This document shows positions 1-64,000 of a stretch of DNA of 64,000 nucleotides, piece by piece. Where the stretch lies: NCBI RefSeq assembly GCF_021699195.1, contig NZ_SSXE01000004.1, positions 1 through 64,000 of the forward strand, read 5' to 3'. The notes under the pieces are model-generated. The model did no database searches. It was not told where the DNA came from and saw only the letters and a program-made list of their open reading frames with translations. This stretch comes from Nonomuraea sp. MG754425. GTDB lineage: Bacteria > Actinomycetota > Actinomycetes > Streptosporangiales > Streptosporangiaceae. Position 1 is the first letter of the stretch; each line of letters opens with the position of its first letter. Made by a program: the position numbers and the translations under genes.

Positions 1-196
1 CCGTCTACCAGGGGTTTCGCCATGTCATCAGGCGAACGTCCACCTCGCGATCATGCTGTGATCATCAACCCACCGCAGGGGGATGAAAACGGCTCACTGG
101 TGACATACCGGCGATCTCTAGCCTGACTGGAGCTGTCACCAACCTGGCCGGCTGCCAGTAACAGTCCAGAAGCCGATCACACGAAGGATCCATCTC

Positions 197-664
197 GTGA
201 AATTCAAGAGCCTGCCCAAGGCGTTCGGCACGGCCGCGGTCGGCACGCTCATCGCGGCCACCTGCGTGGTCGCCAACCCCAGCGCGGCGGCTGCTGATGT
301 CGGGCCCATTAACTACGACGCGCCCACCAAGGCCACCGACGTGAGCACATTCAAGGAATACGTGGCACCCAGCGGCGCGCGGCTCCAACTCCGCATGGGC
401 AAGTACAAGGGATCGTGGTACCGGTGGGGCCGCGCGTCCAACCCGACCAGCAACCTCAACAAGACCTACAACCTGGGTTTCTCGCGGAGCGGCGCTTCAA
501 ATGGATGCGGCCAGTTCAGCCAATCTACGGTTGACATCGACGGCACCTCGTACACGGGCGCGCTGAAGGTCACGGCTGCCTCCTCCCCCTACTGCGAGTA
601 CACCGCCTTCTGGCATGACAGGAACGGGTCCCACGACAAGGAGATCGTATGGCGCGGGAGATGA
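197..664 (+). CDS. Small secreted protein of unknown function
   Basis: A 155-residue protein with a clear Sec signal peptide: a basic start (MKFKSLPK), a hydrophobic core to about residue 28, and an Ala-rich cleavage region (SAAAA/DVGP). The mature part is about 120 residues, polar, rich in Ser, Thr and Tyr, with two cysteines (CGQFS and YCEY) that could form one disulfide. The start is a GTG with GAAGGA eight bases upstream. I recognise no family. It stands alone with no co-directional partner close by. That it is exported is well supported; its function is unknown. Confidence 0.75.
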   Translation: MKFKSLPKAFGTAAVGTLIAATCVVANPSAAAADVGPINYDAPTKATDVSTFKEYVAPSGARLQLRMGKYKGSWYRWGRASNPTSNLNKTYNLGFSRSGASNGCGQFSQSTVDIDGTSYTGALKVTAASSPYCEYTAFWHDRNGSHDKEIVWRGR

Positions 665-1075
665 CCTGATGTAGCTGAAAGGCATCTCGTGATCAGTAGT
701 GGCCGCCTCTTGCACGGGCGCGAATCGGCGTCCACACCGATCAAACAACCCTCCGACAACCAGATCCTCAGCCCGGACAACCGCACCCACAACCGGCTCC
801 TACGAGTTCTGCGCTGCCTCGGCGAACGCGGATTCGCCCTGCTCAAATGCCGCTGGCGAACTCTTCAGCACGTCACTCACAGTCCCGGCAGAATCGGCGA
901 CACCGCCCGCGCGGCCCCTGGGCAGCCTCGCTGTCCACGGCATCGACCACCTTCCGGCGAATGCCACAAGTCGGCCTGCGATGCCAGATCGCCTACCTGC
1001 CAGGTAATCGCCCTGCCTACGAAGGGCATGTCAGGATCGGCAGCGCACCGAACACGACTTCACCGGAAGGACACC
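665..1075. other. About 410 bp without a recognisable gene
   Basis: Open frames cross this stretch on both strands, but none has a ribosome site with a family-like protein. The frame on the plus strand that continues into the DUF1330-like gene is open by chance upstream of its real start. I see no repeat or RNA gene here. Confidence 0.5.
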
Positions 1076-1426
1076 ATGCCGGCCTACGTCATCACTCACC
1101 TGCAGGAGGCAGCCCCGCACCCGGAGATCGCCGAGTACATCGAACGGCTCCCCACCACCTTCGAGCCGTACGGCGGCCGCTACCTCGTCCACGCTACCCA
1201 GCATGAGGTGAAGGAAGGCAACTGGCCCGGACATGTCGTGATGATCGGGTTCCCGGGGATCGCCGAGGCACGGGCGTGGTGGGATTCTCCCGCGTACCGG
1301 GAGATCGCGCCACTGCGCTCGCGGCACATCGAGGGCGACATCATCATGGTAGACGGCGTGCCCGAGAACTACATCCCAACGGCGGCCGCCACCGCCATAC
1401 GGGAGGCGGCGGCCCTGCCCGCGTAG
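1076..1426 (+). CDS. DUF1330-like small protein
   Basis: A 116-residue protein beginning MPAYVITHLQEA. The layout matches the DUF1330 family: an N-terminal beta strand, a P-x-x-x-E-Y helix, then a segment around FEPYGGRYLVH, a glutamate-rich loop, and the G-F-P-x-x-x-E-A-R-A-W-W/SPAY segment typical of these dimeric ferredoxin-like folds. The ATG has GGAAGG at 1065-1070, five bases upstream, which fixes the start; the frame is open further upstream but has no ribosome site there. The biochemical role of DUF1330 is poorly known. It appears monocistronic. Confidence 0.8.
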   Translation: MPAYVITHLQEAAPHPEIAEYIERLPTTFEPYGGRYLVHATQHEVKEGNWPGHVVMIGFPGIAEARAWWDSPAYREIAPLRSRHIEGDIIMVDGVPENYIPTAAATAIREAAALPA

Positions 1427-1509
1427 GTCGGCGTCTGGGATGACAACGGCTATCTCTACCTCAGCCACTGACCCCCGAACAACTTACGGGCGGGACTGCT
1501 TAGACACCC

Positions 1510-1540
1510 AGAAGCCCCCGCGATCATGCGGGGGGCTTCT
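1510..1540 (-). terminator. Rho-independent-type hairpin after tRNA-Thr
   Basis: An inverted repeat with arms AGAAGCCCCCGC and GCGGGGGGCTTCT (one bulged G) and a 6-base loop lies five bases past the encoded CCA of the tRNA. There is no strong T run, as is common in high-GC genomes. It could also stop transcription arriving from the plus-strand DUF1330-like gene. Confidence 0.7.
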
Positions 1541-1547
1541 GATCTGG

Positions 1548-1621
1548 AGCCGCCTTGGGGATTCGAACCCCAGACCCCTTCATTACGAGTGAAGTGCTCT
1601 GGCCGACTGAGCTAAGGCGGC
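1548..1621 (-). tRNA. tRNA-Thr (anticodon CGU)
   Basis: Read on the minus strand from 1621, the acceptor stem GCCGCCT pairs with AGGCGGC. The D arm carries TAGCTCAG, the anticodon stem CTTCA/TGAAG closes the loop CTCGTAA with anticodon CGT, and the T arm has GGTTCGAATC. The discriminator is U, and CCA is encoded directly after it (1545-1547). All cloverleaf elements are present with no mismatched acceptor pair. Confidence 0.95.
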
Positions 1622-1678
1622 GTGCGCTGTGCAGCTTGGGAGAGTCTACAGGAGCCAGAGAGGTTCTCGCTCCGTCGA

Positions 1679-3163
1679 TCACTCGATGTCCGGACAGACC
1701 ACCCCGTCCCCCGGCGACTGCCCCGTCACCAGGTACCGCTCCACCGCTTGGTCCACGCACGTGGACCCGTTGGAGTACGCGGTGTGCCCGTCGCTCTCGT
1801 AACCGAGCAGCACCCCCGATTCCAGGCGGCCGGCCAGTCTCCGGGCCCACTCGTACGGTGTGGCGGGGTCCCGCTCGGTCCCGATGACCAGGATGGGCGC
1901 GGCGCCAGGTGCGGGCGGCCGGAAACCAGGCACCGGTGACCGCGGCCAGTACGCGCAGGGCAGGGACGACCACGCCAGGTACGGCCCGAACCGTGACGTC
2001 CGCACCGCTCCGTCGGCATACGACGCCGGATACCCACCGTCCGCGCAGTTGACGGCCAGGTTGGCTTCGGTCTGGTTGGAGTAGGTGCCGTCGTCGCGCC
2101 GGCCGGTGAACTGGTCGGCGTTACGCAGCAGCAGGGTGCCGTCGCCCCTGAACGCCCGGCGCAACGCCTCGGTCAGTGCGGGCCACAGCGCGCGGTCGTA
2201 GAGCGGGGCCATCAGGCCCAGGGTGGCCGACGTCTGCGTGACCTTCCGCCGTCCGTCGCCGGCGGGCAGCGGCGCCTCGTCCGTACGCCGGAGCAGGCCG
2301 CTCACCTCCTTCAACGCCCCGCCCACCGTCCGGCTCCGGAACGGGCACCCCTTCCCGGCCAGGCAGTCCGCCGCGTACGCGCGCAGCGCCCGCTCGAACC
2401 CCGCCGCCTGCTCCGCGTCGAGCCGCGGCCGTGGCGTGGCCGGGTCGATCGCTCCGTCCAGCACCATGGCCCGGACGTGCTCGGGAAAGAGCCGCGCGTA
2501 CGTCACCCCGAGCAGCGTGCCGTACGACTTGCCGAGGTACGTCAGCCGCCGCTCCCCCAGCGCCTGACGGAGCAGGTCGAGATCGCGGGCCACCGCCACG
2601 GTGCCGAAGTGCGGCAGCAGTCGTCCCGAGTGCCGGCGGCACCCCTCCGCGAACCTCCTGGAGCCCTCCGCCAGCTCAGCCCGCTCCTTCGCCGTGTCGG
2701 GGCTCGCGTCGAGTGCGACGAACGCGTCGAGTTCCTCGTCGGCCAAGCACTCGACGGGCTCCGACCTCCCGACCCCACGCGGGTCGAACCCCACGATGTC
2801 GAACCGCTCACGGACCTTCGCGCCGAACAGGAGCCGGGCAGCCCGCGCGTAGTCCACCCCGGACTCCCCCGGCCCGCCCGGATTGACCACCAGCGCCCCG
2901 ATCCGCCGCCCCGCGCCTCCGCCGGCGGGCAACCGGGTCACCGCGATCTCCAGCCACTCCCCACCAGGCTCGCCGCCTGCTCCGGGGTGCACCAGCGGCA
3001 CTCGCAGGTTCGCGCACTGGAACCCGTCCCCGCAGTCGCCCCAGGCCGGCCCGCCGACCACCCCGGGCTCGGGACGCCGATCAACCTCGCCAGGCCCGAA
3101 CACCACCGCCAGGGCCAGCACCGACAGGGCCCTACCCCACCTCGTCGCCCGTCCCACCCCCAT
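1679..3163 (-). CDS. Secreted alpha/beta-hydrolase, tripeptidyl-aminopeptidase type
   Basis: A 494-residue hydrolase of the family that includes Streptomyces tripeptidyl aminopeptidases (alpha/beta-hydrolase fold with a C-terminal TAP-like domain). The oxyanion motif NPGGPG lies near residue 94, the nucleophile elbow G-K-S-Y-G-T gives Ser213, and the C-terminal catalytic His lies in SDGHTAYSNGS. A hydrophobic stretch at residues 11-23 suggests export, although the cleavage site is unclear. The chosen ATG overlaps the end of the upstream RicT-like gene by 32 bp, consistent with coupling; a longer reading frame exists but its extra N-terminus is not hydrolase-like. Likely role: trimming short peptides outside the cell. 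The exact substrate is unknown. Confidence 0.85.
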   Translation of the reverse strand: MGVGRATRWGRALSVLALAVVFGPGEVDRRPEPGVVGGPAWGDCGDGFQCANLRVPLVHPGAGGEPGGEWLEIAVTRLPAGGGAGRRIGALVVNPGGPGESGVDYARAARLLFGAKVRERFDIVGFDPRGVGRSEPVECLADEELDAFVALDASPDTAKERAELAEGSRRFAEGCRRHSGRLLPHFGTVAVARDLDLLRQALGERRLTYLGKSYGTLLGVTYARLFPEHVRAMVLDGAIDPATPRPRLDAEQAAGFERALRAYAADCLAGKGCPFRSRTVGGALKEVSGLLRRTDEAPLPAGDGRRKVTQTSATLGLMAPLYDRALWPALTEALRRAFRGDGTLLLRNADQFTGRRDDGTYSNQTEANLAVNCADGGYPASYADGAVRTSRFGPYLAWSSLPCAYWPRSPVPGFRPPAPGAAPILVIGTERDPATPYEWARRLAGRLESGVLLGYESDGHTAYSNGSTCVDQAVERYLVTGQSPGDGVVCPDIE

Positions 3164-3977
3164 AGGTCGAGTCGTACGCCTTCCGCGGCCCGCACACGCT
3201 CGCCTTGGAGCACGAGCACCGGCGCCCGCCGTCGTTGAGCCGCACCACCACCGAGTCGGACGGCACATTGTGCCCCACCACGGTCCCGGCTCCCTGAGGG
3301 GTCTCCACAGCGGCCCCCACCCGAGGCGCCGAGGCACGGAACTCCTGGTACAGCGGGTGTTCGTACTTCAGGCAGCACATCAGCCGCCCGCACGCCCCCG
3401 CGATGCGCAACGGGTTGACCGGAAGGTCCTGATCTTTGGCCATCCGTACGGAGACCGGCTCGAAGTCCTTGAGGAAGGTGGCGCAGCACAGGTCCCGGCC
3501 GCACGGCCCGATGCCGCCCTGGAGGCGGGCCTCGTCTCTCGGCCCGATCTGCCGCAGCTCGACCCTGGCCCGCAGGTTACGGGCCAGATCGCGGACGAGG
3601 GCGCGGAAGTCGACCCGGTGCGGCGCCGAGAAGTAGACCGTGTAGACGTTGTCCTGGTCGAGGTAGTCGATGCCGACGACCTTCATCGGCAGCGTGTGCC
3701 GCTTGATCAGTCGTTTGGACACGCTGCGGGCCTCGGCCCTGCGGCGTTTGTTCGACTCGTCGCGGTTGAGGTGTTCCTCTCCTGCCGGCCCCGCGCACAC
3801 CGGCAGCCCTTCGATGTCCTCGCTGACGTACTGCGGCGCCCACACGCACTCCGCCACCTCCGGACCGGAGTCCGTCGGGACGAGCACCCTGTCGCCCACT
3901 TTGGGGGTGTGCCCGCCGGGGTCGAGGTAGTAGAGCCTCCCGTAACGGGTGAAGCTCACGGCCATGATCATTCCCAT
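3132..3977 (-). CDS. ricT: PSP1-domain protein, RicT/YaaT family
   Basis: A 281-residue PSP1-domain protein. The conserved core is visible: V-G-I-D-Y-L-D-Q, VYFSAPHRVDFRALVRDLA, the G-G-I-G-P-C-G-R-D-L-C-C cysteine cluster, and G-A-C-G-R-L-M-C-C-L-K-Y. In Bacillus subtilis the homologue RicT belongs to an Fe-S-binding complex that affects mRNA processing and development. The neighbourhood supports the call: tmk-holB-ricT is in the same order as in Bacillus. A strong AGGAGG sits 13 bases before the first ATG; two further in-frame ATGs lie within the next 15 bases, so the start could be slightly later. It follows holB by 97 bp and overlaps the hydrolase gene. Confidence 0.85.
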   Translation of the reverse strand: MGMIMAVSFTRYGRLYYLDPGGHTPKVGDRVLVPTDSGPEVAECVWAPQYVSEDIEGLPVCAGPAGEEHLNRDESNKRRRAEARSVSKRLIKRHTLPMKVVGIDYLDQDNVYTVYFSAPHRVDFRALVRDLARNLRARVELRQIGPRDEARLQGGIGPCGRDLCCATFLKDFEPVSVRMAKDQDLPVNPLRIAGACGRLMCCLKYEHPLYQEFRASAPRVGAAVETPQGAGTVVGHNVPSDSVVVRLNDGGRRCSCSKASVCGPRKAYDSTYGGGTGDEVG

Positions 3978-4074
3978 GGGCTCGAGCTCGCCTCCTGACG
4001 GCCTAGAGGGGTACGTACGGCCTTCCTTGCCAGACTACGTGTGTCCCTACTCCGGACGTCAGGGTGGACCTACG

Positions 4075-5250
4075 TCAGGATCGCAACGCCAGCATCATCG
4101 CCTCGACGGCCATCTGCGGGTTGACGTTCGCCGCGAGCCGTTCCCTGCACCGCATGATCGCGTCGATCCGCCGCAACGTCTCCTCGGGCGTGCCCGACTT
4201 GGCGAGCTGATCCAGGTCGAAGCGCAGATCGTCGTTGGCCAGCTCGACCCCCATCGCCCCGAACTGCATGGCCAGCACGTCCCGGTAGAACGAGACGAGC
4301 TCCAGCAGCGCGGCGTCGAGCGAGTCGCGCTTGATCCGGGTGGCCCGGGACTTCTGCCGGTCCTCCAGTTCCTTCAGCGCGCCGGCGCCGCCCCGCACCA
4401 GCCCCCGGTTGAGCCCCTTGCCGCTGGACCCCTCTCCGTACAGCTTGCGCAGTTCGGACGTCTCGCTCTCGTTGAGCACGGCCGTCGCCGCGGCGGCCTC
4501 CTCCTCGGCCGTCTTCACCAGCCGCTCCGCGGCGGTGATGCACTCGCCCACGCCGGTCAGTGAGCGCGGGATGCCCAGCACCGCCTCGCGCCGTGTCCTG
4601 ACGCCCTCGTCGAGCGCCAGCGCGCGGGCCCGGCCGATGTGCCCCTGCGCGGCCCGCGCGGCGAACCTGGCGGTCTCCCACGGCACGCTGTCGCGGGTGG
4701 CCAGCACGTGGGCGACGGCCTCGGTGGCGGGGGTGGTGAGGTTGACCAGGCGGCAGCGCGACCTGATGGTGATCATGAGATCGTCGGGGGCCGGCGCGCA
4801 CAGCAGCCACACGGTACGCGGCGGCGGCTCCTCGATGGCCTTGAGCAGGGCGTTCGCGGCCGACTCGGTGGCCCGGTCGGCGTCCTCGAACAGGATGACC
4901 CGCCACCGCCCCTGTGTCGGTGCCCCGGCCGCCCGCAGGATCAGCTCGCGGGTCTGCTTGACGCTGTAGGACAGCCCCTGGGGGCGGACGGTCTCCAGGT
5001 CGGGATGCGAGCCGATGAGCACCTGGTGGCACTGGTCGCAGTGGCCGCAGCCGCCGTCGGGGCACAGCAGCGCGGCGGCGAAGGCGCGGGCGGCGGCCTC
5101 CCTGCCCGAGCCGGGCGGGCCGGTGAACAGCCAGGCGTGCGTCATGCCCGCGCCGCGCCCGCCCGAGACGACCTCGCCGGCCGCCGTCGCGGCCCGCGAC
5201 AGCACGGCTGCCGCCTGGTCCTGCCCTACGAGGTCATCGAAAACGGTCAC
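4075..5250 (-). CDS. holB: DNA polymerase III delta-prime subunit
   Basis: A 391-residue clamp-loader subunit. The N-terminal AAA+ fold shows GPPGSGRE at residues 44-51, where the Walker A lysine is replaced by Arg, as expected for the non-hydrolysing delta-prime subunit. A zinc-binding set of four cysteines (C63, C68, C71, C74) and the SRC arginine-finger motif (ITIRSRC) are present, followed by a helical collar domain. It loads the beta clamp as part of the DnaX complex. The GTG start lies nine bases after the stop of the MFS-Tmk gene, with no obvious ribosome site, so it is probably translated by coupling. Confidence 0.93.
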   Translation of the reverse strand: MTVFDDLVGQDQAAAVLSRAATAAGEVVSGGRGAGMTHAWLFTGPPGSGREAAARAFAAALLCPDGGCGHCDQCHQVLIGSHPDLETVRPQGLSYSVKQTRELILRAAGAPTQGRWRVILFEDADRATESAANALLKAIEEPPPRTVWLLCAPAPDDLMITIRSRCRLVNLTTPATEAVAHVLATRDSVPWETARFAARAAQGHIGRARALALDEGVRTRREAVLGIPRSLTGVGECITAAERLVKTAEEEAAAATAVLNESETSELRKLYGEGSSGKGLNRGLVRGGAGALKELEDRQKSRATRIKRDSLDAALLELVSFYRDVLAMQFGAMGVELANDDLRFDLDQLAKSGTPEETLRRIDAIMRCRERLAANVNPQMAVEAMMLALRS

Positions 5251-5259
5251 GGCACAAGG

Positions 5260-7302
5260 CTAGTCGCGGATGGCGGGCATCGTCCCCGTGATGTCCTCCG
5301 ACTCGTGCGGCACCGGGTCGGGCAGGATCTCCCTGATCCGGTCCTGGATCTGCCGGGTGATCACGTCTTGCGGCAGTGTGCCGTCGACCACGAGGTAGCG
5401 CTCGGGGGCGGCCGCCGCCAGCGCGCGGAACTCCTTGCGCACCCGCTGGTGGAAGTCCATCGGCTCGGACTCGATCCGGTCGGCCGCGCCGCCCAGCCGG
5501 GTCAGCCCCACCTCGGGCGGCGTGTCGATGAGCACGGTCAGGTGCGGGACGAGCCCACCCGTCGCCCAGGCGTTGATCTTGGACACGTCGTTGGGGTCGA
5601 GTGCCCGGCCCGCGCCCTGGTAGGCCAGCGACGAGTCGACATAGCGGTCGGTGATCACCAGCGAGCCCCGGTAGAGCGCCGGCCTGATCACCTTCTCCAC
5701 GTGCTCGGCCCGGTCGGCCGCGTACAGCAGCGCCTCCGAGCGGGCCGACAGGCCGCGCTCGGCCGCGTCGAGCAGGATCGCGCGCAGCCGCATGCCGACC
5801 TTGGTCGAGCCGGGCTCGCGGGTCTGCACCACGTCGAAGCCCTGGTCGCGCAGCCAGATGGCGATCAGCCGCGACTGGGTGGTCTTGCCCGACCCCTCGC
5901 CGCCCTCGAACGCCACGAACAGCCCGGGCACGTGCTCGGTCGCCTCGGCGGGGAAGCGCTCGCCGCGCACCGCCGCGATCAGGTCGGCCGCCAGGGAGAC
6001 GCCCCGCTTGTCGTCCATGTGCCGCAGCGCCAGCACCCCGACGCACACCGCGAGCACCCCGCCGATCAGCAGCACCAGGTTGGTGCCGTCGAAGCGGTAG
6101 CTGAGCTCGCCCAGCCCGAACACGTGCACCCCGAAGAGCGCGGCCAGCGGGTTGGCCAGGGAGACCACGAGCAGCAGCGTCACCCGCGCCGTGGACTGCA
6201 GGAACGAGAACGTACGGCCGCGCAGCGCGTCGTCGACCTCCAGCCCGATCAGCGTGTAGCCGATGATCCAGGCGATGCCCGCGCACGCCCCGAGCGCCAC
6301 GGTCAGCATGACCACGATCACCAGGTTGTGCACCAGCGCGATCGCGACCAGCACCAGCCCGGCCACGGTGATGGCCAGCCCGAACAACCGCCGCCGCGAC
6401 AGCTCGCGCAGCAGCCTGAGCCCGAAGAACATGCCCAGCGCCATGCCGACGAACACCGCGCCGAACACCACGCCGTAGGCCGCGTCGCCGCCGCCGAGGG
6501 CCCCGACGTAGACCCTGGCCACGCCCACCACGGCCCCGCCGGCCGCGAACGCCCCGAGCATGCCGATCACCAGGCCGCGCACCAGCCGGTCGCCGCCCAC
6601 GAACCGCCAGCCCTCGACGACCTGCTTGAGCACGGAGGGCGTGGAGATCGCGCCGTTGCGCTTGGGGATGTCACGCAGGGTGAAGATGAGGAAGGCGGAG
6701 ACCAGGTACGCGCAGGCGTTGACGACCAGCGCGAGCCCCGTGACGTCGCGGCCCAGCGGGAAGGGCACGATGCCGGCGACCAGCTCGCCCGCGACCGACA
6801 GCGCGGCGAACAGCATGGCCGCGATGGGCGCGGTGCCGTAGGTGACCAGCAGGTTGAGCTGGTTGGCCGACTCGAGCTGCGCCTTGGGCACCAGGTTGGG
6901 CACCGTGGCTTCCTTGGCCGGGACCCAGAACAGGTTCACGCACTCGACCAGGACGGTCGCGATGATGACCCACTGGTAGCTGTCGACGAACGGGATCGAC
7001 AGCACCACGGCGAACCTGGCCAGGTCGGCGCAGAACATCGTCAGCCGCCGGTCGAACCGGTCGGCGAACACTCCCGCCAGCGGCCCCAGCAGCACGGCGG
7101 GCAACATCTTGGCGACGAACACCCCGCCGACGGCCAGCGACTGCACGCGGTAGTCGCCCTGGGTGAGGTTGCCCGCGAGCGCGGTCAGCGCCAGGAGGTT
7201 GAGCCAGTCGCCCAGGCTGCACACCGACATGGCCATCCAGAGCCGACGGAACGGCGCGTTGGCCAGCACATGAGCCGGGCGGACTCGGCCGAGGGCAGTC
7301 AT
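5260..7302 (-). CDS. tmk: MFS-like membrane domain fused to thymidylate kinase
   Basis: A 680-residue fusion. Residues 1-440 form a major-facilitator-like membrane domain with about ten to twelve hydrophobic segments and an R-F-D-R-R loop after TM2. From about residue 460 there is a complete thymidylate kinase: P-loop EGGEGSGKTTQ (about 466-476), the TREPG dTMP-binding motif, the DRY motif (ITDRYVDSSLAYQG) and the LID region. The enzyme makes dTDP from dTMP. Such fusions are known in Actinobacteria; whether the membrane part transports anything is unknown. No Shine-Dalgarno precedes the ATG, so the mRNA may be leaderless. It is followed by holB after nine bases. Confidence 0.9.
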   Translation of the reverse strand: MTALGRVRPAHVLANAPFRRLWMAMSVCSLGDWLNLLALTALAGNLTQGDYRVQSLAVGGVFVAKMLPAVLLGPLAGVFADRFDRRLTMFCADLARFAVVLSIPFVDSYQWVIIATVLVECVNLFWVPAKEATVPNLVPKAQLESANQLNLLVTYGTAPIAAMLFAALSVAGELVAGIVPFPLGRDVTGLALVVNACAYLVSAFLIFTLRDIPKRNGAISTPSVLKQVVEGWRFVGGDRLVRGLVIGMLGAFAAGGAVVGVARVYVGALGGGDAAYGVVFGAVFVGMALGMFFGLRLLRELSRRRLFGLAITVAGLVLVAIALVHNLVIVVMLTVALGACAGIAWIIGYTLIGLEVDDALRGRTFSFLQSTARVTLLLVVSLANPLAALFGVHVFGLGELSYRFDGTNLVLLIGGVLAVCVGVLALRHMDDKRGVSLAADLIAAVRGERFPAEATEHVPGLFVAFEGGEGSGKTTQSRLIAIWLRDQGFDVVQTREPGSTKVGMRLRAILLDAAERGLSARSEALLYAADRAEHVEKVIRPALYRGSLVITDRYVDSSLAYQGAGRALDPNDVSKINAWATGGLVPHLTVLIDTPPEVGLTRLGGAADRIESEPMDFHQRVRKEFRALAAAAPERYLVVDGTLPQDVITRQIQDRIREILPDPVPHESEDITGTMPAIRD

Positions 7303-7443
7303 GATTTCAGCGTATCCAGATGTTGACCGGAAGCGGGTGGACTAGAGACGAGCCGGATATGCCCGGCTGCTCGTGGCTGAGAGTATTACGTGATCGCCCT
7401 CGAGCGCAGGTTTCGCACGTCGAATAGGCCCCCAAAAACATCA

Positions 7444-8001
7444 TCAATTCATAACTCCGGACTCTTGCCGCGCCTCTTCCACCAATGGTCGCCACGCGTC
7501 CCGGATCTCGTCGGGCAGGACCAGCTCCTCCCACAGGTCGATCAGCAGCACGCCGTCGAGGTGCCCGAGCAGCACTTCCGGCCCGCCGCCGCACAGCAGC
7601 GCGGTGTAGGCCGCCCGGCGCTCGTCGCGGTCGGCCAGGTCGTAGGACCGCTCGCCGAGCCGCAGGACGCCCAGCGCGACCGCCACCGGCAGCCGCCGCA
7701 ACCGGCTGGGCACGTGGAAGGCGCGCCCGTCACCGGTGGCGTGGGCGGCGCACTCGACCTTGGCCTCCAGCACCAGCCGGAACCCGGCCGCGTCGAGGAT
7801 GCGCCCCGCGGTCTCCAGCGTCGGCGACTTCCTGCCGTGCTCGTAGGCCGACAGGGTGGTGCGGGAGGTGCCGCTCACGCTGGCCAGCGCCCGCTGGTTG
7901 AGGCTCGCGGCATGCCTGGCCTGCCGGAACAGCAGCCCGCCACGCCTGGCCCAGAACGCGACTCCCTGCGCCAGCGCCTCTTCCATGGGCGAAACGACCA
8001 C
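7444..8001 (-). CDS. XRE-family regulator, likely autoregulated
   Basis: A 185-residue protein with an N-terminal helix-turn-helix (LLFRQARHAASLNQRALASVSGTSRTTLSAYEHGRKSPTLETAGRIL) typical of Cro/C1/XRE regulators, and a C-terminal half of unknown fold containing an acidic DLWEELVLPDEIRDAWR segment. I place the start at the GTG at 8001, because GGAGGT lies six bases upstream (8008-8013) and a perfect 18-bp palindrome sits just before that. Longer readings starting at 8043 or 8061 would translate through the palindrome and lack a good ribosome site. HipB-like antitoxins have similar HTHs, but no HipA-like partner is present. Confidence 0.8.
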   Translation of the reverse strand: MVVSPMEEALAQGVAFWARRGGLLFRQARHAASLNQRALASVSGTSRTTLSAYEHGRKSPTLETAGRILDAAGFRLVLEAKVECAAHATGDGRAFHVPSRLRRLPVAVALGVLRLGERSYDLADRDERRAAYTALLCGGGPEVLLGHLDGVLLIDLWEELVLPDEIRDAWRPLVEEARQESGVMN

Positions 8002-8017
8002 GAACCCACCTCCGCAA

Positions 8018-8035
8018 AGTATCCGATCGGATACT
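8018..8035. promoter_or_regulatory. Perfect 18-bp palindrome, putative operator of the XRE gene
   Basis: AGTATCCGATCGGATACT is a perfect inverted repeat four bases upstream of the ribosome site of the XRE regulator. XRE proteins commonly bind such dyads to repress their own genes. The link to this protein is an inference from position. Confidence 0.65.
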
Positions 8036-8076
8036 CTACGCATGGCCTCGGCGCGTGACAAGCCGATTACGAGAAG

Positions 8077-9321
8077 TCAGGCCCGCAGTTCCAGCATCGT
8101 GATCTCCGGGGGCGCTCCGACCCGTACCGGCGGGCCCCAGAAGCCCGCCCCTCTGCTCACGTACACCTGCGTGCCCGCCACCTCGGCCAGCCCCGACACG
8201 ACCGGCTGCTGCAACCCCACCACCAGGTTGAACGGCGCGATCTGCCCGCCGTGCGTGTGCCCGGACAGTTGCAGGTCCACGCCGTGCCGCGCGGCCTCGG
8301 TCACCTGGATGGGCTGGTGCGCGAGCAGCACCGTGGAACGGCCGGTGTCGCGCCCGCCGAGCGCCTTGCCGAAGTCGGGCCCGTCGCCCGCGGCGGCCCC
8401 GCCGACGTCGTTCACGCCGGCCAGGTCGAGCACGGCGCCCTGGTGCGCGATCTCCACGCGCTCGTTCCGCAGTGAGCGTACGCCCAGTGCCCCCAGCTCC
8501 TCGATCCACTCGCCCGGCCCCTCGGGGAGGAAGTACTCGTGGTTGCCGGTCACGAAATAGGCCCCGTAGCGGGATTCCAGGTTCCGCAACGGCCGCGCCA
8601 GCGGCCCGAGGTGGGCCACCGTCCCGTCCACCAGGTCGCCCACGATGGCCACCACGTCGGCCTGGAGCCCGTTGATCATCCGGACGATCCGCTCAGTGTG
8701 CCCGAGGCCCGTCAGCGGACCGAGGTGGATGTCGCTCACCACGGCGAAGCGCAGGCCGCTGAGCCGCGGGTCCAGCTTCGGCAGCGTGACGCCCACCCGC
8801 TCGATCACGGGGTCGCCCAGCGCGCTCGACATGCCGTACCCGACCGTGCCCAGGGCGCTCGCCCCGGCGATGGCGGCGGTGGTCCGTCCGAGGAAGAGCC
8901 GCCTGCTCATGGAGGTCACCCCTGGCGCGGAGACGGCCGGAGGCGTACCGGTCTCCTCGGCGGCCGGCGCGGCCGGACCCGCCAGCACCGCGACCGGCTC
9001 CGGCCGCGGTTCGGCGACCCGCGCGCGCCGCTCGGCGCGGCGCAGGAACCCCGCCGCCACGGCCCGCGGCACCTCCAGCAGGACGAGGATGACGACCAGG
9101 TAGAACAGCACCGCCAGCCAGATGTAGCCCGGCCAGGCCAGCCAGGTCTCCAGCCCCATCCGCGTGCCCACGAACGTCACCGCGAGCACCACGAACAACC
9201 CGGCCAGCGCCCAGGTCATGGCCTTGCGCAGCCGCCCGGGGCCGGTGGTCTGGCGCACCAGGCGGTGCCACAGATACCCATGCGCGCCCAGCACCAGGGT
9301 CACGAAGACCAGAACGATCAC
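8077..9321 (-). CDS. Membrane-anchored metallophosphoesterase
   Basis: A 414-residue protein with three or four membrane segments in residues 1-90, a charged, proline-rich linker, a twin-arginine-like SRRLFLGRT motif followed by another hydrophobic stretch (residues 139-160), and then a calcineurin-type phosphoesterase domain. All metal motifs are visible: D-I-H (197-199), GDLVDG (D229), GNHEY (N260, H261) and GHTHGGQ. This matches the YaeI/YkuE group of membrane-associated metallophosphoesterases; substrates in that group are largely undefined. The start is a GTG without a clear ribosome site. It lies downstream of topA on the same strand, separated by a 13-bp hairpin, so it is probably a separate transcript. 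Confidence 0.85.
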   Translation of the reverse strand: MIVLVFVTLVLGAHGYLWHRLVRQTTGPGRLRKAMTWALAGLFVVLAVTFVGTRMGLETWLAWPGYIWLAVLFYLVVILVLLEVPRAVAAGFLRRAERRARVAEPRPEPVAVLAGPAAPAAEETGTPPAVSAPGVTSMSRRLFLGRTTAAIAGASALGTVGYGMSSALGDPVIERVGVTLPKLDPRLSGLRFAVVSDIHLGPLTGLGHTERIVRMINGLQADVVAIVGDLVDGTVAHLGPLARPLRNLESRYGAYFVTGNHEYFLPEGPGEWIEELGALGVRSLRNERVEIAHQGAVLDLAGVNDVGGAAAGDGPDFGKALGGRDTGRSTVLLAHQPIQVTEAARHGVDLQLSGHTHGGQIAPFNLVVGLQQPVVSGLAEVAGTQVYVSRGAGFWGPPVRVGAPPEITMLELRA

Positions 9322-9379
9322 GGAACCGATGCTACGTCCGGCAACCCGGAAATGGCGGCGTACGTCCCGTTTCGCGCTC

Positions 9380-9439
9380 GGTCGTGAGCGGGCTCACATC
9401 GGACGTCGCGAGCCACCCGCCCACGACCCGCTCACGACC
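9380..9439 (-). terminator. 13-bp inverted repeat after topA
   Basis: GGTCGTGAGCGGG (9380-9392) and its exact complement CCCGCTCACGACC (9427-9439) flank a 34-base loop, immediately downstream of the topA stop. It is a plausible high-GC terminator between topA and the phosphoesterase gene, but the loop is long and there is no T run. Confidence 0.5.
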
Positions 9440-9442
9440 CGG

Positions 9443-12160
9443 TCACGACTTGGCCGCGGGCTTCTTCGCCGGAGCCTTCTTCGCGGGCGTCTTCCGCGTC
9501 GTGCTCTTCGTGGTGCTCTTGGCCGTGCTCTTCTTGGGTGCCGGCGCCCGCTCACGCCGCTCGGCCAGCAGCTCGCCCGCCCGCTCGATCGTGATGTCCT
9601 CGACCGTGTCGCCCTTGCGCAGCGACGCGTTCGTCTCGCCGTCGGTCACGTACGGCCCGAACCGGCCCTCCTTGACCACGACGGGCTTCTTGGAGTTGGG
9701 ATCGTCGCCCAGCTCGCGCAGCGGCGCGGCGGCCGCGGCCCGGCCCCGTCCGCGCTGCTTGGGCTGCGCGAACAGCTCCTTGGCCTGCTCGATCGTGACC
9801 GTGAGCAGCGCCTCCTCCGAGGCCAGCGACCGGGAGTCGGTGCCCTTCTTCAGGTACGGCCCGAACTTCCCGTTGTGCGCGACGACCTCGTCGCCCTCCA
9901 GCTCGCCCACCACCCGCGGGATCGACAGCAGCCGCAGCGCGTCCTCCAGCGTGATCGTGTCCAGCGACATGGACTTGAACAGCGAGCTGGTGCGCGGCTT
10001 CGGCGCGTCGGCCTTCTTCGTCCGCCGCTTCGGGGCCTCCTCGTCGGCCGCCGGCTCGGGCAGGACCTCCGTCACATAAGGCCCGTAGCGGCCGTCCTTG
10101 GCCACGATCGTGTGCCCGGTCACCGGGTCGGTACCGAGCTCCCGGTCGCCGGTCGGCCGCGAGAACAGCTCCTCGGCCTTCTCCCCGGTCAGCTCGTCGG
10201 GCGTCATGTCCTCGGGCACGTTGACCCGCGCGCCGTCGCGGTCGAGGTACGGGCCGTACCGGCCGACCCGCAGCACGATGTCGGTCCCCTTCACCGGGAA
10301 CGAGCTGATCTCCTTGGCGTCGATGTCACCCAGGTCGGTGACCATCTCCTTCAGGCCCTCGTCGCCGTCGGTGCCGTAGTAGAAGCGCTGCAACTCGGGC
10401 ACCCGTTCCGCCCGGTCGTTGGCGATGTCGTCGAGGACCTTCTCCATGTCGGCCGTGAAGTCGTAGTCGACCAGGTTCCCGAAGTGCTGCTCCAGCAGGT
10501 TGACCACGGCGAACGCCAGGAACGACGGCACCAGCGCCGTGCCCTTCTTGAACACGTAGCCGCGGTCGAGGATGGTCCCGATGATCGAGGCGTACGTGGA
10601 GGGCCGGCCGATCTCCCGGTCCTCCAGCTCCTTGACCAGCGACGCCTCGGTGTAGCGCGCGGGCGGCTTGGTCGAGTGCCCGGCCACGTCGAGCCGCGTG
10701 AGGCTGAGCACGTCGTTCTCCGCCAGGTTCGGCAGGCGCTTCTCGGAGTCGTCGCGGTCGGTGGACGGGTCGTCGGCCCCCTCGACGTACGCCTTCAGGA
10801 AGCCGTAGAACGTGATCGTCCGGCCGGACGCGCTGAACTCGACGTCCTCGCCCGCCGACGACCTGCCGCCGGCCTTCACCGTGATCGACTCGCCGACCGC
10901 GTCCTTCATCTGCGAGGACACGGTGCGCTGCCAGATCAGCTCGTACAGCCGGAACATGTCGCCGGACAGCCCGGTCTCGCCCGGCGTGCGGAACTCCTCA
11001 CCCGACGGCCTGATCGCCTCGTGCGCCTCCTGCGCGCTCTTCACCTTGCTGGAGTAGACGCGCGGCTTGTCCGGGACGTACGCGGCGCCGTACAGCTTGA
11101 TGGCCTGCGAACGCGCCGCCGCCACCGCCGTCTCCGACAGCGTGATGCTGTCGGTACGCATGTAGGTGATGAACCCGTTCTCGTAGAGCCGCTGCGCGAC
11201 CTGCATCGTGTACTTGGCGGAGAACCCCAGCTTCCGGCTGGCCTCCTGCTGCAACGTGGTCGTCCGGAACGGCGCGTACGGCTTGCGCGTGTACGGCTTG
11301 CGCTCGACGGACCTGACCGCGAACGACGACTCTTGCAACCGCCCGGCCAGCTCACCCGCGGCGGCCTCGGTCAGGTGCAGCACGTTGGCGCCGCCCTTGA
11401 GCTGCCCCGTGCTGGCGAAGTCGCGCCCCTGGGCCACCCGCTTGCCGTCGACCTGGCTCAGCGTGGCGGTGAAGTCGTGCGGGCGCTCGTCGGGCTTGCC
11501 GGTGTCGAAGAGCGCCTGCAGGTCCCAGTAGTGGGCGGGGGTGAACGCCATGCGCTCGCGCTCGCGCTCCACCACCAGCCGCGTCGCCACCGACTGCACG
11601 CGCCCGGCCGACAGCCGCGGCTTGACCTTCTTCCACAGGACGGGGCTGACCTCGTAGCCGTAGAGCCGGTCGAGGATGCGCCGCGTCTCCTGGGCGTCGA
11701 CCAGACGGAGGTTGAGGTCGCGCGGGTTGGCCACGGCGTCCCGGATCGCCTGCGGGGTGATCTCGTGGAACACCATGCGGTGCACGGGGACCTTGGGCTT
11801 GAGCACCTCGCGCAGGTGCCAGGCGATGGCCTCGCCCTCGCGGTCCTCGTCAGTGGCCAGGTAGAGCTCGTCAGCATCCTTCAGCAACTGCCGCAACTTG
11901 GCTACCTGCGACCGTTTGTCGGGGTTGACGACGTACAGCGGCTCGAACTCGTGCTCGACGTTCACCCCGAGCCGGGCCCACGGCGCTCCCTTGAACTTCT
12001 CAGGGATGTCGTCGGCCTTCTCGGGCAGGTCGCGGATGTGACCGATGCTCGATTCGACGATGTAGCCGCGCCCGAGGTACCCGGCGATCGTCTTCGCCTT
12101 GGCCGGCGACTCGACGATCACCAGGCGTGTTCCGCCGGCGCTGCCGTTCTGTGCTGGCAC
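9443..12160 (-). CDS. topA: DNA topoisomerase I
   Basis: A 905-residue type IA topoisomerase that relaxes negative supercoils. The TOPRIM domain begins RLVIVESPAKAKTI and contains DEDREGEAIAWH. The catalytic tyrosine is Y333 in GFITYMRTDS. Several repeated C-terminal DNA-binding modules each contain a G-R-Y/F-G-P-Y/F core, and the protein ends in a Lys/Ala-rich tail typical of actinobacterial TopA, which aids processivity. I chose the GTG at 12160 with AGGAAG just upstream; the frame is open further up but the extra residues are not TopA-like. topA beside tmk/holB is conserved in actinomycetes. Confidence 0.97.
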   Translation of the reverse strand: MPAQNGSAGGTRLVIVESPAKAKTIAGYLGRGYIVESSIGHIRDLPEKADDIPEKFKGAPWARLGVNVEHEFEPLYVVNPDKRSQVAKLRQLLKDADELYLATDEDREGEAIAWHLREVLKPKVPVHRMVFHEITPQAIRDAVANPRDLNLRLVDAQETRRILDRLYGYEVSPVLWKKVKPRLSAGRVQSVATRLVVERERERMAFTPAHYWDLQALFDTGKPDERPHDFTATLSQVDGKRVAQGRDFASTGQLKGGANVLHLTEAAAGELAGRLQESSFAVRSVERKPYTRKPYAPFRTTTLQQEASRKLGFSAKYTMQVAQRLYENGFITYMRTDSITLSETAVAAARSQAIKLYGAAYVPDKPRVYSSKVKSAQEAHEAIRPSGEEFRTPGETGLSGDMFRLYELIWQRTVSSQMKDAVGESITVKAGGRSSAGEDVEFSASGRTITFYGFLKAYVEGADDPSTDRDDSEKRLPNLAENDVLSLTRLDVAGHSTKPPARYTEASLVKELEDREIGRPSTYASIIGTILDRGYVFKKGTALVPSFLAFAVVNLLEQHFGNLVDYDFTADMEKVLDDIANDRAERVPELQRFYYGTDGDEGLKEMVTDLGDIDAKEISSFPVKGTDIVLRVGRYGPYLDRDGARVNVPEDMTPDELTGEKAEELFSRPTGDRELGTDPVTGHTIVAKDGRYGPYVTEVLPEPAADEEAPKRRTKKADAPKPRTSSLFKSMSLDTITLEDALRLLSIPRVVGELEGDEVVAHNGKFGPYLKKGTDSRSLASEEALLTVTIEQAKELFAQPKQRGRGRAAAAAPLRELGDDPNSKKPVVVKEGRFGPYVTDGETNASLRKGDTVEDITIERAGELLAERRERAPAPKKSTAKSTTKSTTRKTPAKKAPAKKPAAKS

Positions 12161-12349
12161 GCTGCTTCCTACCTCGCTGTTCGCTTGCAAATCCCCCTGC
12201 CGGGAGTCGGCACAGACTGAAAGGTAACCCGACTCGCGGAAATTTCCTTCCCCCGGGCTACCCACTAGCTTCCGGGTCCACCCACAAGCACGCAGAATAA
12301 GGCCCACCGAGCGGCATGGCGCCCTGACTCACCCTGGAGACTAATCGTT

Positions 12350-12535
12350 GTGCTCGACTACTCCTACATGGATATCTTCATTCCGCGCGACCTCACTCGC
12401 GAAGCAGCACGTCAACTGCTCACTGAACACGCGGAGTACGGACGGTGGGAGCTCGCGCGCGTGCGCGTATACCCCGACGGCAGCCGTCATGTACGCCTTC
12501 GGCGCAAGGTCATACGCGTACGCAGCACGCTTTGA
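12350..12535 (+). CDS. DUF5703 family small protein
   Basis: A 61-residue protein reading MLDYSYMDIFIPRDLTRE, then QLLTEHAEYGRWELARVRVYPDG and a basic end (RLRRKVIRVR). This matches the pattern I know for DUF5703, a small family conserved in filamentous actinomycetes and often found near topA. Function unknown. The start is a GTG with GGAGA at 12336-12340. It is divergent from topA and converges on the chaplin gene. Confidence 0.75.
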   Translation: MLDYSYMDIFIPRDLTREAARQLLTEHAEYGRWELARVRVYPDGSRHVRLRRKVIRVRSTL

Positions 12536-12564
12536 TCGCGAACGGGCCGACCCTGAACATGGCT

Positions 12565-12600
12565 TTGCCCGCCCCGGGGCCGCGCCCCCGGAACGGGCAA
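12565..12600. terminator. Hairpin between convergent DUF5703 and chaplin genes
   Basis: Outer arms TTGCCCG and CGGGCAA enclose a second GC-rich stem (CCCCGGGG against CCCCCGG). It is placed where both converging transcripts would end, with an A-rich flank on the plus strand. Confidence 0.65.
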
Positions 12601-12672
12601 AACGTCTATCTCGGACTAGTACTCACAAGGCGTGAACAGTAGCCGTTGCGTGTTACGTACTTCCTGATTTCC

Positions 12673-14823
12673 TTACTTACGGCCGAACCGGAACCGGCGG
12701 GCCGTCGCGAACAGCGTCGCCGACGCGGCGAGCATCGAGCCGAGCAGCAGCGCGAGCACGGAGCCGGTGTTCATGCCGGTCACGCCGGCGGGCTGCTCGG
12801 CGCTCATCAGGCCGATGTCGCCGACGGGCAGGCTGCGGGTGGTCGAGGCCACCGCGCCACCGGCCGGGGTGGAGGCGATCAGGTCGGTGGCCGGGGCGAG
12901 CGGCGAGCCCGAACGCGACGTGGCGGAGCGGCCCCTGCCGTCGGCGGGCGCGGCGTGCGGCATCCGTCCAGGCTGAGCGGGCGCCTGGGACAGGCCGGGC
13001 AGTTCGGGAAGCTGCGGCAGGCCGAACGTCTGGGTGGCGTCCTGGACGGCCGGAACCTGCCTGGTCACGTCCTGGACGACCGGGACCTGCCCGCTGACGT
13101 CCCGGACGACCGGGAGCTGCCCCGTGACGTTCCCCACACCTTCGAGCTGCCTGGTGGCCCCAGCGGGGCCGCCTACGCCCGCGACCTGCGGAGCGACGCC
13201 TTCCGTGCCCGGCACCCGCTGGGTCAGCCCCGCGGCGTCGAGACCCTGGAGCTGCTGGGTGACCTCGCCGAGCTTGCCGGCGACGTCCCCGGTCCCGCCG
13301 AGCACCGGCACGGCCGGCGTGATGGGCAGCAGGCCGCCCTTGGCCGCCGAGAGCTTGCTGCTGGTACGGGTGAAACCGAAGAAACCGCCGGGGCCCTCGT
13401 GACGGGGCCGGCCGACGTTCGCGCCGCCCAGGCAGCCGGCGGCGGCGTCACCCAGCACGGCCGCGGCGTTGCCGCAGACGTTGATCGGCGCCGCGATCGG
13501 CGCGACCGCCTGGTTCCCGCTCAGCACACCGCCCGCACCCGAGGTGCGGTTGCCGCCCGCGCCGACACCGTCGTGCGTCCAGACGCCGGCGCCGCCCGTG
13601 CAGCGCGCCTTGGACACGCCCAGCACCGCGGCCGCGTTGCCGCAGACGTCGATCGGCGCCGCGATCGGCGCGACCGCCTGGTTGCCGCCCAGCACGCCAC
13701 CCGCACCCGAGGTGTAGTTGCCGCCCGCGGTCCGGCCGGACCGGTGGACGGTGGCCCCGCCCTTGCACCCGGCGAAGGCGTGGCCGAGCACGGCCACGGC
13801 GTTGCCGCACACGTCGATCGGCGCCGCGATCGGCGCGACCGCCTGGTTCCCGCTCAGCACACCGCCCGCACCCGAGGTACGGTTGCCGCCCGCGCCGGCC
13901 TGCTCGACCTTGGCGCCGCCCTGGCACCCGGCGGTGGCGTTGCCCACGGCGTTGCCGCAGGCGTCCACCGGCAGGCTGACCGGCGCGACGACCTGGTTGC
14001 CGCTGCCGGCCCCGAAGCGCCCGTCGGTGTCGTTGCCCGTCGAGCCCGCGGTCATGTGGCGGGCCTTGGACTGGTAGTGCTGGCCGGGCCCGCCGTGGTT
14101 GTTGACGGATGAGCCGCCCTTGCAGCCGGAGAAGGCCTTCCCGATCGCGGCCACCGAGTTGCCGCAGATGTTGATGGGCACGGAGACGGGGGCGATCACC
14201 TGGTTGCCGCCGAGCACGCTGCCGTTGCCGGACGTACGGTTGCCGCCCACCCCCCGGCCCGTGTTGTGCACCGCGGCGCCGCCGACGCAGCCCGCCGTCG
14301 AGTCGCCGAAGATGGCCACCGCGTTGCCGCAGGCGTTGATCGGCGCCGAGATGGGCGCCGTGATCTGGTTGCCGCCCAGCACGCTGCCGTTGCCCGACGT
14401 ACGGTTGTCGCCCGCGCCGCCCCTGCCCTGGGTGCGTACGGTGGAGCCGCCCTTGCAGCCCGCGTCCGACTTGCCGATCAGGGAGACCGCGTTGCCACAG
14501 GCGTTGACCGGGACGCTGATCGGCGCGTTGATCTGGTTGCCGCCACCGACCGAGCCGTTGCCCGAGGTGTTGTTGGGAATGCCGGGACGGCCCTGGTTGA
14601 CGACCTGAGCGCCGCCCTGGGAGGTCGCCTCCGACTTGCCGACCGCGGAGACGGCGTTGCCGCTGATGTCGATCGGGATGGAGATCGGCAGGTCTACCTG
14701 GTTGCCGCCGAGCACACTGCCGTTGCCCGAGGTGTCGGCCACCGCGGTACCGGCGGCGCCGAACGACATGACGGCCACGGCCAGAAGGGCCGCTGGGCTC
14801 GATGCCCTCACCCACGTACGCAT
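12673..14823 (-). CDS. Large multi-repeat chaplin-family surface protein
   Basis: A 716-residue exported protein. A Sec signal peptide (about residues 1-29, ending GTAVA/DTSG) is followed by eight chaplin-like repeats of about 50-60 residues. Each has a T-S-G-x-G-x-V-x-x-G-N-Q start, a hydrophobic A-P-I/V-x-x-P-I/V strand, C-G-N-A/S and G-C-x-G-G. Repeats 2-8 keep the cysteine pair; repeat 1 has lost both. The C-terminal third is proline- and valine-rich with a roughly ten-residue imperfect repeat (G-Q-V-P-V-V-Q-D-V-T), then a hydrophobic segment (TGSVLALLLGSMLAASATLF) and a basic tail, but no LPXTG or LAXTG motif. Chaplins form amyloid-like hydrophobic coats on aerial hyphae and spores. Streptomyces long chaplins have two such domains, so eight is many. 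AGGAGC precedes the ATG by eight bases. Confidence 0.85.
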   Translation of the reverse strand: MRTWVRASSPAALLAVAVMSFGAAGTAVADTSGNGSVLGGNQVDLPISIPIDISGNAVSAVGKSEATSQGGAQVVNQGRPGIPNNTSGNGSVGGGNQINAPISVPVNACGNAVSLIGKSDAGCKGGSTVRTQGRGGAGDNRTSGNGSVLGGNQITAPISAPINACGNAVAIFGDSTAGCVGGAAVHNTGRGVGGNRTSGNGSVLGGNQVIAPVSVPINICGNSVAAIGKAFSGCKGGSSVNNHGGPGQHYQSKARHMTAGSTGNDTDGRFGAGSGNQVVAPVSLPVDACGNAVGNATAGCQGGAKVEQAGAGGNRTSGAGGVLSGNQAVAPIAAPIDVCGNAVAVLGHAFAGCKGGATVHRSGRTAGGNYTSGAGGVLGGNQAVAPIAAPIDVCGNAAAVLGVSKARCTGGAGVWTHDGVGAGGNRTSGAGGVLSGNQAVAPIAAPINVCGNAAAVLGDAAAGCLGGANVGRPRHEGPGGFFGFTRTSSKLSAAKGGLLPITPAVPVLGGTGDVAGKLGEVTQQLQGLDAAGLTQRVPGTEGVAPQVAGVGGPAGATRQLEGVGNVTGQLPVVRDVSGQVPVVQDVTRQVPAVQDATQTFGLPQLPELPGLSQAPAQPGRMPHAAPADGRGRSATSRSGSPLAPATDLIASTPAGGAVASTTRSLPVGDIGLMSAEQPAGVTGMNTGSVLALLLGSMLAASATLFATARRFRFGRK
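13469..13896 (-). repeat. Near-identical DNA repeats within the chaplin gene
   Basis: The segments 13469-13563 and 13802-13896 differ at only about three of 95 bases by eye, while the repeat between them (about 13638-13730) is more diverged. They encode the C-G-N to G-A-G-G-V parts of repeats 8 and 6. This indicates recent duplication or gene conversion and a likely copy-number-unstable array. Confidence 0.8.
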
Positions 14824-15298
14824 GATGAATGCTCCTAGTGGTTCTTGGGGGATTACCTGAAAAGGGTTCGCGGGCATGCCCGAGGCCATGCGGGATCACC
14901 CGCACAGCGGGGACCTCGGACGTGCGAACCTGTGGAACTGACGTGATTCACCCGCGGGCGGAGGGATTACCGGCGGTCTTCGGACCGCGCTCCGCCGCAC
15001 TTACCGTGAAGATCGGACGGCTCTCGTTCGAGATCTTTCGAAAAGCGCCTTCGAGAAGGGATTTCTCTTCAGGAAGCGGCTTTGCGAATCCTCGAGAATC
15101 CTCGAGAGTCGGAACGCCGGTCGGCCCGGCTCCGATCGGCTCTCGCCCGCGGCGCTCTCGGGGCCGCTCCGGGCCACTACGGGGCCGGCGTCGACGCTGA
15201 GCCGTCATCGGCTCCGAACCGTCGATCGCGATCACCCGTCGCCCGTGGCGCGTTACCCGTCGCCCTGGTCGGCGCAAGCCGGCGTCCTGGGGCGGGGA
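14824..15298. other. Intergenic region upstream of the chaplin gene
   Basis: About 475 bp between two minus-strand genes, presumably holding the chaplin promoter and leader. It contains a 12-bp palindrome CGGGCATGCCCG (14871-14882), a cluster of TCGAGA-like motifs between 15030 and 15110, and a 10-bp tandem repeat (see separate entry). A 109-codon open frame on the minus strand (14948-15277) is very Arg/Pro-rich and looks like chance. Confidence 0.5.
15086..15105. repeat. Two-copy 10-bp tandem repeat
   Basis: GAATCCTCGA occurs twice head to tail and is followed by GAG, giving two CTCGAG hexamers ten bases apart. One helical turn of spacing suggests side-by-side protein binding upstream of the chaplin gene, but I cannot name a factor. 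Confidence 0.5.
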
Positions 15299-15898
15299 TC
15301 AGTCAGGTGAGAAGGAGGGGTCGTCCGCCGCTGTGCGGACGACCGGGGGAAGGAGCCGCGCCAGGGGGGCGCGGCCCGTTTGCAGCCGAGGGTCGAAACC
15401 AGACCTCGTGGCGTCTCCTGTCGCGGGCCCGAAGGGACCGCTGCCGCCGCCGTTGGGCACCAGGCCGGATGTGTCCAGGATCTTCCCGGCGGAGGAAGGT
15501 GCTGGCAGGCCCGGATCCCGCTGGCTGTTGAGGCCGTCGACCGTGCGTCCGGCCATCGCCTCGGCGTTGTCCGACGCCGAGACCCCGTCGGGGGTGGTGA
15601 GCCCGGCCTGCGCGGCCTCGCTCATGGCCGCCTCCCCTGTCGCCGCGGTGGTGTCCGCAGCCGCCGGGGCGGCGGTGAGCATGCCGAACAGGACAGCGAA
15701 CAGCCACCCGGCGGCCACCAGGGCGCCGATCGTGACTGCCCGAACGACGACCCGCCGGGCATCGGCCGCGAACCGCGCCATCCGATCGCCCAGCTCAGTA
15801 GCCGAATCTTGAACTCGGACAGCCTGGACAGTCACGCGCGGGCGGCGCGCAGCACGAGCTGCCATCACCCTCAACCGCCACACCGCCTCGCGCGTCAC
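15299..15898 (-). CDS. Membrane-anchored or exported protein of unknown function
   Basis: A 199-residue protein with a long basic cytoplasmic start (about 50 residues), one strong hydrophobic segment (VRAVTIGALVAAGWLFAVLFGMLTAAPAAA), and a small polar exterior rich in Ala, Gly, Ser and Pro. The segment ends in an Ala-Pro-Ala-Ala-Ala stretch, so it could be cleaved or act as an anchor. The GTG start fits the long N-terminus, but a later start nearer the hydrophobic segment is possible. No family recognised. It lies directly upstream of the chaplin gene on the same strand, about 475 bp away, and may act in the same surface process (inference from position only). Confidence 0.55.
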   Translation of the reverse strand: MTREAVWRLRVMAARAARRPRVTVQAVRVQDSATELGDRMARFAADARRVVVRAVTIGALVAAGWLFAVLFGMLTAAPAAADTTAATGEAAMSEAAQAGLTTPDGVSASDNAEAMAGRTVDGLNSQRDPGLPAPSSAGKILDTSGLVPNGGGSGPFGPATGDATRSGFDPRLQTGRAPLARLLPPVVRTAADDPSFSPD

Positions 15899-16237
15899 AT
15901 GCCCTCCCGAGCTCCAGAACCGACCTCACGTCGTGAGGCCGGTCCGTGGACTCACCCCTCAACGGTCCGTAACCGTAGCAGCACCCAAGGTTGTCGCAAG
16001 GCCTTTTCTCCCGAGCCCCAGAAATCCACCAACCCTCGACCTCGCAAACCCTCCGTAACCGCCACATCCCCCTGCCGCCCGGCTCACGAGCACCCCATCG
16101 GAGCCTCCAGACCCGCCCATAGGAGGGTGTGGAGCGGGCTCTCGGACGGCGTGCTGATACTTGGTATGACGCACCCCTCAGAGTTTGCTAACCTTACGGA
16201 GCCGACGCGGGATGACGGTCTCGCGTGCAGGCACCAA

Positions 16238-16323
16238 GTCCGGGTGGCGGAATAGGCAGACGCGCTAGCTTGAGGTGCTAGTGCCCAGTGATGGGCATGG
16301 GGGTTCAAGTCCCCCCTCGGACA
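16238..16323 (+). tRNA. tRNA-Leu (anticodon GAG)
   Basis: An 86-base class II tRNA. The acceptor GTCCGGG pairs with CTCGGAC with one G-U, the D arm begins TGGCGGAAT, the anticodon stem CTAGC/GCTAG closes loop TTGAGGT with anticodon GAG, the long variable arm (GTGCCC..GGGCAT) is present, and the T arm is GGGGGTTCAAGTCCCCC. CCA is not encoded. A decayed recombinase lies 45 bp downstream, making this gene a plausible old integration site. Confidence 0.95.
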
Positions 16324-16339
16324 CATACCTTTCGCACAT

Positions 16340-16369
16340 GTGGAGGCCGGGTTGAACCCGAGCCTCCAC
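16340..16369 (+). terminator. Terminator hairpin of tRNA-Leu
   Basis: GTGGAGGC pairs with GCCTCCAC around an inner CGGGTT/AACCCG stem, followed by TAGCTTTTCT. This is a good intrinsic terminator sixteen bases after the tRNA, converging on the recombinase relic. Confidence 0.8.
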
Positions 16370-17185
16370 TAGCTTTTCTGGGGCTGACAGGTCAGGCTCA
16401 GGCCGATCTGTGCGTAGACCTCGGCCTTGTTGTTCGGGTCGGCCTCGGACAGGATCCGCACCAGGTCCCGGATCGCGGTCACCATTGCATCGATCTCCTC
16501 TCGTGTCATACGGCGACGATCACCTCTCTGGCGAAGGTTCGCCTCGGCTGCCACTCGCTGTGCCTGTGTCTCGGCCATCCACTGAGCGACCAGAACGGAT
16601 CGGCACCGGCCTCCAGAGCCGCACGATGCCGGGCGAGCTCCTGATCGCACTCGGCGACGCGTCGCCGGGCCGCCACATCCGTCTCGGGCTGGCCGTACGC
16701 GGCGAGCAGCCGAATGGTCTTGTCCCGCCGGGACGCGCTGAACTCTCTCGCCAGCCACCTGTCCAGGTCAGGAAGGACGTCCGCCTCACGGAGATAGACG
16801 GTCTCGGGGTGGTCGACCTTGTTGGCCAGGGCGTACTCCGCCGGGTAACGGCAGCGGTGGTAGGGGCTGGTCGTTCTTCCAGTTCTCCCTGCATACGGCG
16901 GTCGCAGTAGCCGCAGAAGAGCACTCCGCGAAGGGCGTACGGCCTGCGCGTCGGATGGGGCTTGTGCGTGATGACCTCGTTCCCGCATCTTCCGCGACCG
17001 GCGCGAATCGCCTGAACCTACTGGAAGTCCTCAATGGAGACCAACGACTCGTGGGTGATCTGCTCGGACCAGATCCACTGGTCGGCGTCGTTCCAGCGTT
17101 GCTTGGTCATGTGGCCGAGGGAGACGTCATGAACGTCGACGAGCACCTCGTCCTTCCGCTGCTTGTTCCACACCTGACGGCTGCT
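16369..17185 (-). pseudogene. Decayed large serine recombinase (C-terminal half), relic 1
   Basis: Recombinase-like peptide runs over all three minus-strand frames and is broken by frameshifts. From upstream to downstream: QVWNKQRKDEVLVDVHDVSLGH and QRWNDADQWIWSEQITHESL (about 17020-17180), typical of the segment after the catalytic domain; LFCGYCDRRMQGELE and YRCRYPAEYALANKVDHP (zinc-ribbon domain, about 16830-16924); RRVAECDQELARHRAALEAGADP (coiled coil, about 16610-16700); and AIRDLVRILSEADPNNKAEVYAQIGLSL (C-terminal tail). The catalytic N-terminal resolvase domain is absent. Serine integrases of this group integrate phages and plasmids; this copy cannot be functional. It ends 45 bp from tRNA-Leu(GAG). 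Confidence 0.85.
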
Positions 17186-17399
17186 GGGCATCGCCCGCAA
17201 CCGCGCCGTCGACCACCTGCGGGCACGGCGCGCGACGACGGTCTCTGCTGGAGGAGTCGGGCGACGACGGGCGCGCCGCCGGCGAGTGGCTGGCCGACCG
17301 CACGGGCTGGCCGGCCACCTGTATTGGTGGGCCCTCGCCCCCTTCCACCGGCTGATCTTCGGCCGGATGCCCGGCAACGTGATCGCCGCGGCACGCTGA
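17181..17399 (+). pseudogene. Mosaic scrap: ECF-sigma-like and DUF2867-like tails
   Basis: One plus-strand frame reads LLGIARNRAVDHLRARRA (17181-17237), which resembles region 2 of ECF sigma factors, then low-complexity basic sequence, then LAGHLYWWALAPFHRLIFGRM to a stop at 17397 (17307-17399), which resembles the C-terminal tail of DUF2867-containing proteins. Neither has its remaining parts. The piece begins where recombinase relic 1 ends and abuts the MerR-type relic with no gap, suggesting rearrangement breakpoints. The family assignments rest on short matches. Confidence 0.5.
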
Positions 17400-18110
17400 T
17401 CACCCCGTCGCGGCCGCCACCCGCGCCATGGCCTCCTCCAGCGACGCGACCCTGACGGCCCCGCGCGGCGGCTCGCCCCACCAGCCGGGACCGCCCAGCA
17501 CGAGACGGTACGGCGGGCAGGAGCAGGGCAACGCCGACAAGGCGGCCGGGTCCCCGGTGACGGCCTGCTGCGACCACACGAACACCGCCGCGGGCGCCGG
17601 CGTCCGCACTGCACCGGCCAGGGCGCTACGGAGCGTACGTGCTCCGAGCACCCGGCTCTCCACCCAGCAGCCGGTGGCCAGCGCGTAGACGGGCAGGCTG
17701 TGCTGCTCGTCTTCGGCGCAGGCCAGCAGCGCCATCCGGTCGTTGACGGGCTCCGGCGGGCGGGCGAGAAGCGGATACAGCGCCGCCATCAACCGGTCGG
17801 AGAACAGGTGCTCGACCTCGATCCCGGCGCCGGTGCACGCCTGGCCCGCGCTGATCGTCACGAACACCGGGAGCGCCAGGTTTTGCCAGGTCCACACCAC
17901 GCCGTGCGTGGCCAGCGCTCCCGCCAGCCCCTCGTCGACGGCATGGCCGTCCAGCACCGCCGCCGACCTGGCCAGCATGTCCGCCGACGGCACGGCGGCC
18001 GCCGGCGCGGGTCACCCGCGGCTCGGCCGCGACGGCGGCTTCGCCGGACCTCAGCCGCAGCGCCTGGCGCGCGGCGTCGGCCGGGGCCGCTGGAGAAGCT
18101 CATCCTCCAC
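17400..18110 (-). pseudogene. MerR-type regulator lacking its DNA-binding domain (B12-binding-like C-terminus)
   Basis: A 197-codon open frame (17400-17993) corresponds to the effector half of CarH/LitR-like MerR regulators: LDGHAVDEGLAGALATHGVVWTW, GIEVEHLFSDRLMAAL, LLACAEDEQHSLPVYAL, VLGARTLRSALAGAV and LVLGGPGW. Upstream, in another minus frame (about 18010-18110), the linker-like ADAARQALRLRSGEAAVAAEPRV can still be read, which implies a frameshift near 18000. No MerR helix-turn-helix is found before it. The D-x-H-x-x-G cobalamin motif is not seen, so even the intact ancestor may not have bound B12. A short gene starting at 17993 could still be expressed. Confidence 0.65.
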
Positions 18111-18253
18111 AGGAATGCCCACCGACCTCCAACTTCATCTCCTGGATCTCCTTGATATCGATCCACGAGACATCCGCTGGAGATCGGTCATATGCGGAAA
18201 ACGGGCCGGCCGACAATGTGGTGAAGCGTTTCCAGTGACCGGGCAGGCTCGGT

Positions 18254-19321
18254 TCAGGCCAGGGTCCTGGCGAAGGTGGTGCGATTGGTCGACTCCCGCT
18301 CCACCAGCGTGGGTGCGATCAACTGCTTCAGCGGGCGGTCGCTCCGGCCTCCGGATATCTCCTCGAGCAGCAGGTCGACCGCGATGTCGCCGACTTCCTC
18401 TGCGGGCAGCCGGACAGTGGTCAGCGGTGGTGACAGGAACGCGGAGAAGGGGTAATCGCCGAAACCGATCACCATCATGTCGTCCGGCACCTTGAGCCCG
18501 TGCTCCTCCAGGGCGCGGTACAGGCCGAGCGCGAAGTAGTCGTTGCCGACCACGACCGCGTCCGGCAGCCTGGCGCGGCGCAACAGCCGGCGCGCCACCT
18601 GGTAGGCCTCCTGCGGCTGCCAGGGCAGGGCGGCCTGCTCCTGCCGGCGGGTGGGCACCCGCATGATGCTGCCGCGCGGCACGGACAGGCCGGCCTCGGC
18701 CATGGCCCGGCGGAAGCCGGCGATCCGGTCGGCGATGGTGGTGATCGGCAGGTCCTCCTCCAGCACCACGATCGAGCGGGCGCCACGGGAGATCGCGTGC
18801 GCGGTGGCACGGTAGCCGCCGAGCTCGTTGTCGGTGCCGACGGAGCGGTAACCCAGATCAGGCAGGTCCCGGTTGAGCAGCACGGTGGGCACACCGACCG
18901 TGCCGAGCCGCCGCCACGGATCGGAACTCGCCTGAACCGGGACGACTATCGATCCGCTCACCGAGGATCGCAGCAGCGACTCCACGGCGCGCGTCTCGTA
19001 CTCCTCCGATTCGCCGGTCACCGTCAGCAACAGTGAATAGCCGTGGTTCCGGGCGCGCAACTCAATGCTGGAGATCAGCTGCGCGTAGAACGGGTTGGAC
19101 GGGTTGGTGATGACCAAGCCGAAAGTCATCGCGGAGCCCAGGACAAGCGACCTGGCCACCGAATTCGGCACGTAGCCGACCCGCTCCGCCTCGGCGCGGA
19201 CCAGCGCCCTGGTCCTCTCGCCGATGCCGTCCTTTCCAGAGAGGGCACGCGAGACAGTGTTGACCGACAGGTTCAACGTCGCGGCGATGTCCCGCAAGGT
19301 ATGGCGCCGAGGCCCTGCCAT
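18254..19321 (-). CDS. LacI-family transcriptional regulator
   Basis: A 355-residue repressor-type regulator. Residues 5-50 carry the LacI HTH and hinge (TLRDIAATLNLSVNTVSRALSGKDGIGERTR and YVPNSVARSL), followed by a periplasmic-binding-protein-like sensor domain (GLVITNPSNPFYAQLISSIE, VVPVQASSDPW, GFGDYPFSAFLSPPLTTVRLP). The ATG at 19321 has AGGAG nine bases upstream. It is the 3'-most gene of a minus-strand trio with two unknown proteins, and two LacI-type palindromes lie in the divergent promoter region that separates the trio from the ABC transporter operon, so it most likely controls both. The ligand is unknown. Confidence 0.92.
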   Translation of the reverse strand: MAGPRRHTLRDIAATLNLSVNTVSRALSGKDGIGERTRALVRAEAERVGYVPNSVARSLVLGSAMTFGLVITNPSNPFYAQLISSIELRARNHGYSLLLTVTGESEEYETRAVESLLRSSVSGSIVVPVQASSDPWRRLGTVGVPTVLLNRDLPDLGYRSVGTDNELGGYRATAHAISRGARSIVVLEEDLPITTIADRIAGFRRAMAEAGLSVPRGSIMRVPTRRQEQAALPWQPQEAYQVARRLLRRARLPDAVVVGNDYFALGLYRALEEHGLKVPDDMMVIGFGDYPFSAFLSPPLTTVRLPAEEVGDIAVDLLLEEISGGRSDRPLKQLIAPTLVERESTNRTTFARTLA

Positions 19322-19370
19322 TCGAGTGCTCCTCTCTCGCTCGCTCCCGGTAACACCTTGTGGCCGCTCC

Positions 19371-19706
19371 TCAGCTCTTGACAGTGAGATAGATACGCAG
19401 TTTCGCTGACGGACTATTGCCCGCCACTGTGCCACGCAACCGCAGCCATTGGCCGAACTGGCCGACCGGCCAGGTCACCAGACCGGGGCCTGTGACGACA
19501 TGCTCGTGGCCGTCGAGGTCGCACCAGGTCAGGCCGTCCGGCGAGATCTGCGTGACCAGCCGTACCGCGAGGTCGTCGCCGGACGCCGCAAGGGTGTGCA
19601 CGAAGAAGCGCGCCTCGCCGGCCCACGCCACCTCGTACGGTTCCGTCGCGAAGTCGGAAACGAACGTCGTGTCCCGTTCGAGGACCGCCGTCTGCACCTG
19701 TCGCAT
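19371..19706 (-). CDS. Small beta-rich protein of unknown function, partner of the neighbouring 320-aa protein
   Basis: A 111-residue protein, predicted mostly beta from alternating hydrophobic residues (FFVHTLAASGDDLAVRLVTQISPDGLTWCDLDG, QFGQWLRLRGTV, KLRIYLTVK). No signal peptide. It lies four bases after the stop of the 320-residue gene and is presumably co-translated with it. I recognise no characterised family; it looks like a single sandwich domain that could bind a ligand or a partner. Confidence 0.75.
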   Translation of the reverse strand: MRQVQTAVLERDTTFVSDFATEPYEVAWAGEARFFVHTLAASGDDLAVRLVTQISPDGLTWCDLDGHEHVVTGPGLVTWPVGQFGQWLRLRGTVAGNSPSAKLRIYLTVKS

Positions 19707-19710
19707 AACG

Positions 19711-20673
19711 TCACCACTCCGTGGAAATGAGAACCGAATCGAGGAACAGGAAGTTGCGAACCGTCGAGTGGGTCCGCACTGAGAAGTAGAAGTTCAGCAG
19801 GTTCTCCAGCGAGTCGTAGCGCTCCTTGTACGGCGGGACCGGCACCGCGGACATGTCCATGATCCGATCGTTGACCTGCAGTTCGACGTTACGCCTGGCG
19901 GCGGTGTCGATGACCCAGCGCAGGTAGTGCCAGTTGACCTTCGTGGGCACCTCGTTGTAGCAGAGTTCCTGGGGCTCGCCGAACTGATGCCAGTCCTTCG
20001 GGTCGGGTGCGGTGAAGTCGGCCCCGTAGGCCAGCTTGACCTTGCCCTCAAGGTGCTCACGCGGCGTCGGTTCCGGCACGATCGGGTACACCCACTGCCG
20101 GGACAGCTTGTTGTCCAGCGTGGTGTTCAGGTAGCGGGCCACTGTGTGGTAGCGCAGACCGCCGTCGCCGCAGAGGTCGGTCGCCACGGTGAAGCAGCCG
20201 AACTGCGCCTCTGACGGGTGCAGGTTGCCGTCCCAGGTGACGTCTCCGAACTGGTCACCCGCGCTGCCGTCGATGGTCGCCTCGGCCTTGAAGGTGAAGT
20301 ATGCCTCGATCTGCAGCAGGCCGCGCCCGCTCATGGTGAGCCGCCGGATGGCGGTGGCGGTGTGCCCCTGGTAGGCCCGGGTGGCCAGCTTGAGCGCATA
20401 CGACCCGGTCATGGCGCCATGGGAACCGATATCGAAGAACGAGCAGTTCGAGAGCTGCGGCGGGCGGAAGTCACGCATGTGATCATCAACCGTGGAGAGA
20501 TCGCCATTGCCGTTGTAATTGCCCAGCAGCTCGGTCCAGCCGTGGGTGCCGGAGTTGAAGTCGTCGTAGGTCAGAATACGCCGAAGCGGCGAAAATTTCG
20601 ACAACCTCGGGTCTGCCGACAAAATGGCAGAGCGAATTTCGGCGGCCAGGTCGGGCCGCTCCATCGTGGTCAT
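19711..20673 (-). CDS. Uncharacterised protein, DUF6772-like
   Basis: A 320-residue cytoplasmic-looking protein without signal peptide or membrane segment. Motifs include ILTYDDFNSGTHGWTELLGNY, IGSHGAMTGSYALKLATRA, LLQIEAYFTFKAE, and VNWHYLRWVIDTAARRNVELQVNDRIMDM, a pattern that suggests a carbohydrate-binding-like jelly roll. I recall the DUF6772 family as similar but cannot confirm it. The ATG at 20673 has AGGAGC eight bases upstream. It is the first gene of the minus-strand trio and divergent from the ABC transporter; an operator lies about 95 bp before its start. Confidence 0.75.
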   Translation of the reverse strand: MTTMERPDLAAEIRSAILSADPRLSKFSPLRRILTYDDFNSGTHGWTELLGNYNGNGDLSTVDDHMRDFRPPQLSNCSFFDIGSHGAMTGSYALKLATRAYQGHTATAIRRLTMSGRGLLQIEAYFTFKAEATIDGSAGDQFGDVTWDGNLHPSEAQFGCFTVATDLCGDGGLRYHTVARYLNTTLDNKLSRQWVYPIVPEPTPREHLEGKVKLAYGADFTAPDPKDWHQFGEPQELCYNEVPTKVNWHYLRWVIDTAARRNVELQVNDRIMDMSAVPVPPYKERYDSLENLLNFYFSVRTHSTVRNFLFLDSVLISTEW

Positions 20674-20766
20674 GCCGAATGCTCCTGAAAAGGGTTTAGG
20701 CAATGCCGATTGGCGAATGTCTACGCCGGGCTGATCGACCGGAGTATGTCATACGATCGCAACCGG

Positions 20767-20782
20767 ACATTAACGTTAATGT
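20767..20782. promoter_or_regulatory. LacI-type operator 1 (perfect 16-bp palindrome)
   Basis: ACATTAACGTTAATGT is a perfect palindrome with the central CG typical of LacI-family operators, in an otherwise GC-rich region. It lies upstream of the minus-strand trio that encodes the LacI regulator. Confidence 0.8.
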
Positions 20783-20844
20783 TCAGCGACTGTCAACCCT
20801 CGGGTAGCTGCCACCGTCGGGCCCGGGCGTCCAGGCGCACCGTT

Positions 20845-20856
20845 ACGGCATGCCGT
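20845..20856. promoter_or_regulatory. 12-bp palindrome in the divergent promoter region
   Basis: ACGGCATGCCGT lies between the two LacI-type operators. Its sequence is unrelated to them, so it may bind a second regulator or be chance. Confidence 0.35.
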
Positions 20857-20959
20857 TTTCACTGGTCAGGCGCACTTGAGTGACACCGGCCCGGCAGGAG
20901 ATGTCGGCCAGACCCTTGACGATCAGGGCCCGCCAACCTAGCATCAGCCGGGCAATCGA

Positions 20960-20971
20960 ATTAACGTTAAT
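20960..20971. promoter_or_regulatory. LacI-type operator 2
   Basis: ATTAACGTTAAT is a perfect 12-bp palindrome sharing its core, and the right flank TAATGTTC, with operator 1. The two centres are about 191 bp apart. This copy is on the side of the ABC transporter operon, so the pair could repress both directions, perhaps through a DNA loop. Confidence 0.78.
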
Positions 20972-21187
20972 GTTCCAGGCAGTTAACACGTCGCTCCGTC
21001 AGCGGCCGACGGCTCACCTTCGCCTGCGGATCACCTCCAAGACCGGCCGGCTCGGATGCCGGCCCGTCTCAACCCCAATCCCCCAGAACCAAGCCGTCAC
21101 CGCCAGACGCTTACGGCGTCATGGCTCAACCTGGAGTTTCGTGTCGATGCTGAAACGGGCTGCCGACCGACAGCGATCGGACCGGCC

Positions 21188-22111
21188 ATGACCGCGTATC
21201 TCTTCCGCCGCACGCTGTTCGCCGTCTTCGTGTTGTGGGGCGCCGTAACCGTTGTGTTCCTGGTGCTCCGATTGGTTCCCGGCGATCCGGCCCAGCTCAT
21301 TCTCGGCTCCGATGCCACCCAGGATGAGATCGCGCGGCTGCGCGAACAGATGGGCCTGAACCGCCCGCTGGTGGTGCAGTACGGGATCTATCTCGGCGAT
21401 GTGGTCCGGTTTGATTTCGGCGATTCCTACCGCTACCACAGTGACGCCATGGGCCTGGTGATGGGCAGGTTCCCGCTCACCCTTCAGCTCGCCGTCGTGG
21501 CGATGGCCATCGGCCTGGTGCTCGGGATCTCACTCGGCGTGGTCGGCGCGCTGCGGGTGAACCGTCTGGCCGACCGCGTGGTCTCGGTGTTCGCGCTGCT
21601 CTCGCAGTCCATGCCGTCGTTCTGGATCGGGATCATGTTCATCCTGGTGTTCGCCAGGCAACTGCACTGGCTGGCCAGTGGAGGCCACGGTGGATTCGAC
21701 CGGCTGGTCCTGCCGGGGATCACCCTCGCCCTGCCGCTGATCGCGATCCTGATCCGGCTGACCCGTAGCGGCCTGCTCGACGTCGTGCATGAGAACTACA
21801 TCCAGACCGCGCGGGCCAAGGGCCTGTCCGAGCGGTTGGTCATCTTCCTGCACGCCATCCGCAACGCGCTCATCCCGATCGTGACGGTGGCCGGTCTCGA
21901 GTTCGGCAAGCTGCTCGGCGGCGCGGTCATCGTCGAGACGGTCTTCTCCTGGCCCGGCGTCGGGCGGCTGCTCATCGACTCCATCTCGGCCCGTGACTAC
22001 AACGTGGTGCAGGCCGCGATCCTGCTGATCGCCTGCGGTTTCGTCCTGATCAACCTGGTCGTGGACGTCCTGTACGGCTACCTCGACCCGCGCATTCGGC
22101 TGGGACGGTGA
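21188..22111 (+). CDS. ABC transporter permease, DppB/OppB type
   Basis: A 307-residue inner-membrane permease. It starts MTAYLFRRTLFAVFVLWGAVTVVFLVLRLVPGDPA, the standard DppB opening, has about six membrane segments, and carries the EAA-loop signature RTARAKGLSERLVIFLHAIRNALIPIV. First gene of the plus-strand convoy. The ATG at 21188 is chosen by comparison with the family's usual N-terminus; its ribosome site is weak. Forms the channel with the next gene product. Confidence 0.92.
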   Translation: MTAYLFRRTLFAVFVLWGAVTVVFLVLRLVPGDPAQLILGSDATQDEIARLREQMGLNRPLVVQYGIYLGDVVRFDFGDSYRYHSDAMGLVMGRFPLTLQLAVVAMAIGLVLGISLGVVGALRVNRLADRVVSVFALLSQSMPSFWIGIMFILVFARQLHWLASGGHGGFDRLVLPGITLALPLIAILIRLTRSGLLDVVHENYIQTARAKGLSERLVIFLHAIRNALIPIVTVAGLEFGKLLGGAVIVETVFSWPGVGRLLIDSISARDYNVVQAAILLIACGFVLINLVVDVLYGYLDPRIRLGR

Positions 22112-23043
22112 CCATGGACAGGCCAACTGAGCAAGTGCTGCCACGGAACGACAGCAAAGCGGCCGACAGCCCAACGCCCGGCGACCCCCCAGTGGCAGCC
22201 AGGACACGGGTCAAGATCGGGCGGCTGCGCATCATCGCCTCGTTGTCGGTGATCGCCCTTTACGTGGTCGCCGCGGTGATCGGGCCGATCCTGCTGAAGT
22301 ACGACCCGGTCGCCACCGACCTCGGCTCCCGGCTGAAGCCGCCCGGCACCTTGTTGCCGAGCGGGCACACCGCCATCTTCGGCACCGACCAGGTCGGTCA
22401 GGACGTGCTCGCCCAGATGCTGCAGGGCGCGCGGGTGTCGATAACGGTCGGTTTGGCGACCCTGGTGCTGGCCGGCGTCATCGGCGTCGCCGCCGGCATC
22501 GCCGCCGGGTACTTCGGCGGCTGGCTGGACACGGTGCTCATGCGGCTGGCGGACGTCCAGCTCACCTTCCCATCGATCCTGCTGGCCATCTTCATCGCGT
22601 CGATCCTCGGGCCCAGCGTGGTGAACGTCGTCATCGTCCTTTCCATCTCCAACTGGGTGACGTTCGCCCGGGTCACCCGCAGCCAGGTGCTCGGGCTCAA
22701 GAACCGGGACTTCGTCGACGCCACCCGTACCCTCGGCGCACGGACCTGGCACCTGATGACCCGCAGCATCCTGCCGTCCATGATCGCGCCGATCCTGGTG
22801 GTCGCGACCGTGGAGCTGGGGCACGTGATCCTGGCCGAGGCGTCCTTGAGCTTCCTCGGCCTCGGCACCCCGGCCAGCACGCCGAGTTGGGGCACGACCA
22901 TCGCCAACGGCCGGGACTACCTGTCCAACGCGTGGTGGATCTCCACGATCCCCGGCATCGGCCTGGCCATCCTGGTGATCGGCTTCGGCGTGCTGGGTGA
23001 CGCGCTGCGCGACCGGTTCGATCCGCGGCTGAGGAGCATGTGA
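22108..23043 (+). CDS. ABC transporter permease, DppC/OppC type
   Basis: A 311-residue permease with a hydrophilic proline-rich N-terminus, five or six membrane segments, the DppC-type GTDQVGQDVLAQMLQGARVSITVG motif and an EAA loop (ATRTLGARTWHLMTRSILPSM). Its GTG overlaps the preceding stop by four bases, indicating coupling; an in-frame ATG six bases later is an alternative. Second subunit of the importer channel. Confidence 0.92.
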   Translation: MTMDRPTEQVLPRNDSKAADSPTPGDPPVAARTRVKIGRLRIIASLSVIALYVVAAVIGPILLKYDPVATDLGSRLKPPGTLLPSGHTAIFGTDQVGQDVLAQMLQGARVSITVGLATLVLAGVIGVAAGIAAGYFGGWLDTVLMRLADVQLTFPSILLAIFIASILGPSVVNVVIVLSISNWVTFARVTRSQVLGLKNRDFVDATRTLGARTWHLMTRSILPSMIAPILVVATVELGHVILAEASLSFLGLGTPASTPSWGTTIANGRDYLSNAWWISTIPGIGLAILVIGFGVLGDALRDRFDPRLRSM

Positions 23044-24047
23044 TGGACGACCCACTGTTGTCGGTGCAGGACCTGACGGTACGGTTCCGCACCCGGGCGG
23101 GGACCGTCACCGCCGTCGATCGGGTGAGCTTCGACCTGGCCGAAGGGGAGACCCTGGCCATACTGGGCGAGACCGGCAGTGGCAAGAGCGTCACCGCCCA
23201 GGCCCTGATGGGGCTGCTTCCGCGACCGGCGGGACAGGTGGCCGGCGGCCGGATCGTCTATGACGGCACGGATCTGCTGGCCCGCCCGCGGTCTGACACC
23301 CGCCGGCTCAACGGGACCGACCTGGCCATGGTGTTCCAGGACCCGCTCAGCTCCCTCAACCCGGTGTTCCGGGTCGGCGCGCAAATCGGCGAATTGTTCC
23401 GGCGCCGTCGTGGCGCCTCCCGTTCCGAGGCGCGACGTAAGGCGATCGAGCTGATGGACCGGGTGGGTATCCCGGCGGCCGCGCGCAGGGTCGACGACTA
23501 TCCCCACCAGTTCTCCGGCGGCATGCGGCAGCGAGTGATGATCGCAATGGCGATCGCCCTTCAGCCCCGTGTGCTCATCGCCGACGAACCCACCACCGCC
23601 CTGGATGTCACGGTCCAGGCACAGGTCATGGCGTTGCTCGCCGAACTCAAGGCGGAACACCGCATGGCGATGATCCTCATCAGCCACGACCTCGGCGTGG
23701 TGGCCGGCGTCGCCGACCGGGTCATGCTCATGTATGCCGGCCGGGTGGTGGAGACCGGCGGGCTACGCGAGGTCTACGAAACGACCGGGCATCCGTACAC
23801 GCGCGGCCTGATGGCCTCGATCCCGGCGCTGGACGGCCCGCGCGAACGGCTGGTGCCCATCAAGGGTTCGCCGCCGGACCTCATGCGGCTGCTCGCGAGT
23901 TGCCCGTTCCAGCCCCGGTGCGAGTTCGCCACCGACATCTGCGGCACCGAGCGGCCGGAGCTCATGCCGGTACCCGCCCGGCCCGAGTCGCATCGCGCCG
24001 CCTGCCACCATGCGAAGGAGGTCGCCACCGATGTCGTCCCCGGCTGA
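23043..24047 (+). CDS. Peptide-type ABC transporter ATPase, DppD
   Basis: A 334-residue ATPase. Walker A GETGSGKS, Q-loop VFQDPLSSLNP, signature FSGGMRQR, Walker B VLIADEPTTALD and switch histidine ISHDLGV are intact, and the C-terminal oligopeptide/dipeptide-transporter extension contains four Cys (CPFQPRC..CG and the final C) that in relatives bind an Fe-S cluster. GAGGAG lies six bases before the ATG, which overlaps the previous stop by one base. Powers uptake together with the next ATPase. Confidence 0.93.
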   Translation: MDDPLLSVQDLTVRFRTRAGTVTAVDRVSFDLAEGETLAILGETGSGKSVTAQALMGLLPRPAGQVAGGRIVYDGTDLLARPRSDTRRLNGTDLAMVFQDPLSSLNPVFRVGAQIGELFRRRRGASRSEARRKAIELMDRVGIPAAARRVDDYPHQFSGGMRQRVMIAMAIALQPRVLIADEPTTALDVTVQAQVMALLAELKAEHRMAMILISHDLGVVAGVADRVMLMYAGRVVETGGLREVYETTGHPYTRGLMASIPALDGPRERLVPIKGSPPDLMRLLASCPFQPRCEFATDICGTERPELMPVPARPESHRAACHHAKEVATDVVPG

Positions 24048-25044
24048 CCCGCTGCTGTCGGTAAGAGACCTGCACACCAGCTTCCCGATCCGCTCCGCCC
24101 TGCTGCGGCGCAAGGCGGGCGCCGTCCAGGCCGTCTCGGGCGTCTCGTTCGACCTGCCCGCGGGCCGGACGCTGGGCCTGGTCGGCGAGTCGGGCTCGGG
24201 CAAGACGACGCTGGCGCGAACCGTCATCGGCCTGGCACCGCCAGAGTCCGGCCAAGTGCGCTTCGACGGCCAGGACCTGCTGACCCTGCCGGGCGCCGAC
24301 CTGCGGCAGGCGCGCCGGCAGATCCAGATGGTCTTCCAGGATCCGTACGCGTCGCTGAATCCCCGGCTCACCGTCGAACAGATCATCAGCGAGGCCTGGC
24401 TCATCAACCCCGGTGTGGTGCCCCGCGACCGGTGGGCCACCGAGGTGAGGGACCTGTTGGCCAGGGTCGGGCTGAACCCGGATCATGCCGACCGGTACCC
24501 GCACCAGTTCTCCGGCGGACAGCGCCAGCGCGTCGGCATCGCCCGGGCCCTGGCGCTCCGGCCGCGGCTGGTGATCTGCGACGAGGCGGTGTCGGCACTG
24601 GACGTCTCGGTGCAGGCGCAGGTCCTGAACCTGCTCGCCGACCTGCAGGCGGAACTGGGCCTCAGCTTCCTGTTCATCGCCCACGACCTGTCCGTGGTGC
24701 GGCACATCAGTGACGAGGTGGCGGTGATGTACCTCGGGAAGGTCGTGGAGATGGGGACGACGGAGCAGATATTCACCGCGCCGGTGCACCCGTACACGCA
24801 GGCGTTGTTGTCCGCGGTGCCGGTGCCCCGCCCCTGGGCCTCGCCACAACGGCGGCAGATCATCCTCGCCGGCGACATTCCGTCGCCCATGTCGCCGCCG
24901 TCCGGCTGCCGGTTCCGTACCCGGTGCTGGAAGGCACAGGATCGGTGCGCCACGGAGGAGCCTGCGCTCGCCGATCGGCTGGGCGATCACTCTTCCGCAT
25001 GTCACTTCCCCGAGTTGCCGGCCACTCCGGCAGGTTCGAAATGA
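24031..25044 (+). CDS. Peptide-type ABC transporter ATPase, DppF
   Basis: A 337-residue ATPase with Walker A GESGSGKT, Q-loop VFQDPYASLNP, signature FSGGQRQR, Walker B LVICDEAVSALD and switch HDLSV, plus the C-terminal extension with CRFRTRC. AAGGAGG nine bases upstream fixes the ATG; the gene overlaps the previous one by 17 bp. It heterodimerises with the DppD-type protein to energise the importer. Confidence 0.93.
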   Translation: MSSPADPLLSVRDLHTSFPIRSALLRRKAGAVQAVSGVSFDLPAGRTLGLVGESGSGKTTLARTVIGLAPPESGQVRFDGQDLLTLPGADLRQARRQIQMVFQDPYASLNPRLTVEQIISEAWLINPGVVPRDRWATEVRDLLARVGLNPDHADRYPHQFSGGQRQRVGIARALALRPRLVICDEAVSALDVSVQAQVLNLLADLQAELGLSFLFIAHDLSVVRHISDEVAVMYLGKVVEMGTTEQIFTAPVHPYTQALLSAVPVPRPWASPQRRQIILAGDIPSPMSPPSGCRFRTRCWKAQDRCATEEPALADRLGDHSSACHFPELPATPAGSK

Positions 25045-25691
25045 GCGGCCGGACCCGCCTGGTTCTCGTCCGCCACGGCGAATCGGTGTGGAACGTCGAG
25101 GAGCGCTACCAGGGACAGGCCGACTCAGGGCTCACCGCCGCCGGTCTCGAGCAGGCCGAGGTGGCCGCGGCCGAGCTCCTGGCCCGCTTCGGAACGCCCG
25201 ATCTGGTCGTCTCGAGCGATCTGCCGCGGGCCAGGGATACGGCGAACGCGTACCTGCGCCACCTTGACCTCGATGCCAGGCTGGATGCCCGGTTGCGCGA
25301 GGCCGACATCGGCACCTGGGTCGGCCGGACCTTCACCGAGATCGCCGAGGAGCACCCGGATGATCTCGCGGCGGTCGGTCGCGGGGTCGATGTGCGGCGC
25401 GGCGGGGGCGAGACGTTCGCCGAGATGCGCCAGCGGGTATGGGCGGCGCTCGTCGATGCCGGGAACATGGCGGCCGGCGGCGCGACCGTCGTCGTGTTCA
25501 CCCACGGTGGCCCGATCCGGGTGGCCGCCGCCGCCGCGCTGCGCCTGCCGACGCCCGGTCACCTCAGCTTCGCCCCGCCGGTGAACGCCTCGTTGACGGT
25601 CATCAGCCACGCGGGAGGACAGCAGAACAACTCGGTGGTCGAGTACAACTCGCCGACCGCACGGGCCGCGGACGCCGCGCGCACCGACTGA
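25041..25691 (+). CDS. Histidine phosphatase (phosphoglycerate-mutase-like)
   Basis: A 216-residue enzyme of the histidine phosphatase superfamily. The catalytic LVRHGES motif is at residues 8-14, with further conserved R (DLPRARDTANAY), E (LREADIGTW) and the second His in FTHGGPIR. Its ATG overlaps the transporter ATPase stop (ATGA). No signal peptide, so it acts in the cytoplasm, probably removing a phosphate from an imported compound or its breakdown product (inference from operon context). It could equally be a broad phosphatase of the CobC/YhfR kind. Confidence 0.85.
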   Translation: MSGRTRLVLVRHGESVWNVEERYQGQADSGLTAAGLEQAEVAAAELLARFGTPDLVVSSDLPRARDTANAYLRHLDLDARLDARLREADIGTWVGRTFTEIAEEHPDDLAAVGRGVDVRRGGGETFAEMRQRVWAALVDAGNMAAGGATVVVFTHGGPIRVAAAAALRLPTPGHLSFAPPVNASLTVISHAGGQQNNSVVEYNSPTARAADAARTD

Positions 25692-25706
25692 ATCGAGAGG
25701 ACCAGC

Positions 25707-26531
25707 ATGCTGACCGGATCCTTCACTTTCGTGGTGATGACCTACAACCTGTGGGGTGACTGGCATCTGGAGCAGCGAGAGCCGGCGATCCGTGACCTGT
25801 TCTCCACCCGGCCACCCGATCTCCTGGCGACCCAGGAACTTCGTCCTCGCTCGCGTGCGGTGGTGGACGAGGCACTGCCCGGACACGCACGGGTGCACGA
25901 CGACTTCCCCGGATGGGGAGCGCAGAGCAATCTGTGGTGGCGGCGGGAACTGTTCGATCTCGTGGAGTACGGGACACGAGACGTCGGCATCCTCGATGCC
26001 AACGCAAGGTTGTTCTGGGTGCGGCTGCAGCCCAGGGCCGGCGACGCACGGCCGCTGGTGTTCTCCACCGCACACCTGACGTGGCCGGGCCACGCACAGG
26101 AGCGGGCGGATGGCCGCAATCTGCGAACCGGACAGGCGGAGCGGGTGGTCACGGCGCTGGATGAAATCGCCGGCGATGCGGCCTGCCTGTTCACGGTGGA
26201 CATCAACGACATCGGGCAGCCGTTGTGGGCGCTCGGCAACGGCGGCTTTCTCGATTCGTTCACCGCGTTGGGACGCACGTCGCCGGTCACCCACCCCGTG
26301 GAGCCGCTGCCGTTCGTCGCCGACCGCGGAACGCGCCTCTCTCCGCTGGGGTCCCCGTCCAAGGCCATCGACTGGATCTTCTCCCGAGGCCCGATCGCCA
26401 CCCGGGCCAGCGAGGTCGTCGAGTTCTTCTCGGCAGGGAACGCCCCGTCGGACCACAAGCCCGTCGCGGCGACCTTCACCCTGCCGTCGGCCGCGGCATC
26501 AGCTAAAACCAATCAAGGAGAGAGGCAATGA
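25707..26531 (+). CDS. Endonuclease/exonuclease/phosphatase-family hydrolase
   Basis: A 274-residue EEP-fold protein. It shows the opening MTYNLWGDWH, the metal-binding Glu in LLATQELRPR, FSTAHLTWPGH, a D-I-N-D in place of the usual G-D-x-N, and the terminal S-D-H-K-P-V-A-A-T motif with the catalytic His. Members hydrolyse phosphodiesters or phosphomonoesters such as DNA, inositol phosphates or sphingomyelin. No signal peptide is visible, suggesting cytoplasmic action. GAGAGG precedes the ATG by seven bases; it overlaps the binding-protein gene by four. Confidence 0.85.
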   Translation: MLTGSFTFVVMTYNLWGDWHLEQREPAIRDLFSTRPPDLLATQELRPRSRAVVDEALPGHARVHDDFPGWGAQSNLWWRRELFDLVEYGTRDVGILDANARLFWVRLQPRAGDARPLVFSTAHLTWPGHAQERADGRNLRTGQAERVVTALDEIAGDAACLFTVDINDIGQPLWALGNGGFLDSFTALGRTSPVTHPVEPLPFVADRGTRLSPLGSPSKAIDWIFSRGPIATRASEVVEFFSAGNAPSDHKPVAATFTLPSAAASAKTNQGERQ

Positions 26532-28039
26532 TCGCACGATCCCGGGCCATAGGCGGCCTCGCCGCAGTCGCCCTTGTGATGGGCCTCGCGGCCTGCGGCG
26601 GCTCCGCCGGCTCGGCCGGCTCCGATGCCGAGGGCCAGGTGCTGCGCTACGCGCCACAGTTGTTCCCCGTATCGCTTGATGTCCAGCAGTTCCCTGCGGA
26701 AGAGGCCGTCCAGACCACCGTCCAGCAGGGGCTTGAGACGCTCACTGTCATGAAGGACGGCCAGGCGGCCCCGAAGCTGGCCACGTCATGGGAGAGCACC
26801 GACGAGAAGACGTGGGTGTTCCACCTCCGCGACGGGGTGACCTTCAGCGATGGGAGCGCTTTTACCGCCAAGGACGTCAAGGGGTCCGTGGAGCGGCTGA
26901 AGAGCCTCAAGGGGGCGCTGGACCCGTTGCTCGCCTCCGTCACCGGCATTGACGCCACCGACGACCACACGGTGACGTTCCACACCTCGGCGCCGCTGGG
27001 CACCCTGCCCAGCACCCTGTCCCTGGTGTTCATCGGCCAGGGCGACAAGGTCACCAGCGATACGTACTGGCAGAAGCCGATCGGCACCGGACCGTTCAAG
27101 TTCGACTCGTTCAGCCCCGACGACAGAGTGGTGCTCAGCCGCAACGACAAATACTGGGGCACCAAGGCCAAGGTGGCGAAGCTCGAGGTCCTCAACATGC
27201 CGGAGATCTCGGCCCGGATCACCGCGCTGAACAACGACGAGGTGGACGTGCTCGCGTCGATCCCGCCGGACCAGGTGGCCGAGGTGTCCGGCGTGGATGG
27301 AATCAAGTACGGGGTCGGCCCGAGCTTCAACTACTACTTCATCTGGTTCAACCAGAACAACAAGCCGTTCGACAATGTCAAGGTACGCCAGGCCATGTTG
27401 CATGCGATCGACATCAAGAGCGTCGTCGGCAACCTGTTCGGAGACCTCGGTACAGCGGCCCAGTCGCCGGTCACCCAGGCGGTCTTCGGATCGACCCGGC
27501 TGGAGCCGTACTCCTACGACCCGGCTCTGGCAAAGCAACTGCTCACCGAGGCCGGATATCCCAACGGCATCGACACCACGATCCAGTGGCCGCTGGCAGG
27601 TGGGCCGAACATCAAGGCCATGGCGCAGGCGTTCATCTCGTCCTGGGAAAAGGTCGGCATCAAGGTGCAGCCGCAGGAGAAGGAGCGGGCGACCTGGCTC
27701 AAGGACTTCGGCGCGCTGAACTGGGACATGAACCTGCAGACCAACACCACCGGCACCGGCGACGCCGACTTCACTCTGAACCGGCTGTACACCTGTGCAG
27801 CGAAGCGGATGGGCTACTGCAACAAGGATCTGGACTCGATCCTGGCCAAGGCGCGCGGGTCGCTGGACCAGAACGAGCGCAAGACGCTGTACGCGCAGGC
27901 CGACAAGATCATCTGGGATGACGCGGTCGGCATCTTCCCGGTGGATCTGAAGAACAACTACGCCGTCCGTGACAACGTCAAGGGATTGGAGATGCCGGTC
28001 AACGGGCGGCCGGACTTCTCGCAAGTGTCCGTCGGATAG
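26528..28039 (+). CDS. Substrate-binding lipoprotein of the peptide-type ABC transporter
   Basis: A 503-residue family-5 solute-binding protein. A lipobox (GLAAC, Cys23) ends the signal peptide; the mature part has SBP_bac_5 motifs such as ATSWESTDEKTWVFHLRDGVTFSDG, PIGTGPFKFDSF and VRQAMLHAIDIK. It would capture the ligand at the outer face of the membrane and deliver it to the permeases. The family takes up oligopeptides but also nickel, opines, plant sugars and other compounds, so the ligand cannot be read from the family alone. The start overlaps the previous gene by four bases with GGAG upstream. Confidence 0.92.
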   Translation: MIARSRAIGGLAAVALVMGLAACGGSAGSAGSDAEGQVLRYAPQLFPVSLDVQQFPAEEAVQTTVQQGLETLTVMKDGQAAPKLATSWESTDEKTWVFHLRDGVTFSDGSAFTAKDVKGSVERLKSLKGALDPLLASVTGIDATDDHTVTFHTSAPLGTLPSTLSLVFIGQGDKVTSDTYWQKPIGTGPFKFDSFSPDDRVVLSRNDKYWGTKAKVAKLEVLNMPEISARITALNNDEVDVLASIPPDQVAEVSGVDGIKYGVGPSFNYYFIWFNQNNKPFDNVKVRQAMLHAIDIKSVVGNLFGDLGTAAQSPVTQAVFGSTRLEPYSYDPALAKQLLTEAGYPNGIDTTIQWPLAGGPNIKAMAQAFISSWEKVGIKVQPQEKERATWLKDFGALNWDMNLQTNTTGTGDADFTLNRLYTCAAKRMGYCNKDLDSILAKARGSLDQNERKTLYAQADKIIWDDAVGIFPVDLKNNYAVRDNVKGLEMPVNGRPDFSQVSVG

Positions 28040-28088
28040 CTGCTGGAGCCGTTCATCCAACCCCCCTTTTTTTGCAGGAGACACTCCA

Positions 28089-29291
28089 TTGCCTCGAATC
28101 CGTTCCCTCCGCTCTGTCGTACTTGTCGGTCTTGCCGCCTTGGCCACCTTGTATGGGACCCCCACTGCTCAGGCCGCCCTCACGGAGCCCGCCCGCAGCG
28201 CCTGCCGTAACGCCACCGAGGTACCGGTCGAGACCGGCGCCACCTTCAACGACCCTGTCGCCGGCGCCCCGACCGCGGTCGTGGAACGGATCTGCTCGCT
28301 GATCAAGCAGGCCCCGGCCGGGTCGTCGATCGAGATCGCCGAGTTCGTCGTCTCAGGCGATGCCGGCGCCGATTACGCGGCGGTGCTGCTCGACGCGTAC
28401 CACCGTGGCGTCCGGATACGCATGGTCATGGACGGCTATCAGATCGACAACCCGGCTGCCGAGGGGCTGATCCGCACCCTCGGCACCGACAAGTCGACCC
28501 CCTCATGGGTGCACGTTTGCAGCCACATGAGCCCGGAAGGGAACACCACCTCCTGCCAGGGCACCAAGGGCATGCACAACAAGTTCTCGCTCTACTCGGA
28601 GACCGGCGGTCAGCACGACGTCGTCGTACAGGCCTCGAACAACATCACCGACGTCAACTCCACCAGCTACTGGAACAACCTGGTCGTGCTGCCCGGCAAC
28701 CGTAAGCTCTTCGAGGGATACGGAAAGTACTTCGACGACCTCGCCGCCGAGGTGCAGAACCCCGACTACGACACCACCGTCACCACCGGCATGCGGGGTG
28801 GCCAGGTCACCGCCCAGTTCTATCCGGTCGCCGACCGAGACCCGATCGCTCGGCGACTCAGCCAGGTCGGCTGCAAGACCGAGGGCCGCACCCGGGTCGA
28901 GATCGGCCAATCCGAGTGGGACGCCACCCGCCTCGCGATCGTCGACGAGCTCGCGGCGCTGGTGGCCGCGGGATGCCAGGTACGCGTCGTGCACGGTCTG
29001 GCTGACAACGCGGTCACCGCCGCGCTGGACGCCGGCGGCGTGCAGCGGCGGGTGCTCGACGGCTCGACCCCGGCCGGCCGCATCCACTCCAAGTACATCG
29101 TGGTCACCGACCCAACCGGCCGCGGTTCCGGACAGGGCTGGGTGATGACCGGCAGTCACAACTTCAACGCCACCTCGCTGCTACGCAACGACGAGGCGAT
29201 GGTCGAACTCTCCGAGCACGGCATCGTCGAGGCGTACGGCGTCAACTTCGCACGGCTGTGGGAAGTCGGCGCGGTCGCGGGAAAGCAGTAG
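28089..29291 (+). CDS. Secreted phospholipase-D-like enzyme
   Basis: A 400-residue exported protein with a Sec signal peptide (to about residue 29, TAQA/ALTE) and two PLD half-sites: H163-N-K165 (GMHNKFSLYSETG, then VVVQASNN) and H333-S-K335 (RIHSKYIVVTD, then TGSHNFN). This makes a pseudo-dimeric PLD catalytic centre that cleaves phosphodiesters, in phospholipids or nucleic acids. The start is a TTG with AGGAG eight bases upstream; no ATG/GTG gives the signal peptide. Last gene of the convoy, 49 bp after the binding protein. Likely releases the ligand outside the cell (inference). Confidence 0.88.
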   Translation: MPRIRSLRSVVLVGLAALATLYGTPTAQAALTEPARSACRNATEVPVETGATFNDPVAGAPTAVVERICSLIKQAPAGSSIEIAEFVVSGDAGADYAAVLLDAYHRGVRIRMVMDGYQIDNPAAEGLIRTLGTDKSTPSWVHVCSHMSPEGNTTSCQGTKGMHNKFSLYSETGGQHDVVVQASNNITDVNSTSYWNNLVVLPGNRKLFEGYGKYFDDLAAEVQNPDYDTTVTTGMRGGQVTAQFYPVADRDPIARRLSQVGCKTEGRTRVEIGQSEWDATRLAIVDELAALVAAGCQVRVVHGLADNAVTAALDAGGVQRRVLDGSTPAGRIHSKYIVVTDPTGRGSGQGWVMTGSHNFNATSLLRNDEAMVELSEHGIVEAYGVNFARLWEVGAVAGKQ

Positions 29292-29693
29292 AGAACGGGG
29301 ATGACCAACGGCACCGGCGCGATCCGAGCCGCCGTCGAGCGGCCGGTCCATCCGCAGTGAGCGGCGCTCGGTTGGCTGGGCGGCGCATGGTTGACCGTCG
29401 AACTGGGCGAACGCGCGGCCGAGCATCGGTTGTGCATGGAGGTGACCGGCCGGGCGTCCACCACACCCTCACCGCACGGCCTGGCCGCGCTGGCGTGGGT
29501 CGCACCAGCCACCGACATCACCATGCCGGCCGGGACGATCGACATCGTGGCCGAGACCCGGCCGCTTCCGCCCTGGCACACCGCCATGTCCGCGGACACG
29601 GCATGGACCGCGGACGGCATTCCTGAAAGCCTCACCGGAGCGCTCTCCCCGCGCAGTAGCTTTGGTTCCGCGACAGAAAAAAGGGGGGATTCC
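29292..29693. other. About 400 bp without an assigned gene, possibly a gene remnant
   Basis: A plus-strand frame from 29391 is open and joins the oxygenase gene in phase. Its translation (for example LAALAWVAPATDITMPAGTIDIVAE) looks coding-like but matches nothing I know and has no ribosome site. It may be a remnant of an older gene, or an N-terminal extension of the oxygenase. A good ribosome site appears only at 29681. Confidence 0.4.
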
Positions 29694-32012
29694 GTGCCCG
29701 GCATGGCCCGTGAGCAACTGGCCGGATTGCTCAATGCGTCGGCGGAGCCGGCCGCGTCCAGCGTCTATCGGAAGCTTCCCAAGGCCGATCTGTCGGTGGT
29801 GGTCGATGGGGTCGGTCCGCTGCGGTTCCCCGTCTCCGACGAGCAGGCTTCCCAGCTTCAAGAGCTCGGCCGCCGGGCGCGGTTCGGGCGGGGTGAGCAG
29901 ACGCTGACCGACCCGGAAGTGCGCGACACCTGGGAGATTCCCAAGGAGCTGGTGCGCGTCGAGTGGACGGAGGCGTTCGCAGCCGTCCTCGACGGGATGC
30001 GCGCGGAGCTGGGGTTGCCGCCGCACTGCGAGCTCACACCGGAGCTGCACTCCATGCTCCTGTACGAGACCGGGCAGTTCTTCGTCGCCCACCAGGACTC
30101 CGAGAAGGACGACGCCATGGTCGCGACCTTGGTGGTGACGCTGCCGTCCGCGCACACCGGCGGCGAGTTCGTCGTCGAGCATCAGGGCCAGGCCAAGAAG
30201 TACCGGGGGCTGAAGACCGCGGTCTCGCTGGTCGCCTTCTACGCCGACTGCCGGCACCAGGTTCTTCCCGTGAAGAAGGGCAACCGCGTCACCCTTACCT
30301 ACAACCTGCTCCTGACGGGCGACAGCCAGGCTGTGGCGGCCGAGCATCCGCTGGTCAGTGATCTCGCGGCCTGCCTCCACACGCACTTCACCACCCCGGT
30401 CGTCCTCCCGTACAGCAATCGCAGGGGCGCTCCGCCGGCGCGGCTGGCGTACCTCCTCGACCACGAGTACACCGCCCGCGGGCTGAGCTGGTCCCGGTTG
30501 AAGGGCTCCGACGCCGCGCGGGCCGCCCTGCTGCGGGCCGCGGCGGAGCGGGCGGGTTGCGAGATCACGCTGGCCCTCGCGGAGATCCAGGAGACCTGGG
30601 ACGCCTACGACCCCGACGAGGACGAGGACGCGTGGTACGGCGACGATGAGGACGAGGGCCCCGACGATCACGAGGACTCGGGCAGCGCGGACGACAGGCA
30701 GTACGTCCTTCAGGATCTGATCGAGACCTGCACCACGCTCGCCCACTGGATCGGCCCGGAAACAGGGCGACTCGAGGACATCTCGCTGGACCTCAGCGAC
30801 GCCGAGGTGGCCTCGACAACCCCGACGGCCGATATGACGCCCTACTCCTCCGAGTACGAGGGTTACATGGGCAACTACGGCAACACCCTGGACCGCTGGT
30901 ACCGGCGAGCGGCGCTGGTCATCTGGCCCCGGGGCCAGGGCTTCGCCAGCCGGGCCGAGGCGTCTCCGGGTTGGGCGCTGGACGAGCTCACCGTGATGGC
31001 CCGCGCCGGTGAGAGCGCGCAGGCCCGTGAGGCGGCGCGGTCGCTGGAGTCCTTCTGGCACGCCGCAGGCCATTACGCCGACCAGACCGAACTTCTCCGT
31101 AAGGCGCTGGAAGCAGCCAGGGAGCTGGATGACGCGCAGATCGCCGCCATGCTGCTGCGGCCGTTCGCGTTGGAGCGGCTGGTTCCCGGACACGGCCCGG
31201 CCTTCGGCGGCCTGGCGGCGCACTACGGCGGCACCTGGATCGACGATCTGCTGCGCGGCTGGTCCGAGGGCTGGCGGCCCGGCTCCTACGGCCTCGCCCA
31301 GGCACCGCTGGAATGGCTCGAGAATCTCCCACGGCTGTGTGCCGCACTCTCGGTGGAGGAGGACCCGTCCGTCACGGCCGCCCGCCGCATCGTCGATCTG
31401 TCGTGGACGATGTTCGCGGGCCAGGTCGGTCCAGCGCTCGACGGGCCCCTCACCTCCCGGCAGAAAGCATGGCTGACCTCCTTGGGGGCGCCATGCTCCG
31501 GGATCATCGCGGCCGCGGCCCAACTGGGGTCGACTCGGGTACTGGAGGACGCTCACAAGCTCGCGCGGACGGACGGCGAGCGGGCGCACGTACTGGCGAT
31601 GGCCACGTTGCGCGCCGCCGGGGCGCGCGAAACGGGCTTCGACGAGCTGGCCGTCAACTGTGCCGAACGGATCCGGGCATTACTGGCGCAGCCACAACGC
31701 GCGCCGGGCGACTGGTCGATCGAGCTGCCCACCGGATGCGCGTGCGAGCTGTGCGAAGTGCTCGGCACGTTCCTCCGGCATCCTGAACGGCGTGCTCTCG
31801 ACTGGCCGCTCGCAAAGGACAAGCGCCGGCATGTCCACGCCCGAATAGACGACGCGGAGCTGCCCGTCCGGCACGAGACCAGACGGCAGGGCCGCCCGTA
31901 CACCCTGGTGCTGGCCAAGACAGAAACCCTCTTCGAACGTGAGCGTCTCGCCCGCGAGCGTCACGAATCGGACCTGGCTTGGCTCACCGACAACTGGAAA
32001 GTCTTCAACTGA
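29694..32012 (+). CDS. Large 2OG-Fe(II) oxygenase-domain protein
   Basis: A 772-residue protein. Residues about 85-205 form a prolyl-4-hydroxylase-type 2-oxoglutarate/Fe(II) oxygenase: the iron triad H133-Q-D135 and H188 is visible (FFVAHQDSEKDD and ADCRHQV), with R198 placed to bind 2-oxoglutarate. The rest (about 210-772) is a long helical region of unknown function with an acidic patch (DPDEDEDAWYGDDEDEG) near residue 300 and an ACELCEVLGTFL segment near the end. It probably hydroxylates a protein or small molecule in the cytoplasm. The GTG at 29694 follows AAGGGGGG; an ATG nine bases later is possible. A strong terminator follows, so it is likely monocistronic. Confidence 0.8.
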   Translation: MPGMAREQLAGLLNASAEPAASSVYRKLPKADLSVVVDGVGPLRFPVSDEQASQLQELGRRARFGRGEQTLTDPEVRDTWEIPKELVRVEWTEAFAAVLDGMRAELGLPPHCELTPELHSMLLYETGQFFVAHQDSEKDDAMVATLVVTLPSAHTGGEFVVEHQGQAKKYRGLKTAVSLVAFYADCRHQVLPVKKGNRVTLTYNLLLTGDSQAVAAEHPLVSDLAACLHTHFTTPVVLPYSNRRGAPPARLAYLLDHEYTARGLSWSRLKGSDAARAALLRAAAERAGCEITLALAEIQETWDAYDPDEDEDAWYGDDEDEGPDDHEDSGSADDRQYVLQDLIETCTTLAHWIGPETGRLEDISLDLSDAEVASTTPTADMTPYSSEYEGYMGNYGNTLDRWYRRAALVIWPRGQGFASRAEASPGWALDELTVMARAGESAQAREAARSLESFWHAAGHYADQTELLRKALEAARELDDAQIAAMLLRPFALERLVPGHGPAFGGLAAHYGGTWIDDLLRGWSEGWRPGSYGLAQAPLEWLENLPRLCAALSVEEDPSVTAARRIVDLSWTMFAGQVGPALDGPLTSRQKAWLTSLGAPCSGIIAAAAQLGSTRVLEDAHKLARTDGERAHVLAMATLRAAGARETGFDELAVNCAERIRALLAQPQRAPGDWSIELPTGCACELCEVLGTFLRHPERRALDWPLAKDKRRHVHARIDDAELPVRHETRRQGRPYTLVLAKTETLFERERLARERHESDLAWLTDNWKVFN

Positions 32013-32032
32013 TCCGCCTTGGGCCAGGGACC

Positions 32033-32067
32033 GTCCTGGTCGCGTGTAGGCGTGACCAGGACTTTTT
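32033..32067 (+). terminator. Intrinsic terminator of the oxygenase gene
   Basis: GTCCTGGTCGCG pairs with CGTGACCAGGAC (one G-T) across a six-base loop and is followed by TTTTT. It is the clearest rho-independent terminator in the window. Confidence 0.88.
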
Positions 32068-32370
32068 GTTTTGACGAGTGGCAGGTCAGCCGCAGTCCGA
32101 CGTTCGCGTAGATCTCGGCCTTCCGGATCGGGTCGGCGTTCGAGAGAACTCGCACCATGTCTCCGAGTCTGTGTGTGATCTCCGCCGGCTCATCACACCC
32201 AACCACGGTGCTGGGCGAGCGTGCGCTCACACTCGGCGATCTGGCGGCGTGCACATGGCGAGTGCTTGGGCCTCGGGCGGTGTCACGTCCTGTGCGGCCG
32301 TCAGGACGTCGAGGGTCTGGTCGACGTTGTGGGGCGCGACAGCCGACACCGAGCCAACGGTCCAGTCCGC
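32040..32370 (-). pseudogene. Decayed serine recombinase tail, relic 2
   Basis: Minus-strand recombinase sequence scattered over frames: LDRWLG with APHNVDQTLDVLTAAQ (about 32310-32370), QIAECERTLAQHR (about 32210-32250), and MVRVLSNADPIRKAEIYANVGLRLT (about 32085-32160). Only the C-terminal 100 or so residues remain and they are frameshifted. The sequence differs from relic 1, so it derives from a separate recombinase. It separates the oxygenase gene from the arsenic operon. Confidence 0.8.
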
Positions 32371-32401
32371 CCGCATTCCGAGCAGGCATTGACACCTGTC
32401 A

Positions 32402-32437
32402 ATATAGACATGTATCTATTTCGATGAACGTCTATAT
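32402..32437. promoter_or_regulatory. ArsR-type operator
   Basis: ATATAGAC (32402-32409) and GTCTATAT (32430-32437) are exact inverted repeats 20 bases apart in an AT-rich patch, right before the arsR ribosome site. This is the position and AT-rich, dyadic character of ArsR/SmtB-family binding sites. Confidence 0.75.
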
Positions 32438-32450
32438 GAGGGGGCTGTGG

Positions 32451-32831
32451 ATGGAACTGCTGGAGATCCTGGAGTGCAGCCCGCCGCTGACCCGCGAGCC
32501 GCTGGACGCCGAGCAGGCAGCCGGGGTGGCACGGGTGTTCAAGGCGCTGGGCGATCCGGTGCGACTGCGCATTCTGTCGATCGTGGCCAGCCGCGCCGGC
32601 GGCGAGGTGTGCGTGTGCGACATCAACGACGCCTTCGAGCTGTCCCAGCCGACCATCAGCCACCACCTGAAGGTGCTCAAGGAGGTCGGGCTGCTGACCT
32701 CCGAACGGCGCGCGTCCTGGATGTACTACCGGCTGGCGCCCGAGACGCTGGGTGAGTTGTCGGCGCTGCTCACCCTGCCCGCCAGCCTTCCAGCCAGTGG
32801 ACCGGCCGCTGCAGCGGCGGTGCCGCGGTGA
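32451..32831 (+). CDS. arsR: ArsR-family arsenite-responsive repressor
   Basis: A 126-residue winged-helix regulator. The core ARVFKALGDPVRLRILSIV, CVCDINDAFELSQPTISHHLKVLKEVGLL and the wing ERRASWMYYRL are complete. The C-V-C pair in the DNA-recognition helix region is the classic As(III)-sensing site. GAGGGGG about six bases before the ATG at 32451 decides this start; ATGs at 32424 and 32436 lie inside the operator. First gene of the operon, overlapping the transporter by four bases. Confidence 0.92.
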   Translation: MELLEILECSPPLTREPLDAEQAAGVARVFKALGDPVRLRILSIVASRAGGEVCVCDINDAFELSQPTISHHLKVLKEVGLLTSERRASWMYYRLAPETLGELSALLTLPASLPASGPAAAAAVPR

Positions 32832-33922
32832 TTGGGGCTCAACCCGCGCAGGTCACCGCGCCACCGGCCAGCGTGATCGGCGCGCTGTCGGTGCTGGATC
32901 GGTTCCTGCCGGTGTGGATCATCGCGGCCATGGGCGTGGGGCTGCTGCTCGGCCGGCTGGTGCCCGGCCTGGATGCCGCGCTGGATGCGGTCAAGGTCGG
33001 TGAGATCTCGCTGCCGATCGCGCTCGGCCTGCTGCTGATGATGTACCCGGTGCTGGCCAAGGTCCGCTACGACCGCCTCGGCACCGTCACGGGCGATCGC
33101 CGTCTGCTGATCTCCTCGCTGGTGCTCAACTGGGTGCTCGGCCCGGCGCTGATGTTCGCCCTGGCCTGGATCCTCCTGCCCGACCTGCCCGAATACCGCA
33201 CCGGCCTGATCATCGTCGGCCTCGCCCGATGCATCGCCATGGTCCTCATCTGGAACGATCTGGCCTGCGGCGACCGCGAGGCCGCCGCCGTCCTGGTGGC
33301 GCTCAACTCCGTCTTCCAGGTGGTCGCGTTCGGCGCGCTGGGCTGGTTCTACCTCCAGGTGCTGCCCGGTTGGCTCGGCCTGTCACAGGCCGCACTGGAG
33401 GTCTCAGCCTGGGACATCGCCCAGTACGTGCTCATCTTCCTCGGCATCCCGCTGGCCGCCGGCTACCTCTCCCGCCAACTCGGCGAACGCGCCCGCGGCC
33501 GTGACTGGTACGAGCAGCGCTTCCTGCCGCGCGTCGGCCCGATCGCCCTGTACGGACTGCTGTTCACCATCGTCATCCTGTTCGCCCTGCAAGGCCACAC
33601 CATCACCTCCCAGCCCGGCGACGTGGCCCGCATCGCGCTGCCGCTGCTGGCGTACTTCGCCCTCATGTGGGGCGGCGCCTTTCTGACCGGCAAGGCGATC
33701 GGCCTGCCCTACGACAAGACCACGACGCTCGCCTTCACCGCCGCCGGCAACAACTTCGAGCTGGCCATCGCGGTCGCGGTCGGCGTCTTCGGCGTCACCT
33801 CCGGCCAAGCCCTGGCCGGCGTGGTCGGCCCGCTCATCGAGGTCCCCGTCCTGGTCGCCCTGGTCTACGTCAGCCTGGCCGGCCGCCGCCTGTTCACCGC
33901 CGAGGAGCCCACCCGTGCCTGA
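32828..33922 (+). CDS. acr3: ACR3-type arsenite efflux transporter
   Basis: A 364-residue membrane protein with ten predicted membrane segments. ACR3 signatures are visible: GLLLMMYPVLAKVRYD, LVLNWVLGPALMFALAW, the Cys in GLARCIAMVLIWNDLACGD that is essential in characterised ACR3 proteins, and FTAAGNNFELAIAVAVGVFG. It expels As(III) using the proton-motive force. Its GTG overlaps the arsR stop (GTGA), showing translational coupling. Confidence 0.94.
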   Translation: MIGAQPAQVTAPPASVIGALSVLDRFLPVWIIAAMGVGLLLGRLVPGLDAALDAVKVGEISLPIALGLLLMMYPVLAKVRYDRLGTVTGDRRLLISSLVLNWVLGPALMFALAWILLPDLPEYRTGLIIVGLARCIAMVLIWNDLACGDREAAAVLVALNSVFQVVAFGALGWFYLQVLPGWLGLSQAALEVSAWDIAQYVLIFLGIPLAAGYLSRQLGERARGRDWYEQRFLPRVGPIALYGLLFTIVILFALQGHTITSQPGDVARIALPLLAYFALMWGGAFLTGKAIGLPYDKTTTLAFTAAGNNFELAIAVAVGVFGVTSGQALAGVVGPLIEVPVLVALVYVSLAGRRLFTAEEPTRA

Positions 33923-34331
33923 GTCCGCACCTGGCAAGCCCTCCGTCCTGTTCGTCTGCGTCCACAACGCCGGACGCTCCCAGATGGCCGCCGGCTGGCT
34001 CACCCACCTGACCGCAGGCCGCGTCGAGGTCCGCTCCGCCGGATCGACCCCGGCCGACCAGGTCAACCCCGTCGCCATCGAAGCGATGCGCGAGGTGGGC
34101 ATCGACATCACCGCCGAGCAGCCCAAGATCCTCACCGTCGACGCGGTCGAGGCCAGCGACGTGGTCATCACCATGGGCTGCGGCGACGCCTGCCCGATCT
34201 TCCCCGGCAAACGTCATGAGGACTGGAAACTCGACGACCCGGCCGGGCAGGACATCGACGCCGTCCGTACCATCCGCGACGACATCAGATCCCGCATCGA
34301 GAGACTGGTCGGTGAACTCCTGCCGGCCTGA
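33915..34331 (+). CDS. arsC: Arsenate reductase, low-molecular-weight-phosphatase type
   Basis: A 138-residue ArsC. The phosphatase loop CVHNAGRSQ is near the N-terminus, followed by SAGSTPADQVNPVA and the redox segment MGCGDACPIFPGK with the two further cysteines; the acid D-P appears in LDDPAG. It reduces As(V) to As(III) for export by ACR3, recycled by thioredoxin or mycothiol-type partners. The GTG start overlaps acr3 by eight bases. Confidence 0.94.
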   Translation: MPESAPGKPSVLFVCVHNAGRSQMAAGWLTHLTAGRVEVRSAGSTPADQVNPVAIEAMREVGIDITAEQPKILTVDAVEASDVVITMGCGDACPIFPGKRHEDWKLDDPAGQDIDAVRTIRDDIRSRIERLVGELLPA

Positions 34332-34625
34332 AGGCCCGTGGGCGAGATGGCCGCCTCCCCGCATGCGGAAGGTGGCCGTCGTCGAATGCACCGAGCGGGA
34401 GATCGCCGACGATTTCCGGCGATGGCCAGGCTGAAGGCGATGAGGGGTGTCCGCTGGGCTGACACTCACACGCCGGGGACGGGATGGCGGGCCAGCTTGA
34501 TCACCGAGATCAACAGCACGACTTGGAATCGTGCCGCAGCCGCCGCAGCACCGCGATCGCCTCAGACGACTCACCCTGAGGCGCCGCCCGCGGCCGGAGG
34601 GAGCGGGCGGCCTCTCGGCCGCCCG
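34332..34625. other. About 290 bp without a gene after the ars operon
   Basis: A short frame (MRKVAVVECTEREIADDFRRWPG) resembles a protein C-terminus but I cannot place it. Otherwise nothing is supported between arsC and the convergent DUF1801-like gene. Confidence 0.4.
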
Positions 34626-35078
34626 TCAGCTCACCGCCTGCTTCACCAGTGTGCTGATCCGCGCCTCCACCTCGGGCGTCACCTCGGTCAGGGCGAACGC
34701 GGCCGGCCACATCGTGCCGTCGTCCAGTTGCGCCCGGTCGCTGAACCCGAGGGTCGCGTAGCGGGTCTTGAACTTCGCCGCGGACTGGAAATGGCAGACG
34801 ATCTTGCCGTCCAGCGCGTAGGCGGGCATCCCGTACCAGAGCCGCGGCGCCAAGTCCGAAGCGGCGGCGGTGATGACGGCGTGGACGCGCTCGGCCATGA
34901 TCCGGTCCGAGTCGTGCATCTCGGCGATCTTCGCGAGCACGTCCTGCGCCGCCTCCGCCGCCTTGTCCGCGCGCCCGCCGCGCCGCGCCGCCTTCTTCCG
35001 CTCCGTCGCGTGGTCCTTCATCGCGGCCCGCTCCTCGGCCGTGAATCCCTCGTACGTGCTGCTGTCGGTGCCGCTCAT
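34626..35078 (-). CDS. DUF1801-like protein
   Basis: A 150-residue protein with a charged, lysine-rich N-terminal helix and a C-terminal domain with [36 protein letters not shown], which matches the YdhG/DUF1801 fold. Function in this family is not established. GGGGAG eight bases before the ATG supports the start. It follows the VOC gene by 87 bp on the same strand, so the two may be one transcript. Confidence 0.75.
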
Positions 35079-35165
35079 GGTGCAACTCCCCTTGAAGATC
35101 TTGATAGTCGATGGGTGGTCAGGCGTCGCCGCCGGGCGGGAACGCCGTCTCGCGGACGGGCCCGC

Positions 35166-35522
35166 TCACCGGTCCTGGATCAGCCCGAGGACGTTGCCGT
35201 CGGGGTCGGTGACGGTGGCGACCATGCGGCCCACGCCGACCTCGTGCGGGGCCTCTTTCACGGTGGCCCCTGCGGCGGTCACCTCGGCCAGCTTCGCCTC
35301 GATGTCCTCGACGTGCCAGTACGCGACCGGCGAGCTCATCCCCTGCGGTCCGCCGCCCGGCACCAGCCCGATGTGCTGGCCCTCGGCCTCGAATCCCACG
35401 TAGTAGGCCGAGTCGGCCTGCGGCGGGACACCGAGCAGTGCGGCGTACACCGCCTTGGCCCTGGCCAGGTCGGACACCGGGTGCAGCACGGTCTTGATTC
35501 CCTGGGTGGAAGAGCCGGTCAT
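35166..35522 (-). CDS. VOC-superfamily (glyoxalase-like) protein
   Basis: A 118-residue single-module VOC protein: an IKTVLHPVSDLARAKAVYAALLG opening, YYVGFEAEGQHIGLVP, and the second half VAYWHVEDIEAKLAEVTAAGATVKEAPHEVGVGRMVATVTDPDGNVLGLI. The fold serves glyoxalases, dioxygenases and drug-binding resistance proteins; the metal ligands here (His near residue 14, His50 and a C-terminal Gly-Leu instead of Glu) are incomplete, so an enzymatic role is uncertain. AGGAG seven bases upstream supports the ATG. A palindrome lies 34 bp upstream. Confidence 0.82.
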   Translation of the reverse strand: MTGSSTQGIKTVLHPVSDLARAKAVYAALLGVPPQADSAYYVGFEAEGQHIGLVPGGGPQGMSSPVAYWHVEDIEAKLAEVTAAGATVKEAPHEVGVGRMVATVTDPDGNVLGLIQDR

Positions 35523-35555
35523 GGTCACTCCTGTGGTCGTGGGCCGCGTCGGCCC

Positions 35556-35573
35556 GCTGTGTACGTACACAGC
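35556..35573. promoter_or_regulatory. Perfect 18-bp palindrome between divergent VOC and LuxR-type genes
   Basis: GCTGTGTACGTACACAGC is a perfect inverted repeat in the 189-bp region between the VOC gene and the large LuxR-type regulator. Its symmetry and position suggest an operator, perhaps of a TetR-type or other dimeric regulator. Confidence 0.65.
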
Positions 35574-35711
35574 CTGTCTCCCGGCCCGGTGGGTCCACAT
35601 CCGTGCCGACCACGGAACCCGGCCACGGATCGGCGGCACGGACCGGCGGTACGGATCGTGCTCGTGGGCCGTCACGGATGGAGCACGAACCGGGTACGGC
35701 AAAATTGGACA

Positions 35712-38528
35712 GTGGCGACAGAAGCGGAGATCTCGCCTCGGGAAGCCGAGGTGCTGGAACTGGTCGGGGCCCATCTCAGCAACGCCGAGATCGCGGCACG
35801 GCTGTGCATCTCGGTGCGTACCGTGGAGAGTCACGTCTCCTCGCTGCTGCGCAAGCTGGAAGTGCCGGACCGGCGCGCGCTCGCCCGGCGGGCCCCCGAG
35901 CCGGCCGGCGCCGCTCCGTCGCGTCCGGCGCCCGTTCTGCCGGCGCCGCTGACCTCGTTCGTCGGCCGGGTGAGCGAGCGGGCCGAGCTGGCCGAGCTGA
36001 TCAGGACGCACCGCCAGGTGAGCGCGGTGGGTCCCGGCGGGGTGGGCAAGACCCGGCTGGCGCTGGCGGCGGCCGGGCAGGCGGCCGGCGAGTACGCCGA
36101 CGGGGTGTGGTTCGTCGACCTGGTCCCGGTCACCGACCCGGACCTGATCGCCACCGCCGTCGCCGGGGCGATCGGCCTCGGCGAGCAGCGCGGCCGGGAC
36201 ATGACCGAGTCCGTGGTCACCGCGCTGGCCGACCGGCACGCGCTGCTGGTGCTGGACAACTGCGAGCAGGTGGCGGACGGGGTGGCGCTGCTGGTCGGAC
36301 GGCTGCTGGCGACGTGCCCCCGCGTGACGGTGCTGGCGACCAGCCGGGCACGGCTGATGGTGCCCTTTGAACGGGTGTATCCGGTCCCGCCGCTGTCGCT
36401 GGCCGCCGACGGCGGGTCGGACGCGGTCACGTTGTTCCTGGAGCGGGCGGCAGCGGTCGGCGGGCCGCCGGCTCCCCCGCTGCGCGACCAGATCGCCGCG
36501 ATCTGCGAGCGGCTGGACGGAATGGCGCTGGCGATCGAGCTGGCCGCCGCCCGGTATCCCACGCTCGGGCTCGATGGCATCACCGCGGCCCTGTCGCACC
36601 CGCTGCGGATGCTCACCGGCGGTTCCCGCGCCGACGAACGGCACCGTTCGGTCCGGGCGGCGCTGGACTGGAGTCACGCCCTGCTGGAGCCGGCCGACCG
36701 GGCGCTGCTGGGCAGGGTGTCGGTGTTCGTGGCGCCGTTCACCGCGGCGGCGGCCGTGGAGGTGGCCGGGGGCGAGGCGGCCATCGTCGCCGAGGGCCTG
36801 GCCCGGCTCGCCGAGCAGAGCCTGCTGGTGGTGACGGCGTCCCCGGGCGGCACGCAGTACCGGGCGCTGGAGACCATCCGCCAGTACGCGACGGAGCGGC
36901 TGGCCGAGGCCGGTGAGCTGGACGGCACCCGATCCCGGCACCTTCGCTGGTGCCTGGCCGAGGCCACGGGCCTGACCGTGGTGGGCCAGGACTGGCGGGC
37001 CCGGTTCGACCTGGTGGCCGACGACCTTCGCGCGGCCCTGGCGTGGGCGGCCGAGCGGCCGGAGCAGCGCGCGCGGGCGTACGAGCTCGCCCGGCACCTG
37101 GCGGAGCTGACCTTCACCCGCCACCTGAGCAGCGAGGCCCAGCGCCGCTACGAGCAGGCGGCCGGGCTCGCGGGCGACCCCGGCGTCACCGCGTCGATGC
37201 TCCGCCAGGCTGCGGCCGTGGCCGGTTGCCGGACGATCGGCGATGACATGTACCGCCTGCGCCGCGCCGCCGCCGACGCTGCCCGGGGGTCCGGCGATCC
37301 CGCCGGGGCCGCCGCCGACCTGGCGAGCGCGGCCACCATCGCCTTCCGGTTCTCGGCCACGTTCGTGCGGGTGCCGCCCGGGCAGGAGGCTGTCGCGCTG
37401 ATCGACGAGGCGCGAGAGCTCGCCGGGGACGATCCCGCCGCCCTGGCGGCGCTGGCGCTGGCCGAGGCGGCGGTGCTCGCCGACGCGTTCGGCGCCGTCC
37501 AGGGGCCGCCCGGCAACGCCGTGCCGGACACGATCGAGCGCGCCGAGCGGGCGGTCGAGCTCGCCCGCCGGACCGGCGACCCGCTCGCCGAGTCGGCCGC
37601 GCTCGACGCGCTCACCTGCGCGCACGTCTGGGCCGGCGACACGTTCGCCACCGCCGCGCTGTCCCGGCGCCGGATCACGCTGCTGTCGTCCCTGCCGGTC
37701 TCGCCGGCCGGCACCCAGGAGCTGATCGACGCGCTCGGCATGGTCGCCGAGGCCGGCCTCGGCACCGGGGACGTGCCGGGCGCCCGCCGGTGGGCCCGGC
37801 AACTGGCCGATCATCCGTCGCTGGCGGAGGTCGGGCACCGCGCTCCGCTCATGGTCGCCGCGCTGGCCGGCGACGTCGAGGAGGTGCTCGCCGGCAGCGT
37901 ACGGCTCCTCGACGCCTGGCGGCGGGCGGGCAGCCCCGCGCGGGCGTACCTCGGCCCGGCGGTGGCCGCCGTGGCGCTGAGCCACGGCCTGCGCGACGAC
38001 CACGACGCCCAGCGCGAGTGGCAGCAGATCCTGGACCAGCTCGGCACTCTCCCGGAGCGCACCTACGGCTACGGGGCGGTCTACGACGCGATCCTCCTGC
38101 TGCACCGCGGCCAGGCACACGAGGCGCTGGAGCGGACGGCCCCCGACACCCGGCAGGTGTGGAAGTGGGTCACCTGGATCTGGCACCACTGGTACGTCGC
38201 CCTGCGCACCGAGGCCGCCGTGCTCGCCGGCAGCCCCGACGCCCGCGACCGGCTGGCCGAGGCCCGGACCGCCGTGGCCGGCAACCCGGTCGCCGGCGCC
38301 CTCGTCGAGCGGGCCGGAGCTCTGCTCGACGGCGACCGGGAGGCGCTGCTCGCCACCGCGGACGCGTTCGACGCCGCCGGCTGCCGCTACCAGGCCGCCC
38401 GCACCCTCGTGCTCGCCGGTGGCGACCACGCCCGGCGCGGCGCGGCCACACTCGCCGATCTCGCCCTCGCCCCGATGGCCCCGGCATCGAACCCGCCCCA
38501 GGCTCCCGATGGCCATCTGGGGTTTTGA
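35712..38528 (+). CDS. Large ATP-binding regulator with N-terminal LuxR-type HTH
   Basis: A 938-residue regulator. Residues 7-55 are a LuxR/GerE helix-turn-helix (SPREAEVLELVGAHLSNAEIAARLCISVRTVESHVSSLLRKL); a FVGR motif leads into a STAND-type ATPase with Walker A GPGGVGKT (107-114) and Walker B LLVLDNCEQ; then a winged region and a long helical repeat region (TPR-like) to the end. Here the HTH is N-terminal, whereas classical LAL regulators carry it at the C-terminus; this arrangement is common in actinomycetes. Such proteins integrate a metabolic signal with ATP binding. The GTG at 35712 is chosen at the HTH; its ribosome site is weak. Confidence 0.82.
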   Translation: MATEAEISPREAEVLELVGAHLSNAEIAARLCISVRTVESHVSSLLRKLEVPDRRALARRAPEPAGAAPSRPAPVLPAPLTSFVGRVSERAELAELIRTHRQVSAVGPGGVGKTRLALAAAGQAAGEYADGVWFVDLVPVTDPDLIATAVAGAIGLGEQRGRDMTESVVTALADRHALLVLDNCEQVADGVALLVGRLLATCPRVTVLATSRARLMVPFERVYPVPPLSLAADGGSDAVTLFLERAAAVGGPPAPPLRDQIAAICERLDGMALAIELAAARYPTLGLDGITAALSHPLRMLTGGSRADERHRSVRAALDWSHALLEPADRALLGRVSVFVAPFTAAAAVEVAGGEAAIVAEGLARLAEQSLLVVTASPGGTQYRALETIRQYATERLAEAGELDGTRSRHLRWCLAEATGLTVVGQDWRARFDLVADDLRAALAWAAERPEQRARAYELARHLAELTFTRHLSSEAQRRYEQAAGLAGDPGVTASMLRQAAAVAGCRTIGDDMYRLRRAAADAARGSGDPAGAAADLASAATIAFRFSATFVRVPPGQEAVALIDEARELAGDDPAALAALALAEAAVLADAFGAVQGPPGNAVPDTIERAERAVELARRTGDPLAESAALDALTCAHVWAGDTFATAALSRRRITLLSSLPVSPAGTQELIDALGMVAEAGLGTGDVPGARRWARQLADHPSLAEVGHRAPLMVAALAGDVEEVLAGSVRLLDAWRRAGSPARAYLGPAVAAVALSHGLRDDHDAQREWQQILDQLGTLPERTYGYGAVYDAILLLHRGQAHEALERTAPDTRQVWKWVTWIWHHWYVALRTEAAVLAGSPDARDRLAEARTAVAGNPVAGALVERAGALLDGDREALLATADAFDAAGCRYQAARTLVLAGGDHARRGAATLADLALAPMAPASNPPQAPDGHLGF

Positions 38529-38670
38529 GCGTTCGTACAGGTCAACGGGTTGATGCTGAGTAAGGCATGGTATGGCTCCGAGCGGGACCGTGCGCAGGCG
38601 GTGGAGGCCAAGCGGACCGCCGAGCGGATGGCGCGTGGCACCGAGTATCAGCACCGGCCTTCGGGCATGA

Positions 38671-39576
38671 TCAAGGCGATTCTGTTTTCTCCGTCCGGGC
38701 ACGGCTCACTTGTGCTCTGGCTTCCGCGAGTACTTCTGCCTGCCGGGTCCAGTCCCCGCCGTCAAGGCTGAGTCCAACCATGTCGGCTCCGGCCTCCGCG
38801 TAGGCGTGGAGGCGTTGCGCCACCTGCGCCGGGCCGCCGACGACCGGGACGGCCTCCGCTTCGCGCGGCGCCATGCGATGCACGTCCACCAGCACGCGGG
38901 TGAAGGACTCGATGGCAGCCGGGTTGTCGACGAGGATCGCATGACCTCCCACGGAGATCGACGGGACCGGGCGTCCGAGCTCATGGGCGATCTCACGTAG
39001 CCGTACCACCTTCTTGGCCAGAGCCGCCGGGCTGATCAATGAAGGCGCCCAACCGTCACCGTGAAGGACGGCGCGGCGCATCGCCGCCTCGGAGTTCCCC
39101 CCGATGAGGATGGGCGGCACCGGAGCGGCGGGGCCGAGGGTGACCTCGTCCTCGCCCAGCATGGTTGTCTCACCACGAACAAGGCCGGGCAACACGTGCA
39201 ACGCTTCGTCGGTCCAGCGCCCCCGGCCCTGAGGTGGCGCCCCGACCGCACGCCAGAACGGCGAGCCCGGGAAGCCTCCGATCCCGATGCCAAGGGCAAC
39301 CCGGTTGCCTGACAGGTGTTGAAGGGTTTGCATCTGCGTAGCGACCCAAGCGGTTGGGCGCAGCGGGAGGCTGAGCACGCCGAACTCCAGTCCGATCTTG
39401 TCGGTCACGGTTGCGGCGGCCGCCAGAACAAGTGTGGCGTCAAAGCCCGGCGTCCCATCTCCGACGATGACATCGGCCATGCTGACCGCGTCATAGCCAA
39501 GGTCTTCAAGGTGCCGCGCCATCGCGATGTCAGGCACGCCGGCCCGTGTCGTGGGCAGGGTGGTGCTGATCCGCAT
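38671..39576 (-). CDS. LLM-class flavin-dependent oxidoreductase
   Basis: A 301-residue member of the luciferase-like monooxygenase superfamily (TIM barrel using FMN or F420): MRISTTLPTTRAGVPD, LEDLGYDAVSMADV, KIGLEFGVLSLPLRPTAWVATQMQTLQHLSGNRVALGIGIGG, and PVPPILIGGNSEAAMRRAVLHGDGW. Most actinobacterial members with this pattern are thought to use F420. GGAGG lies six bases before the ATG at 39576. No operon partner. Substrate unknown. Confidence 0.88.
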   Translation of the reverse strand: MRISTTLPTTRAGVPDIAMARHLEDLGYDAVSMADVIVGDGTPGFDATLVLAAAATVTDKIGLEFGVLSLPLRPTAWVATQMQTLQHLSGNRVALGIGIGGFPGSPFWRAVGAPPQGRGRWTDEALHVLPGLVRGETTMLGEDEVTLGPAAPVPPILIGGNSEAAMRRAVLHGDGWAPSLISPAALAKKVVRLREIAHELGRPVPSISVGGHAILVDNPAAIESFTRVLVDVHRMAPREAEAVPVVGGPAQVAQRLHAYAEAGADMVGLSLDGGDWTRQAEVLAEARAQVSRARTEKTESP

Positions 39577-39739
39577 CATGATCCTCCAAAGCGTTCGGAT
39601 CGGAAGTGCAGACCACGCTAGGAGCTCAAGCGGAGTTGAGGTCAACTGCACTCACTGGAGGACGTCGAAAGCCCCCTTGTGGACCTCCCTTCCAGTGGTC
39701 GTCGCAGCGGACTCAGCACGTGGAGGGCGGATCCTGGGG

Positions 39740-39964
39740 TCAGTTCCAGTAGTAGTAGTCCTGGCCGAGGTCGGCGACGGCCTCGCCGGGCGCGATGCGG
39801 CGTCCGCCGTTGCAGATGAAGTTGGTGCTCAGTTTCCAGGTCTGATCGTCCTTGTTGACGATCGAGCGGGCGACCCCGCCGGGGATGGCGTCGCAGACGT
39901 GGTAGGAGGGGTTGCCGTAGCACACGGTGACCCCGAACAGTACGAGGTCGACTACACGCAGCAT
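39740..39964 (-). CDS. Possible small protein or remnant of a secreted protein
   Basis: A 74-codon frame with three cysteines and a convincing domain-like core (NPSYHVCDAIPGGVARSIVNKDDQTWKLSTNFICNGG). It lacks a proper signal peptide and has only a weak ribosome site, so it could be the C-terminal piece of a broken secreted protein. Unrecognised. Confidence 0.35.
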   Translation of the reverse strand: MLRVVDLVLFGVTVCYGNPSYHVCDAIPGGVARSIVNKDDQTWKLSTNFICNGGRRIAPGEAVADLGQDYYYWN

Positions 39965-40220
39965 TGCCCCTGGAGTGCCGCGCAGATAGGGGTGGCCGTA
40001 TGAACTGTTTCATGAGCCCCAACCACGTTGATCTCGAGGTACATCGGTTCTCATGAACGAGTCCCGGGAAGTTGTCGGTATCGCGGCATACGTTGCCCTC
40101 AGTGGCCGACGCGCTGGCCCGCCGCGACGAGGATGTCCATCCAGGGCAGCGGGCGAGAACCGCTCCCCGCCCGCACGGCCGGCGGGCGAGGAGCAGCTTC
40201 GTGTGGTGCGGGTTGGGCTG

Positions 40221-41009
40221 TTAACCGCCGATGTGCGGTGCGCGAGCGGCGGCGGAGCCGTCCCGGATCACCTCGCCAGTGAGGTTGCCGTTGGCTGCCG
40301 AGCCCAGGAAGACGATGAGGTTGGCCACGTCGTCGGAGTCGGAGAGCCTGTGGGTGGGGGTGGCGGCGGCGAGGGCGTCGGTGACGAACGCCGGGATGTC
40401 AGGGCGGCTGTCGGTGAGGGTGAAGCCCGGTGCCACGACGTTGACCAGGATCCCGTCCCGGCCGCCGTTCCAGGCCAGGCTGCGGGCCAGGCCGTACAGG
40501 CCCGATTTGGCGGTGCCGTACGGGCCCGGTCCGGGCAGGCCCTCCTCCGCGACGCTCGAGGAGATCAGCACGACCCGGCCCCAGCCCTTGGCGCGCATGC
40601 CGGGCAGGACCCCGCGGACCGTGGCCGCCGTTCCGATCAGGTTGGCGCTGATCATCGCGTCCCACTCCTGCAGCGGCACGTCCTCGAACCGGAGGCTGGG
40701 GTCAGGCGGGCCGTCGCCGCCCCAGCGCACGGCGTTGGCGACGAGAACGTCGATCCCGCCCCAGTGCTCGACGACGCTCGCGACGGCGCGGTCTATGGAA
40801 GGCAGGTCCTCGAGGTCGAGCCGGACGATGTGTGCCTGCCCGCCGGCGGCCTCGACGTCGGCGGCCACTTTCTCGGCGCGGTCGGGGTGGTTGCGGTAGG
40901 TGATCGCCACGCGGGCGCCTTCGCGTCCGTAGGCGCGGGCGGTCGCGGCTCCGATGCCGGTCGACGCGCCGGTGATCAGAACCACGCGGCCGTTGAGGTC
41001 TGTGTTCAT
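40221..41009 (-). CDS. SDR-family oxidoreductase
   Basis: A 262-residue classical short-chain dehydrogenase: cofactor motif TGASTGIG, NxxN-like VANAVRWGG, catalytic Ser (LISSSVAEEG) and Y-G-T-A-K (Tyr and Lys), and the C-terminal VIRDGS in place of the more usual DGG. It reduces or oxidises a carbonyl/hydroxyl with NAD(P)H. AAGGGGA lies upstream of the ATG at 41009. It follows the azoreductase gene by 46 bp on the same strand and is probably cotranscribed under the MarR-type regulator. Confidence 0.9.
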   Translation of the reverse strand: MNTDLNGRVVLITGASTGIGAATARAYGREGARVAITYRNHPDRAEKVAADVEAAGGQAHIVRLDLEDLPSIDRAVASVVEHWGGIDVLVANAVRWGGDGPPDPSLRFEDVPLQEWDAMISANLIGTAATVRGVLPGMRAKGWGRVVLISSSVAEEGLPGPGPYGTAKSGLYGLARSLAWNGGRDGILVNVVAPGFTLTDSRPDIPAFVTDALAAATPTHRLSDSDDVANLIVFLGSAANGNLTGEVIRDGSAAARAPHIGG

Positions 41010-41055
41010 GGTGCGGTTGTCCCCTTGTCTTCGCTGATCAGGGAGAGAGTCACGG

Positions 41056-41721
41056 TCAGGACGGCGTCTCGGCGGGCGCTCGGGTCGCCAGGGTGCGCAC
41101 CGCGTCGAGCGCCGCGGCGTGGGAGGCCGCGTGCTGGTCGCGGAACTGCGTGAGGAAGGGCATGACCGTGGCGTGGGTGAGTTCGGCATGGACGAACTCC
41201 ACGTCGTCCAGTCCGAGTACGGAGAAGTAGGCGCGCAGGTAGGGCTCCTGGAAGTCGAACTGCTCGCGGGGTGTGCCCGGCCCGTAGCCCCCGCCGCGTG
41301 CGCTCAGCACCACGGCCGACTTTCCCTTGAGCGGTAGCCACGGCAGGGTCACGCGGTCGATCCATGCCTTGAGCGCGGCGGGCACCGTGAAGTTGTACAT
41401 CGGCACGCCCAGGAGCAGGACGTCCGCCGCGAGGAGCTGTTCCACCAGCGGGCGGGTGGCTGCCCAGCTCCTGGCCAGTTCGGGGGCGCCGGCGGCCACC
41501 CGGTCCATGGTCTCGATGTCGCGGACCCCGTTCACGGACGACTGGGTGGCGAGGTGGACACGGTCTTCGTCGATGGGCGACACCGGGTCGGCCACCAGGT
41601 CGCGGTAGGTGTAGGTCCCGTCGGGATGCGTTGCCCGCCAGTCGGCCACGAAGGTGCTGCCGAGCCTGCGGGAGAACGAGTCGCCGCGTCCGCTGGCGTC
41701 CAGATGGAGAAGATGCGTCAC
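41056..41721 (-). CDS. FMN-dependent NAD(P)H oxidoreductase, azoreductase type
   Basis: A 221-residue flavodoxin-like protein with AzoR features: HLLHLDASGRGDSFSRRLGSTF (FMN phosphate loop), LLGVPMYNFTVPAALKAWIDRV (FMN-binding P-M-Y-N-F motif) and VLSARGGGYGPGTPREQFDF. Such enzymes reduce quinones and azo or nitro compounds. GTG start. Divergent from a MarR-type gene with a dyad between them, the classic arrangement for redox-sensing control by MarR/HypR-type proteins. Confidence 0.9.
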   Translation of the reverse strand: MTHLLHLDASGRGDSFSRRLGSTFVADWRATHPDGTYTYRDLVADPVSPIDEDRVHLATQSSVNGVRDIETMDRVAAGAPELARSWAATRPLVEQLLAADVLLLGVPMYNFTVPAALKAWIDRVTLPWLPLKGKSAVVLSARGGGYGPGTPREQFDFQEPYLRAYFSVLGLDDVEFVHAELTHATVMPFLTQFRDQHAASHAAALDAVRTLATRAPAETPS

Positions 41722-41785
41722 AAGATTGCCCAGCTTTCAAGATGGTCTGGAATTGCAATCAATATAGAGCAAGATAGTTGTGAGT

Positions 41786-41798
41786 CAAGAACATCTTG
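41786..41798. promoter_or_regulatory. Dyad between azoreductase and MarR genes
   Basis: CAAGA-ACA-TCTTG is an inverted repeat in an AT-rich 87-bp divergent promoter region; a related half-site (TTTCAAGAT) occurs near 41740. Fits a MarR-family operator controlling both genes. Confidence 0.6.
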
Positions 41799-41808
41799 GG
41801 TTGGTATC

Positions 41809-42327
41809 ATGCTGGACATGGCCAACGTTCCCGCACCCGAAGGCTCCCCCGACAGTTGGCTGCACCAGGACCTGCACTGGCTGTTCGCGCGACTGAAGCA
41901 GGGCCTGGCCACCGCCGAGACCGCCGCGGTGCGCGAGCACGGCATGACTCTGTGGGGCTACACGGTGTTGATGGCCATCGTTGAAGCCCCCGCCGGCTCC
42001 CAACTCGCTCTCGCCCAGGCCGTATCGGTCGACAAGAGCAAGCTGGTCCTCATCCTCGACGAACTGGAAGACGACGGCTTGGTGCGCCGCCGGCCGGACC
42101 CCGCCGACCGCAGAGCCCGCATCATCGAGGTCACCCCCGAAGGCAGCCGCGCCCTCAAGGCCGCCCGTAGCGACATCAAGGCGATCGAGGACCAACTCCT
42201 GGCCGGCCTCGCCCCCGCGGCTCGGAACGCACTGCAGAGCGCGCTGCAACATCTCGTCGGCGAGCCCATCGCGAGAGTCGAGGACGGACGGTCACCCGAG
42301 ACCGCCTGCGCGCCCGACTCAGCGTGA
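41809..42327 (+). CDS. MarR-family transcriptional regulator
   Basis: A 172-residue winged-helix regulator: AVREHGMTLWGYTVLMAIVEAPAGSQLALAQAVSVDKSKLVLILDELEDDGLVRRRPDPADRRARIIEVTPEG is a full MarR DNA-binding domain, including the wing D-P-A-D-R-R-A-R. No cysteine in the region that senses oxidants in some relatives. Two in-frame ATGs (41809, 41818) are possible, neither with a strong ribosome site. Most likely controls the divergent azoreductase-SDR pair. Confidence 0.9.
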   Translation: MLDMANVPAPEGSPDSWLHQDLHWLFARLKQGLATAETAAVREHGMTLWGYTVLMAIVEAPAGSQLALAQAVSVDKSKLVLILDELEDDGLVRRRPDPADRRARIIEVTPEGSRALKAARSDIKAIEDQLLAGLAPAARNALQSALQHLVGEPIARVEDGRSPETACAPDSA

Positions 42328-42618
42328 CCGCACCTCAGGCCGATCGGGTGCTGTTCGAGACCGCCTACGTCCGCGGCGCCCGCGCCTGCGAAGTCTGCGG
42401 CCGGCTACGTCACCCTGCTCAAGATCTACGTTGCACGCGCTGGCCACGCCGCCGGCCCGCCGTTTCGCGCCTGCATCAGAGGTACAGCGTTGTGGGGGCT
42501 TCGGTGCTGCGCAAGGTGCTGTTCTTCCTGGTCACCGGCCCCGCGCACCAACCTGTGGGCCGTCCCGTGAATGGCGGCCCCCGGAGCGGTTCTCCAGAGG
42601 CCGTGGAGGACGTCGGTC
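42328..42618. other. About 290 bp without a supported gene
   Basis: Frames are open on the plus strand, but the translation (for example SVVGASVLRKVLFFLVTGP) matches nothing I recognise and has no ribosome site. May include decayed coding sequence. Confidence 0.4.
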
Positions 42619-43050
42619 TTACGGCGCCGGAATTTCGCGCACGAGCCTGGACGTCCAGTCGCACCAGACGAGGCCGGGCAGGAACGCCCCGCCGGCCTCG
42701 TCCAGGTTGTCCTCGACGTAGGGGATCGTCGCGTCGCAGACCTCGAACGCCTGGTCGAAGAAGTCGACGGTGTCGGTGTTCAGGTGGTAGCTCCAGCGCG
42801 GGTTATAGGGGGTCTGGCGCTTGAGGATGCGTCCGACGACGTGCGGCCGGTCTGTGGTCTCGCCGTTCACCAGGTCGCGGGCGTGCTGGATCTTCGCGGG
42901 GTCGGTGAGCTTGATGATGAAGTGCTCGCGGGTGATGTCGGTCATCTCGAAGTAGGCCGGCTGCGCCGCCTGGGCGGGTGCTGGGGCGGCGACGCCGAGT
43001 GCCGTGATGGCGGTGAGAGCCGTGACGATCTTGGTCAGGGTGCGATGCAT
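42619..43050 (-). CDS. Secreted BP74-like (calmodulin-binding-protein-related) protein
   Basis: A 143-residue exported protein: signal peptide to about residue 29 (APAPAQA/AQPAYF), then FEMTDITREHFIIKLTDPAKIQHARDLVNG, HVVGRILKRQTPYNPRWSYHLNTDTVDFFDQAFEVCDATIPYVEDNLDEAGGAFLPG and WCDWTSRLVRE. I recognise this as the BP74-related family that actinomycetes share with slime moulds; two cysteines may pair. Its role is not established. I prefer the ATG at 43050 with GAGGTG nine bases upstream; a GTG at 43062 is possible. A striking inverted repeat lies directly upstream. Confidence 0.75.
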   Translation of the reverse strand: MHRTLTKIVTALTAITALGVAAPAPAQAAQPAYFEMTDITREHFIIKLTDPAKIQHARDLVNGETTDRPHVVGRILKRQTPYNPRWSYHLNTDTVDFFDQAFEVCDATIPYVEDNLDEAGGAFLPGLVWCDWTSRLVREIPAP

Positions 43051-43063
43051 GGATGCCTTCACC

Positions 43064-43112
43064 TCATGTGATTACTGAGCGCTGCTAGTGCATGCGCTAA
43101 GTAATCACATGA
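43064..43112. repeat. Long inverted repeat at the 5' end of the BP74-like gene
   Basis: Arms 43064-43082 and 43094-43112 are 19 bp each with a single mismatch (TCATGTGATTACT then AGCGC, mirrored by GCGCT then AGTAATCACATGA), and the loop is 11 bases. The sequence is AT-richer than its surroundings and starts immediately upstream of the ribosome site of the secreted gene. It could be an operator, an RNA hairpin in the leader, or a remnant of a small mobile repeat. Confidence 0.85.
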
Positions 43113-43326
43113 AGATCGGCGCGGCCCCCTGGCGCCAGGGTGATAACACCATCACCTTCCGTCAAGCCTTCGGGCGTAATCGCAGAAGGGGTGCACCACG
43201 AACTGCGGAATCCGGGAGAGCGGATCGTCTGGTGGCGGGTGACCAGAGCCCTGCTCTGTCTACTCATCCGCACCGGAGCGGCGGCGTCTCGGCCCTGAGC
43301 GCGCCGGTCCGGCCGTCCGTGAGCCC

Positions 43327-43554
43327 GTCGGACTGCCGGTCGGGAGGGCGCTGCTGACGGCGTTCGTCGCCGCCACCGAGAACGCGGGCGTCTGGACGAT
43401 CCAGTCGAGCGTCTTCCCCGACAACGCCGCCAGCCTGTCACTGCACCAGTCGCTCGGTTTCCGCGTGGTGGGCACCCGCGAGCGCATCGGCCGCCATCAC
43501 GGGCTGTGGCGCGACACGTTCCTCACGGAACGCCGCAGCGACCACGATGGGTGA
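43327..43554 (+). pseudogene. C-terminal fragment of a GNAT acetyltransferase
   Basis: An in-frame stretch to the stop at 43552 reads VGRALLTAFVAATENAGVWT, then IQSSVFPDNAASLSLHQSLG and FRVVGTRERIGRHHGLWRDT. This is the acetyl-CoA-binding and C-terminal part of a phosphinothricin-acetyltransferase-type GNAT protein (V-F-P-x-N-x-A-S-L-x-L-H-x-x-x-G-F-R). The N-terminal half and any start codon are missing upstream, so it is a truncated relic. It overlaps recombinase relic 3 on the other strand. Confidence 0.8.
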
Positions 43555-43690
43555 CGGGCCAGGTGACGCACACTCTGGTACATGCGGGGCCTCGCCTCGG
43601 CTGTGACCACTCTCTCGGAGGGGTCGTGGACGAGGCGGAGGCCCATTTGGGCGTAGAGGTCGTTCCGGTCAGCATGATCAGCCGAACCAC
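43497..43690 (-). pseudogene. Decayed serine recombinase tail, relic 3
   Basis: One minus-strand frame reads DHADRNDLYAQMGLRLVHDP, then SERVVTAEARPRMYQSVRHL, with a stop at 43497. This is the typical extreme C-terminus of actinobacterial serine recombinases (compare ADPNNKAEVYAQIGL in relic 1 and ADPIRKAEIYANVGL in relic 2). Nothing recognisable of the recombinase remains upstream. The last part overlaps the GNAT fragment antisense. Confidence 0.7.
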
Positions 43691-43813
43691 GGTGGTGTCG
43701 AACCCTCGCTTGAGGTTTGCGTAGTCCCGGCAGATGGCCCAGGAAATCGCTCGATCATGCCCATCTGCCGCAGTACGGTCTAACACTTGGCCGGATGGAA
43801 GAGGGGAACCGCA

Positions 43814-44662
43814 ATGAGCTCCGCCACCTACGTCGAACCCGCAGAGTCCGAACCCGAGATCGCGCTGGTCGGCGGTGACGTCACCGAGGGCGTGGTGCGC
43901 GTCGGCGACACCGTGCGGCGGCCGGTCGGCTTCAACGCCCCGCTCGTCCATGCCTTGCTCCGCCACCTGGAGGAGGTCGGCTTCGCGGGCGCTCCGAGAT
44001 TCCTCGGCATCGACGCGGCCGGACGTGAGGTGCTGACGTTCGTCGCCGGCGAGGTCGCCGGACGGCCGAGACCCGGGTGGATCGCCGACGAGGCGCGGTT
44101 GGCCTCGGTCGGCCGCCTCGTCCGGGCCTACGACGACGCGGCCTCTGGTTTCGTCCTCCCGGAAGGGGTCCGGCCCTTCCCGGGGCTCACCGAGCAGCCG
44201 GACCTGCCACCCGCACCGCCCTATCCGGCCGAACTGATCGGGCACATGGACTTCACACCCGACAACATCGTGTTCCGGGACGGCCAGGCCGCCGCGCTCA
44301 TCGACTTCGACATGGCCAAACCGGTCTCCAGGGTCGACGAGGCGTGCAACGCGATGGTCTACTGGGCCCCACTGGGTGACCCCGTGGACGCCGACCCGCT
44401 GCTGCGGGACGTCGACGCGCCGCGCCGCTGCCGGATCCTCGCCGACGCCTACGGGATGTCGGACACCGATCGTTCCCGGCTCGTCGAAGTGGCCGTGCTG
44501 CGCTCAAGACGGTCATGGTTCTCGATGAAGCAGATCGCCGAGACACAAGGCGGAGGATGGGCGCGAATGTGGCAGCAGGGCGTCGGCGATCAGATCAAAC
44601 GGCGGGAAGCATGGCTGGAGCGAAACGGCACGGCGATCGAAACCGCACTGACCGCCCCCTAG
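43814..44662 (+). CDS. Aminoglycoside-phosphotransferase-like kinase
   Basis: A 282-residue protein of the APH/choline-kinase fold. The Brenner motif GHMDFTPDNIVF and the metal-binding IDFDMA are intact; VGDTVRRPVGFNAPLVHALLRHLEEVGF is the typical N-lobe. Such enzymes phosphorylate small hydroxyl compounds or antibiotics, and many actinomycete members have unknown substrates. GAGGGG seven bases before the ATG at 43814 fixes the start. Stands alone. Confidence 0.87.
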   Translation: MSSATYVEPAESEPEIALVGGDVTEGVVRVGDTVRRPVGFNAPLVHALLRHLEEVGFAGAPRFLGIDAAGREVLTFVAGEVAGRPRPGWIADEARLASVGRLVRAYDDAASGFVLPEGVRPFPGLTEQPDLPPAPPYPAELIGHMDFTPDNIVFRDGQAAALIDFDMAKPVSRVDEACNAMVYWAPLGDPVDADPLLRDVDAPRRCRILADAYGMSDTDRSRLVEVAVLRSRRSWFSMKQIAETQGGGWARMWQQGVGDQIKRREAWLERNGTAIETALTAP

Positions 44663-44835
44663 GTTCCTCGGCTTCGGGCAAGCGGCTCCGGACAAGCGGC
44701 TCCGCAACGCGGTGAACATCGATTTCCGCGCCGCATCCATGCCGCACACCGCCGCCGTGCCCTGAGGTTTTCCGCAGGAAGAGTGGGCGGGGCACCGCAT
44801 TCTGCCGCGAAGTCGATCTCCGTAGCGTTCTGCCC

Positions 44836-45900
44836 ATGATGCAGACGATGATGAACGTGCTGGTGACGGCAGTGGTGGCGGTAAGTGGCTCCGGCGCGGA
44901 CGTACGCGCCGACATGGAGAAGATCGTGACGGGCAACGGCGCCACGGCGGTCCTGGCGCGGGTCTCCGACGCCGGCCGTACCTGGTCGGGCGCCGTGGGC
45001 GTACGCGACATCGAGCGTGGCGGACGGCCTTCTCCCCACGGCCGCTTCCGGATCGGCAGCGTCACCAAGACCTTCGTCGCGACCGTGGTGCTCCAGCTCG
45101 TGGACGAGAACAAGGTGGGCCTCGACGACCCCATCGACCGGCACCTGCCCGGTCTCGTGCCCGGCGGCTCCCAGATCACCGTCCGCGAGCTCCTCAACCA
45201 CACCAGCCATCTGTACGACTACATGAGCGAGCCCGGCTACTCGACCAACCGCTGGCGCGGCGAGGCCCGGTTCCGCTCGTACCAGCCGCGTGAGCTGCTC
45301 AAGGTCGCCTTCGCCAAGCAGCTCCCCGACGACGGGAAGTGGCACTACTCCAACACCAACTACGTGGTGCTCGGGCTCCTGGTCGAGAAGCTGACCGGCA
45401 ACCCGTACGGCGAGGAGGTCGAGCGCCGCGTCCTGCGCCCGCTGAAGCTGCGTCACACGGTGGTGCCGGGGAACCGGGCAGGAGTGCCGTCGCCGCACGC
45501 CAAGGGATACGAGCCGCTGCCCGGCCTGGTGGACGCGACCCGGATGAACCCCTCGCTGGACTGGGCCGCCGGAGAGATGATCTCGACCACCGGCGACCTG
45601 GAGACGTTCATGTCGGCGCTGCTCGGCGGCAGGCTCATCAGCGAGCCGTCCCTGACGGCGATGCGCACGACGGTCGAGACCGGGGCCGGGTTCGGCTACG
45701 GGCTCGGGCTGCAGGCGTACCGGTTGCCGTGCGGCACGGTGTGGGGGCACAGCGGTGAGCTGATCGGGTACCTGACGTTCGCGTTCCGCTCGGGCTCCGG
45801 CAAGTCGCTCACCCTGTCGATCAACCCCTCGACCCGCAACCCGTCCACTGCGGAGGTCATGGGCATCGCCGTCAAGGTGTTCTGCGGGGCTTCGCAGTAG
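44836..45900 (+). CDS. Serine hydrolase, beta-lactamase/D-Ala-D-Ala carboxypeptidase class C type
   Basis: A 354-residue penicillin-binding-like hydrolase. The S-x-x-K motif is SVTK (FRIGSVTKTFVATVVLQLV), the Y-x-N motif is YSN (WHYSNTNYVVLG) and the H-S-G triad HSGE sits near the C-terminus in the KTG position. A short hydrophobic N-terminus (MMQTMMNVLVTAVVAVSGSGA) suggests export. It probably acts on peptidoglycan peptides or other amides/esters outside the cell; it could also be an esterase of the same fold. Confidence 0.87.
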   Translation: MMQTMMNVLVTAVVAVSGSGADVRADMEKIVTGNGATAVLARVSDAGRTWSGAVGVRDIERGGRPSPHGRFRIGSVTKTFVATVVLQLVDENKVGLDDPIDRHLPGLVPGGSQITVRELLNHTSHLYDYMSEPGYSTNRWRGEARFRSYQPRELLKVAFAKQLPDDGKWHYSNTNYVVLGLLVEKLTGNPYGEEVERRVLRPLKLRHTVVPGNRAGVPSPHAKGYEPLPGLVDATRMNPSLDWAAGEMISTTGDLETFMSALLGGRLISEPSLTAMRTTVETGAGFGYGLGLQAYRLPCGTVWGHSGELIGYLTFAFRSGSGKSLTLSINPSTRNPSTAEVMGIAVKVFCGASQ

Positions 45901-45966
45901 GGTGCGGCGCCCGTCCGGTGACTCGCCTGGAGGTGGTGAACGCCGGTTGGCCCGGATAATGCCCTG

Positions 45967-46492
45967 GTGATTGCTTTACGTAGGGCCGCCGTGGCGCTGG
46001 TCTTCCCGGTTCTGATCGCCACCACGGGCTGTGGGCTCCTGAGCACGGTTACCGGCGGGTTCCGCATCAGCATGCCGAGCGAGTCGATGGAGCCGACCAT
46101 CGAGATGGGGGCACACCTCACGGTGCGGCAGACCGCCGACGACCACGTTCCCCGCCTGGGTGAGGTCATCGCCTTCATACCGGACGACTGGCGCGACTTC
46201 ACCCCAGATGCCCTGCACGTGTCGAGGGTCATCGGCGTACCGGGAAGCACCGTGGCCTGCTGTGATTCCAGGGCCGGCTTCAGGTGAACGGCAAGGCGCT
46301 GGACGAGCCGTACATTGCCGCCCCACCCGCTTCGTATCCGCACTTCAGCGTTCAGTTCCACTCGGCCGGCTCTGGGTGATGAGCGACAATCGCCACATCG
46401 CTCTGGACTCTCGCGCTCACCTCGCCGACCCTGAGCAGGGCACCATCGCGGTCTCCGACGTCAGCGGCGTGGTGAGTCCGCCGACCCGATGA
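45967..46492 (+). pseudogene. Signal-peptidase-I-like gene, frameshifted
   Basis: The first frame (45967-46287) has a hydrophobic anchor, the nucleophile motif P-S-E-S-M-E-P-T and the segment HVSRVIGVPGSTVACCD, then stops. The continuation QGRLQVNGKALDEPYIAAPP is in a second frame and LGRLWVMSDNRHIALDSR in a third, ending at 46492. Two frameshifts (near 46268 and 46355) are therefore needed. In addition, the catalytic lysine expected before the Arg in the K-R-V-I-G motif is Ser. It is either a dead gene or carries sequencing errors; the Lys loss argues for decay. Confidence 0.82.
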
Positions 46493-46546
46493 AGGGCGGG
46501 TGTCTTCCTTGAAGCCGGACCGCGCGGGACGTCCGGGCAGTAAATC

Positions 46547-47131
46547 TCAGGTGAGGGACTGACCGGTGCCCACGCCGCGGAGCAGCGTATCGACCAGGCG
46601 GGCCGCGAGCGTGTCGGCGTCGGCGTCGCGTGACTGTGCCGCCTCATGGATGAGGGCGTAGTAGACCCGCCTGGCCCAGGCGGGATCGACATCGGCGCGC
46701 AGGACACCGGCCTCGCGCGCCTTGACGAACAGCCGTTCACAGCGTTCCTCGATGTCGGCGTGCACGTGGGCGGCCTCCCGGTCGGCGGTCAGCGCCAGGC
46801 TCATGGCGAACGACCAGTCGATCTTGACCCGAAGCACGTTGGCGGTGATCTGGTAGAGCGCCACGAGCGGCGGAGTGGTCTCGGGGTGGGCGGCGTCCAC
46901 GGCTTCGGCGAAGCGCCGGGTAGCCCAGGACGCCATCGCGGCCACGAGCGCGTCTCGTGAGGCGAAACGGCGATGGACCGTCGTGCGGGCCACTCCGGCG
47001 GCCTCGGCGATCTGCTCCATGCTGGCCGCCGGGTTCCTGCTGAGCACGCGTTCGGCCGCTTCGAGAATGGTGTGCACCGTCCGTTCGGAGTCGGACCTCA
47101 GCGCTCGCGTCGATGTCGTCGTCTCCTTCAT
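46547..47131 (-). CDS. TetR-family transcriptional regulator
   Basis: A 194-residue TetR-type repressor: SERTVHTILEAAERVLSRNPAASMEQIAEAAGVARTTVHRRFASRDALVAAMASW is the DNA-binding domain; the rest is a helical ligand-binding domain. Divergent from the adjacent SDR gene with 114 bp between, and CGATAG motifs in that gap, so it likely represses the SDR. Inducer unknown. Confidence 0.9.
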   Translation of the reverse strand: MKETTTSTRALRSDSERTVHTILEAAERVLSRNPAASMEQIAEAAGVARTTVHRRFASRDALVAAMASWATRRFAEAVDAAHPETTPPLVALYQITANVLRVKIDWSFAMSLALTADREAAHVHADIEERCERLFVKAREAGVLRADVDPAWARRVYYALIHEAAQSRDADADTLAARLVDTLLRGVGTGQSLT

Positions 47132-47158
47132 CTGGGCAAGAATACGTCATCGTCGCCG

Positions 47159-47214
47159 CTATCCCGATAGTTGCATCAATAGAGTCGCAAATTGTAGGTT
47201 TTAAGTGTCGATAG
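47159..47214. promoter_or_regulatory. Candidate TetR operator region
   Basis: CTATC-CC-GATAG (47159-47170) is a small inverted repeat, and CGATAG recurs at 47209-47214, each followed within a few bases by GCAT. The region is AT-rich and lies between divergent TetR and SDR genes. Confidence 0.45.
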
Positions 47215-47245
47215 CGATGCATCTAGGCATGAGGATGAGACGAAC

Positions 47246-48034
47246 ATGGACATGCGACTGACTGGCAAGACCGCCGTGGTGACCGGGGCGAGCAGGGGCC
47301 TTGGGCTGGCGATCGTCCGGGCCCTGACGGCAGAGGGCATGCGGGTCGCCGCCGCCGCCCGGACGGTCTCACCCGAGCTGACGGAAACCGGCGCGATCGT
47401 GCTGACCGTCGACCTGTCCACCCCGGACGGCCCCGCCTCGCTGATCGAGCGGGCACTGACCGAGCTGGGCGAGCTCGACCTGCTGGTCAACAACGTGGGC
47501 GGCGGCGACGGCGGCGAGGGCCGAGTCGGCGGCCTGCTGAACTTCACCGACGAGCACTGGAGGCGTGACCACGACCTGAACTTCCTCAGCGCCGTACGCG
47601 CGACCACAGCCGCCATGCCCAGCCTGCTCCGCCAACACGGCAACGTGATCAACATCTCGTCCAACGGCGCCCGGATGCCGCACGCCGGACCCATCACCTA
47701 CACCACGGCCAAGGCGGCGCTGACCGCGTTCGGCAAGGCCCTGGCCGAGGAGTTCGGCCCCCAAGGGGTGCGGGTGAACACCGTCTCCCCCGGCGCCATC
47801 CGCACTTCCCTGTGGGAGTCCCCGGACGGGTACGGGGCCTCGCTGGCCGCCGCGCTCGGCCTGGAGCATCAGCAGTTCCTGGCCGGCCTGCCGGCCAGTA
47901 CCGGCATGACCACCGGCAGGCTCGTCGAGCCGGACGAGGTGGCCGCCCTGGTGACGTGGCTGGCCTCGCCGCACGCCGCAAGCGTCAACGGCGCCGACCA
48001 TGTCATCGACGGCGGCGCCATCAAGACGATCTGA
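47246..48034 (+). CDS. SDR-family oxidoreductase
   Basis: A 262-residue short-chain dehydrogenase: TGASRGLG cofactor motif, NNVGGGDGG, catalytic Ser in INISSNGARMPH, Y-T-T-A-K, and the C-terminal DHVIDGGAIKTI. Related to 3-oxoacyl-ACP-reductase-like SDRs. Likely under control of the divergent TetR regulator. A hairpin follows the stop codon. Substrate unknown. Confidence 0.9.
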   Translation: MDMRLTGKTAVVTGASRGLGLAIVRALTAEGMRVAAAARTVSPELTETGAIVLTVDLSTPDGPASLIERALTELGELDLLVNNVGGGDGGEGRVGGLLNFTDEHWRRDHDLNFLSAVRATTAAMPSLLRQHGNVINISSNGARMPHAGPITYTTAKAALTAFGKALAEEFGPQGVRVNTVSPGAIRTSLWESPDGYGASLAAALGLEHQQFLAGLPASTGMTTGRLVEPDEVAALVTWLASPHAASVNGADHVIDGGAIKTI

Positions 48035-48038
48035 CGAC

Positions 48039-48062
48039 GGCCTCGGCGCTCACTGCGAGGCC
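48039..48062 (+). terminator. Hairpin after the SDR gene
   Basis: GGCCTCG and CGAGGCC are exact inverted repeats around a 10-base loop, beginning five bases after the stop. No T run. Confidence 0.55.
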
Positions 48063-48641
48063 TGCCTGCCGCGAAGGCGACTTCATCCGCTGCGCGCGCC
48101 TCCGGGTACCGCGCAAGGTGGAAGGCGCGTCACACATTCGAACTGGCAGGGGGGCGCGCGGACGCGCCTTTCCAGCCTGCGACCTTCACTCCGACGAAGT
48201 CGCCGTAAGGGAGACGCAGATCACATTTCCTGATGTCCCGTCACGCCGTAGTGCTTCGTCGCCCGGGTGACAGCCTCTCTCCCCGCTCGCCGTCGCGACC
48301 CGGCTGATTCGCGGGTGACGCGATGCGACCGCCTTTCGACGGCGCGAAACCGGGAGAGACGCGCGTCATTCACGGGCCGGGCGAAAGGACGGAAAGCGCG
48401 GATGTCCATCGGCGATGCGTGGTCGCCGCACCGAAGTCCAGCGGCCGGAAAGCCTTCAAGGACAGGTACGCCTGGATCTCCAAGGTCACGGTGACGAACA
48501 CGTGTTCCGGTTGATGTGCGTCTCGGGCGCCGGTGTCCCCTCGGGATGGGCTCGTTCGTCACTGGGGTGACAGCGAACACGGCAGAGGAGATCACCGTGG
48601 AAACGCGACTCAACACCTCCGAGAAGGGGACGAGGAAGATC
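48063..48641. other. About 580 bp mostly without a supported gene
   Basis: A plus-strand frame ending near 48514 reads CVVAAPKSSGRKAFKDRYAW then ISKVTVTNTCSG, which looks like the C-terminus of a small secreted, cysteine-containing protein, but no start or signal peptide in frame is visible. The region upstream of 48641 also contains a second possible start (GTG 48597 with GAGGAG) of the next gene. Confidence 0.4.
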
Positions 48642-49121
48642 ATGGCCAGAAAGAGCACGGCGGCCGTCGCCGTAGCCCTCGCCTGCCTGACGGCGACCGT
48701 CGTCGTCGAGGCGCCGGCGTCCGCCGAGCCCGCGGCGGGCAGGACCTGGTCGTTCACGTGCCTGGGTCGTGCCAAGGCCTCGGACGACAAGGGCGGCTGG
48801 AACCTCACCGCGATCGCGACGCACAAGAAGGATCGTTCACGACGCTTCCAGGTGTCCTTCCGTGCCAAAGGCGAGAAGCTGCTCGTCCACGATTACCGGG
48901 GCGGGAACCACACGCCCAACATGGAGGTGATCGTCTTCGACTTCGACTCCGGCAAGAAGGCCAGAATGCCGCTCGGCTCCAGCTCGGACATGAGCGGCTC
49001 GTACGGGATCGCCAAGCGCATGGGGCTCAAGAAGATCAAGGAAGGACACCGGATCCGCATGGAGCTCTTCAACCCCGGCGGCATGGGCACCTCGGGCCCG
49101 TGCGTGGGCGGCGTCGCCTGA
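48642..49121 (+). CDS. Small secreted protein of unknown function
   Basis: A 159-residue protein with a Sec signal peptide (MARKSTAAVAVALACLTATVVVEAPASA/EPAAG). The mature part is basic and contains two cysteines (TWSFTCLG near its start and SGPCVGG near the end), probably disulfide-bonded, with a beta-rich pattern such as RFQVSFRAKGEKLLVHDY and MEVIVFDFDSG. Not recognised. The ATG has AGGAAG just upstream; a GTG at 48597 with a better-spaced GAGGAG would add 15 residues before the signal peptide and cannot be excluded. Confidence 0.72.
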   Translation: MARKSTAAVAVALACLTATVVVEAPASAEPAAGRTWSFTCLGRAKASDDKGGWNLTAIATHKKDRSRRFQVSFRAKGEKLLVHDYRGGNHTPNMEVIVFDFDSGKKARMPLGSSSDMSGSYGIAKRMGLKKIKEGHRIRMELFNPGGMGTSGPCVGGVA

Positions 49122-49129
49122 CTCCTCAC

Positions 49130-49258
49130 GAGGCTACGACCTCACCGGCGGCAACCTGTTCATCGACCCGGGCACCGGCAGCTCCCACAGCGAGGACGGC
49201 CCGCACACCGACGACGGCGACATCTGGCCCTCCTACCTGGCTCTGCTCAAAGTCACCG
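49130..49258 (+). pseudogene. C-terminal scrap of an unknown protein
   Basis: One frame reads RGYDLTGGNLFIDPGTGSSH then SEDGPHTDDGDIWPSYLALL before running antisense into the SMP-30-like fragment. The composition is protein-like (aromatic and acidic residues spaced as in a folded domain) but there is no start. I cannot name the family. Confidence 0.4.
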
Positions 49259-49745
49259 GGCGCAGGGTGAAGCCGTCGTTCGGCTTGCCGGCCAGCAGGG
49301 CGGCCAGGCCGCCGCTGAGCGCGTAGGTCGTGCCTCGGGGGCCGGCCGTGAGGGCGCTGCTGACCGGGTCGGTGACGGTGTCGGTGACCGAGACGGTGGC
49401 GGACTTCCAGTGACGGCCGGGGCGAACCCGTTGCACGACGGCGGCCTTCCCGCTGAGCAGTCCGCTGCTGATCGCGGCGATCGACCCGTCCGGCAGGACC
49501 CGGAGGCCAGCGGTGCGGGCCTTCAGGTTCTTGGAGAGCCTGACCTCGGCGGCCTTTTCGGGGTGGGCGATGCGGAAGATCGTCGGGGAGAGTTCGTCCA
49601 CGGCGTACGCCGTGCCGTCCGGGGCGATCGTCACGTCGGACACGAGGTGCTGCTTGCCGTCGTCCGCGACCTTGTTCAGGTCGGCGTACCAGAGCCGGCG
49701 TCCGCTGCCGGCATCGCGGTTGCGGTGATCCGGAAGCTGGTTCAT
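49233..49745 (-). pseudogene. Truncated SMP-30/NHL-like beta-propeller protein
   Basis: A 170-codon frame with propeller-like repeats (SDVTIAPDGTAYAVDELSPTIFRI, LRVLPDGSIAAISSG, SSALTAGPRGTTYALSG). SMP-30-like proteins usually have about 300 residues and a signal peptide; here the first part is missing and the frame begins with an unrelated stretch. Most likely a 5'-truncated relic, though a short expressed protein from the ATG at 49745 is possible. Confidence 0.55.
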
Positions 49746-49754
49746 GTTCCTGTT

Positions 49755-50693
49755 ATGAAGATCACTTCACGGCGAGGCCCCGCACCCCGGCTCTGGGCGG
49801 TGATCGCGATGACGGTCGTGCTCATGCTGACCCCGTCCCACGCATACGCGGCCACGACGTACCAGATCTGGCACTGGAACATCGCCGGCCACGGCAAGCA
49901 TCTCGGCTCCACGACCAACGGCATCCTCCAGGCGATCGTCGGCTCGATCGGTGCTCGTGACCCCGACTTCGTGTCGGTCAACGAGATGTGCCACAACCAG
50001 TACGACGCGGTGATCGACTCGCTCCAGAAGATCGGCTGGCCGCAGAATCCGCTGAACTTCGCCCGCTACGAGCGGATGACGCCGGCCGATGACCCGGGAT
50101 ACTGCGGCGGCACGGGCTACGGAGTCGTCATCTTCAGCCGCTTCGCCCTCGGACCCACCGAGCGCTTCACGCTTCCGCAGGCCGACGAGGACAAGCAGCG
50201 CAAGCTGCTCTGCGCGCCGGTGGCCGCCCAGCCGCACCTGCGGTTCTGCACCACCCACCTCACCTATGTGGCGAACGCGCAGGCGGCGCAGCTCGGCTAC
50301 GTGCACGACGTCATCGAGCGCTATCGCGCCCAGGGCGACACGGTGCTGATCGCCGGCGACTTCAACATCCAGCCGCACAGCCCGCTCCTGGACGACTGGT
50401 ATTCGCCCACCGTCGACACCGTGAACAACTCCGGCAACCACGGCCGCTATCACGAGCTCGACGACGAGGATCCGAGCTGCCCCGGCTGGGGGGAGCAGAC
50501 CACCGAGAGCAACACGCTGGGCGCGTGCGGCCAGTCGGGCAAGGTCGACCTCGTCTTCGCCGCGGCCGACAAGCTCACCGGCTACCGGGAGGACTCCCAG
50601 CCGATCGGGTACGTCTGCGGCGCGAACCGCGACAAAGCCTGCTCCGACCATCGGATCGTCAACGCCTTCGCGTCGGTCACGGTAGCGGGCTAG
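49755..50693 (+). CDS. Secreted endonuclease/exonuclease/phosphatase-family enzyme
   Basis: A 312-residue exported EEP protein: signal peptide to about residue 32 (SHAYA/ATTYQ), then QIWHWNIAGHGKH, metal Glu in FVSVNEMCHNQYD, FCTTHLTYV, GDFNIQP (G-D-F-N), and the final C-S-D-H-R-I-V with the catalytic His. Several cysteine pairs fit an extracellular enzyme. Probably a nuclease or phosphodiesterase acting outside the cell. The ATG at 49755 lacks a good ribosome site but is the only start that gives the signal peptide. The stop codon lies in the first copy of a 44-bp tandem repeat. Confidence 0.85.
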   Translation: MKITSRRGPAPRLWAVIAMTVVLMLTPSHAYAATTYQIWHWNIAGHGKHLGSTTNGILQAIVGSIGARDPDFVSVNEMCHNQYDAVIDSLQKIGWPQNPLNFARYERMTPADDPGYCGGTGYGVVIFSRFALGPTERFTLPQADEDKQRKLLCAPVAAQPHLRFCTTHLTYVANAQAAQLGYVHDVIERYRAQGDTVLIAGDFNIQPHSPLLDDWYSPTVDTVNNSGNHGRYHELDDEDPSCPGWGEQTTESNTLGACGQSGKVDLVFAAADKLTGYREDSQPIGYVCGANRDKACSDHRIVNAFASVTVAG

Positions 50694-50744
50694 CGTCGTT
50701 CGTCAACGCCTTCGCGTCGGTCACGGTGGCGGACCAGCGTCGTT
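50657..50744. repeat. 44-bp tandem duplication at convergent gene ends
   Basis: Units 50657-50700 and 50701-50744 match at 41 of 44 bases. Unit 1 carries the last codons and stop of the EEP gene; unit 2 carries the stop of the convergent histidine kinase. The duplication appears to have separated two genes whose ends would otherwise overlap. Confidence 0.9.
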
Positions 50745-52085
50745 CGTAGACGCGGCGCGGCCAGGCAGCCGCAGGACGAACCGGGCACCTCTCGGGCTGT
50801 CCTCGGCGGTCAGGGTGCCGCCGTGGGCCTGGGCGAGCTGCCGGGCGATCGGCAGCCCGAGCCCGGTGCCACCGGGGTCCCTGACGCGGGACGCCTCCAG
50901 GCGCGTGAACCGCTGGAAGACGGCCTCCCGCTGCTCGGGGGCGATGCCCTCGCCGTCGTCGAGCACCTCCAGCACCACGACGCCGGCGTCCAGCGTCAGG
51001 GTGACGGTGACGGTGGAGGCCGCGTGCCGTTCGGCGTTGTCCAGCAGGTTGTTCAGCAGCCGGGCCAGCTCGATCCGCGAGCCGTCCACCATCACGCCGG
51101 ACGTGAGGCTGTGGCTCAGGCCGGCCTTGGCCGTGCGGCGCGTCAGCTCGCCGGCCACCAGTTCGGTCAGGTCGACCGGTTCGTGGCGGCCGGTGGCGCC
51201 GGCGTCCAGCCGGGCCACCTGCAGCAGGTCGCCGATCAGGGCCTGCATGCGTTCCACGCTCTCCAGCAGCGCGGACGCGGCCTGCGGCCAGTCGGCGTCC
51301 TTCGGGCACGCCAGTGCCTCCTCGATCCGGGTCCGCATGGCGGTCAACGGGCTGCGCAGGTCGTGGGAGGCGTCGGAGGCGAAGCGGAGTTGCTGCTCCA
51401 CCGCGGTCTGGGCGCGGTCCAGCGTGCGGTTCGCGGTCTCGGCCAGGTCCTGCAGCTCGTCGCGGTACTTCGGCACGGGCACCCGGTGCCGCAGGTCGCT
51501 GGCGGTGATCTGGGCGAGGTGGCCGCTGATGGCGTTCACCGGCTGCAGCGTCTTGCCGACGATCCGGTAGCTGCCCGCCGCGGTCGCCCCGACCAGCAGG
51601 ACGAAGCCGACGGCGAGCGGGACGACCAACTGCGAGCCGACATACCAGGGGACGGCGGGGACGGCTATGTCGAGCTGCCAGACGCCACCCGCGCGATGGA
51701 AGGGGTAGGCGAGCACGATCATGCACCGGCCGGGGAAGACCTTCCCGCCGCAGGTGGTGACGCTGGCGTAGGCGTCGGGGTCGGGGTGCAGGTTCGTCAT
51801 CGGCGGCTTGCCCGCCACATCGCGGGTGGCCGCGACCATGGCGCCGGACGGATCGAACACCTGGATCGCCTGCCCTGAGCCTTCGGCCAGCTCGGGGACG
51901 CGGTGGCGCATCTGGGCGCCCAGGAGCACGGCATCGGCGAAGAGCTGGTCGGTGCGGTAGTCGATGGCCGCCTGCCGGATCGTCACCATGGTGAACACCG
52001 CCACCGCGACGCACAGCAGTGCCATGACGGCGCTGGCCACCGCGGCCAGGCGGGTCCGGACCGAACACCGATGCCACCAGCTCAC
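50721..52085 (-). CDS. Sensor histidine kinase without an adjacent response regulator
   Basis: A 454-residue membrane kinase: TM1 at about residues 10-34, an extracellular sensor of about 100 residues with two cysteines (VTTCGG and GRCMIV), TM2 (VVPLAVGFVLLVGATAAGSY), HAMP domain, H-box FASDASHDLRSPLTAMRTRIEEAL, then HATPase with N box NNLLDNAERH, D-D-G-E-G-I-A and G-G-T-G-L-G-L-P. The GTG at 52085 has GAGGGG eight bases upstream. Kinases of this OmpR/PhoR class normally follow a response-regulator gene, but the upstream neighbours here are secreted proteins, so the partner must be elsewhere or lost. Confidence 0.9.
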   Translation of the reverse strand: MSWWHRCSVRTRLAAVASAVMALLCVAVAVFTMVTIRQAAIDYRTDQLFADAVLLGAQMRHRVPELAEGSGQAIQVFDPSGAMVAATRDVAGKPPMTNLHPDPDAYASVTTCGGKVFPGRCMIVLAYPFHRAGGVWQLDIAVPAVPWYVGSQLVVPLAVGFVLLVGATAAGSYRIVGKTLQPVNAISGHLAQITASDLRHRVPVPKYRDELQDLAETANRTLDRAQTAVEQQLRFASDASHDLRSPLTAMRTRIEEALACPKDADWPQAASALLESVERMQALIGDLLQVARLDAGATGRHEPVDLTELVAGELTRRTAKAGLSHSLTSGVMVDGSRIELARLLNNLLDNAERHAASTVTVTLTLDAGVVVLEVLDDGEGIAPEQREAVFQRFTRLEASRVRDPGGTGLGLPIARQLAQAHGGTLTAEDSPRGARFVLRLPGRAASTNDAGPPP

Positions 52086-52257
52086 TCTGATCACCCCCTC
52101 ACGTGATCAGAAGCACCGCGATGCCTCCCCTATCGATCCTCACCGGTTCCGGGAGAAGGGACCACCAAAAGCTGGCAAACGTCAGCATTGCTCCCTAAAG
52201 CGGCTACTTGCCTCACGGGCAGATGACGTCCGGAAGAAGGGGAGGCGGGTTTCGTCC

Positions 52258-52728
52258 TCAGGATCTCCAGGCGGTGAAGCCGAAACCGGCCGCCCAGGCT
52301 CTGTGCCGGTCGTCGCTGGTGTTGCGGTTCATCTCGGTGCGGGTGGTGCCCTTCTTCGACAGGTCCACCACGACCCATTCCTCTCCGCCGGCGTACCAGC
52401 CGTAAGGCGTCTTCACCTGTCTCGTCTCGGTCAGCGTCACCGCGCCCGCGGTGCCGGTGATGCTGACCTTGAAGGCGCCCCAGCGGGCCGCGCACTTCGC
52501 CGAGCTGACGAGCTGGAACTCGAGATAGGAGTCGACGCGCTCGCGCTCCAGGATGACCTGATCCGCGGTGCAGCCCATCGAGGACGGGTTCTTGCCCACG
52601 CAGGACGCCCCGGAGCACCCGACGGCGGCGTGGGCGGAGGTGGCGGCGGTGGCGCCCAGCGCGGTGGCGGCGAGGGCCGCCGCCAGTGCGGCGCGGGCGA
52701 GGGTGAGCATCGTCATCTGAGTTCCCAT
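52258..52728 (-). CDS. Secreted DUF2690 protein B
   Basis: A 156-residue exported protein with signal peptide (ATSAHA/AVGCSG) followed by the DUF2690 core: C-S-G-A-S-C-V-G-K-N-P, GCTADQVIL, YLEFQLVSSAKCAARWGAF, a central beta region and a tryptophan-rich end. Cysteines are arranged in pairs as in the neighbour. The ATG overlaps the stop of the upstream DUF2690 gene by one base (TGATG), so the two are translationally coupled. Function of DUF2690 is unknown. Confidence 0.85.
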   Translation of the reverse strand: MGTQMTMLTLARAALAAALAATALGATAATSAHAAVGCSGASCVGKNPSSMGCTADQVILERERVDSYLEFQLVSSAKCAARWGAFKVSITGTAGAVTLTETRQVKTPYGWYAGGEEWVVVDLSKKGTTRTEMNRNTSDDRHRAWAAGFGFTAWRS

Positions 52729-53183
52729 CAGCTTTCCCACGTGGTGCAGGTGTAGTAGCAGGCCTGGTGGCGGTCGCCACTGGTGTTCTGGTTCATGGGG
52801 GTCCAGCGGGAGCCCGCGCCGTTGCTGTGGCTGACGGTCTGAACCCGCTGGTTGTACCAGCCGTACGTCGTCTTGATCTGCCGGGTCGCCTTCACCACCG
52901 AGTATCCGCAGCACGAGCTCTCGTCGACCCCGACGGCCCAGTAGGCGGAGCATTTGGCGGACCTCATCAGGCGGACGCTGCTCTCCCAGTCTCTGGACGA
53001 GGAGATGGCCACCCGCACGGCGTCGGCGTCGCAACCGTAGTCGGCCGGGTCCTTGCCGACGCAGGAGGCTCCCTTGCAGGACAGCGCCGTCGTGGCGCCT
53101 GACGGTCCGCCGGTGACGGCGAGGGTCGTGCACGCCAACGCCACCGCGGTGAGCGTGCGTGCGATCGTGGATCTGGTGGACAT
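52728..53183 (-). CDS. Secreted DUF2690 protein A
   Basis: A 151-residue exported protein with signal peptide to about residue 31 and the DUF2690 core C-K-G-A-S-C-V-G-K-D-P-A-D-Y-G-C-D-A-D-A-V, VRLMRSAKCSAYWAVGV. It carries extra cysteines (SCCGY, ACYYTC) not found in its neighbour. AAGGAG lies five bases before the chosen ATG; another ATG is directly upstream. A paralogue of protein B made by tandem duplication and since diverged. It follows the large SGNH gene by 15 bp, so all three may be one transcript. Confidence 0.85.
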   Translation of the reverse strand: MSTRSTIARTLTAVALACTTLAVTGGPSGATTALSCKGASCVGKDPADYGCDADAVRVAISSSRDWESSVRLMRSAKCSAYWAVGVDESSCCGYSVVKATRQIKTTYGWYNQRVQTVSHSNGAGSRWTPMNQNTSGDRHQACYYTCTTWES

Positions 53184-53198
53184 CATGTCTCCTTGTCG

Positions 53199-56100
53199 TC
53201 AGCTATTGAGGTCGCGCAGAGCCTGGTTGAAGACGTTGCGGTACAGCACCGAACTGCCTTCCTTGGTGGGATGGAAGGACTGCTGGGAGACAGGGACGAG
53301 GCTCGGGCTCTCACCCTGGGTACGGGCCACGATCACGTTGTGGATGGCCTCCGCCTCCCCGCAGACCCCGCGGCCCGCGAACTGCTCGCGGGGGTCGGCG
53401 AAGGACACGGACGCGCCGGTCTCGACGGCGGCGGCGGTCGCGGCCGAGCGCAGGGCGCCGTTCAGCAGGCCGGCCATCTCGCCGAGCCAGGGATAGGTGT
53501 CCTCGCCGATGCCATAGACGCAGGGGCCGTCGAACAACCGCGGGTAGCCCATGAGGATGATGGCCGCGTTCGGGGCCTCGCGGTGGATCTCCAGCAGGGT
53601 GTCGTGGACGGCGGGGCCGACGGCGCCGTGGATCTGCCGGGGAACGGACTCGCCGAGCGGGACGTCGCCGTCTCCCTCCAAGACCGTCTCCTGACAGGGA
53701 GTCTGGCCCGGAGGGCGGACGATGCAGTGCTCCAGGATCGCGCCGAAGCGGGCGTCGTTGCCGCCGATGGACAGGGTGACGAGTGTGGTGTTCTCGTCCA
53801 GGTACCCCTTGTCGAGTTGGCCGTGTTCGCGGAACTGCCCTTGACCGGTCAGGTTGCCGGTGAGCGCGCCCGAGCAGGCGTGGAACTGGTGCTCCAGGCT
53901 CGGGTCCCAGGTGTCGTGCCGCTCGCCGATGCTCATGGCCGGACGGTCGGTGAGGGTGCCGGCGCGCGACCAGGCGTACTTGGAGCGGTGGCAGGCGTTG
54001 CCGTATTTCCAGCGGTATTCGGGGTTGTGGTAGGTGCCTTCGATGCCGCCGCCGTCGCTGTCGGTCTCGGTGTAGTAGTCGAACTGCGCCGCCGTCGAGG
54101 CGCCCTCGCCGGAGGCGTAGGAGTCGCCCAGCGAGACGATCTGGTGCCTGGGCTTGGAGCTCAGGAGCTGGAAGGCGATGGCGTCCCAGGCGATTCGCTG
54201 TTCGCCGTCGCCGTCCTCGGTGAGGTTGGACAGGGAGACCGACGGCACGCCGCCGAAGTCGAAGACGCCGAGGGAGACCCAGCGGTGCTGCCGGACGCGT
54301 TGCAGGACCGCGCGTTTGCGCCGGCCGTCCCCGGTGTCGATCGTGTATACGGCCTGCTGGGTGGCGGCGTTGTGGTCGGGGATGTGCACCATCACCCGCG
54401 CCCACTGGTGGAGGGTGCGGCCGAGGGTCCAGGTGCCGGTGACCCGGTAGGCGGCGTCGCTCGGCCGGCGGGTGTTGGCGAACCAGAAGTGGCCGCCGAG
54501 CCCGCCTCCGGCCTGATGGAAGTCGATCTTCGAGCGTTCGAGTCCTTCGTCGTCCTTGGCGAAGTCCAGGGCGAACGAGCCCGCGTTGGTGAAGCGACGG
54601 CCGCAGCCGGGCCGTACCGAGGCGACCGTGTCGGGCACGTCGTCGATGACCAGGGATCCGGCCGGTACGGCGTTGCTCCCGTTGAAGCCGGTGGTGAAGG
54701 GGTCGCAGTTGGGCCGGAAGTGCTCCACCGGCATCTTCTTCTCCTCGACCTCGCCCGGATGCAGGGCGAACTCGGGCTCTGGATAGTCGGTCGGGAAGCG
54801 CATGTTCGCGTTGCCGCACTCGGCGGCGCAGTTCGCCTTCCAGACGACCGGTTTGTGCCACCAGCAGCGGAAGTCCTCCCTGAGGCAGGGCTGCGCGGAG
54901 GGCGCGCAGGAGTTGCTGCTGTCGCAGAACAGGGTCCGGGGCGGTTTGACCTGCTCGCGCAGGGCCTGGGTGTTCCACCACGCCTGGTTGTAGCCCGCGT
55001 GCGTGGAGTCATCGCGGAAGTCGTACTTGGCGATGGGGTGGGCGGCCCAGCCCATGACCTTCTCCGGGTACGGCCAGCGCTGCGGGTTGGCGGCGTCGGC
55101 CTGGCTGTGCTCCAGGAACGGCGTGCGGTTGGGCGGGTAGTCGGCGTTCATCGGGTTGTTGGACCAGCCCAGGCCCCAGTTCCCGAACTGGTCGGTGCAG
55201 GTGGGGCTGGGCCGGCAGCCGGTCTCGTTGCCGAAGCGCGCGTCCGGCTGGAACCCGCTGTTGTAGACCCACACGGCGGCGAACCAGTTCTCCAGCTTCG
55301 CCGGGTCAGCGTTGTTGACCTTGATGTGGTCGTAGACCTGGTTCCACTTGTCCTGCAGGATGCGCAGGCCCGCGGCGATGTTCGTGGCGTAGTCGAGGGC
55401 GATGGCCCGCTGGGTGGTCTCGGCCTGGTCGCCCTTGCGCATGCCGGTGGTGACCTGGGCGACGCCGTACCCGCAGTCGGCCTCCCGCCAGCGGATGCTC
55501 CAGCCGTCGTCGGAGGCGCGCCTGCCGTAGTAGTCGCCGATCAGCGGGTTGCCGGTGACCCCTTCCAAGGCGTGCCAGGACGCCTGCCACAGGTTGGACT
55601 CCTGCGCCAGGATGCCGAGCATGATCTGCGCGGGCACCTGGCCGCCGCCCTTGAGCGACAAGGGCGGCAGCAGCCCCTGCGGCGACCAGGACGGCAGCCC
55701 CGACTGGTTCCAGTTGGAGGGCCGCGGCGTCGTGAGCGCGCCCTGAACGGCGAGGTTGACCGCCCATTCGACCTGCTTCCAGTGCGGTTGCAGCGCTTGC
55801 CGGCGGGCGTCGTTGCGCGCGATGGCGCAGGGCTCGATCGGGTTTTCGGTCTGGGGGGCGGCCCGCCCGGCGGCTTCCGGATCGCCTGCGGCCCGCGGAC
55901 CTCCGGGGACGAGCGTGAAGTCGAGCCCCGCTCCGGTACGGGCCACGTGCGCCTTGAGCGTCACCCGCGAGGCGGACCCCGGCACGCCCACGCCCGCGGA
56001 CGTGTGGGAGAGGAACAGCGCGCCGCCGGTGGAGACCTCGTCGTGCGCGCCCGCCGCCACCTGGACGACCTGGCCGGGTAACGCGTCCACTTCGGTGGGA

Positions 56101-56996
56101 CGGCCGGTCAGGTAGGCCGTGCCGCCGGCCCCCGCCGCCAGGCCCAGTTGGGTGAGCGGGCCCGTCGCCAGCCGCTTCGGCCGCTGTCCGCCGGCGGGCA
56201 GGTGTTCGACGGTCGCCAGGTCGTCGCCGTGGGCGGCGAGGAAGGTCAGGCTGCCGTCGCGGTGCGGACGCAGGTGGCTCGGCGTGCCCTGCGAACGTGC
56301 GTACCGGCTTGTCTCGCCCGAGTTGGAGACCTCGATCAGGCCGTCGCCCGCCACCGCCACGATCGAGTCCCCCATCGGGACCGCCGAGGTGGCCTGGCCG
56401 GGCACCTCGACCGGGTCGGCGATCTTGCCGGTCGTCGTGTCCACCAGGTGCAACCGGGTGGCGGTGCCCTCCTTCCCGCCTGCCTGGCCGAACACGGCGC
56501 TCTCACCGGCGCCGCATCCCGGGCTGTGGTAGGCGAGGCTCGCGTGCAGTCCCAGCCTGGTGATCCGCCCGGACTCCAGGTCGACCAGCGCGGTGAACGC
56601 GCCGCGCCGGAAGAGCGCCTCGGAGTTGGTGAACTGGCGTGGCGCGTAGGCCACCACCGCCCGCTTGGCCGAGCCGGTGAGGCAGGCGTTGCCGACCCAC
56701 CTGTCGGTGTCGAAGCCGCCCTCCGACAGGGTCGCGGCGGTTCGCCACCGGTAGCCGTCGGCGGCTCTGGCGACCAGGAGGTGGAAGCCGGTCGAATCGC
56801 CGGCAACGGTCCAAGCCAGGTCGTCGGAGCCGGCCCATCCCGAGCCGAGCAGTTCCTCCCGCCGGTCCGCGGGGACGGACGGGACCGGCTCCTGGACGGC
56901 AGCCGAGGCCGGCGCCATGAGAGGTGCGGCCGGCACGCTCGACATCGGTGCGAGCACGACGCCGACGAGCGCGGCGAACACGAGTGAGGTACGCAC
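53199..56996 (-). CDS. Large secreted protein: transglycosylase-like domain plus SGNH/GDSL hydrolase
   Basis: A 1265-residue exported protein. Signal peptide to about residue 33; residues about 35-370 look like a beta-propeller; about 380-640 is lytic-transglycosylase-like with the candidate catalytic Glu466 in QIMLGILAQESNLW and an A-V-W-x-Y-N-S-G-F segment; about 760-920 has a golvesin-like sandwich (YRVTGTWTLG, WARVMVHIPDH); about 950-1260 is an SGNH hydrolase with Ser959 in SLGDSYASGEG, S-I-G-G-N-D and His1242 in SFHPT. It may bind and cut peptidoglycan and deacylate a wall polymer (inference). GTG start; divergent from the SARP gene. Confidence 0.8.
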   Translation of the reverse strand: MRTSLVFAALVGVVLAPMSSVPAAPLMAPASAAVQEPVPSVPADRREELLGSGWAGSDDLAWTVAGDSTGFHLLVARAADGYRWRTAATLSEGGFDTDRWVGNACLTGSAKRAVVAYAPRQFTNSEALFRRGAFTALVDLESGRITRLGLHASLAYHSPGCGAGESAVFGQAGGKEGTATRLHLVDTTTGKIADPVEVPGQATSAVPMGDSIVAVAGDGLIEVSNSGETSRYARSQGTPSHLRPHRDGSLTFLAAHGDDLATVEHLPAGGQRPKRLATGPLTQLGLAAGAGGTAYLTGRPTEVDALPGQVVQVAAGAHDEVSTGGALFLSHTSAGVGVPGSASRVTLKAHVARTGAGLDFTLVPGGPRAAGDPEAAGRAAPQTENPIEPCAIARNDARRQALQPHWKQVEWAVNLAVQGALTTPRPSNWNQSGLPSWSPQGLLPPLSLKGGGQVPAQIMLGILAQESNLWQASWHALEGVTGNPLIGDYYGRRASDDGWSIRWREADCGYGVAQVTTGMRKGDQAETTQRAIALDYATNIAAGLRILQDKWNQVYDHIKVNNADPAKLENWFAAVWVYNSGFQPDARFGNETGCRPSPTCTDQFGNWGLGWSNNPMNADYPPNRTPFLEHSQADAANPQRWPYPEKVMGWAAHPIAKYDFRDDSTHAGYNQAWWNTQALREQVKPPRTLFCDSSNSCAPSAQPCLREDFRCWWHKPVVWKANCAAECGNANMRFPTDYPEPEFALHPGEVEEKKMPVEHFRPNCDPFTTGFNGSNAVPAGSLVIDDVPDTVASVRPGCGRRFTNAGSFALDFAKDDEGLERSKIDFHQAGGGLGGHFWFANTRRPSDAAYRVTGTWTLGRTLHQWARVMVHIPDHNAATQQAVYTIDTGDGRRKRAVLQRVRQHRWVSLGVFDFGGVPSVSLSNLTEDGDGEQRIAWDAIAFQLLSSKPRHQIVSLGDSYASGEGASTAAQFDYYTETDSDGGGIEGTYHNPEYRWKYGNACHRSKYAWSRAGTLTDRPAMSIGERHDTWDPSLEHQFHACSGALTGNLTGQGQFREHGQLDKGYLDENTTLVTLSIGGNDARFGAILEHCIVRPPGQTPCQETVLEGDGDVPLGESVPRQIHGAVGPAVHDTLLEIHREAPNAAIILMGYPRLFDGPCVYGIGEDTYPWLGEMAGLLNGALRSAATAAAVETGASVSFADPREQFAGRGVCGEAEAIHNVIVARTQGESPSLVPVSQQSFHPTKEGSSVLYRNVFNQALRDLNS

Positions 56997-57211
56997 CGGC
57001 TACCACCGGGCCGTGCGGATGACGGCTCTGAGATCGGTGGTGCCGTGGCGGGTGCGGGTCAGGTCCATCAGGCTCCGTTCGGGAAGGGTGGCGGGGCGGT
57101 TGGGACACCAGCACCGCCCTGGCGGAGCCCGGACGGCGGCGCTCGATCGGGTCCGGCGATGTCGAGGTTCGAGAACGATCTCCACGGACCGGCCCCATCC
57201 TGGCCGGGCAG

Positions 57212-57240
57212 CCGTGAGGATGCCGTGAGAGATCCGTGAG
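57212..57240 (+). promoter_or_regulatory. Three SARP-type heptamer direct repeats, exact 11-bp period
   Basis: CCGTGAG occurs at 57212, 57223 and 57234, each pair separated by four bases. Heptamer direct repeats at 11-bp spacing are the known binding architecture of SARP activators. The array lies 25 bp before the SARP ATG and within the divergent region to the SGNH gene. Confidence 0.8.
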
Positions 57241-57265
57241 CCGGTTTCGGGGGAAGGCGGTGACG

Positions 57266-60151
57266 ATGCTGACGTTCAGGGTGCTGGGCGCGGTGGAGGC
57301 GCGACATCGGGAGGACGTCGTGCCGATGCCGCCGAAGGTGCGGCGGCTGCTGGCCGCGCTGCTGTCGCGGCCGAACACCGCGGTCGCGGCGACGGACCTG
57401 ATCGAGGCCGTGTGGGACTCGGCCCCGCCGGCCTCCGCGCGCGAGAGCCTGCGCATCTACGTCCACCGGCTCAACCAGGCGCTCGGGGCCGCGCGGGTGA
57501 CCGCCGCGGCCGCCGGCTACCTGCTCGCCGTCGAGGACGCCGCACTGGACTCCCTGGAGTTCGAGCGGGCCGTCCGGCATGGCAGGCAGGCGATCGAGCG
57601 CGGCGACCTGGTCACCGGGATGGCCACGCTCGAGGCCGCCCTGGGGATGTGGCGGGGCCCGGCCTTCGCCGAGTCGCAGGCGCTGGCCGTCGTGCGGGAG
57701 GAGGCGGCACGCCTGGACGAGCTACGGCTCACCGTGACCGAGGAACGCCTCGACGCCGGGCTCACCCTCGGACGCCACGGCGAGATCGTCGCCGAGCTGA
57801 AGTCGCTGGCGCTCGCCCACCCGTTGCGCGAGCGGCTGCGCGCCCAGTTGATGACCGCCCTGTGGGGTGACGGCCGGCAGGCCGAAGCGCTGGCCGCCTA
57901 CCAGGACGCCGCCGAGTTCCTGGCGCGCGAACTCGGCCTCGAACCCGGACCGGAGCTGCGCGACCTCCAGCAGCGGATCCTCCGGCAGGAGACGTACCCG
58001 GTCAGGACGCCCAGATCGGCCTCTGCCGTGGTGCCGGCCCAGCTCGCGCCGCCGAACTCCGCCTTCACCGGACGCGTCCGAGCGGCCCGCGCGCTGGACG
58101 GGCTGATCGCCCCCGAGAGCCCGACGCCGGTGGCGATCGTCAGCGGCATCGCCGGAGTCGGCAAGACCGCGCTCGCCCTCGACTGGGCGCACCGCAACCT
58201 GTCGAGCTTCCCCGACGGCCAGCTCTTCGCCGACCTGCGCGGCTACGACCGCCAGGCCGAGCCGGTCGCGCCGCACGACCTGCTGGGGCGGTTCCTGCGC
58301 GCGCTGGGCGTCAACAGCGAGCAGATCCCCGCCGACACCGACGAGCGCACGGCGTTGTACCGCAGCGTCCTGCACCCGCTGCGGGTGCTGATCCTGCTGG
58401 ACAACGCGGCTTCGTCCGCCCAGGTCCGGCCGCTGTTGCCGGGTGCGCGAGGGTGCCGCGTGCTGGTCACGTCCCGGCCCCGGCTGGAGGACCTGCTCAT
58501 CGAGTACGGCGCGGCAGCCGTTCCGCTCGCGCCCCTCGACGACCGGGAGGCCGTGAACCTGCTCGCCGGGGTGCTCGGCACCCCCTGGGTCGAACGGGAA
58601 CGGACCGACGCCGAGCGGCTCGCCCGGCTGTGCGACGGGCTCCCCCTGGCCCTGCGGCTGACGGCCGCCCGGCTGACCAGTCGCCGAACCGGCTCGATCG
58701 CGGAACTGGTGGCGCAACTGGCTGACCGGCAGCGCCGGCTCGACCTCATGAACGGCGAGGAGCTGCAGGTCAGAAGCGGTTTCGAGCTGTCCTGCCGCGA
58801 TCTGCCCGAACCGGTGACGCGCGCTTTCCGGCTGCTGAGCCTGCTCGACGCGCCCGGCGGCCTGACGGCCTGGCACCTCGCGGCGCTGCTCGACCAGCCG
58901 GACCTGCTCGAAGCGGACGCCCTGCTGGACGTCCTCGTCGACGCGCAACTGCTGCAACCCCTGGGCGTGGACCGCACCGGCCGGCGGCGCTTCCGCTTCC
59001 ATGATCTCGTACGGCTCTACGCCGCCGAACGCGCCGAGACCGACGAACCGGAAGCGGAACGGCGGGCGGCCACCCTGCGCGCCCTCGGAGCCATGCTGGC
59101 CCTCACCGCCCACGCCGACAGGGCCTTCCGGGGCGAGGACATCGACGAGGTCCAGGGCACCAGCGCCCGCTGGTTACCCGACAACCACGCGGCGCTCGTC
59201 CCGGATCCGATGCTCTGGCTCGACACCGAACGGCTCAACCTCTCCGCCATGATCCGGCAGGCCGCCCGCGCGGGCTGGTCCGAGCCGTGCTGGGAGCTGA
59301 CCGCCACCAGCTCGATGTTGCGGCAGAGGCGCGGCTACCAGGACGACCAGCTCGCCGACTACGAGATCGCCCTGCGGCTGTGCCGTCGTCAGGGCAATCT
59401 CCGCGGCACGGCCGCCCTCCTGCTGAGCCACGGCGGCCTCCACCACCAGATGGGCAACCTGTCACTCGCGGTCGCGTGCGCGAGCGAGGCCGTCGACCTG
59501 TACGAGCTCCTCGGCGACAAGCGCGGGCACGCGCTGGCCCTGGCGGACTCCGGCGTCGCCCACCGCGTGCTCGCCGCCTGGGAACCGGCCCTGGCGGCGT
59601 TCGAGCGGGCCTTCGAGATCTTCGAGGAGATCGGCGACCTGGCGTCCGCCGCGTACGTGCTGTTCCATCTCGGCGCGCTGCACCAGCGACGCGATCAGTT
59701 CGACCAGGCGCAGGCCGCGGCCGAACGCGGGCTCGCCCTGCTGCCTCCGGGGATTCCCGAGCTCGAACTCCACCTGCGCCGCACGCTCGGCGACGCCTAC
59801 CTGCGCCAGGGCCGCGTCCAGGAGGCCCACGACATCCTGACCGACGTCGTACGGGGTGCCCGCGCGCGGCGCGACCTCTTCCAGGAAGCCGAGGCGCTCC
59901 TCGTCCTGGGCGAGACCGAGGTGGCCGCCGGGCGGCTCGCCCAGGGCCGGGCCACCCTCACCCTGGCGCTGGAGCAGGGCCGCCAGCTCAACGGGAGGAC
60001 CTTCGAGGGACGGGTGCACCTGGCCCTCGGCCACATCGTCGACGGCCGGCACATCGAGCATCTGGAGACGGCAATCGAGATCTTCGCCACCTCCAACGCC
60101 CCCGCCTGGCACGCCAAGGCCGTGGCCGCCCTCGCCACACACCAACACTGA
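57266..60151 (+). CDS. AfsR-like SARP regulator with NB-ARC ATPase and TPR domains
   Basis: A 961-residue regulator. Residues 1-90 form the OmpR-type winged helix of SARPs (FRVLGAVEARHREDVVPMPPKVRRLLAALLSRPN), 95-245 the bacterial activation domain (DSLEFERAV, ETYPVR linker), about 275-560 an NB-ARC ATPase with P-loop GIAGVGKT near residue 294 and LLDNAASS, and about 700-960 TPR repeats (HGGLHHQMGNLSLA, LFHLGALHQRRDQFDQA). AfsR-type proteins activate secondary-metabolite or developmental genes when ATP is bound. The ATG follows GGAAGG; a GTG six bases earlier is possible. The heptamer array just upstream suggests self-activation or control of the divergent gene. Confidence 0.9.
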   Translation: MLTFRVLGAVEARHREDVVPMPPKVRRLLAALLSRPNTAVAATDLIEAVWDSAPPASARESLRIYVHRLNQALGAARVTAAAAGYLLAVEDAALDSLEFERAVRHGRQAIERGDLVTGMATLEAALGMWRGPAFAESQALAVVREEAARLDELRLTVTEERLDAGLTLGRHGEIVAELKSLALAHPLRERLRAQLMTALWGDGRQAEALAAYQDAAEFLARELGLEPGPELRDLQQRILRQETYPVRTPRSASAVVPAQLAPPNSAFTGRVRAARALDGLIAPESPTPVAIVSGIAGVGKTALALDWAHRNLSSFPDGQLFADLRGYDRQAEPVAPHDLLGRFLRALGVNSEQIPADTDERTALYRSVLHPLRVLILLDNAASSAQVRPLLPGARGCRVLVTSRPRLEDLLIEYGAAAVPLAPLDDREAVNLLAGVLGTPWVERERTDAERLARLCDGLPLALRLTAARLTSRRTGSIAELVAQLADRQRRLDLMNGEELQVRSGFELSCRDLPEPVTRAFRLLSLLDAPGGLTAWHLAALLDQPDLLEADALLDVLVDAQLLQPLGVDRTGRRRFRFHDLVRLYAAERAETDEPEAERRAATLRALGAMLALTAHADRAFRGEDIDEVQGTSARWLPDNHAALVPDPMLWLDTERLNLSAMIRQAARAGWSEPCWELTATSSMLRQRRGYQDDQLADYEIALRLCRRQGNLRGTAALLLSHGGLHHQMGNLSLAVACASEAVDLYELLGDKRGHALALADSGVAHRVLAAWEPALAAFERAFEIFEEIGDLASAAYVLFHLGALHQRRDQFDQAQAAAERGLALLPPGIPELELHLRRTLGDAYLRQGRVQEAHDILTDVVRGARARRDLFQEAEALLVLGETEVAAGRLAQGRATLTLALEQGRQLNGRTFEGRVHLALGHIVDGRHIEHLETAIEIFATSNAPAWHAKAVAALATHQH

Positions 60152-60168
60152 CTGGTCGGTGAGACCAT

Positions 60169-60900
60169 GTGCTCATGATCAGAGACCCGCAGATCCTGGC
60201 GTGCTCAGGGGTCCTGAATCCCCCTGACGGATTCAGGCAGGTAGGCGTCCAGATCTGGCAGGCCATGCAGTTGGCGAGCGTGCGCAGGCCACGGGTGTGC
60301 CTGATCGCCACGGCGGTCGGTGACTCTCGCGAGCACATCGACGGCTGGTACGGACGCGCCCGGTTGTTCGGGGACGCCGAGTTGTCCCATCTCCAGTTGT
60401 TCACGCAGCCGAACGTCACCGACGTACGCGCCCATCTGCTCGCCCAGGACGTGATCTTCGTGTCCGGCGGCAGCGTGGTGAACCTCCTGGCGGTGTGGCG
60501 CGCGCACCGGCTCGACGCGATCATGCGGGAGTGCTGGGAGAAGGGCGTCGTGCTGGCGGGTCAGAGTGCGGGCAGCCTGTGCTGGCATCAGGACGGGGTG
60601 ACCGACTCCTTCGGTGACGACCTTGACGCCACCGAGGACGGCCTGGGCTTTCTGCCGTTCAGCAACGGTGTGCACGATGATCTGGACGACCAGCCCAGAC
60701 GGTCTCGTTTCCGGGAACTCATCGGCGAAGGGACGTTGCCGGCCGGGTACGCCACCGAGGACGGCGTCGGTCTCCACTACGTGGGCACCCGGCTGCATGA
60801 TGTGGTCGGGATCCTGCCGAACCGGAACGCATGGTTCGTCGAAGCCCATGACGGAAACTACCGCGAGCAGGCCATACCCGCCCGCTTCTGGGCCCCGTAA
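60169..60900 (+). CDS. S51-family peptidase (dipeptidase-E/cyanophycinase-like)
   Basis: A 243-residue protein of peptidase family S51. The nucleophile motif GQSAGSLCW (Ser in G-x-S-A-G) follows a D-V-I-F-V-S-G-G-S-V-V-N segment, and HDDLDDQPRR..R plus a late AGYATEDGVGLHY complete the usual layout. Homologues cleave Asp-X dipeptides or cyanophycin. GGTGAG lies five bases before the GTG; an ATG six bases later is an alternative. It ends four bases from the convergent MFS gene. Confidence 0.85.
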   Translation: MLMIRDPQILACSGVLNPPDGFRQVGVQIWQAMQLASVRRPRVCLIATAVGDSREHIDGWYGRARLFGDAELSHLQLFTQPNVTDVRAHLLAQDVIFVSGGSVVNLLAVWRAHRLDAIMRECWEKGVVLAGQSAGSLCWHQDGVTDSFGDDLDATEDGLGFLPFSNGVHDDLDDQPRRSRFRELIGEGTLPAGYATEDGVGLHYVGTRLHDVVGILPNRNAWFVEAHDGNYREQAIPARFWAP

Positions 60901-60904
60901 GGCG

Positions 60905-62152
60905 CTACGCGCCGGCCCCGTCGAGGGTTCCGGGTGACGGTGTGCCGCTCAGCAACCGGCCGGTGAGCAGGGCCGCGCAGGAGCCGAGGGTCAGCAGCCC
61001 GCCGGTGAGGAAGGTGCCCCGGACGCCGGTGAGCGGCAGGACCAGGGCCCCTAGGGCGGCCCCAGCCGCGATGCCCGCGTTGTAGGCGCCGGAGTTCGCC
61101 GCGAAGGCGATGTCCGTACGGCCCGGCGCGCAGTGCAGCATCGCGTTCTGCGTGACCATGAACACCGGGCCGAGCGCGCTGCCCATCAGCAGCAGGAACA
61201 CCGCCGCCGCCACCGGGTGGGCGCCGAACGCGTACAGGCCGAGCATGCCCACCGACTGCGTGGCCACGGCGGCGGCCAGCGCGGACTGCGGGAAGCGGTC
61301 CAGGAAGACCCCGGTGACGCTCACCCCGGCCACGCACGCGACACCGAACCCCACGAGCAGGAGGCTGATCGCGTTCGGGGAGAACCCGCTCACGTCGCCC
61401 AGGAACGTCATGATGTAGGTGTATCCCGCGAACGCCCCGGCGGCCGACAAAGCCCCCACCGTCAGCACCGTGGCGAACCGCCGCACGTCGGGGCTGGTCG
61501 CGTAGGCGGCGGGCTCCTCCTCCGGACGCGAGGTCGGCAGCAGGACGGCGATCGTCACCAAGGAGACCAGCCCCAGGATGGCCAGCACGGCGACGGGCAC
61601 CTGCCAGTCACTCTGCTGGCCCAGCCACGTCCCGGCGGGAACACCGAGTACGAGGGCGAGCGAGCCGGCGACGGACAGTGCCCCGACCACGCGTCCCCGG
61701 ACCTCGGGTGCGAACAGGCCCACCGCGACCGGTCCCATCACGGCCCAGAACAGCGCCTGGGCGAGCGCGGTCAGCAGCCGCGCCACGAGGAGCGTCCAGT
61801 AGGAGGTGGCCAGCGCCGCGACCAAGCTGGAGATCACGAGCGCGGCCAGCAACCCCGTGAGCACGTGACGCCGGGGCACGGCCCGCACGGCGTGGGCGAT
61901 CGGCACGGACACGACGGCCACCGTCACGCCGTACCCGGTGACCAGCAGGCCGACCGCCGACAGAGACACCCTCAGGTCTTCGGAGATGAGCTCCAGGAGT
62001 CCGACCGGCAGGTTCTCCGCGGTGTTGAAGGTGAGGGCGGCCAGCATCAGAGCCCCGAGCACCGCCGGCCTGTGCCATGGAGCCGGTTGCCGCGCGGCCG
62101 TACGGTCTCTTCTCGCCCTCGTCCATCGTGCCCGCGCGGCAGCATCGTCCAT
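60905..62152 (-). CDS. MFS drug/sugar efflux transporter (DHA1 type)
   Basis: A 415-residue, 12-segment transporter. The opening FNTAENLPVGLLELISEDLRVSLSAVGLLVTGYGVTVAVVSVPIAH matches the AraJ/CmlA-like DHA1 group, and LVARLLTALAQALFWAVMGPVAVGLF is the typical TM4-5 region with motif C-like LGVPAGTWLGQ. It probably exports drugs or sugars. A basic 26-residue cytoplasmic N-terminus precedes TM1. GGGGTG lies seven bases before the ATG. Confidence 0.88.
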   Translation of the reverse strand: MDDAAARARWTRARRDRTAARQPAPWHRPAVLGALMLAALTFNTAENLPVGLLELISEDLRVSLSAVGLLVTGYGVTVAVVSVPIAHAVRAVPRRHVLTGLLAALVISSLVAALATSYWTLLVARLLTALAQALFWAVMGPVAVGLFAPEVRGRVVGALSVAGSLALVLGVPAGTWLGQQSDWQVPVAVLAILGLVSLVTIAVLLPTSRPEEEPAAYATSPDVRRFATVLTVGALSAAGAFAGYTYIMTFLGDVSGFSPNAISLLLVGFGVACVAGVSVTGVFLDRFPQSALAAAVATQSVGMLGLYAFGAHPVAAAVFLLLMGSALGPVFMVTQNAMLHCAPGRTDIAFAANSGAYNAGIAAGAALGALVLPLTGVRGTFLTGGLLTLGSCAALLTGRLLSGTPSPGTLDGAGA

Positions 62153-62398
62153 GTGGACACCCCATCAAGCCCACCAAACCCCCCGCAACCGAATTCACCT
62201 CGGCGTTGCCGTACGGGCGAGGCCCCGCGGCCGTCTGGTGTCCAGCGCGCGCGGGACGGGTTGCCGGGTGACAGCGCCAGGCTCGCGGGGGTGGGTGGCG
62301 CATCACGGTGGCCGTGGGGTGGGTCAGTCCAAGAAGTAGTCGGCCTGGGGCCAGATGTAGCCGGCAGCGCAGCCCTCGGAACCGGCGGGCCGGTCGGG

Positions 62399-62704
62399 TC
62401 AGGCGGCGTTCGGGGGTGCGGTGGCGAGGACGTGGGTGATGCGGTGGGCGGCCGGGGCGAGGTGGGTCACCTCGGCGATCGGTTCGCACCACGACCACCA
62501 GAACAGCCATCGGCCCTCCTCCGGCGCCGCCGAGATGATCTCGGACAGGGCGGTGGCTTCCGGGTTGATCACGCGCAGCCGCGGCAGCCGGTCGTCCGAG
62601 GTGAGCAGGCGGGCGTGCAGGCCGCGGTCGTGCAGCAGTCTCTGCAGGTCAGTGAGGTGGCCGGCGGCCTGCGCGGCCACCTCGGGGGTGACGGGCTGGG
62701 GCAT
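62399..62704 (-). CDS. Small protein of unknown function near WhiJ-type regulators
   Basis: A 101-residue cytoplasmic protein with an aromatic core (GRWLFWWSWCEPIAEV) and no signal peptide. Proteins with this W-x-F-W-W-S-W motif are common beside XRE/WhiJ-type regulators and RsbW-like ATPases in actinomycetes, which is the setting here. No known function. GGAG six bases upstream supports the ATG at 62704. It follows the ATPase gene by 33 bp. Confidence 0.75.
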   Translation of the reverse strand: MPQPVTPEVAAQAAGHLTDLQRLLHDRGLHARLLTSDDRLPRLRVINPEATALSEIISAAPEEGRWLFWWSWCEPIAEVTHLAPAAHRITHVLATAPPNAA

Positions 62705-62737
62705 GGCTGACTCCAAACGTGTCACGGGGTCGGGCGG

Positions 62738-63202
62738 TCAGGCGGAACCGTGGAAGAGCTCGTCGAGTTGTGCCGGGGTCGGGTGGAGGTCGAGGTCGCA
62801 CCACACCGCGCGGCGTCCGGACGCGGGCAGCCGGTAGCTGCCCCACCGGTCGCGTGACAGGGCCCGGACGATCGCCAGTCCCCGCCCGTGCTCCGCGTAC
62901 AGGGTGGACGCCTGCCTCGGGACGGGGACGGGCGTCGAACGGGCCGCGCCGGGATCGGTCACCACCAGTCTGAGGAAATCCGGCCCCTGGGAGAGGGTCA
63001 CCTCGATGTCGTCGTCACCGCCGTGCAGGACGGCGTTGGTGACCAGCTCGGACGCCGCCAAGACCAAGATCTCCCCGGACGGGTGCGCGGACCCCACCCA
63101 GGCGGTGACCGCTTCCCGCGCCCGATATGGGGCCCGGGTGTCGCACGCCAGCCGGATAACGCCGAGTTCCTGATGTTCAGTCAGTGTGAGAATGGGGATC
63201 AC
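62738..63202 (-). CDS. RsbW-like ATP-binding protein (anti-sigma-type HATPase)
   Basis: A 154-residue single-domain GHKL ATPase of the anti-sigma kind: N box ASELVTNAVLHGG, VTDPGAARS in the place of the D-x-G box, and EHGRGLAIVRAL as the G box. Such proteins bind and sometimes phosphorylate anti-sigma antagonists. In many actinomycetes they sit beside WhiJ/Scr1-like regulators, as here. Begins with GTG; the ribosome site is unclear. Likely cotranscribed with the small protein downstream. Confidence 0.85.
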   Translation of the reverse strand: MIPILTLTEHQELGVIRLACDTRAPYRAREAVTAWVGSAHPSGEILVLAASELVTNAVLHGGDDDIEVTLSQGPDFLRLVVTDPGAARSTPVPVPRQASTLYAEHGRGLAIVRALSRDRWGSYRLPASGRRAVWCDLDLHPTPAQLDELFHGSA

Positions 63203-63576
63203 CGGACTTGCCTCGTCATTTCGTGTGCGGACCCCGAAGGGTGTATATAGTGCGGCAGATTCCAGTATGACGGGCGGCCTTTTCCTGCCGTACTGACCAA
63301 TCGGACGCAGGTATGATGCTCAACCGAACCTGAATCCGCAGTTAGCCAGCACCTTGTCGCATTTGTTCTTTATGCGGCTCTTGTATGCCACGCCATTTTC
63401 GCGATCACCCGTGGGATAGAAGTTTCGGCCCCTCGACTGCCCTGCGATCTGTCCACAGCTTTGCGTCTCGACGGTAATTTGTGGGACAGTTTTTAACGCC
63501 ATTCATCCAACAGGATGTCGCGTTCTTGGGCGTTGGATGCGTGGCCATTGTGCGACCAGTCATGCGGAGGTAAAGC
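63203..63576. other. About 370 bp divergent promoter region, lower GC
   Basis: Between the RsbW-like gene and the WhiJ-type gene. It is AT-richer than the rest of the window. A 60-codon minus-strand frame (63320-63502; contains NGVAYKSRIKNKCDKVLANCGF) has two close cysteines and could be the tail of a small secreted protein, but no start signal is convincing. Confidence 0.45.
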
Positions 63577-64000
63577 ATGCCCGCGGCACGCAAACTCGAC
63601 CCCAACGCGAGCAGGACAGCGGCCTTCGGAGCCGAACTGCGTCGCAGGCGCGAGGAAGCGCAACTCACCCAGGCGGAGCTCGGCCGGCACGCCGGATACT
63701 CCTCCAGCCAGATCGGCGCGGTGGAGGTCGGCAAACGCCCGCCCACCGAACAGTTCCTCACCGAGTGCGAGAGAGCGCTCGGCTCCGGCCTGCGCGAACT
63801 GTGGGCGTCGCTCTCCCGCCACCGCGACACCGCGCCCACCTGGTTCGCCCCCTGGTTGCAGGAGGAAGAGCAGGCGCAGTCGCTGCGCACCTGGCAGCCT
63901 CTGGTGATCCCGGGGCTGCTGCAGACGGCCGACTACGCCCGCGCCCTGCTGGAAGGCGAGTCCGGCCACGACACCGAACGCATCGACGCCCTCGTCGCCG
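63577..64000 (+). CDS. WhiJ/Scr1-like XRE regulator, partial at the window edge
   Basis: The first 141 codons of a helix-turn-helix regulator that continues past the window. The XRE domain is AAFGAELRRRREEAQLTQAELGRHAGYSSSQIGAVEVGKRPPTEQF, and the start of the C-terminal domain shows WFAPWLQEEEQAQSLRTWQPLVIPGLLQTADYARALL, diagnostic of the Scr1/DUF5753 group. GGAGG six bases upstream fixes the ATG. These regulators act in development and are often paired with a small DUF397 gene, which would lie just outside the window. Confidence 0.9.
   Translation, partial: MPAARKLDPNASRTAAFGAELRRRREEAQLTQAELGRHAGYSSSQIGAVEVGKRPPTEQFLTECERALGSGLRELWASLSRHRDTAPTWFAPWLQEEEQAQSLRTWQPLVIPGLLQTADYARALLEGESGHDTERIDALVA

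Follow-up and report, generated by a model that had tools for sequence, protein, structure and literature searches.

The locus at positions 18254..29291 of the window (the whole analysed stretch of 64,000 nucleotides) probably encodes a system, under LacI control, that scavenges a sugar or sugar-like compound bound in a phosphate ester, which is most likely a phosphodiester. The best reading, by analogy, is that it would work like agrocinopine uptake, with other enzyme families. Operator-like sites, conserved phosphoesterases, a substrate-binding protein (SBP) that lacks the peptide anchor and the sugar-related neighbours of two DUF proteins all fit the uptake of such an ester, which would be cut outside the cell, inside it or in both places. 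The genes lie in divergent operons, as follows.

18254..19321, minus strand: LacI-family repressor (PF00356, 35.4 bits, and PF13377; start at about 19321 picked by eye)
19371..19706, minus strand: DUF6385-like protein of 111 aa, the constant partner of DUF6772 (PF19912, 22.4 bits against a cut-off of 26.8)
19711..20673, minus strand: DUF6772 protein (PF20562, 421.9 bits; start at about 20673)
20767..20782, no strand: operator-like palindrome O1, ACATTAACGTTAATGT (sequence match)
20958..20973, no strand: operator-like palindrome O2, GAATTAACGTTAATGT (sequence match)
21188..22111, plus strand: DppB-type permease (Opp/Dpp permease profile; start at 21188 likelier than the listed one)
22108..23043, plus strand: DppC-type permease (Opp/Dpp permease profile)
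23040..24047, plus strand: DppD-type ATPase (ATPase profile with oligo_HPY)
24010..25044, plus strand: DppF-type ATPase (ATPase profile with oligo_HPY)
25041..25691, plus strand: histidine phosphatase, HisP (PF00300, 163.5 bits; start at 25041 likelier than the listed one)
25707..26531, plus strand: EEP-family phosphoesterase (PF03372, 31.5 bits, cut-off 24.5)
26528..28039, plus strand: class C substrate-binding lipoprotein, SBP (SBP_bac_5, 309.8 bits; lipobox by eye)
about 28089..29291, plus strand: exported PLD-like protein (PLDc_2, 73.5 bits, cut-off 27; signal peptide by eye; start approximate)

Every gene named in the preliminary description (importer, HisP, EEP, PLD, LacI and two unknown proteins) was located by profile searches, the two unknowns being the DUF6772 and DUF6385-like proteins. 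The listed open reading frames were too long at their starts for DppB, HisP, LacI, DUF6772 and PLD, and shorter starts were chosen. Inspection by eye showed a lipobox in SBP and a signal peptide in PLD and neither in EEP or HisP, in agreement with the earlier placement of EEP in the cytoplasm and of PLD outside. As in an operon, genes overlap at two junctions: DppF runs into HisP at the likely start of the latter, and EEP runs into SBP. Elsewhere in the window, a large protein with a 2OG-Fe(II) oxygenase domain (29391-32012, plus strand) lies directly downstream of PLD, a 738-aa protein (12673-14889, minus strand) carries eight chaplin repeats (ChpA-C, PF03777), and consecutive genes for an ArsR-family regulator, an SBF-family transporter and an LMWPc-family phosphatase occupy 32157-34331 (plus strand), a row that we take to resemble an arsenic-resistance operon.

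The same set recurs in other genera, which argues that it is more than a chance assembly. One scan of genome contigs with the EEP alignment yielded 24 loci; annotation by eye covered those other than L030-L040, which matched at 24-51% identity over parts. Importer, HisP, EEP and SBP were found together in five loci beyond the window: in Nonomuraea PA05 (L017), where the DUF pair is absent from the locus, in a Micromonosporaceae MAG (L018) and two Kribbella (L019, L020), all three with the gene order of the window, and in Jiangella muralis (L027), where the HisP-EEP-SBP block sits on the other side of LacI. A second PA05 locus, which carries the operator core too, has DUF6772-DUF6385-LacI divergent from a gene for an MFS protein. 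Identity to the window in the Kribbella and Jiangella-type loci ranged from 46% (HisP) up to 79% (DUF6772). Altogether, cytosolic EEP and HisP with LacI (at least 51%) and a Dpp importer occurred in 14 loci including the window, spread over several genera, which speaks against the possibility, raised in the preliminary description, that the set is conserved nowhere else. Judged by this co-conservation, importer, EEP and HisP appear to belong together, as had been proposed.

The assignment of the LacI protein as a local regulator draws on its HTH profile and on palindromes with a central CG at the target promoters. Both operator-like sites lie between the divergent operons, O1 with 16 of 16 letters of ACATTAACGTTAATGT and O2 with 14 of 16, and they were the sole sites at up to two mismatches in the whole 11.3 Mb genome, where a reversed-motif control at the same tolerance gave no sites. 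For the 12-letter core with at most two mismatches, 0.04 sites were expected in the window and two were found. The best core match reached 10-12 of 12 letters in 7/7 corresponding regions (window, L017-L020, L027 and L010), each with a further site of at least 9 of 12 letters; the second site of Kribbella and Jiangella is weak, at 9 of 12, the maximum seen among 500 random control sequences of 760 bases, where it was attained in 8 cases. Sister operons showed a 10- or 11-letter match upstream of the first gene in 18 of the 20 examined, the contig ending before this region in the remaining two. Given this unique operator pair and its recurrence in relatives, it is very likely that LacI controls both operon directions and little else in the genome, and the earlier claim of local LacI control gains support from the comparison.

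The cytosolic phosphoesterases were assigned by profile and residues. EEP matched PF03372 above cut-off and carries the metal and catalytic residues of the superfamily, and HisP combines its profile with RHG and a second His motif, RHGES and THGG being kept in 14/14 loci. EEP was found in 1 of 200 family genomes (the window genome alone among the matches listed) and in 4 of 396 phylum genomes; a larger family set added EEP loci in G636, G648 and Nonomuraea PA05, and the plasmid collection gave no EEP match. Nine distant EEP relatives were looked at (L008, L021-L026, L028, L029). Four lie beside ABC importers: L008, L021 and L025 adjoin CUT1 importer genes, and L028 has a HAD phosphatase and an importer of PhnD type next to it. 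A sugar importer neighbour was not seen in the other five (L022, L023, L024, L026, L029), two of which are on contigs of 3-4 kb. The L028 row (Pseudactinotalea, 9989-14421; EEP relative, HAD hydrolase, PhnD-type SBP, ATPase, permease) is a candidate for another phosphoester uptake system, and in L021 (Phytoactinopolyspora, 4065-14089) the EEP relative is accompanied by another EEP, a SIS isomerase and genes of a CUT1 importer.

The exported enzyme varies between loci. The PLD matches the PLDc_2 profile and has two HxK motifs, as do 8/8 PLDs compared; the Asp of HxKxxxxD at its usual spacing is absent from both motifs of the window protein and present, among these eight, in the second motif of L127 alone. 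A search against PDB sequences gave no match at 0.1. PLD accompanies 4 of the 14 EEP-bearing loci (window, L017, L132 and L134, the last 94-99% identical to the window) and was not found near 9 of the 14; L018, with a contig that stops 505 bases beyond the SBP match, enters neither count. The 26 sister loci without cytosolic EEP comprise 11 with PLD and 15 with a secreted EEP (signal peptide by eye), and none of the 26 holds both. The secreted EEP gene and the DUF6772 start share four bases in L122 and L126. Thus, at least one such phosphoesterase stands alongside importer and LacI in 40/40 loci; L017-L020 were found through EEP, and the other 36 were reachable through DUF6772 alone and hence not selected by phosphoesterase. 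At 40% identity or more, the four enzymes (cytosolic EEP, HisP, PLD, secreted EEP) were absent from six distant Dpp-type loci and from 12 MFS or other rows. On the DUF6772 tree, which does not include L017, PLD with EEP, PLD alone and secreted EEP each form one group with one change, so the swaps amount to about three events and not 29 independent ones.

That PLD is a mere neighbour was rejected in part, as it closes the importer operon in 11 loci that lack EEP. By these comparisons PLD is linked to the importer but replaceable, since it occurs in just 4 of the 14 EEP-bearing loci. Comparison supports a recurring link of an exported phosphodiesterase-type enzyme with the importer. PLD relatives also occur away from any importer (G122, G005, G064 C7 and C178 of the window genome; at 33-38% identity G115, G110, G091 and G052), and none was found at E 1e-20 in G596, G597 and G598, two Kribbella and one Jiangella; the PLD search covered the genomes other than that of L010, which was too large. 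A secreted nuclease was one reading of a Jiangella protein encoded beside HisP; it was dropped because Pfam gave lamin-tail domains only and the sole NCBIfam match, ExeM-GG, scored 30.1 bits (cut-off 1300).

The sugar assignment draws on the company of the DUF pair. Among family genomes, 35 of 341 have DUF6772, and among class genomes 16 of 394 (three common to both); an earlier search found it in 1 of 296 phylum genomes. Outside the fragments in G618, which were not mapped, a DUF6385-like gene adjoins it in 49/49 mapped rows (L065/L159 and L010/L141 each counted twice), and both genes were present in 8/8 later loci. PF19912 was matched by 13 of 14 relatives of the DUF6385-like protein at E ≤ 0.01 (best 1.1e-8). 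Five of seven DUF6772 matches in the plasmid collection were looked at (all except H5 and H6). On alphaproteobacterial plasmids DUF6772 accompanies an MR/MLE gene (4/4 examined); in three of them two CUT1 permease genes and an SDR gene also lie beside it, and the fourth has genes of CUT1 and SDR-like type close by on the opposite strand; one scanned MR/MLE protein was nearest to arabinonate and galactonate dehydratases, under their cut-offs. In other actinobacteria the neighbours are BNR, DHDPS-family, nucleoside hydrolase, arabinofuranosidase-like or aldonolactone-oxidase genes, and an alternative partner is an MFS protein of the metabolite/H+ symporter type (389.4 bits; cut-off 443). In loci that lack the Dpp importer, the pair thus occurs with MFS or sugar-type ABC genes, often near sugar-acid or glycosidase-like enzymes. 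Distant DUF6772-DUF6385 loci (31-33% identity; L154-L157, L166, L167) carry DppB-DppC-SBP-DppD-DppF, with a sialidase-like gene just before DUF6772 in L154 and L157 (BNR domain by Pfam in L154).

The gene set of the window contains no sugar-catabolic gene besides the DUF pair. DUF6772 gave nothing significant against the PDB by profile (best E 1.3) or single sequence, an AlphaFold model built from five rows (76-90% identity) had a pLDDT of 32.0 and no usable fold, and in the one literature library covered the names DUF6772 and DUF6385 found no paper. The earlier claim that a sugar is involved is supported by the pair's sugar-related neighbours in other genomes, and a sugar is the predicted ligand.

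These neighbours, sugar-type importers and sugar-acid enzymes where the pair lacks the Dpp importer, speak against nucleic-acid scavenging, an unlikely reading in which PLD or secreted EEP acts as a nuclease, the importer takes in nucleotides or short oligomers, and EEP and HisP convert them to nucleosides. The EEP and PLD superfamilies include nucleases, and TDP2, a DNA-end phosphodiesterase, heads the Foldseek list of structural neighbours of EEP; the highest identity among the structural matches listed is to a mannosyl-6-phosphatase (23%), which points away from nucleic acid. A weak ExeM/NucH match of the secreted EEP (29.3 bits; cut-off 300) and the nucleoside hydrolase gene at one DUF6772 locus (L158) would also suit this reading.

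The mannosyl-6-phosphatase of Bacteroides, Bt3783 (PDB 4c1r), is among the nearest known systems and offers a model for another reading, in which a sugar phosphate monoester or a phosphorylated oligosaccharide is imported, EEP works as a sugar phosphatase and a diester plays no part. This is quite unlikely, as it leaves the exported PLD, or its exchange for a secreted EEP, unexplained and makes two successive phosphatases redundant.

The preferred reading, a phosphodiester-linked sugar, is compatible with the importer. The PDB matches of SBP were DppA, NikA-like, AgaA and AccA structures. DppA Asp408 and Arg355 are the anchors of the peptide ends. Asp408 aligns with Gly409 of SBP, with no gap from there to a shared GDxD, and Arg355 falls in an alignment gap; in this column none of ten aligned SBPs has Asp (Gly in 8, Thr in 2). 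In AccA, the position is held by Trp (PMC4526662). The window SBP thus lacks the DppA-type dipeptide-binding residues, and the peptide-specific binding protein that would have undone the original proposal is not predicted from the alignment. An ordinary peptide importer with unrelated phosphoesterase neighbours, to which the similarity of the importer parts to the Opp/Dpp and nickel-type families might point, is very improbable in view of these missing anchors, the conservation of the gene set across genera and a regulator of the sugar-sensing kind whose operator-like sites lie in the locus.

The closest logic among known systems is that of agrocinopine uptake in Agrobacterium (AccR, AccA, AccBCDE, AccF, AccG), for which a class C SBP with ABC importer, a cytosolic phosphodiesterase, a phosphatase, a repressor sensing a sugar phosphate, and the contacts of AccA to pyranose-2-phosphate are described (PMC4526662). 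The window likewise combines a class C (peptide-type) SBP with an ABC importer, and the phosphodiesterase and phosphatase slot would be filled by EEP and HisP, as assigned by profile. These stand in place of AccF and AccG, which we assume to belong to other families. Beyond acc, the locus adds DUF6772, DUF6385 and the exported PLD, and no Ti-plasmid or opine context was seen there. The dipeptide importer DppABCDF has permeases, ATPases and an SBP fold family in common with the locus and differs in the DppA anchors. In Xanthomonas, the transporter XanT and the phosphodiesterase XanP import and cleave xanthosan, a sugar phosphodiester, as food, and the portions of that report at hand name no LacI, Dpp importer, EEP, HisP or PLD (PMC12807533). 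A literature search of titles and abstract openings found no paper on this gene set. A described system with the same logic, acc, does exist and went unnamed in the preliminary description.

In the proposed pathway, PLD would trim the compound outside, SBP-DppBCDF would take in the product, and EEP and then HisP would free phosphate inside; DUF6772 and DUF6385 would act on or bind the freed sugar, and this sugar or its phosphate would release LacI. The Kribbella and Jiangella relatives would cleave inside only; where cytosolic EEP is absent and PLD or secreted EEP present, cleavage would take place outside. The scavenging pathway first proposed is supported by comparison in its regulon, co-conservation, SBP, sugar company and link to an exported enzyme, and revised in that PLD is replaceable and a known counterpart exists.

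More tentatively, DUF6772 and DUF6385 could be the core of an undescribed sugar-use module common to actinobacteria and alphaproteobacteria, docking with various importers and linkage-breaking enzymes. Phosphate links would be broken by PLD, by secreted EEP or by cytosolic EEP together with HisP, and glycosidic links by enzymes of BNR or other glycosidase-like type. The window would then be a dedicated sugar-phosphodiester branch and DUF6772 a new sugar-acting enzyme. Few cases of sugar phosphodiesters as bacterial food have been described, agrocinopines and xanthosan among them; a soil-actinomycete system that is conserved and under local regulation would broaden this class and would give a way into DUF6772 and DUF6385, two families without a known function.
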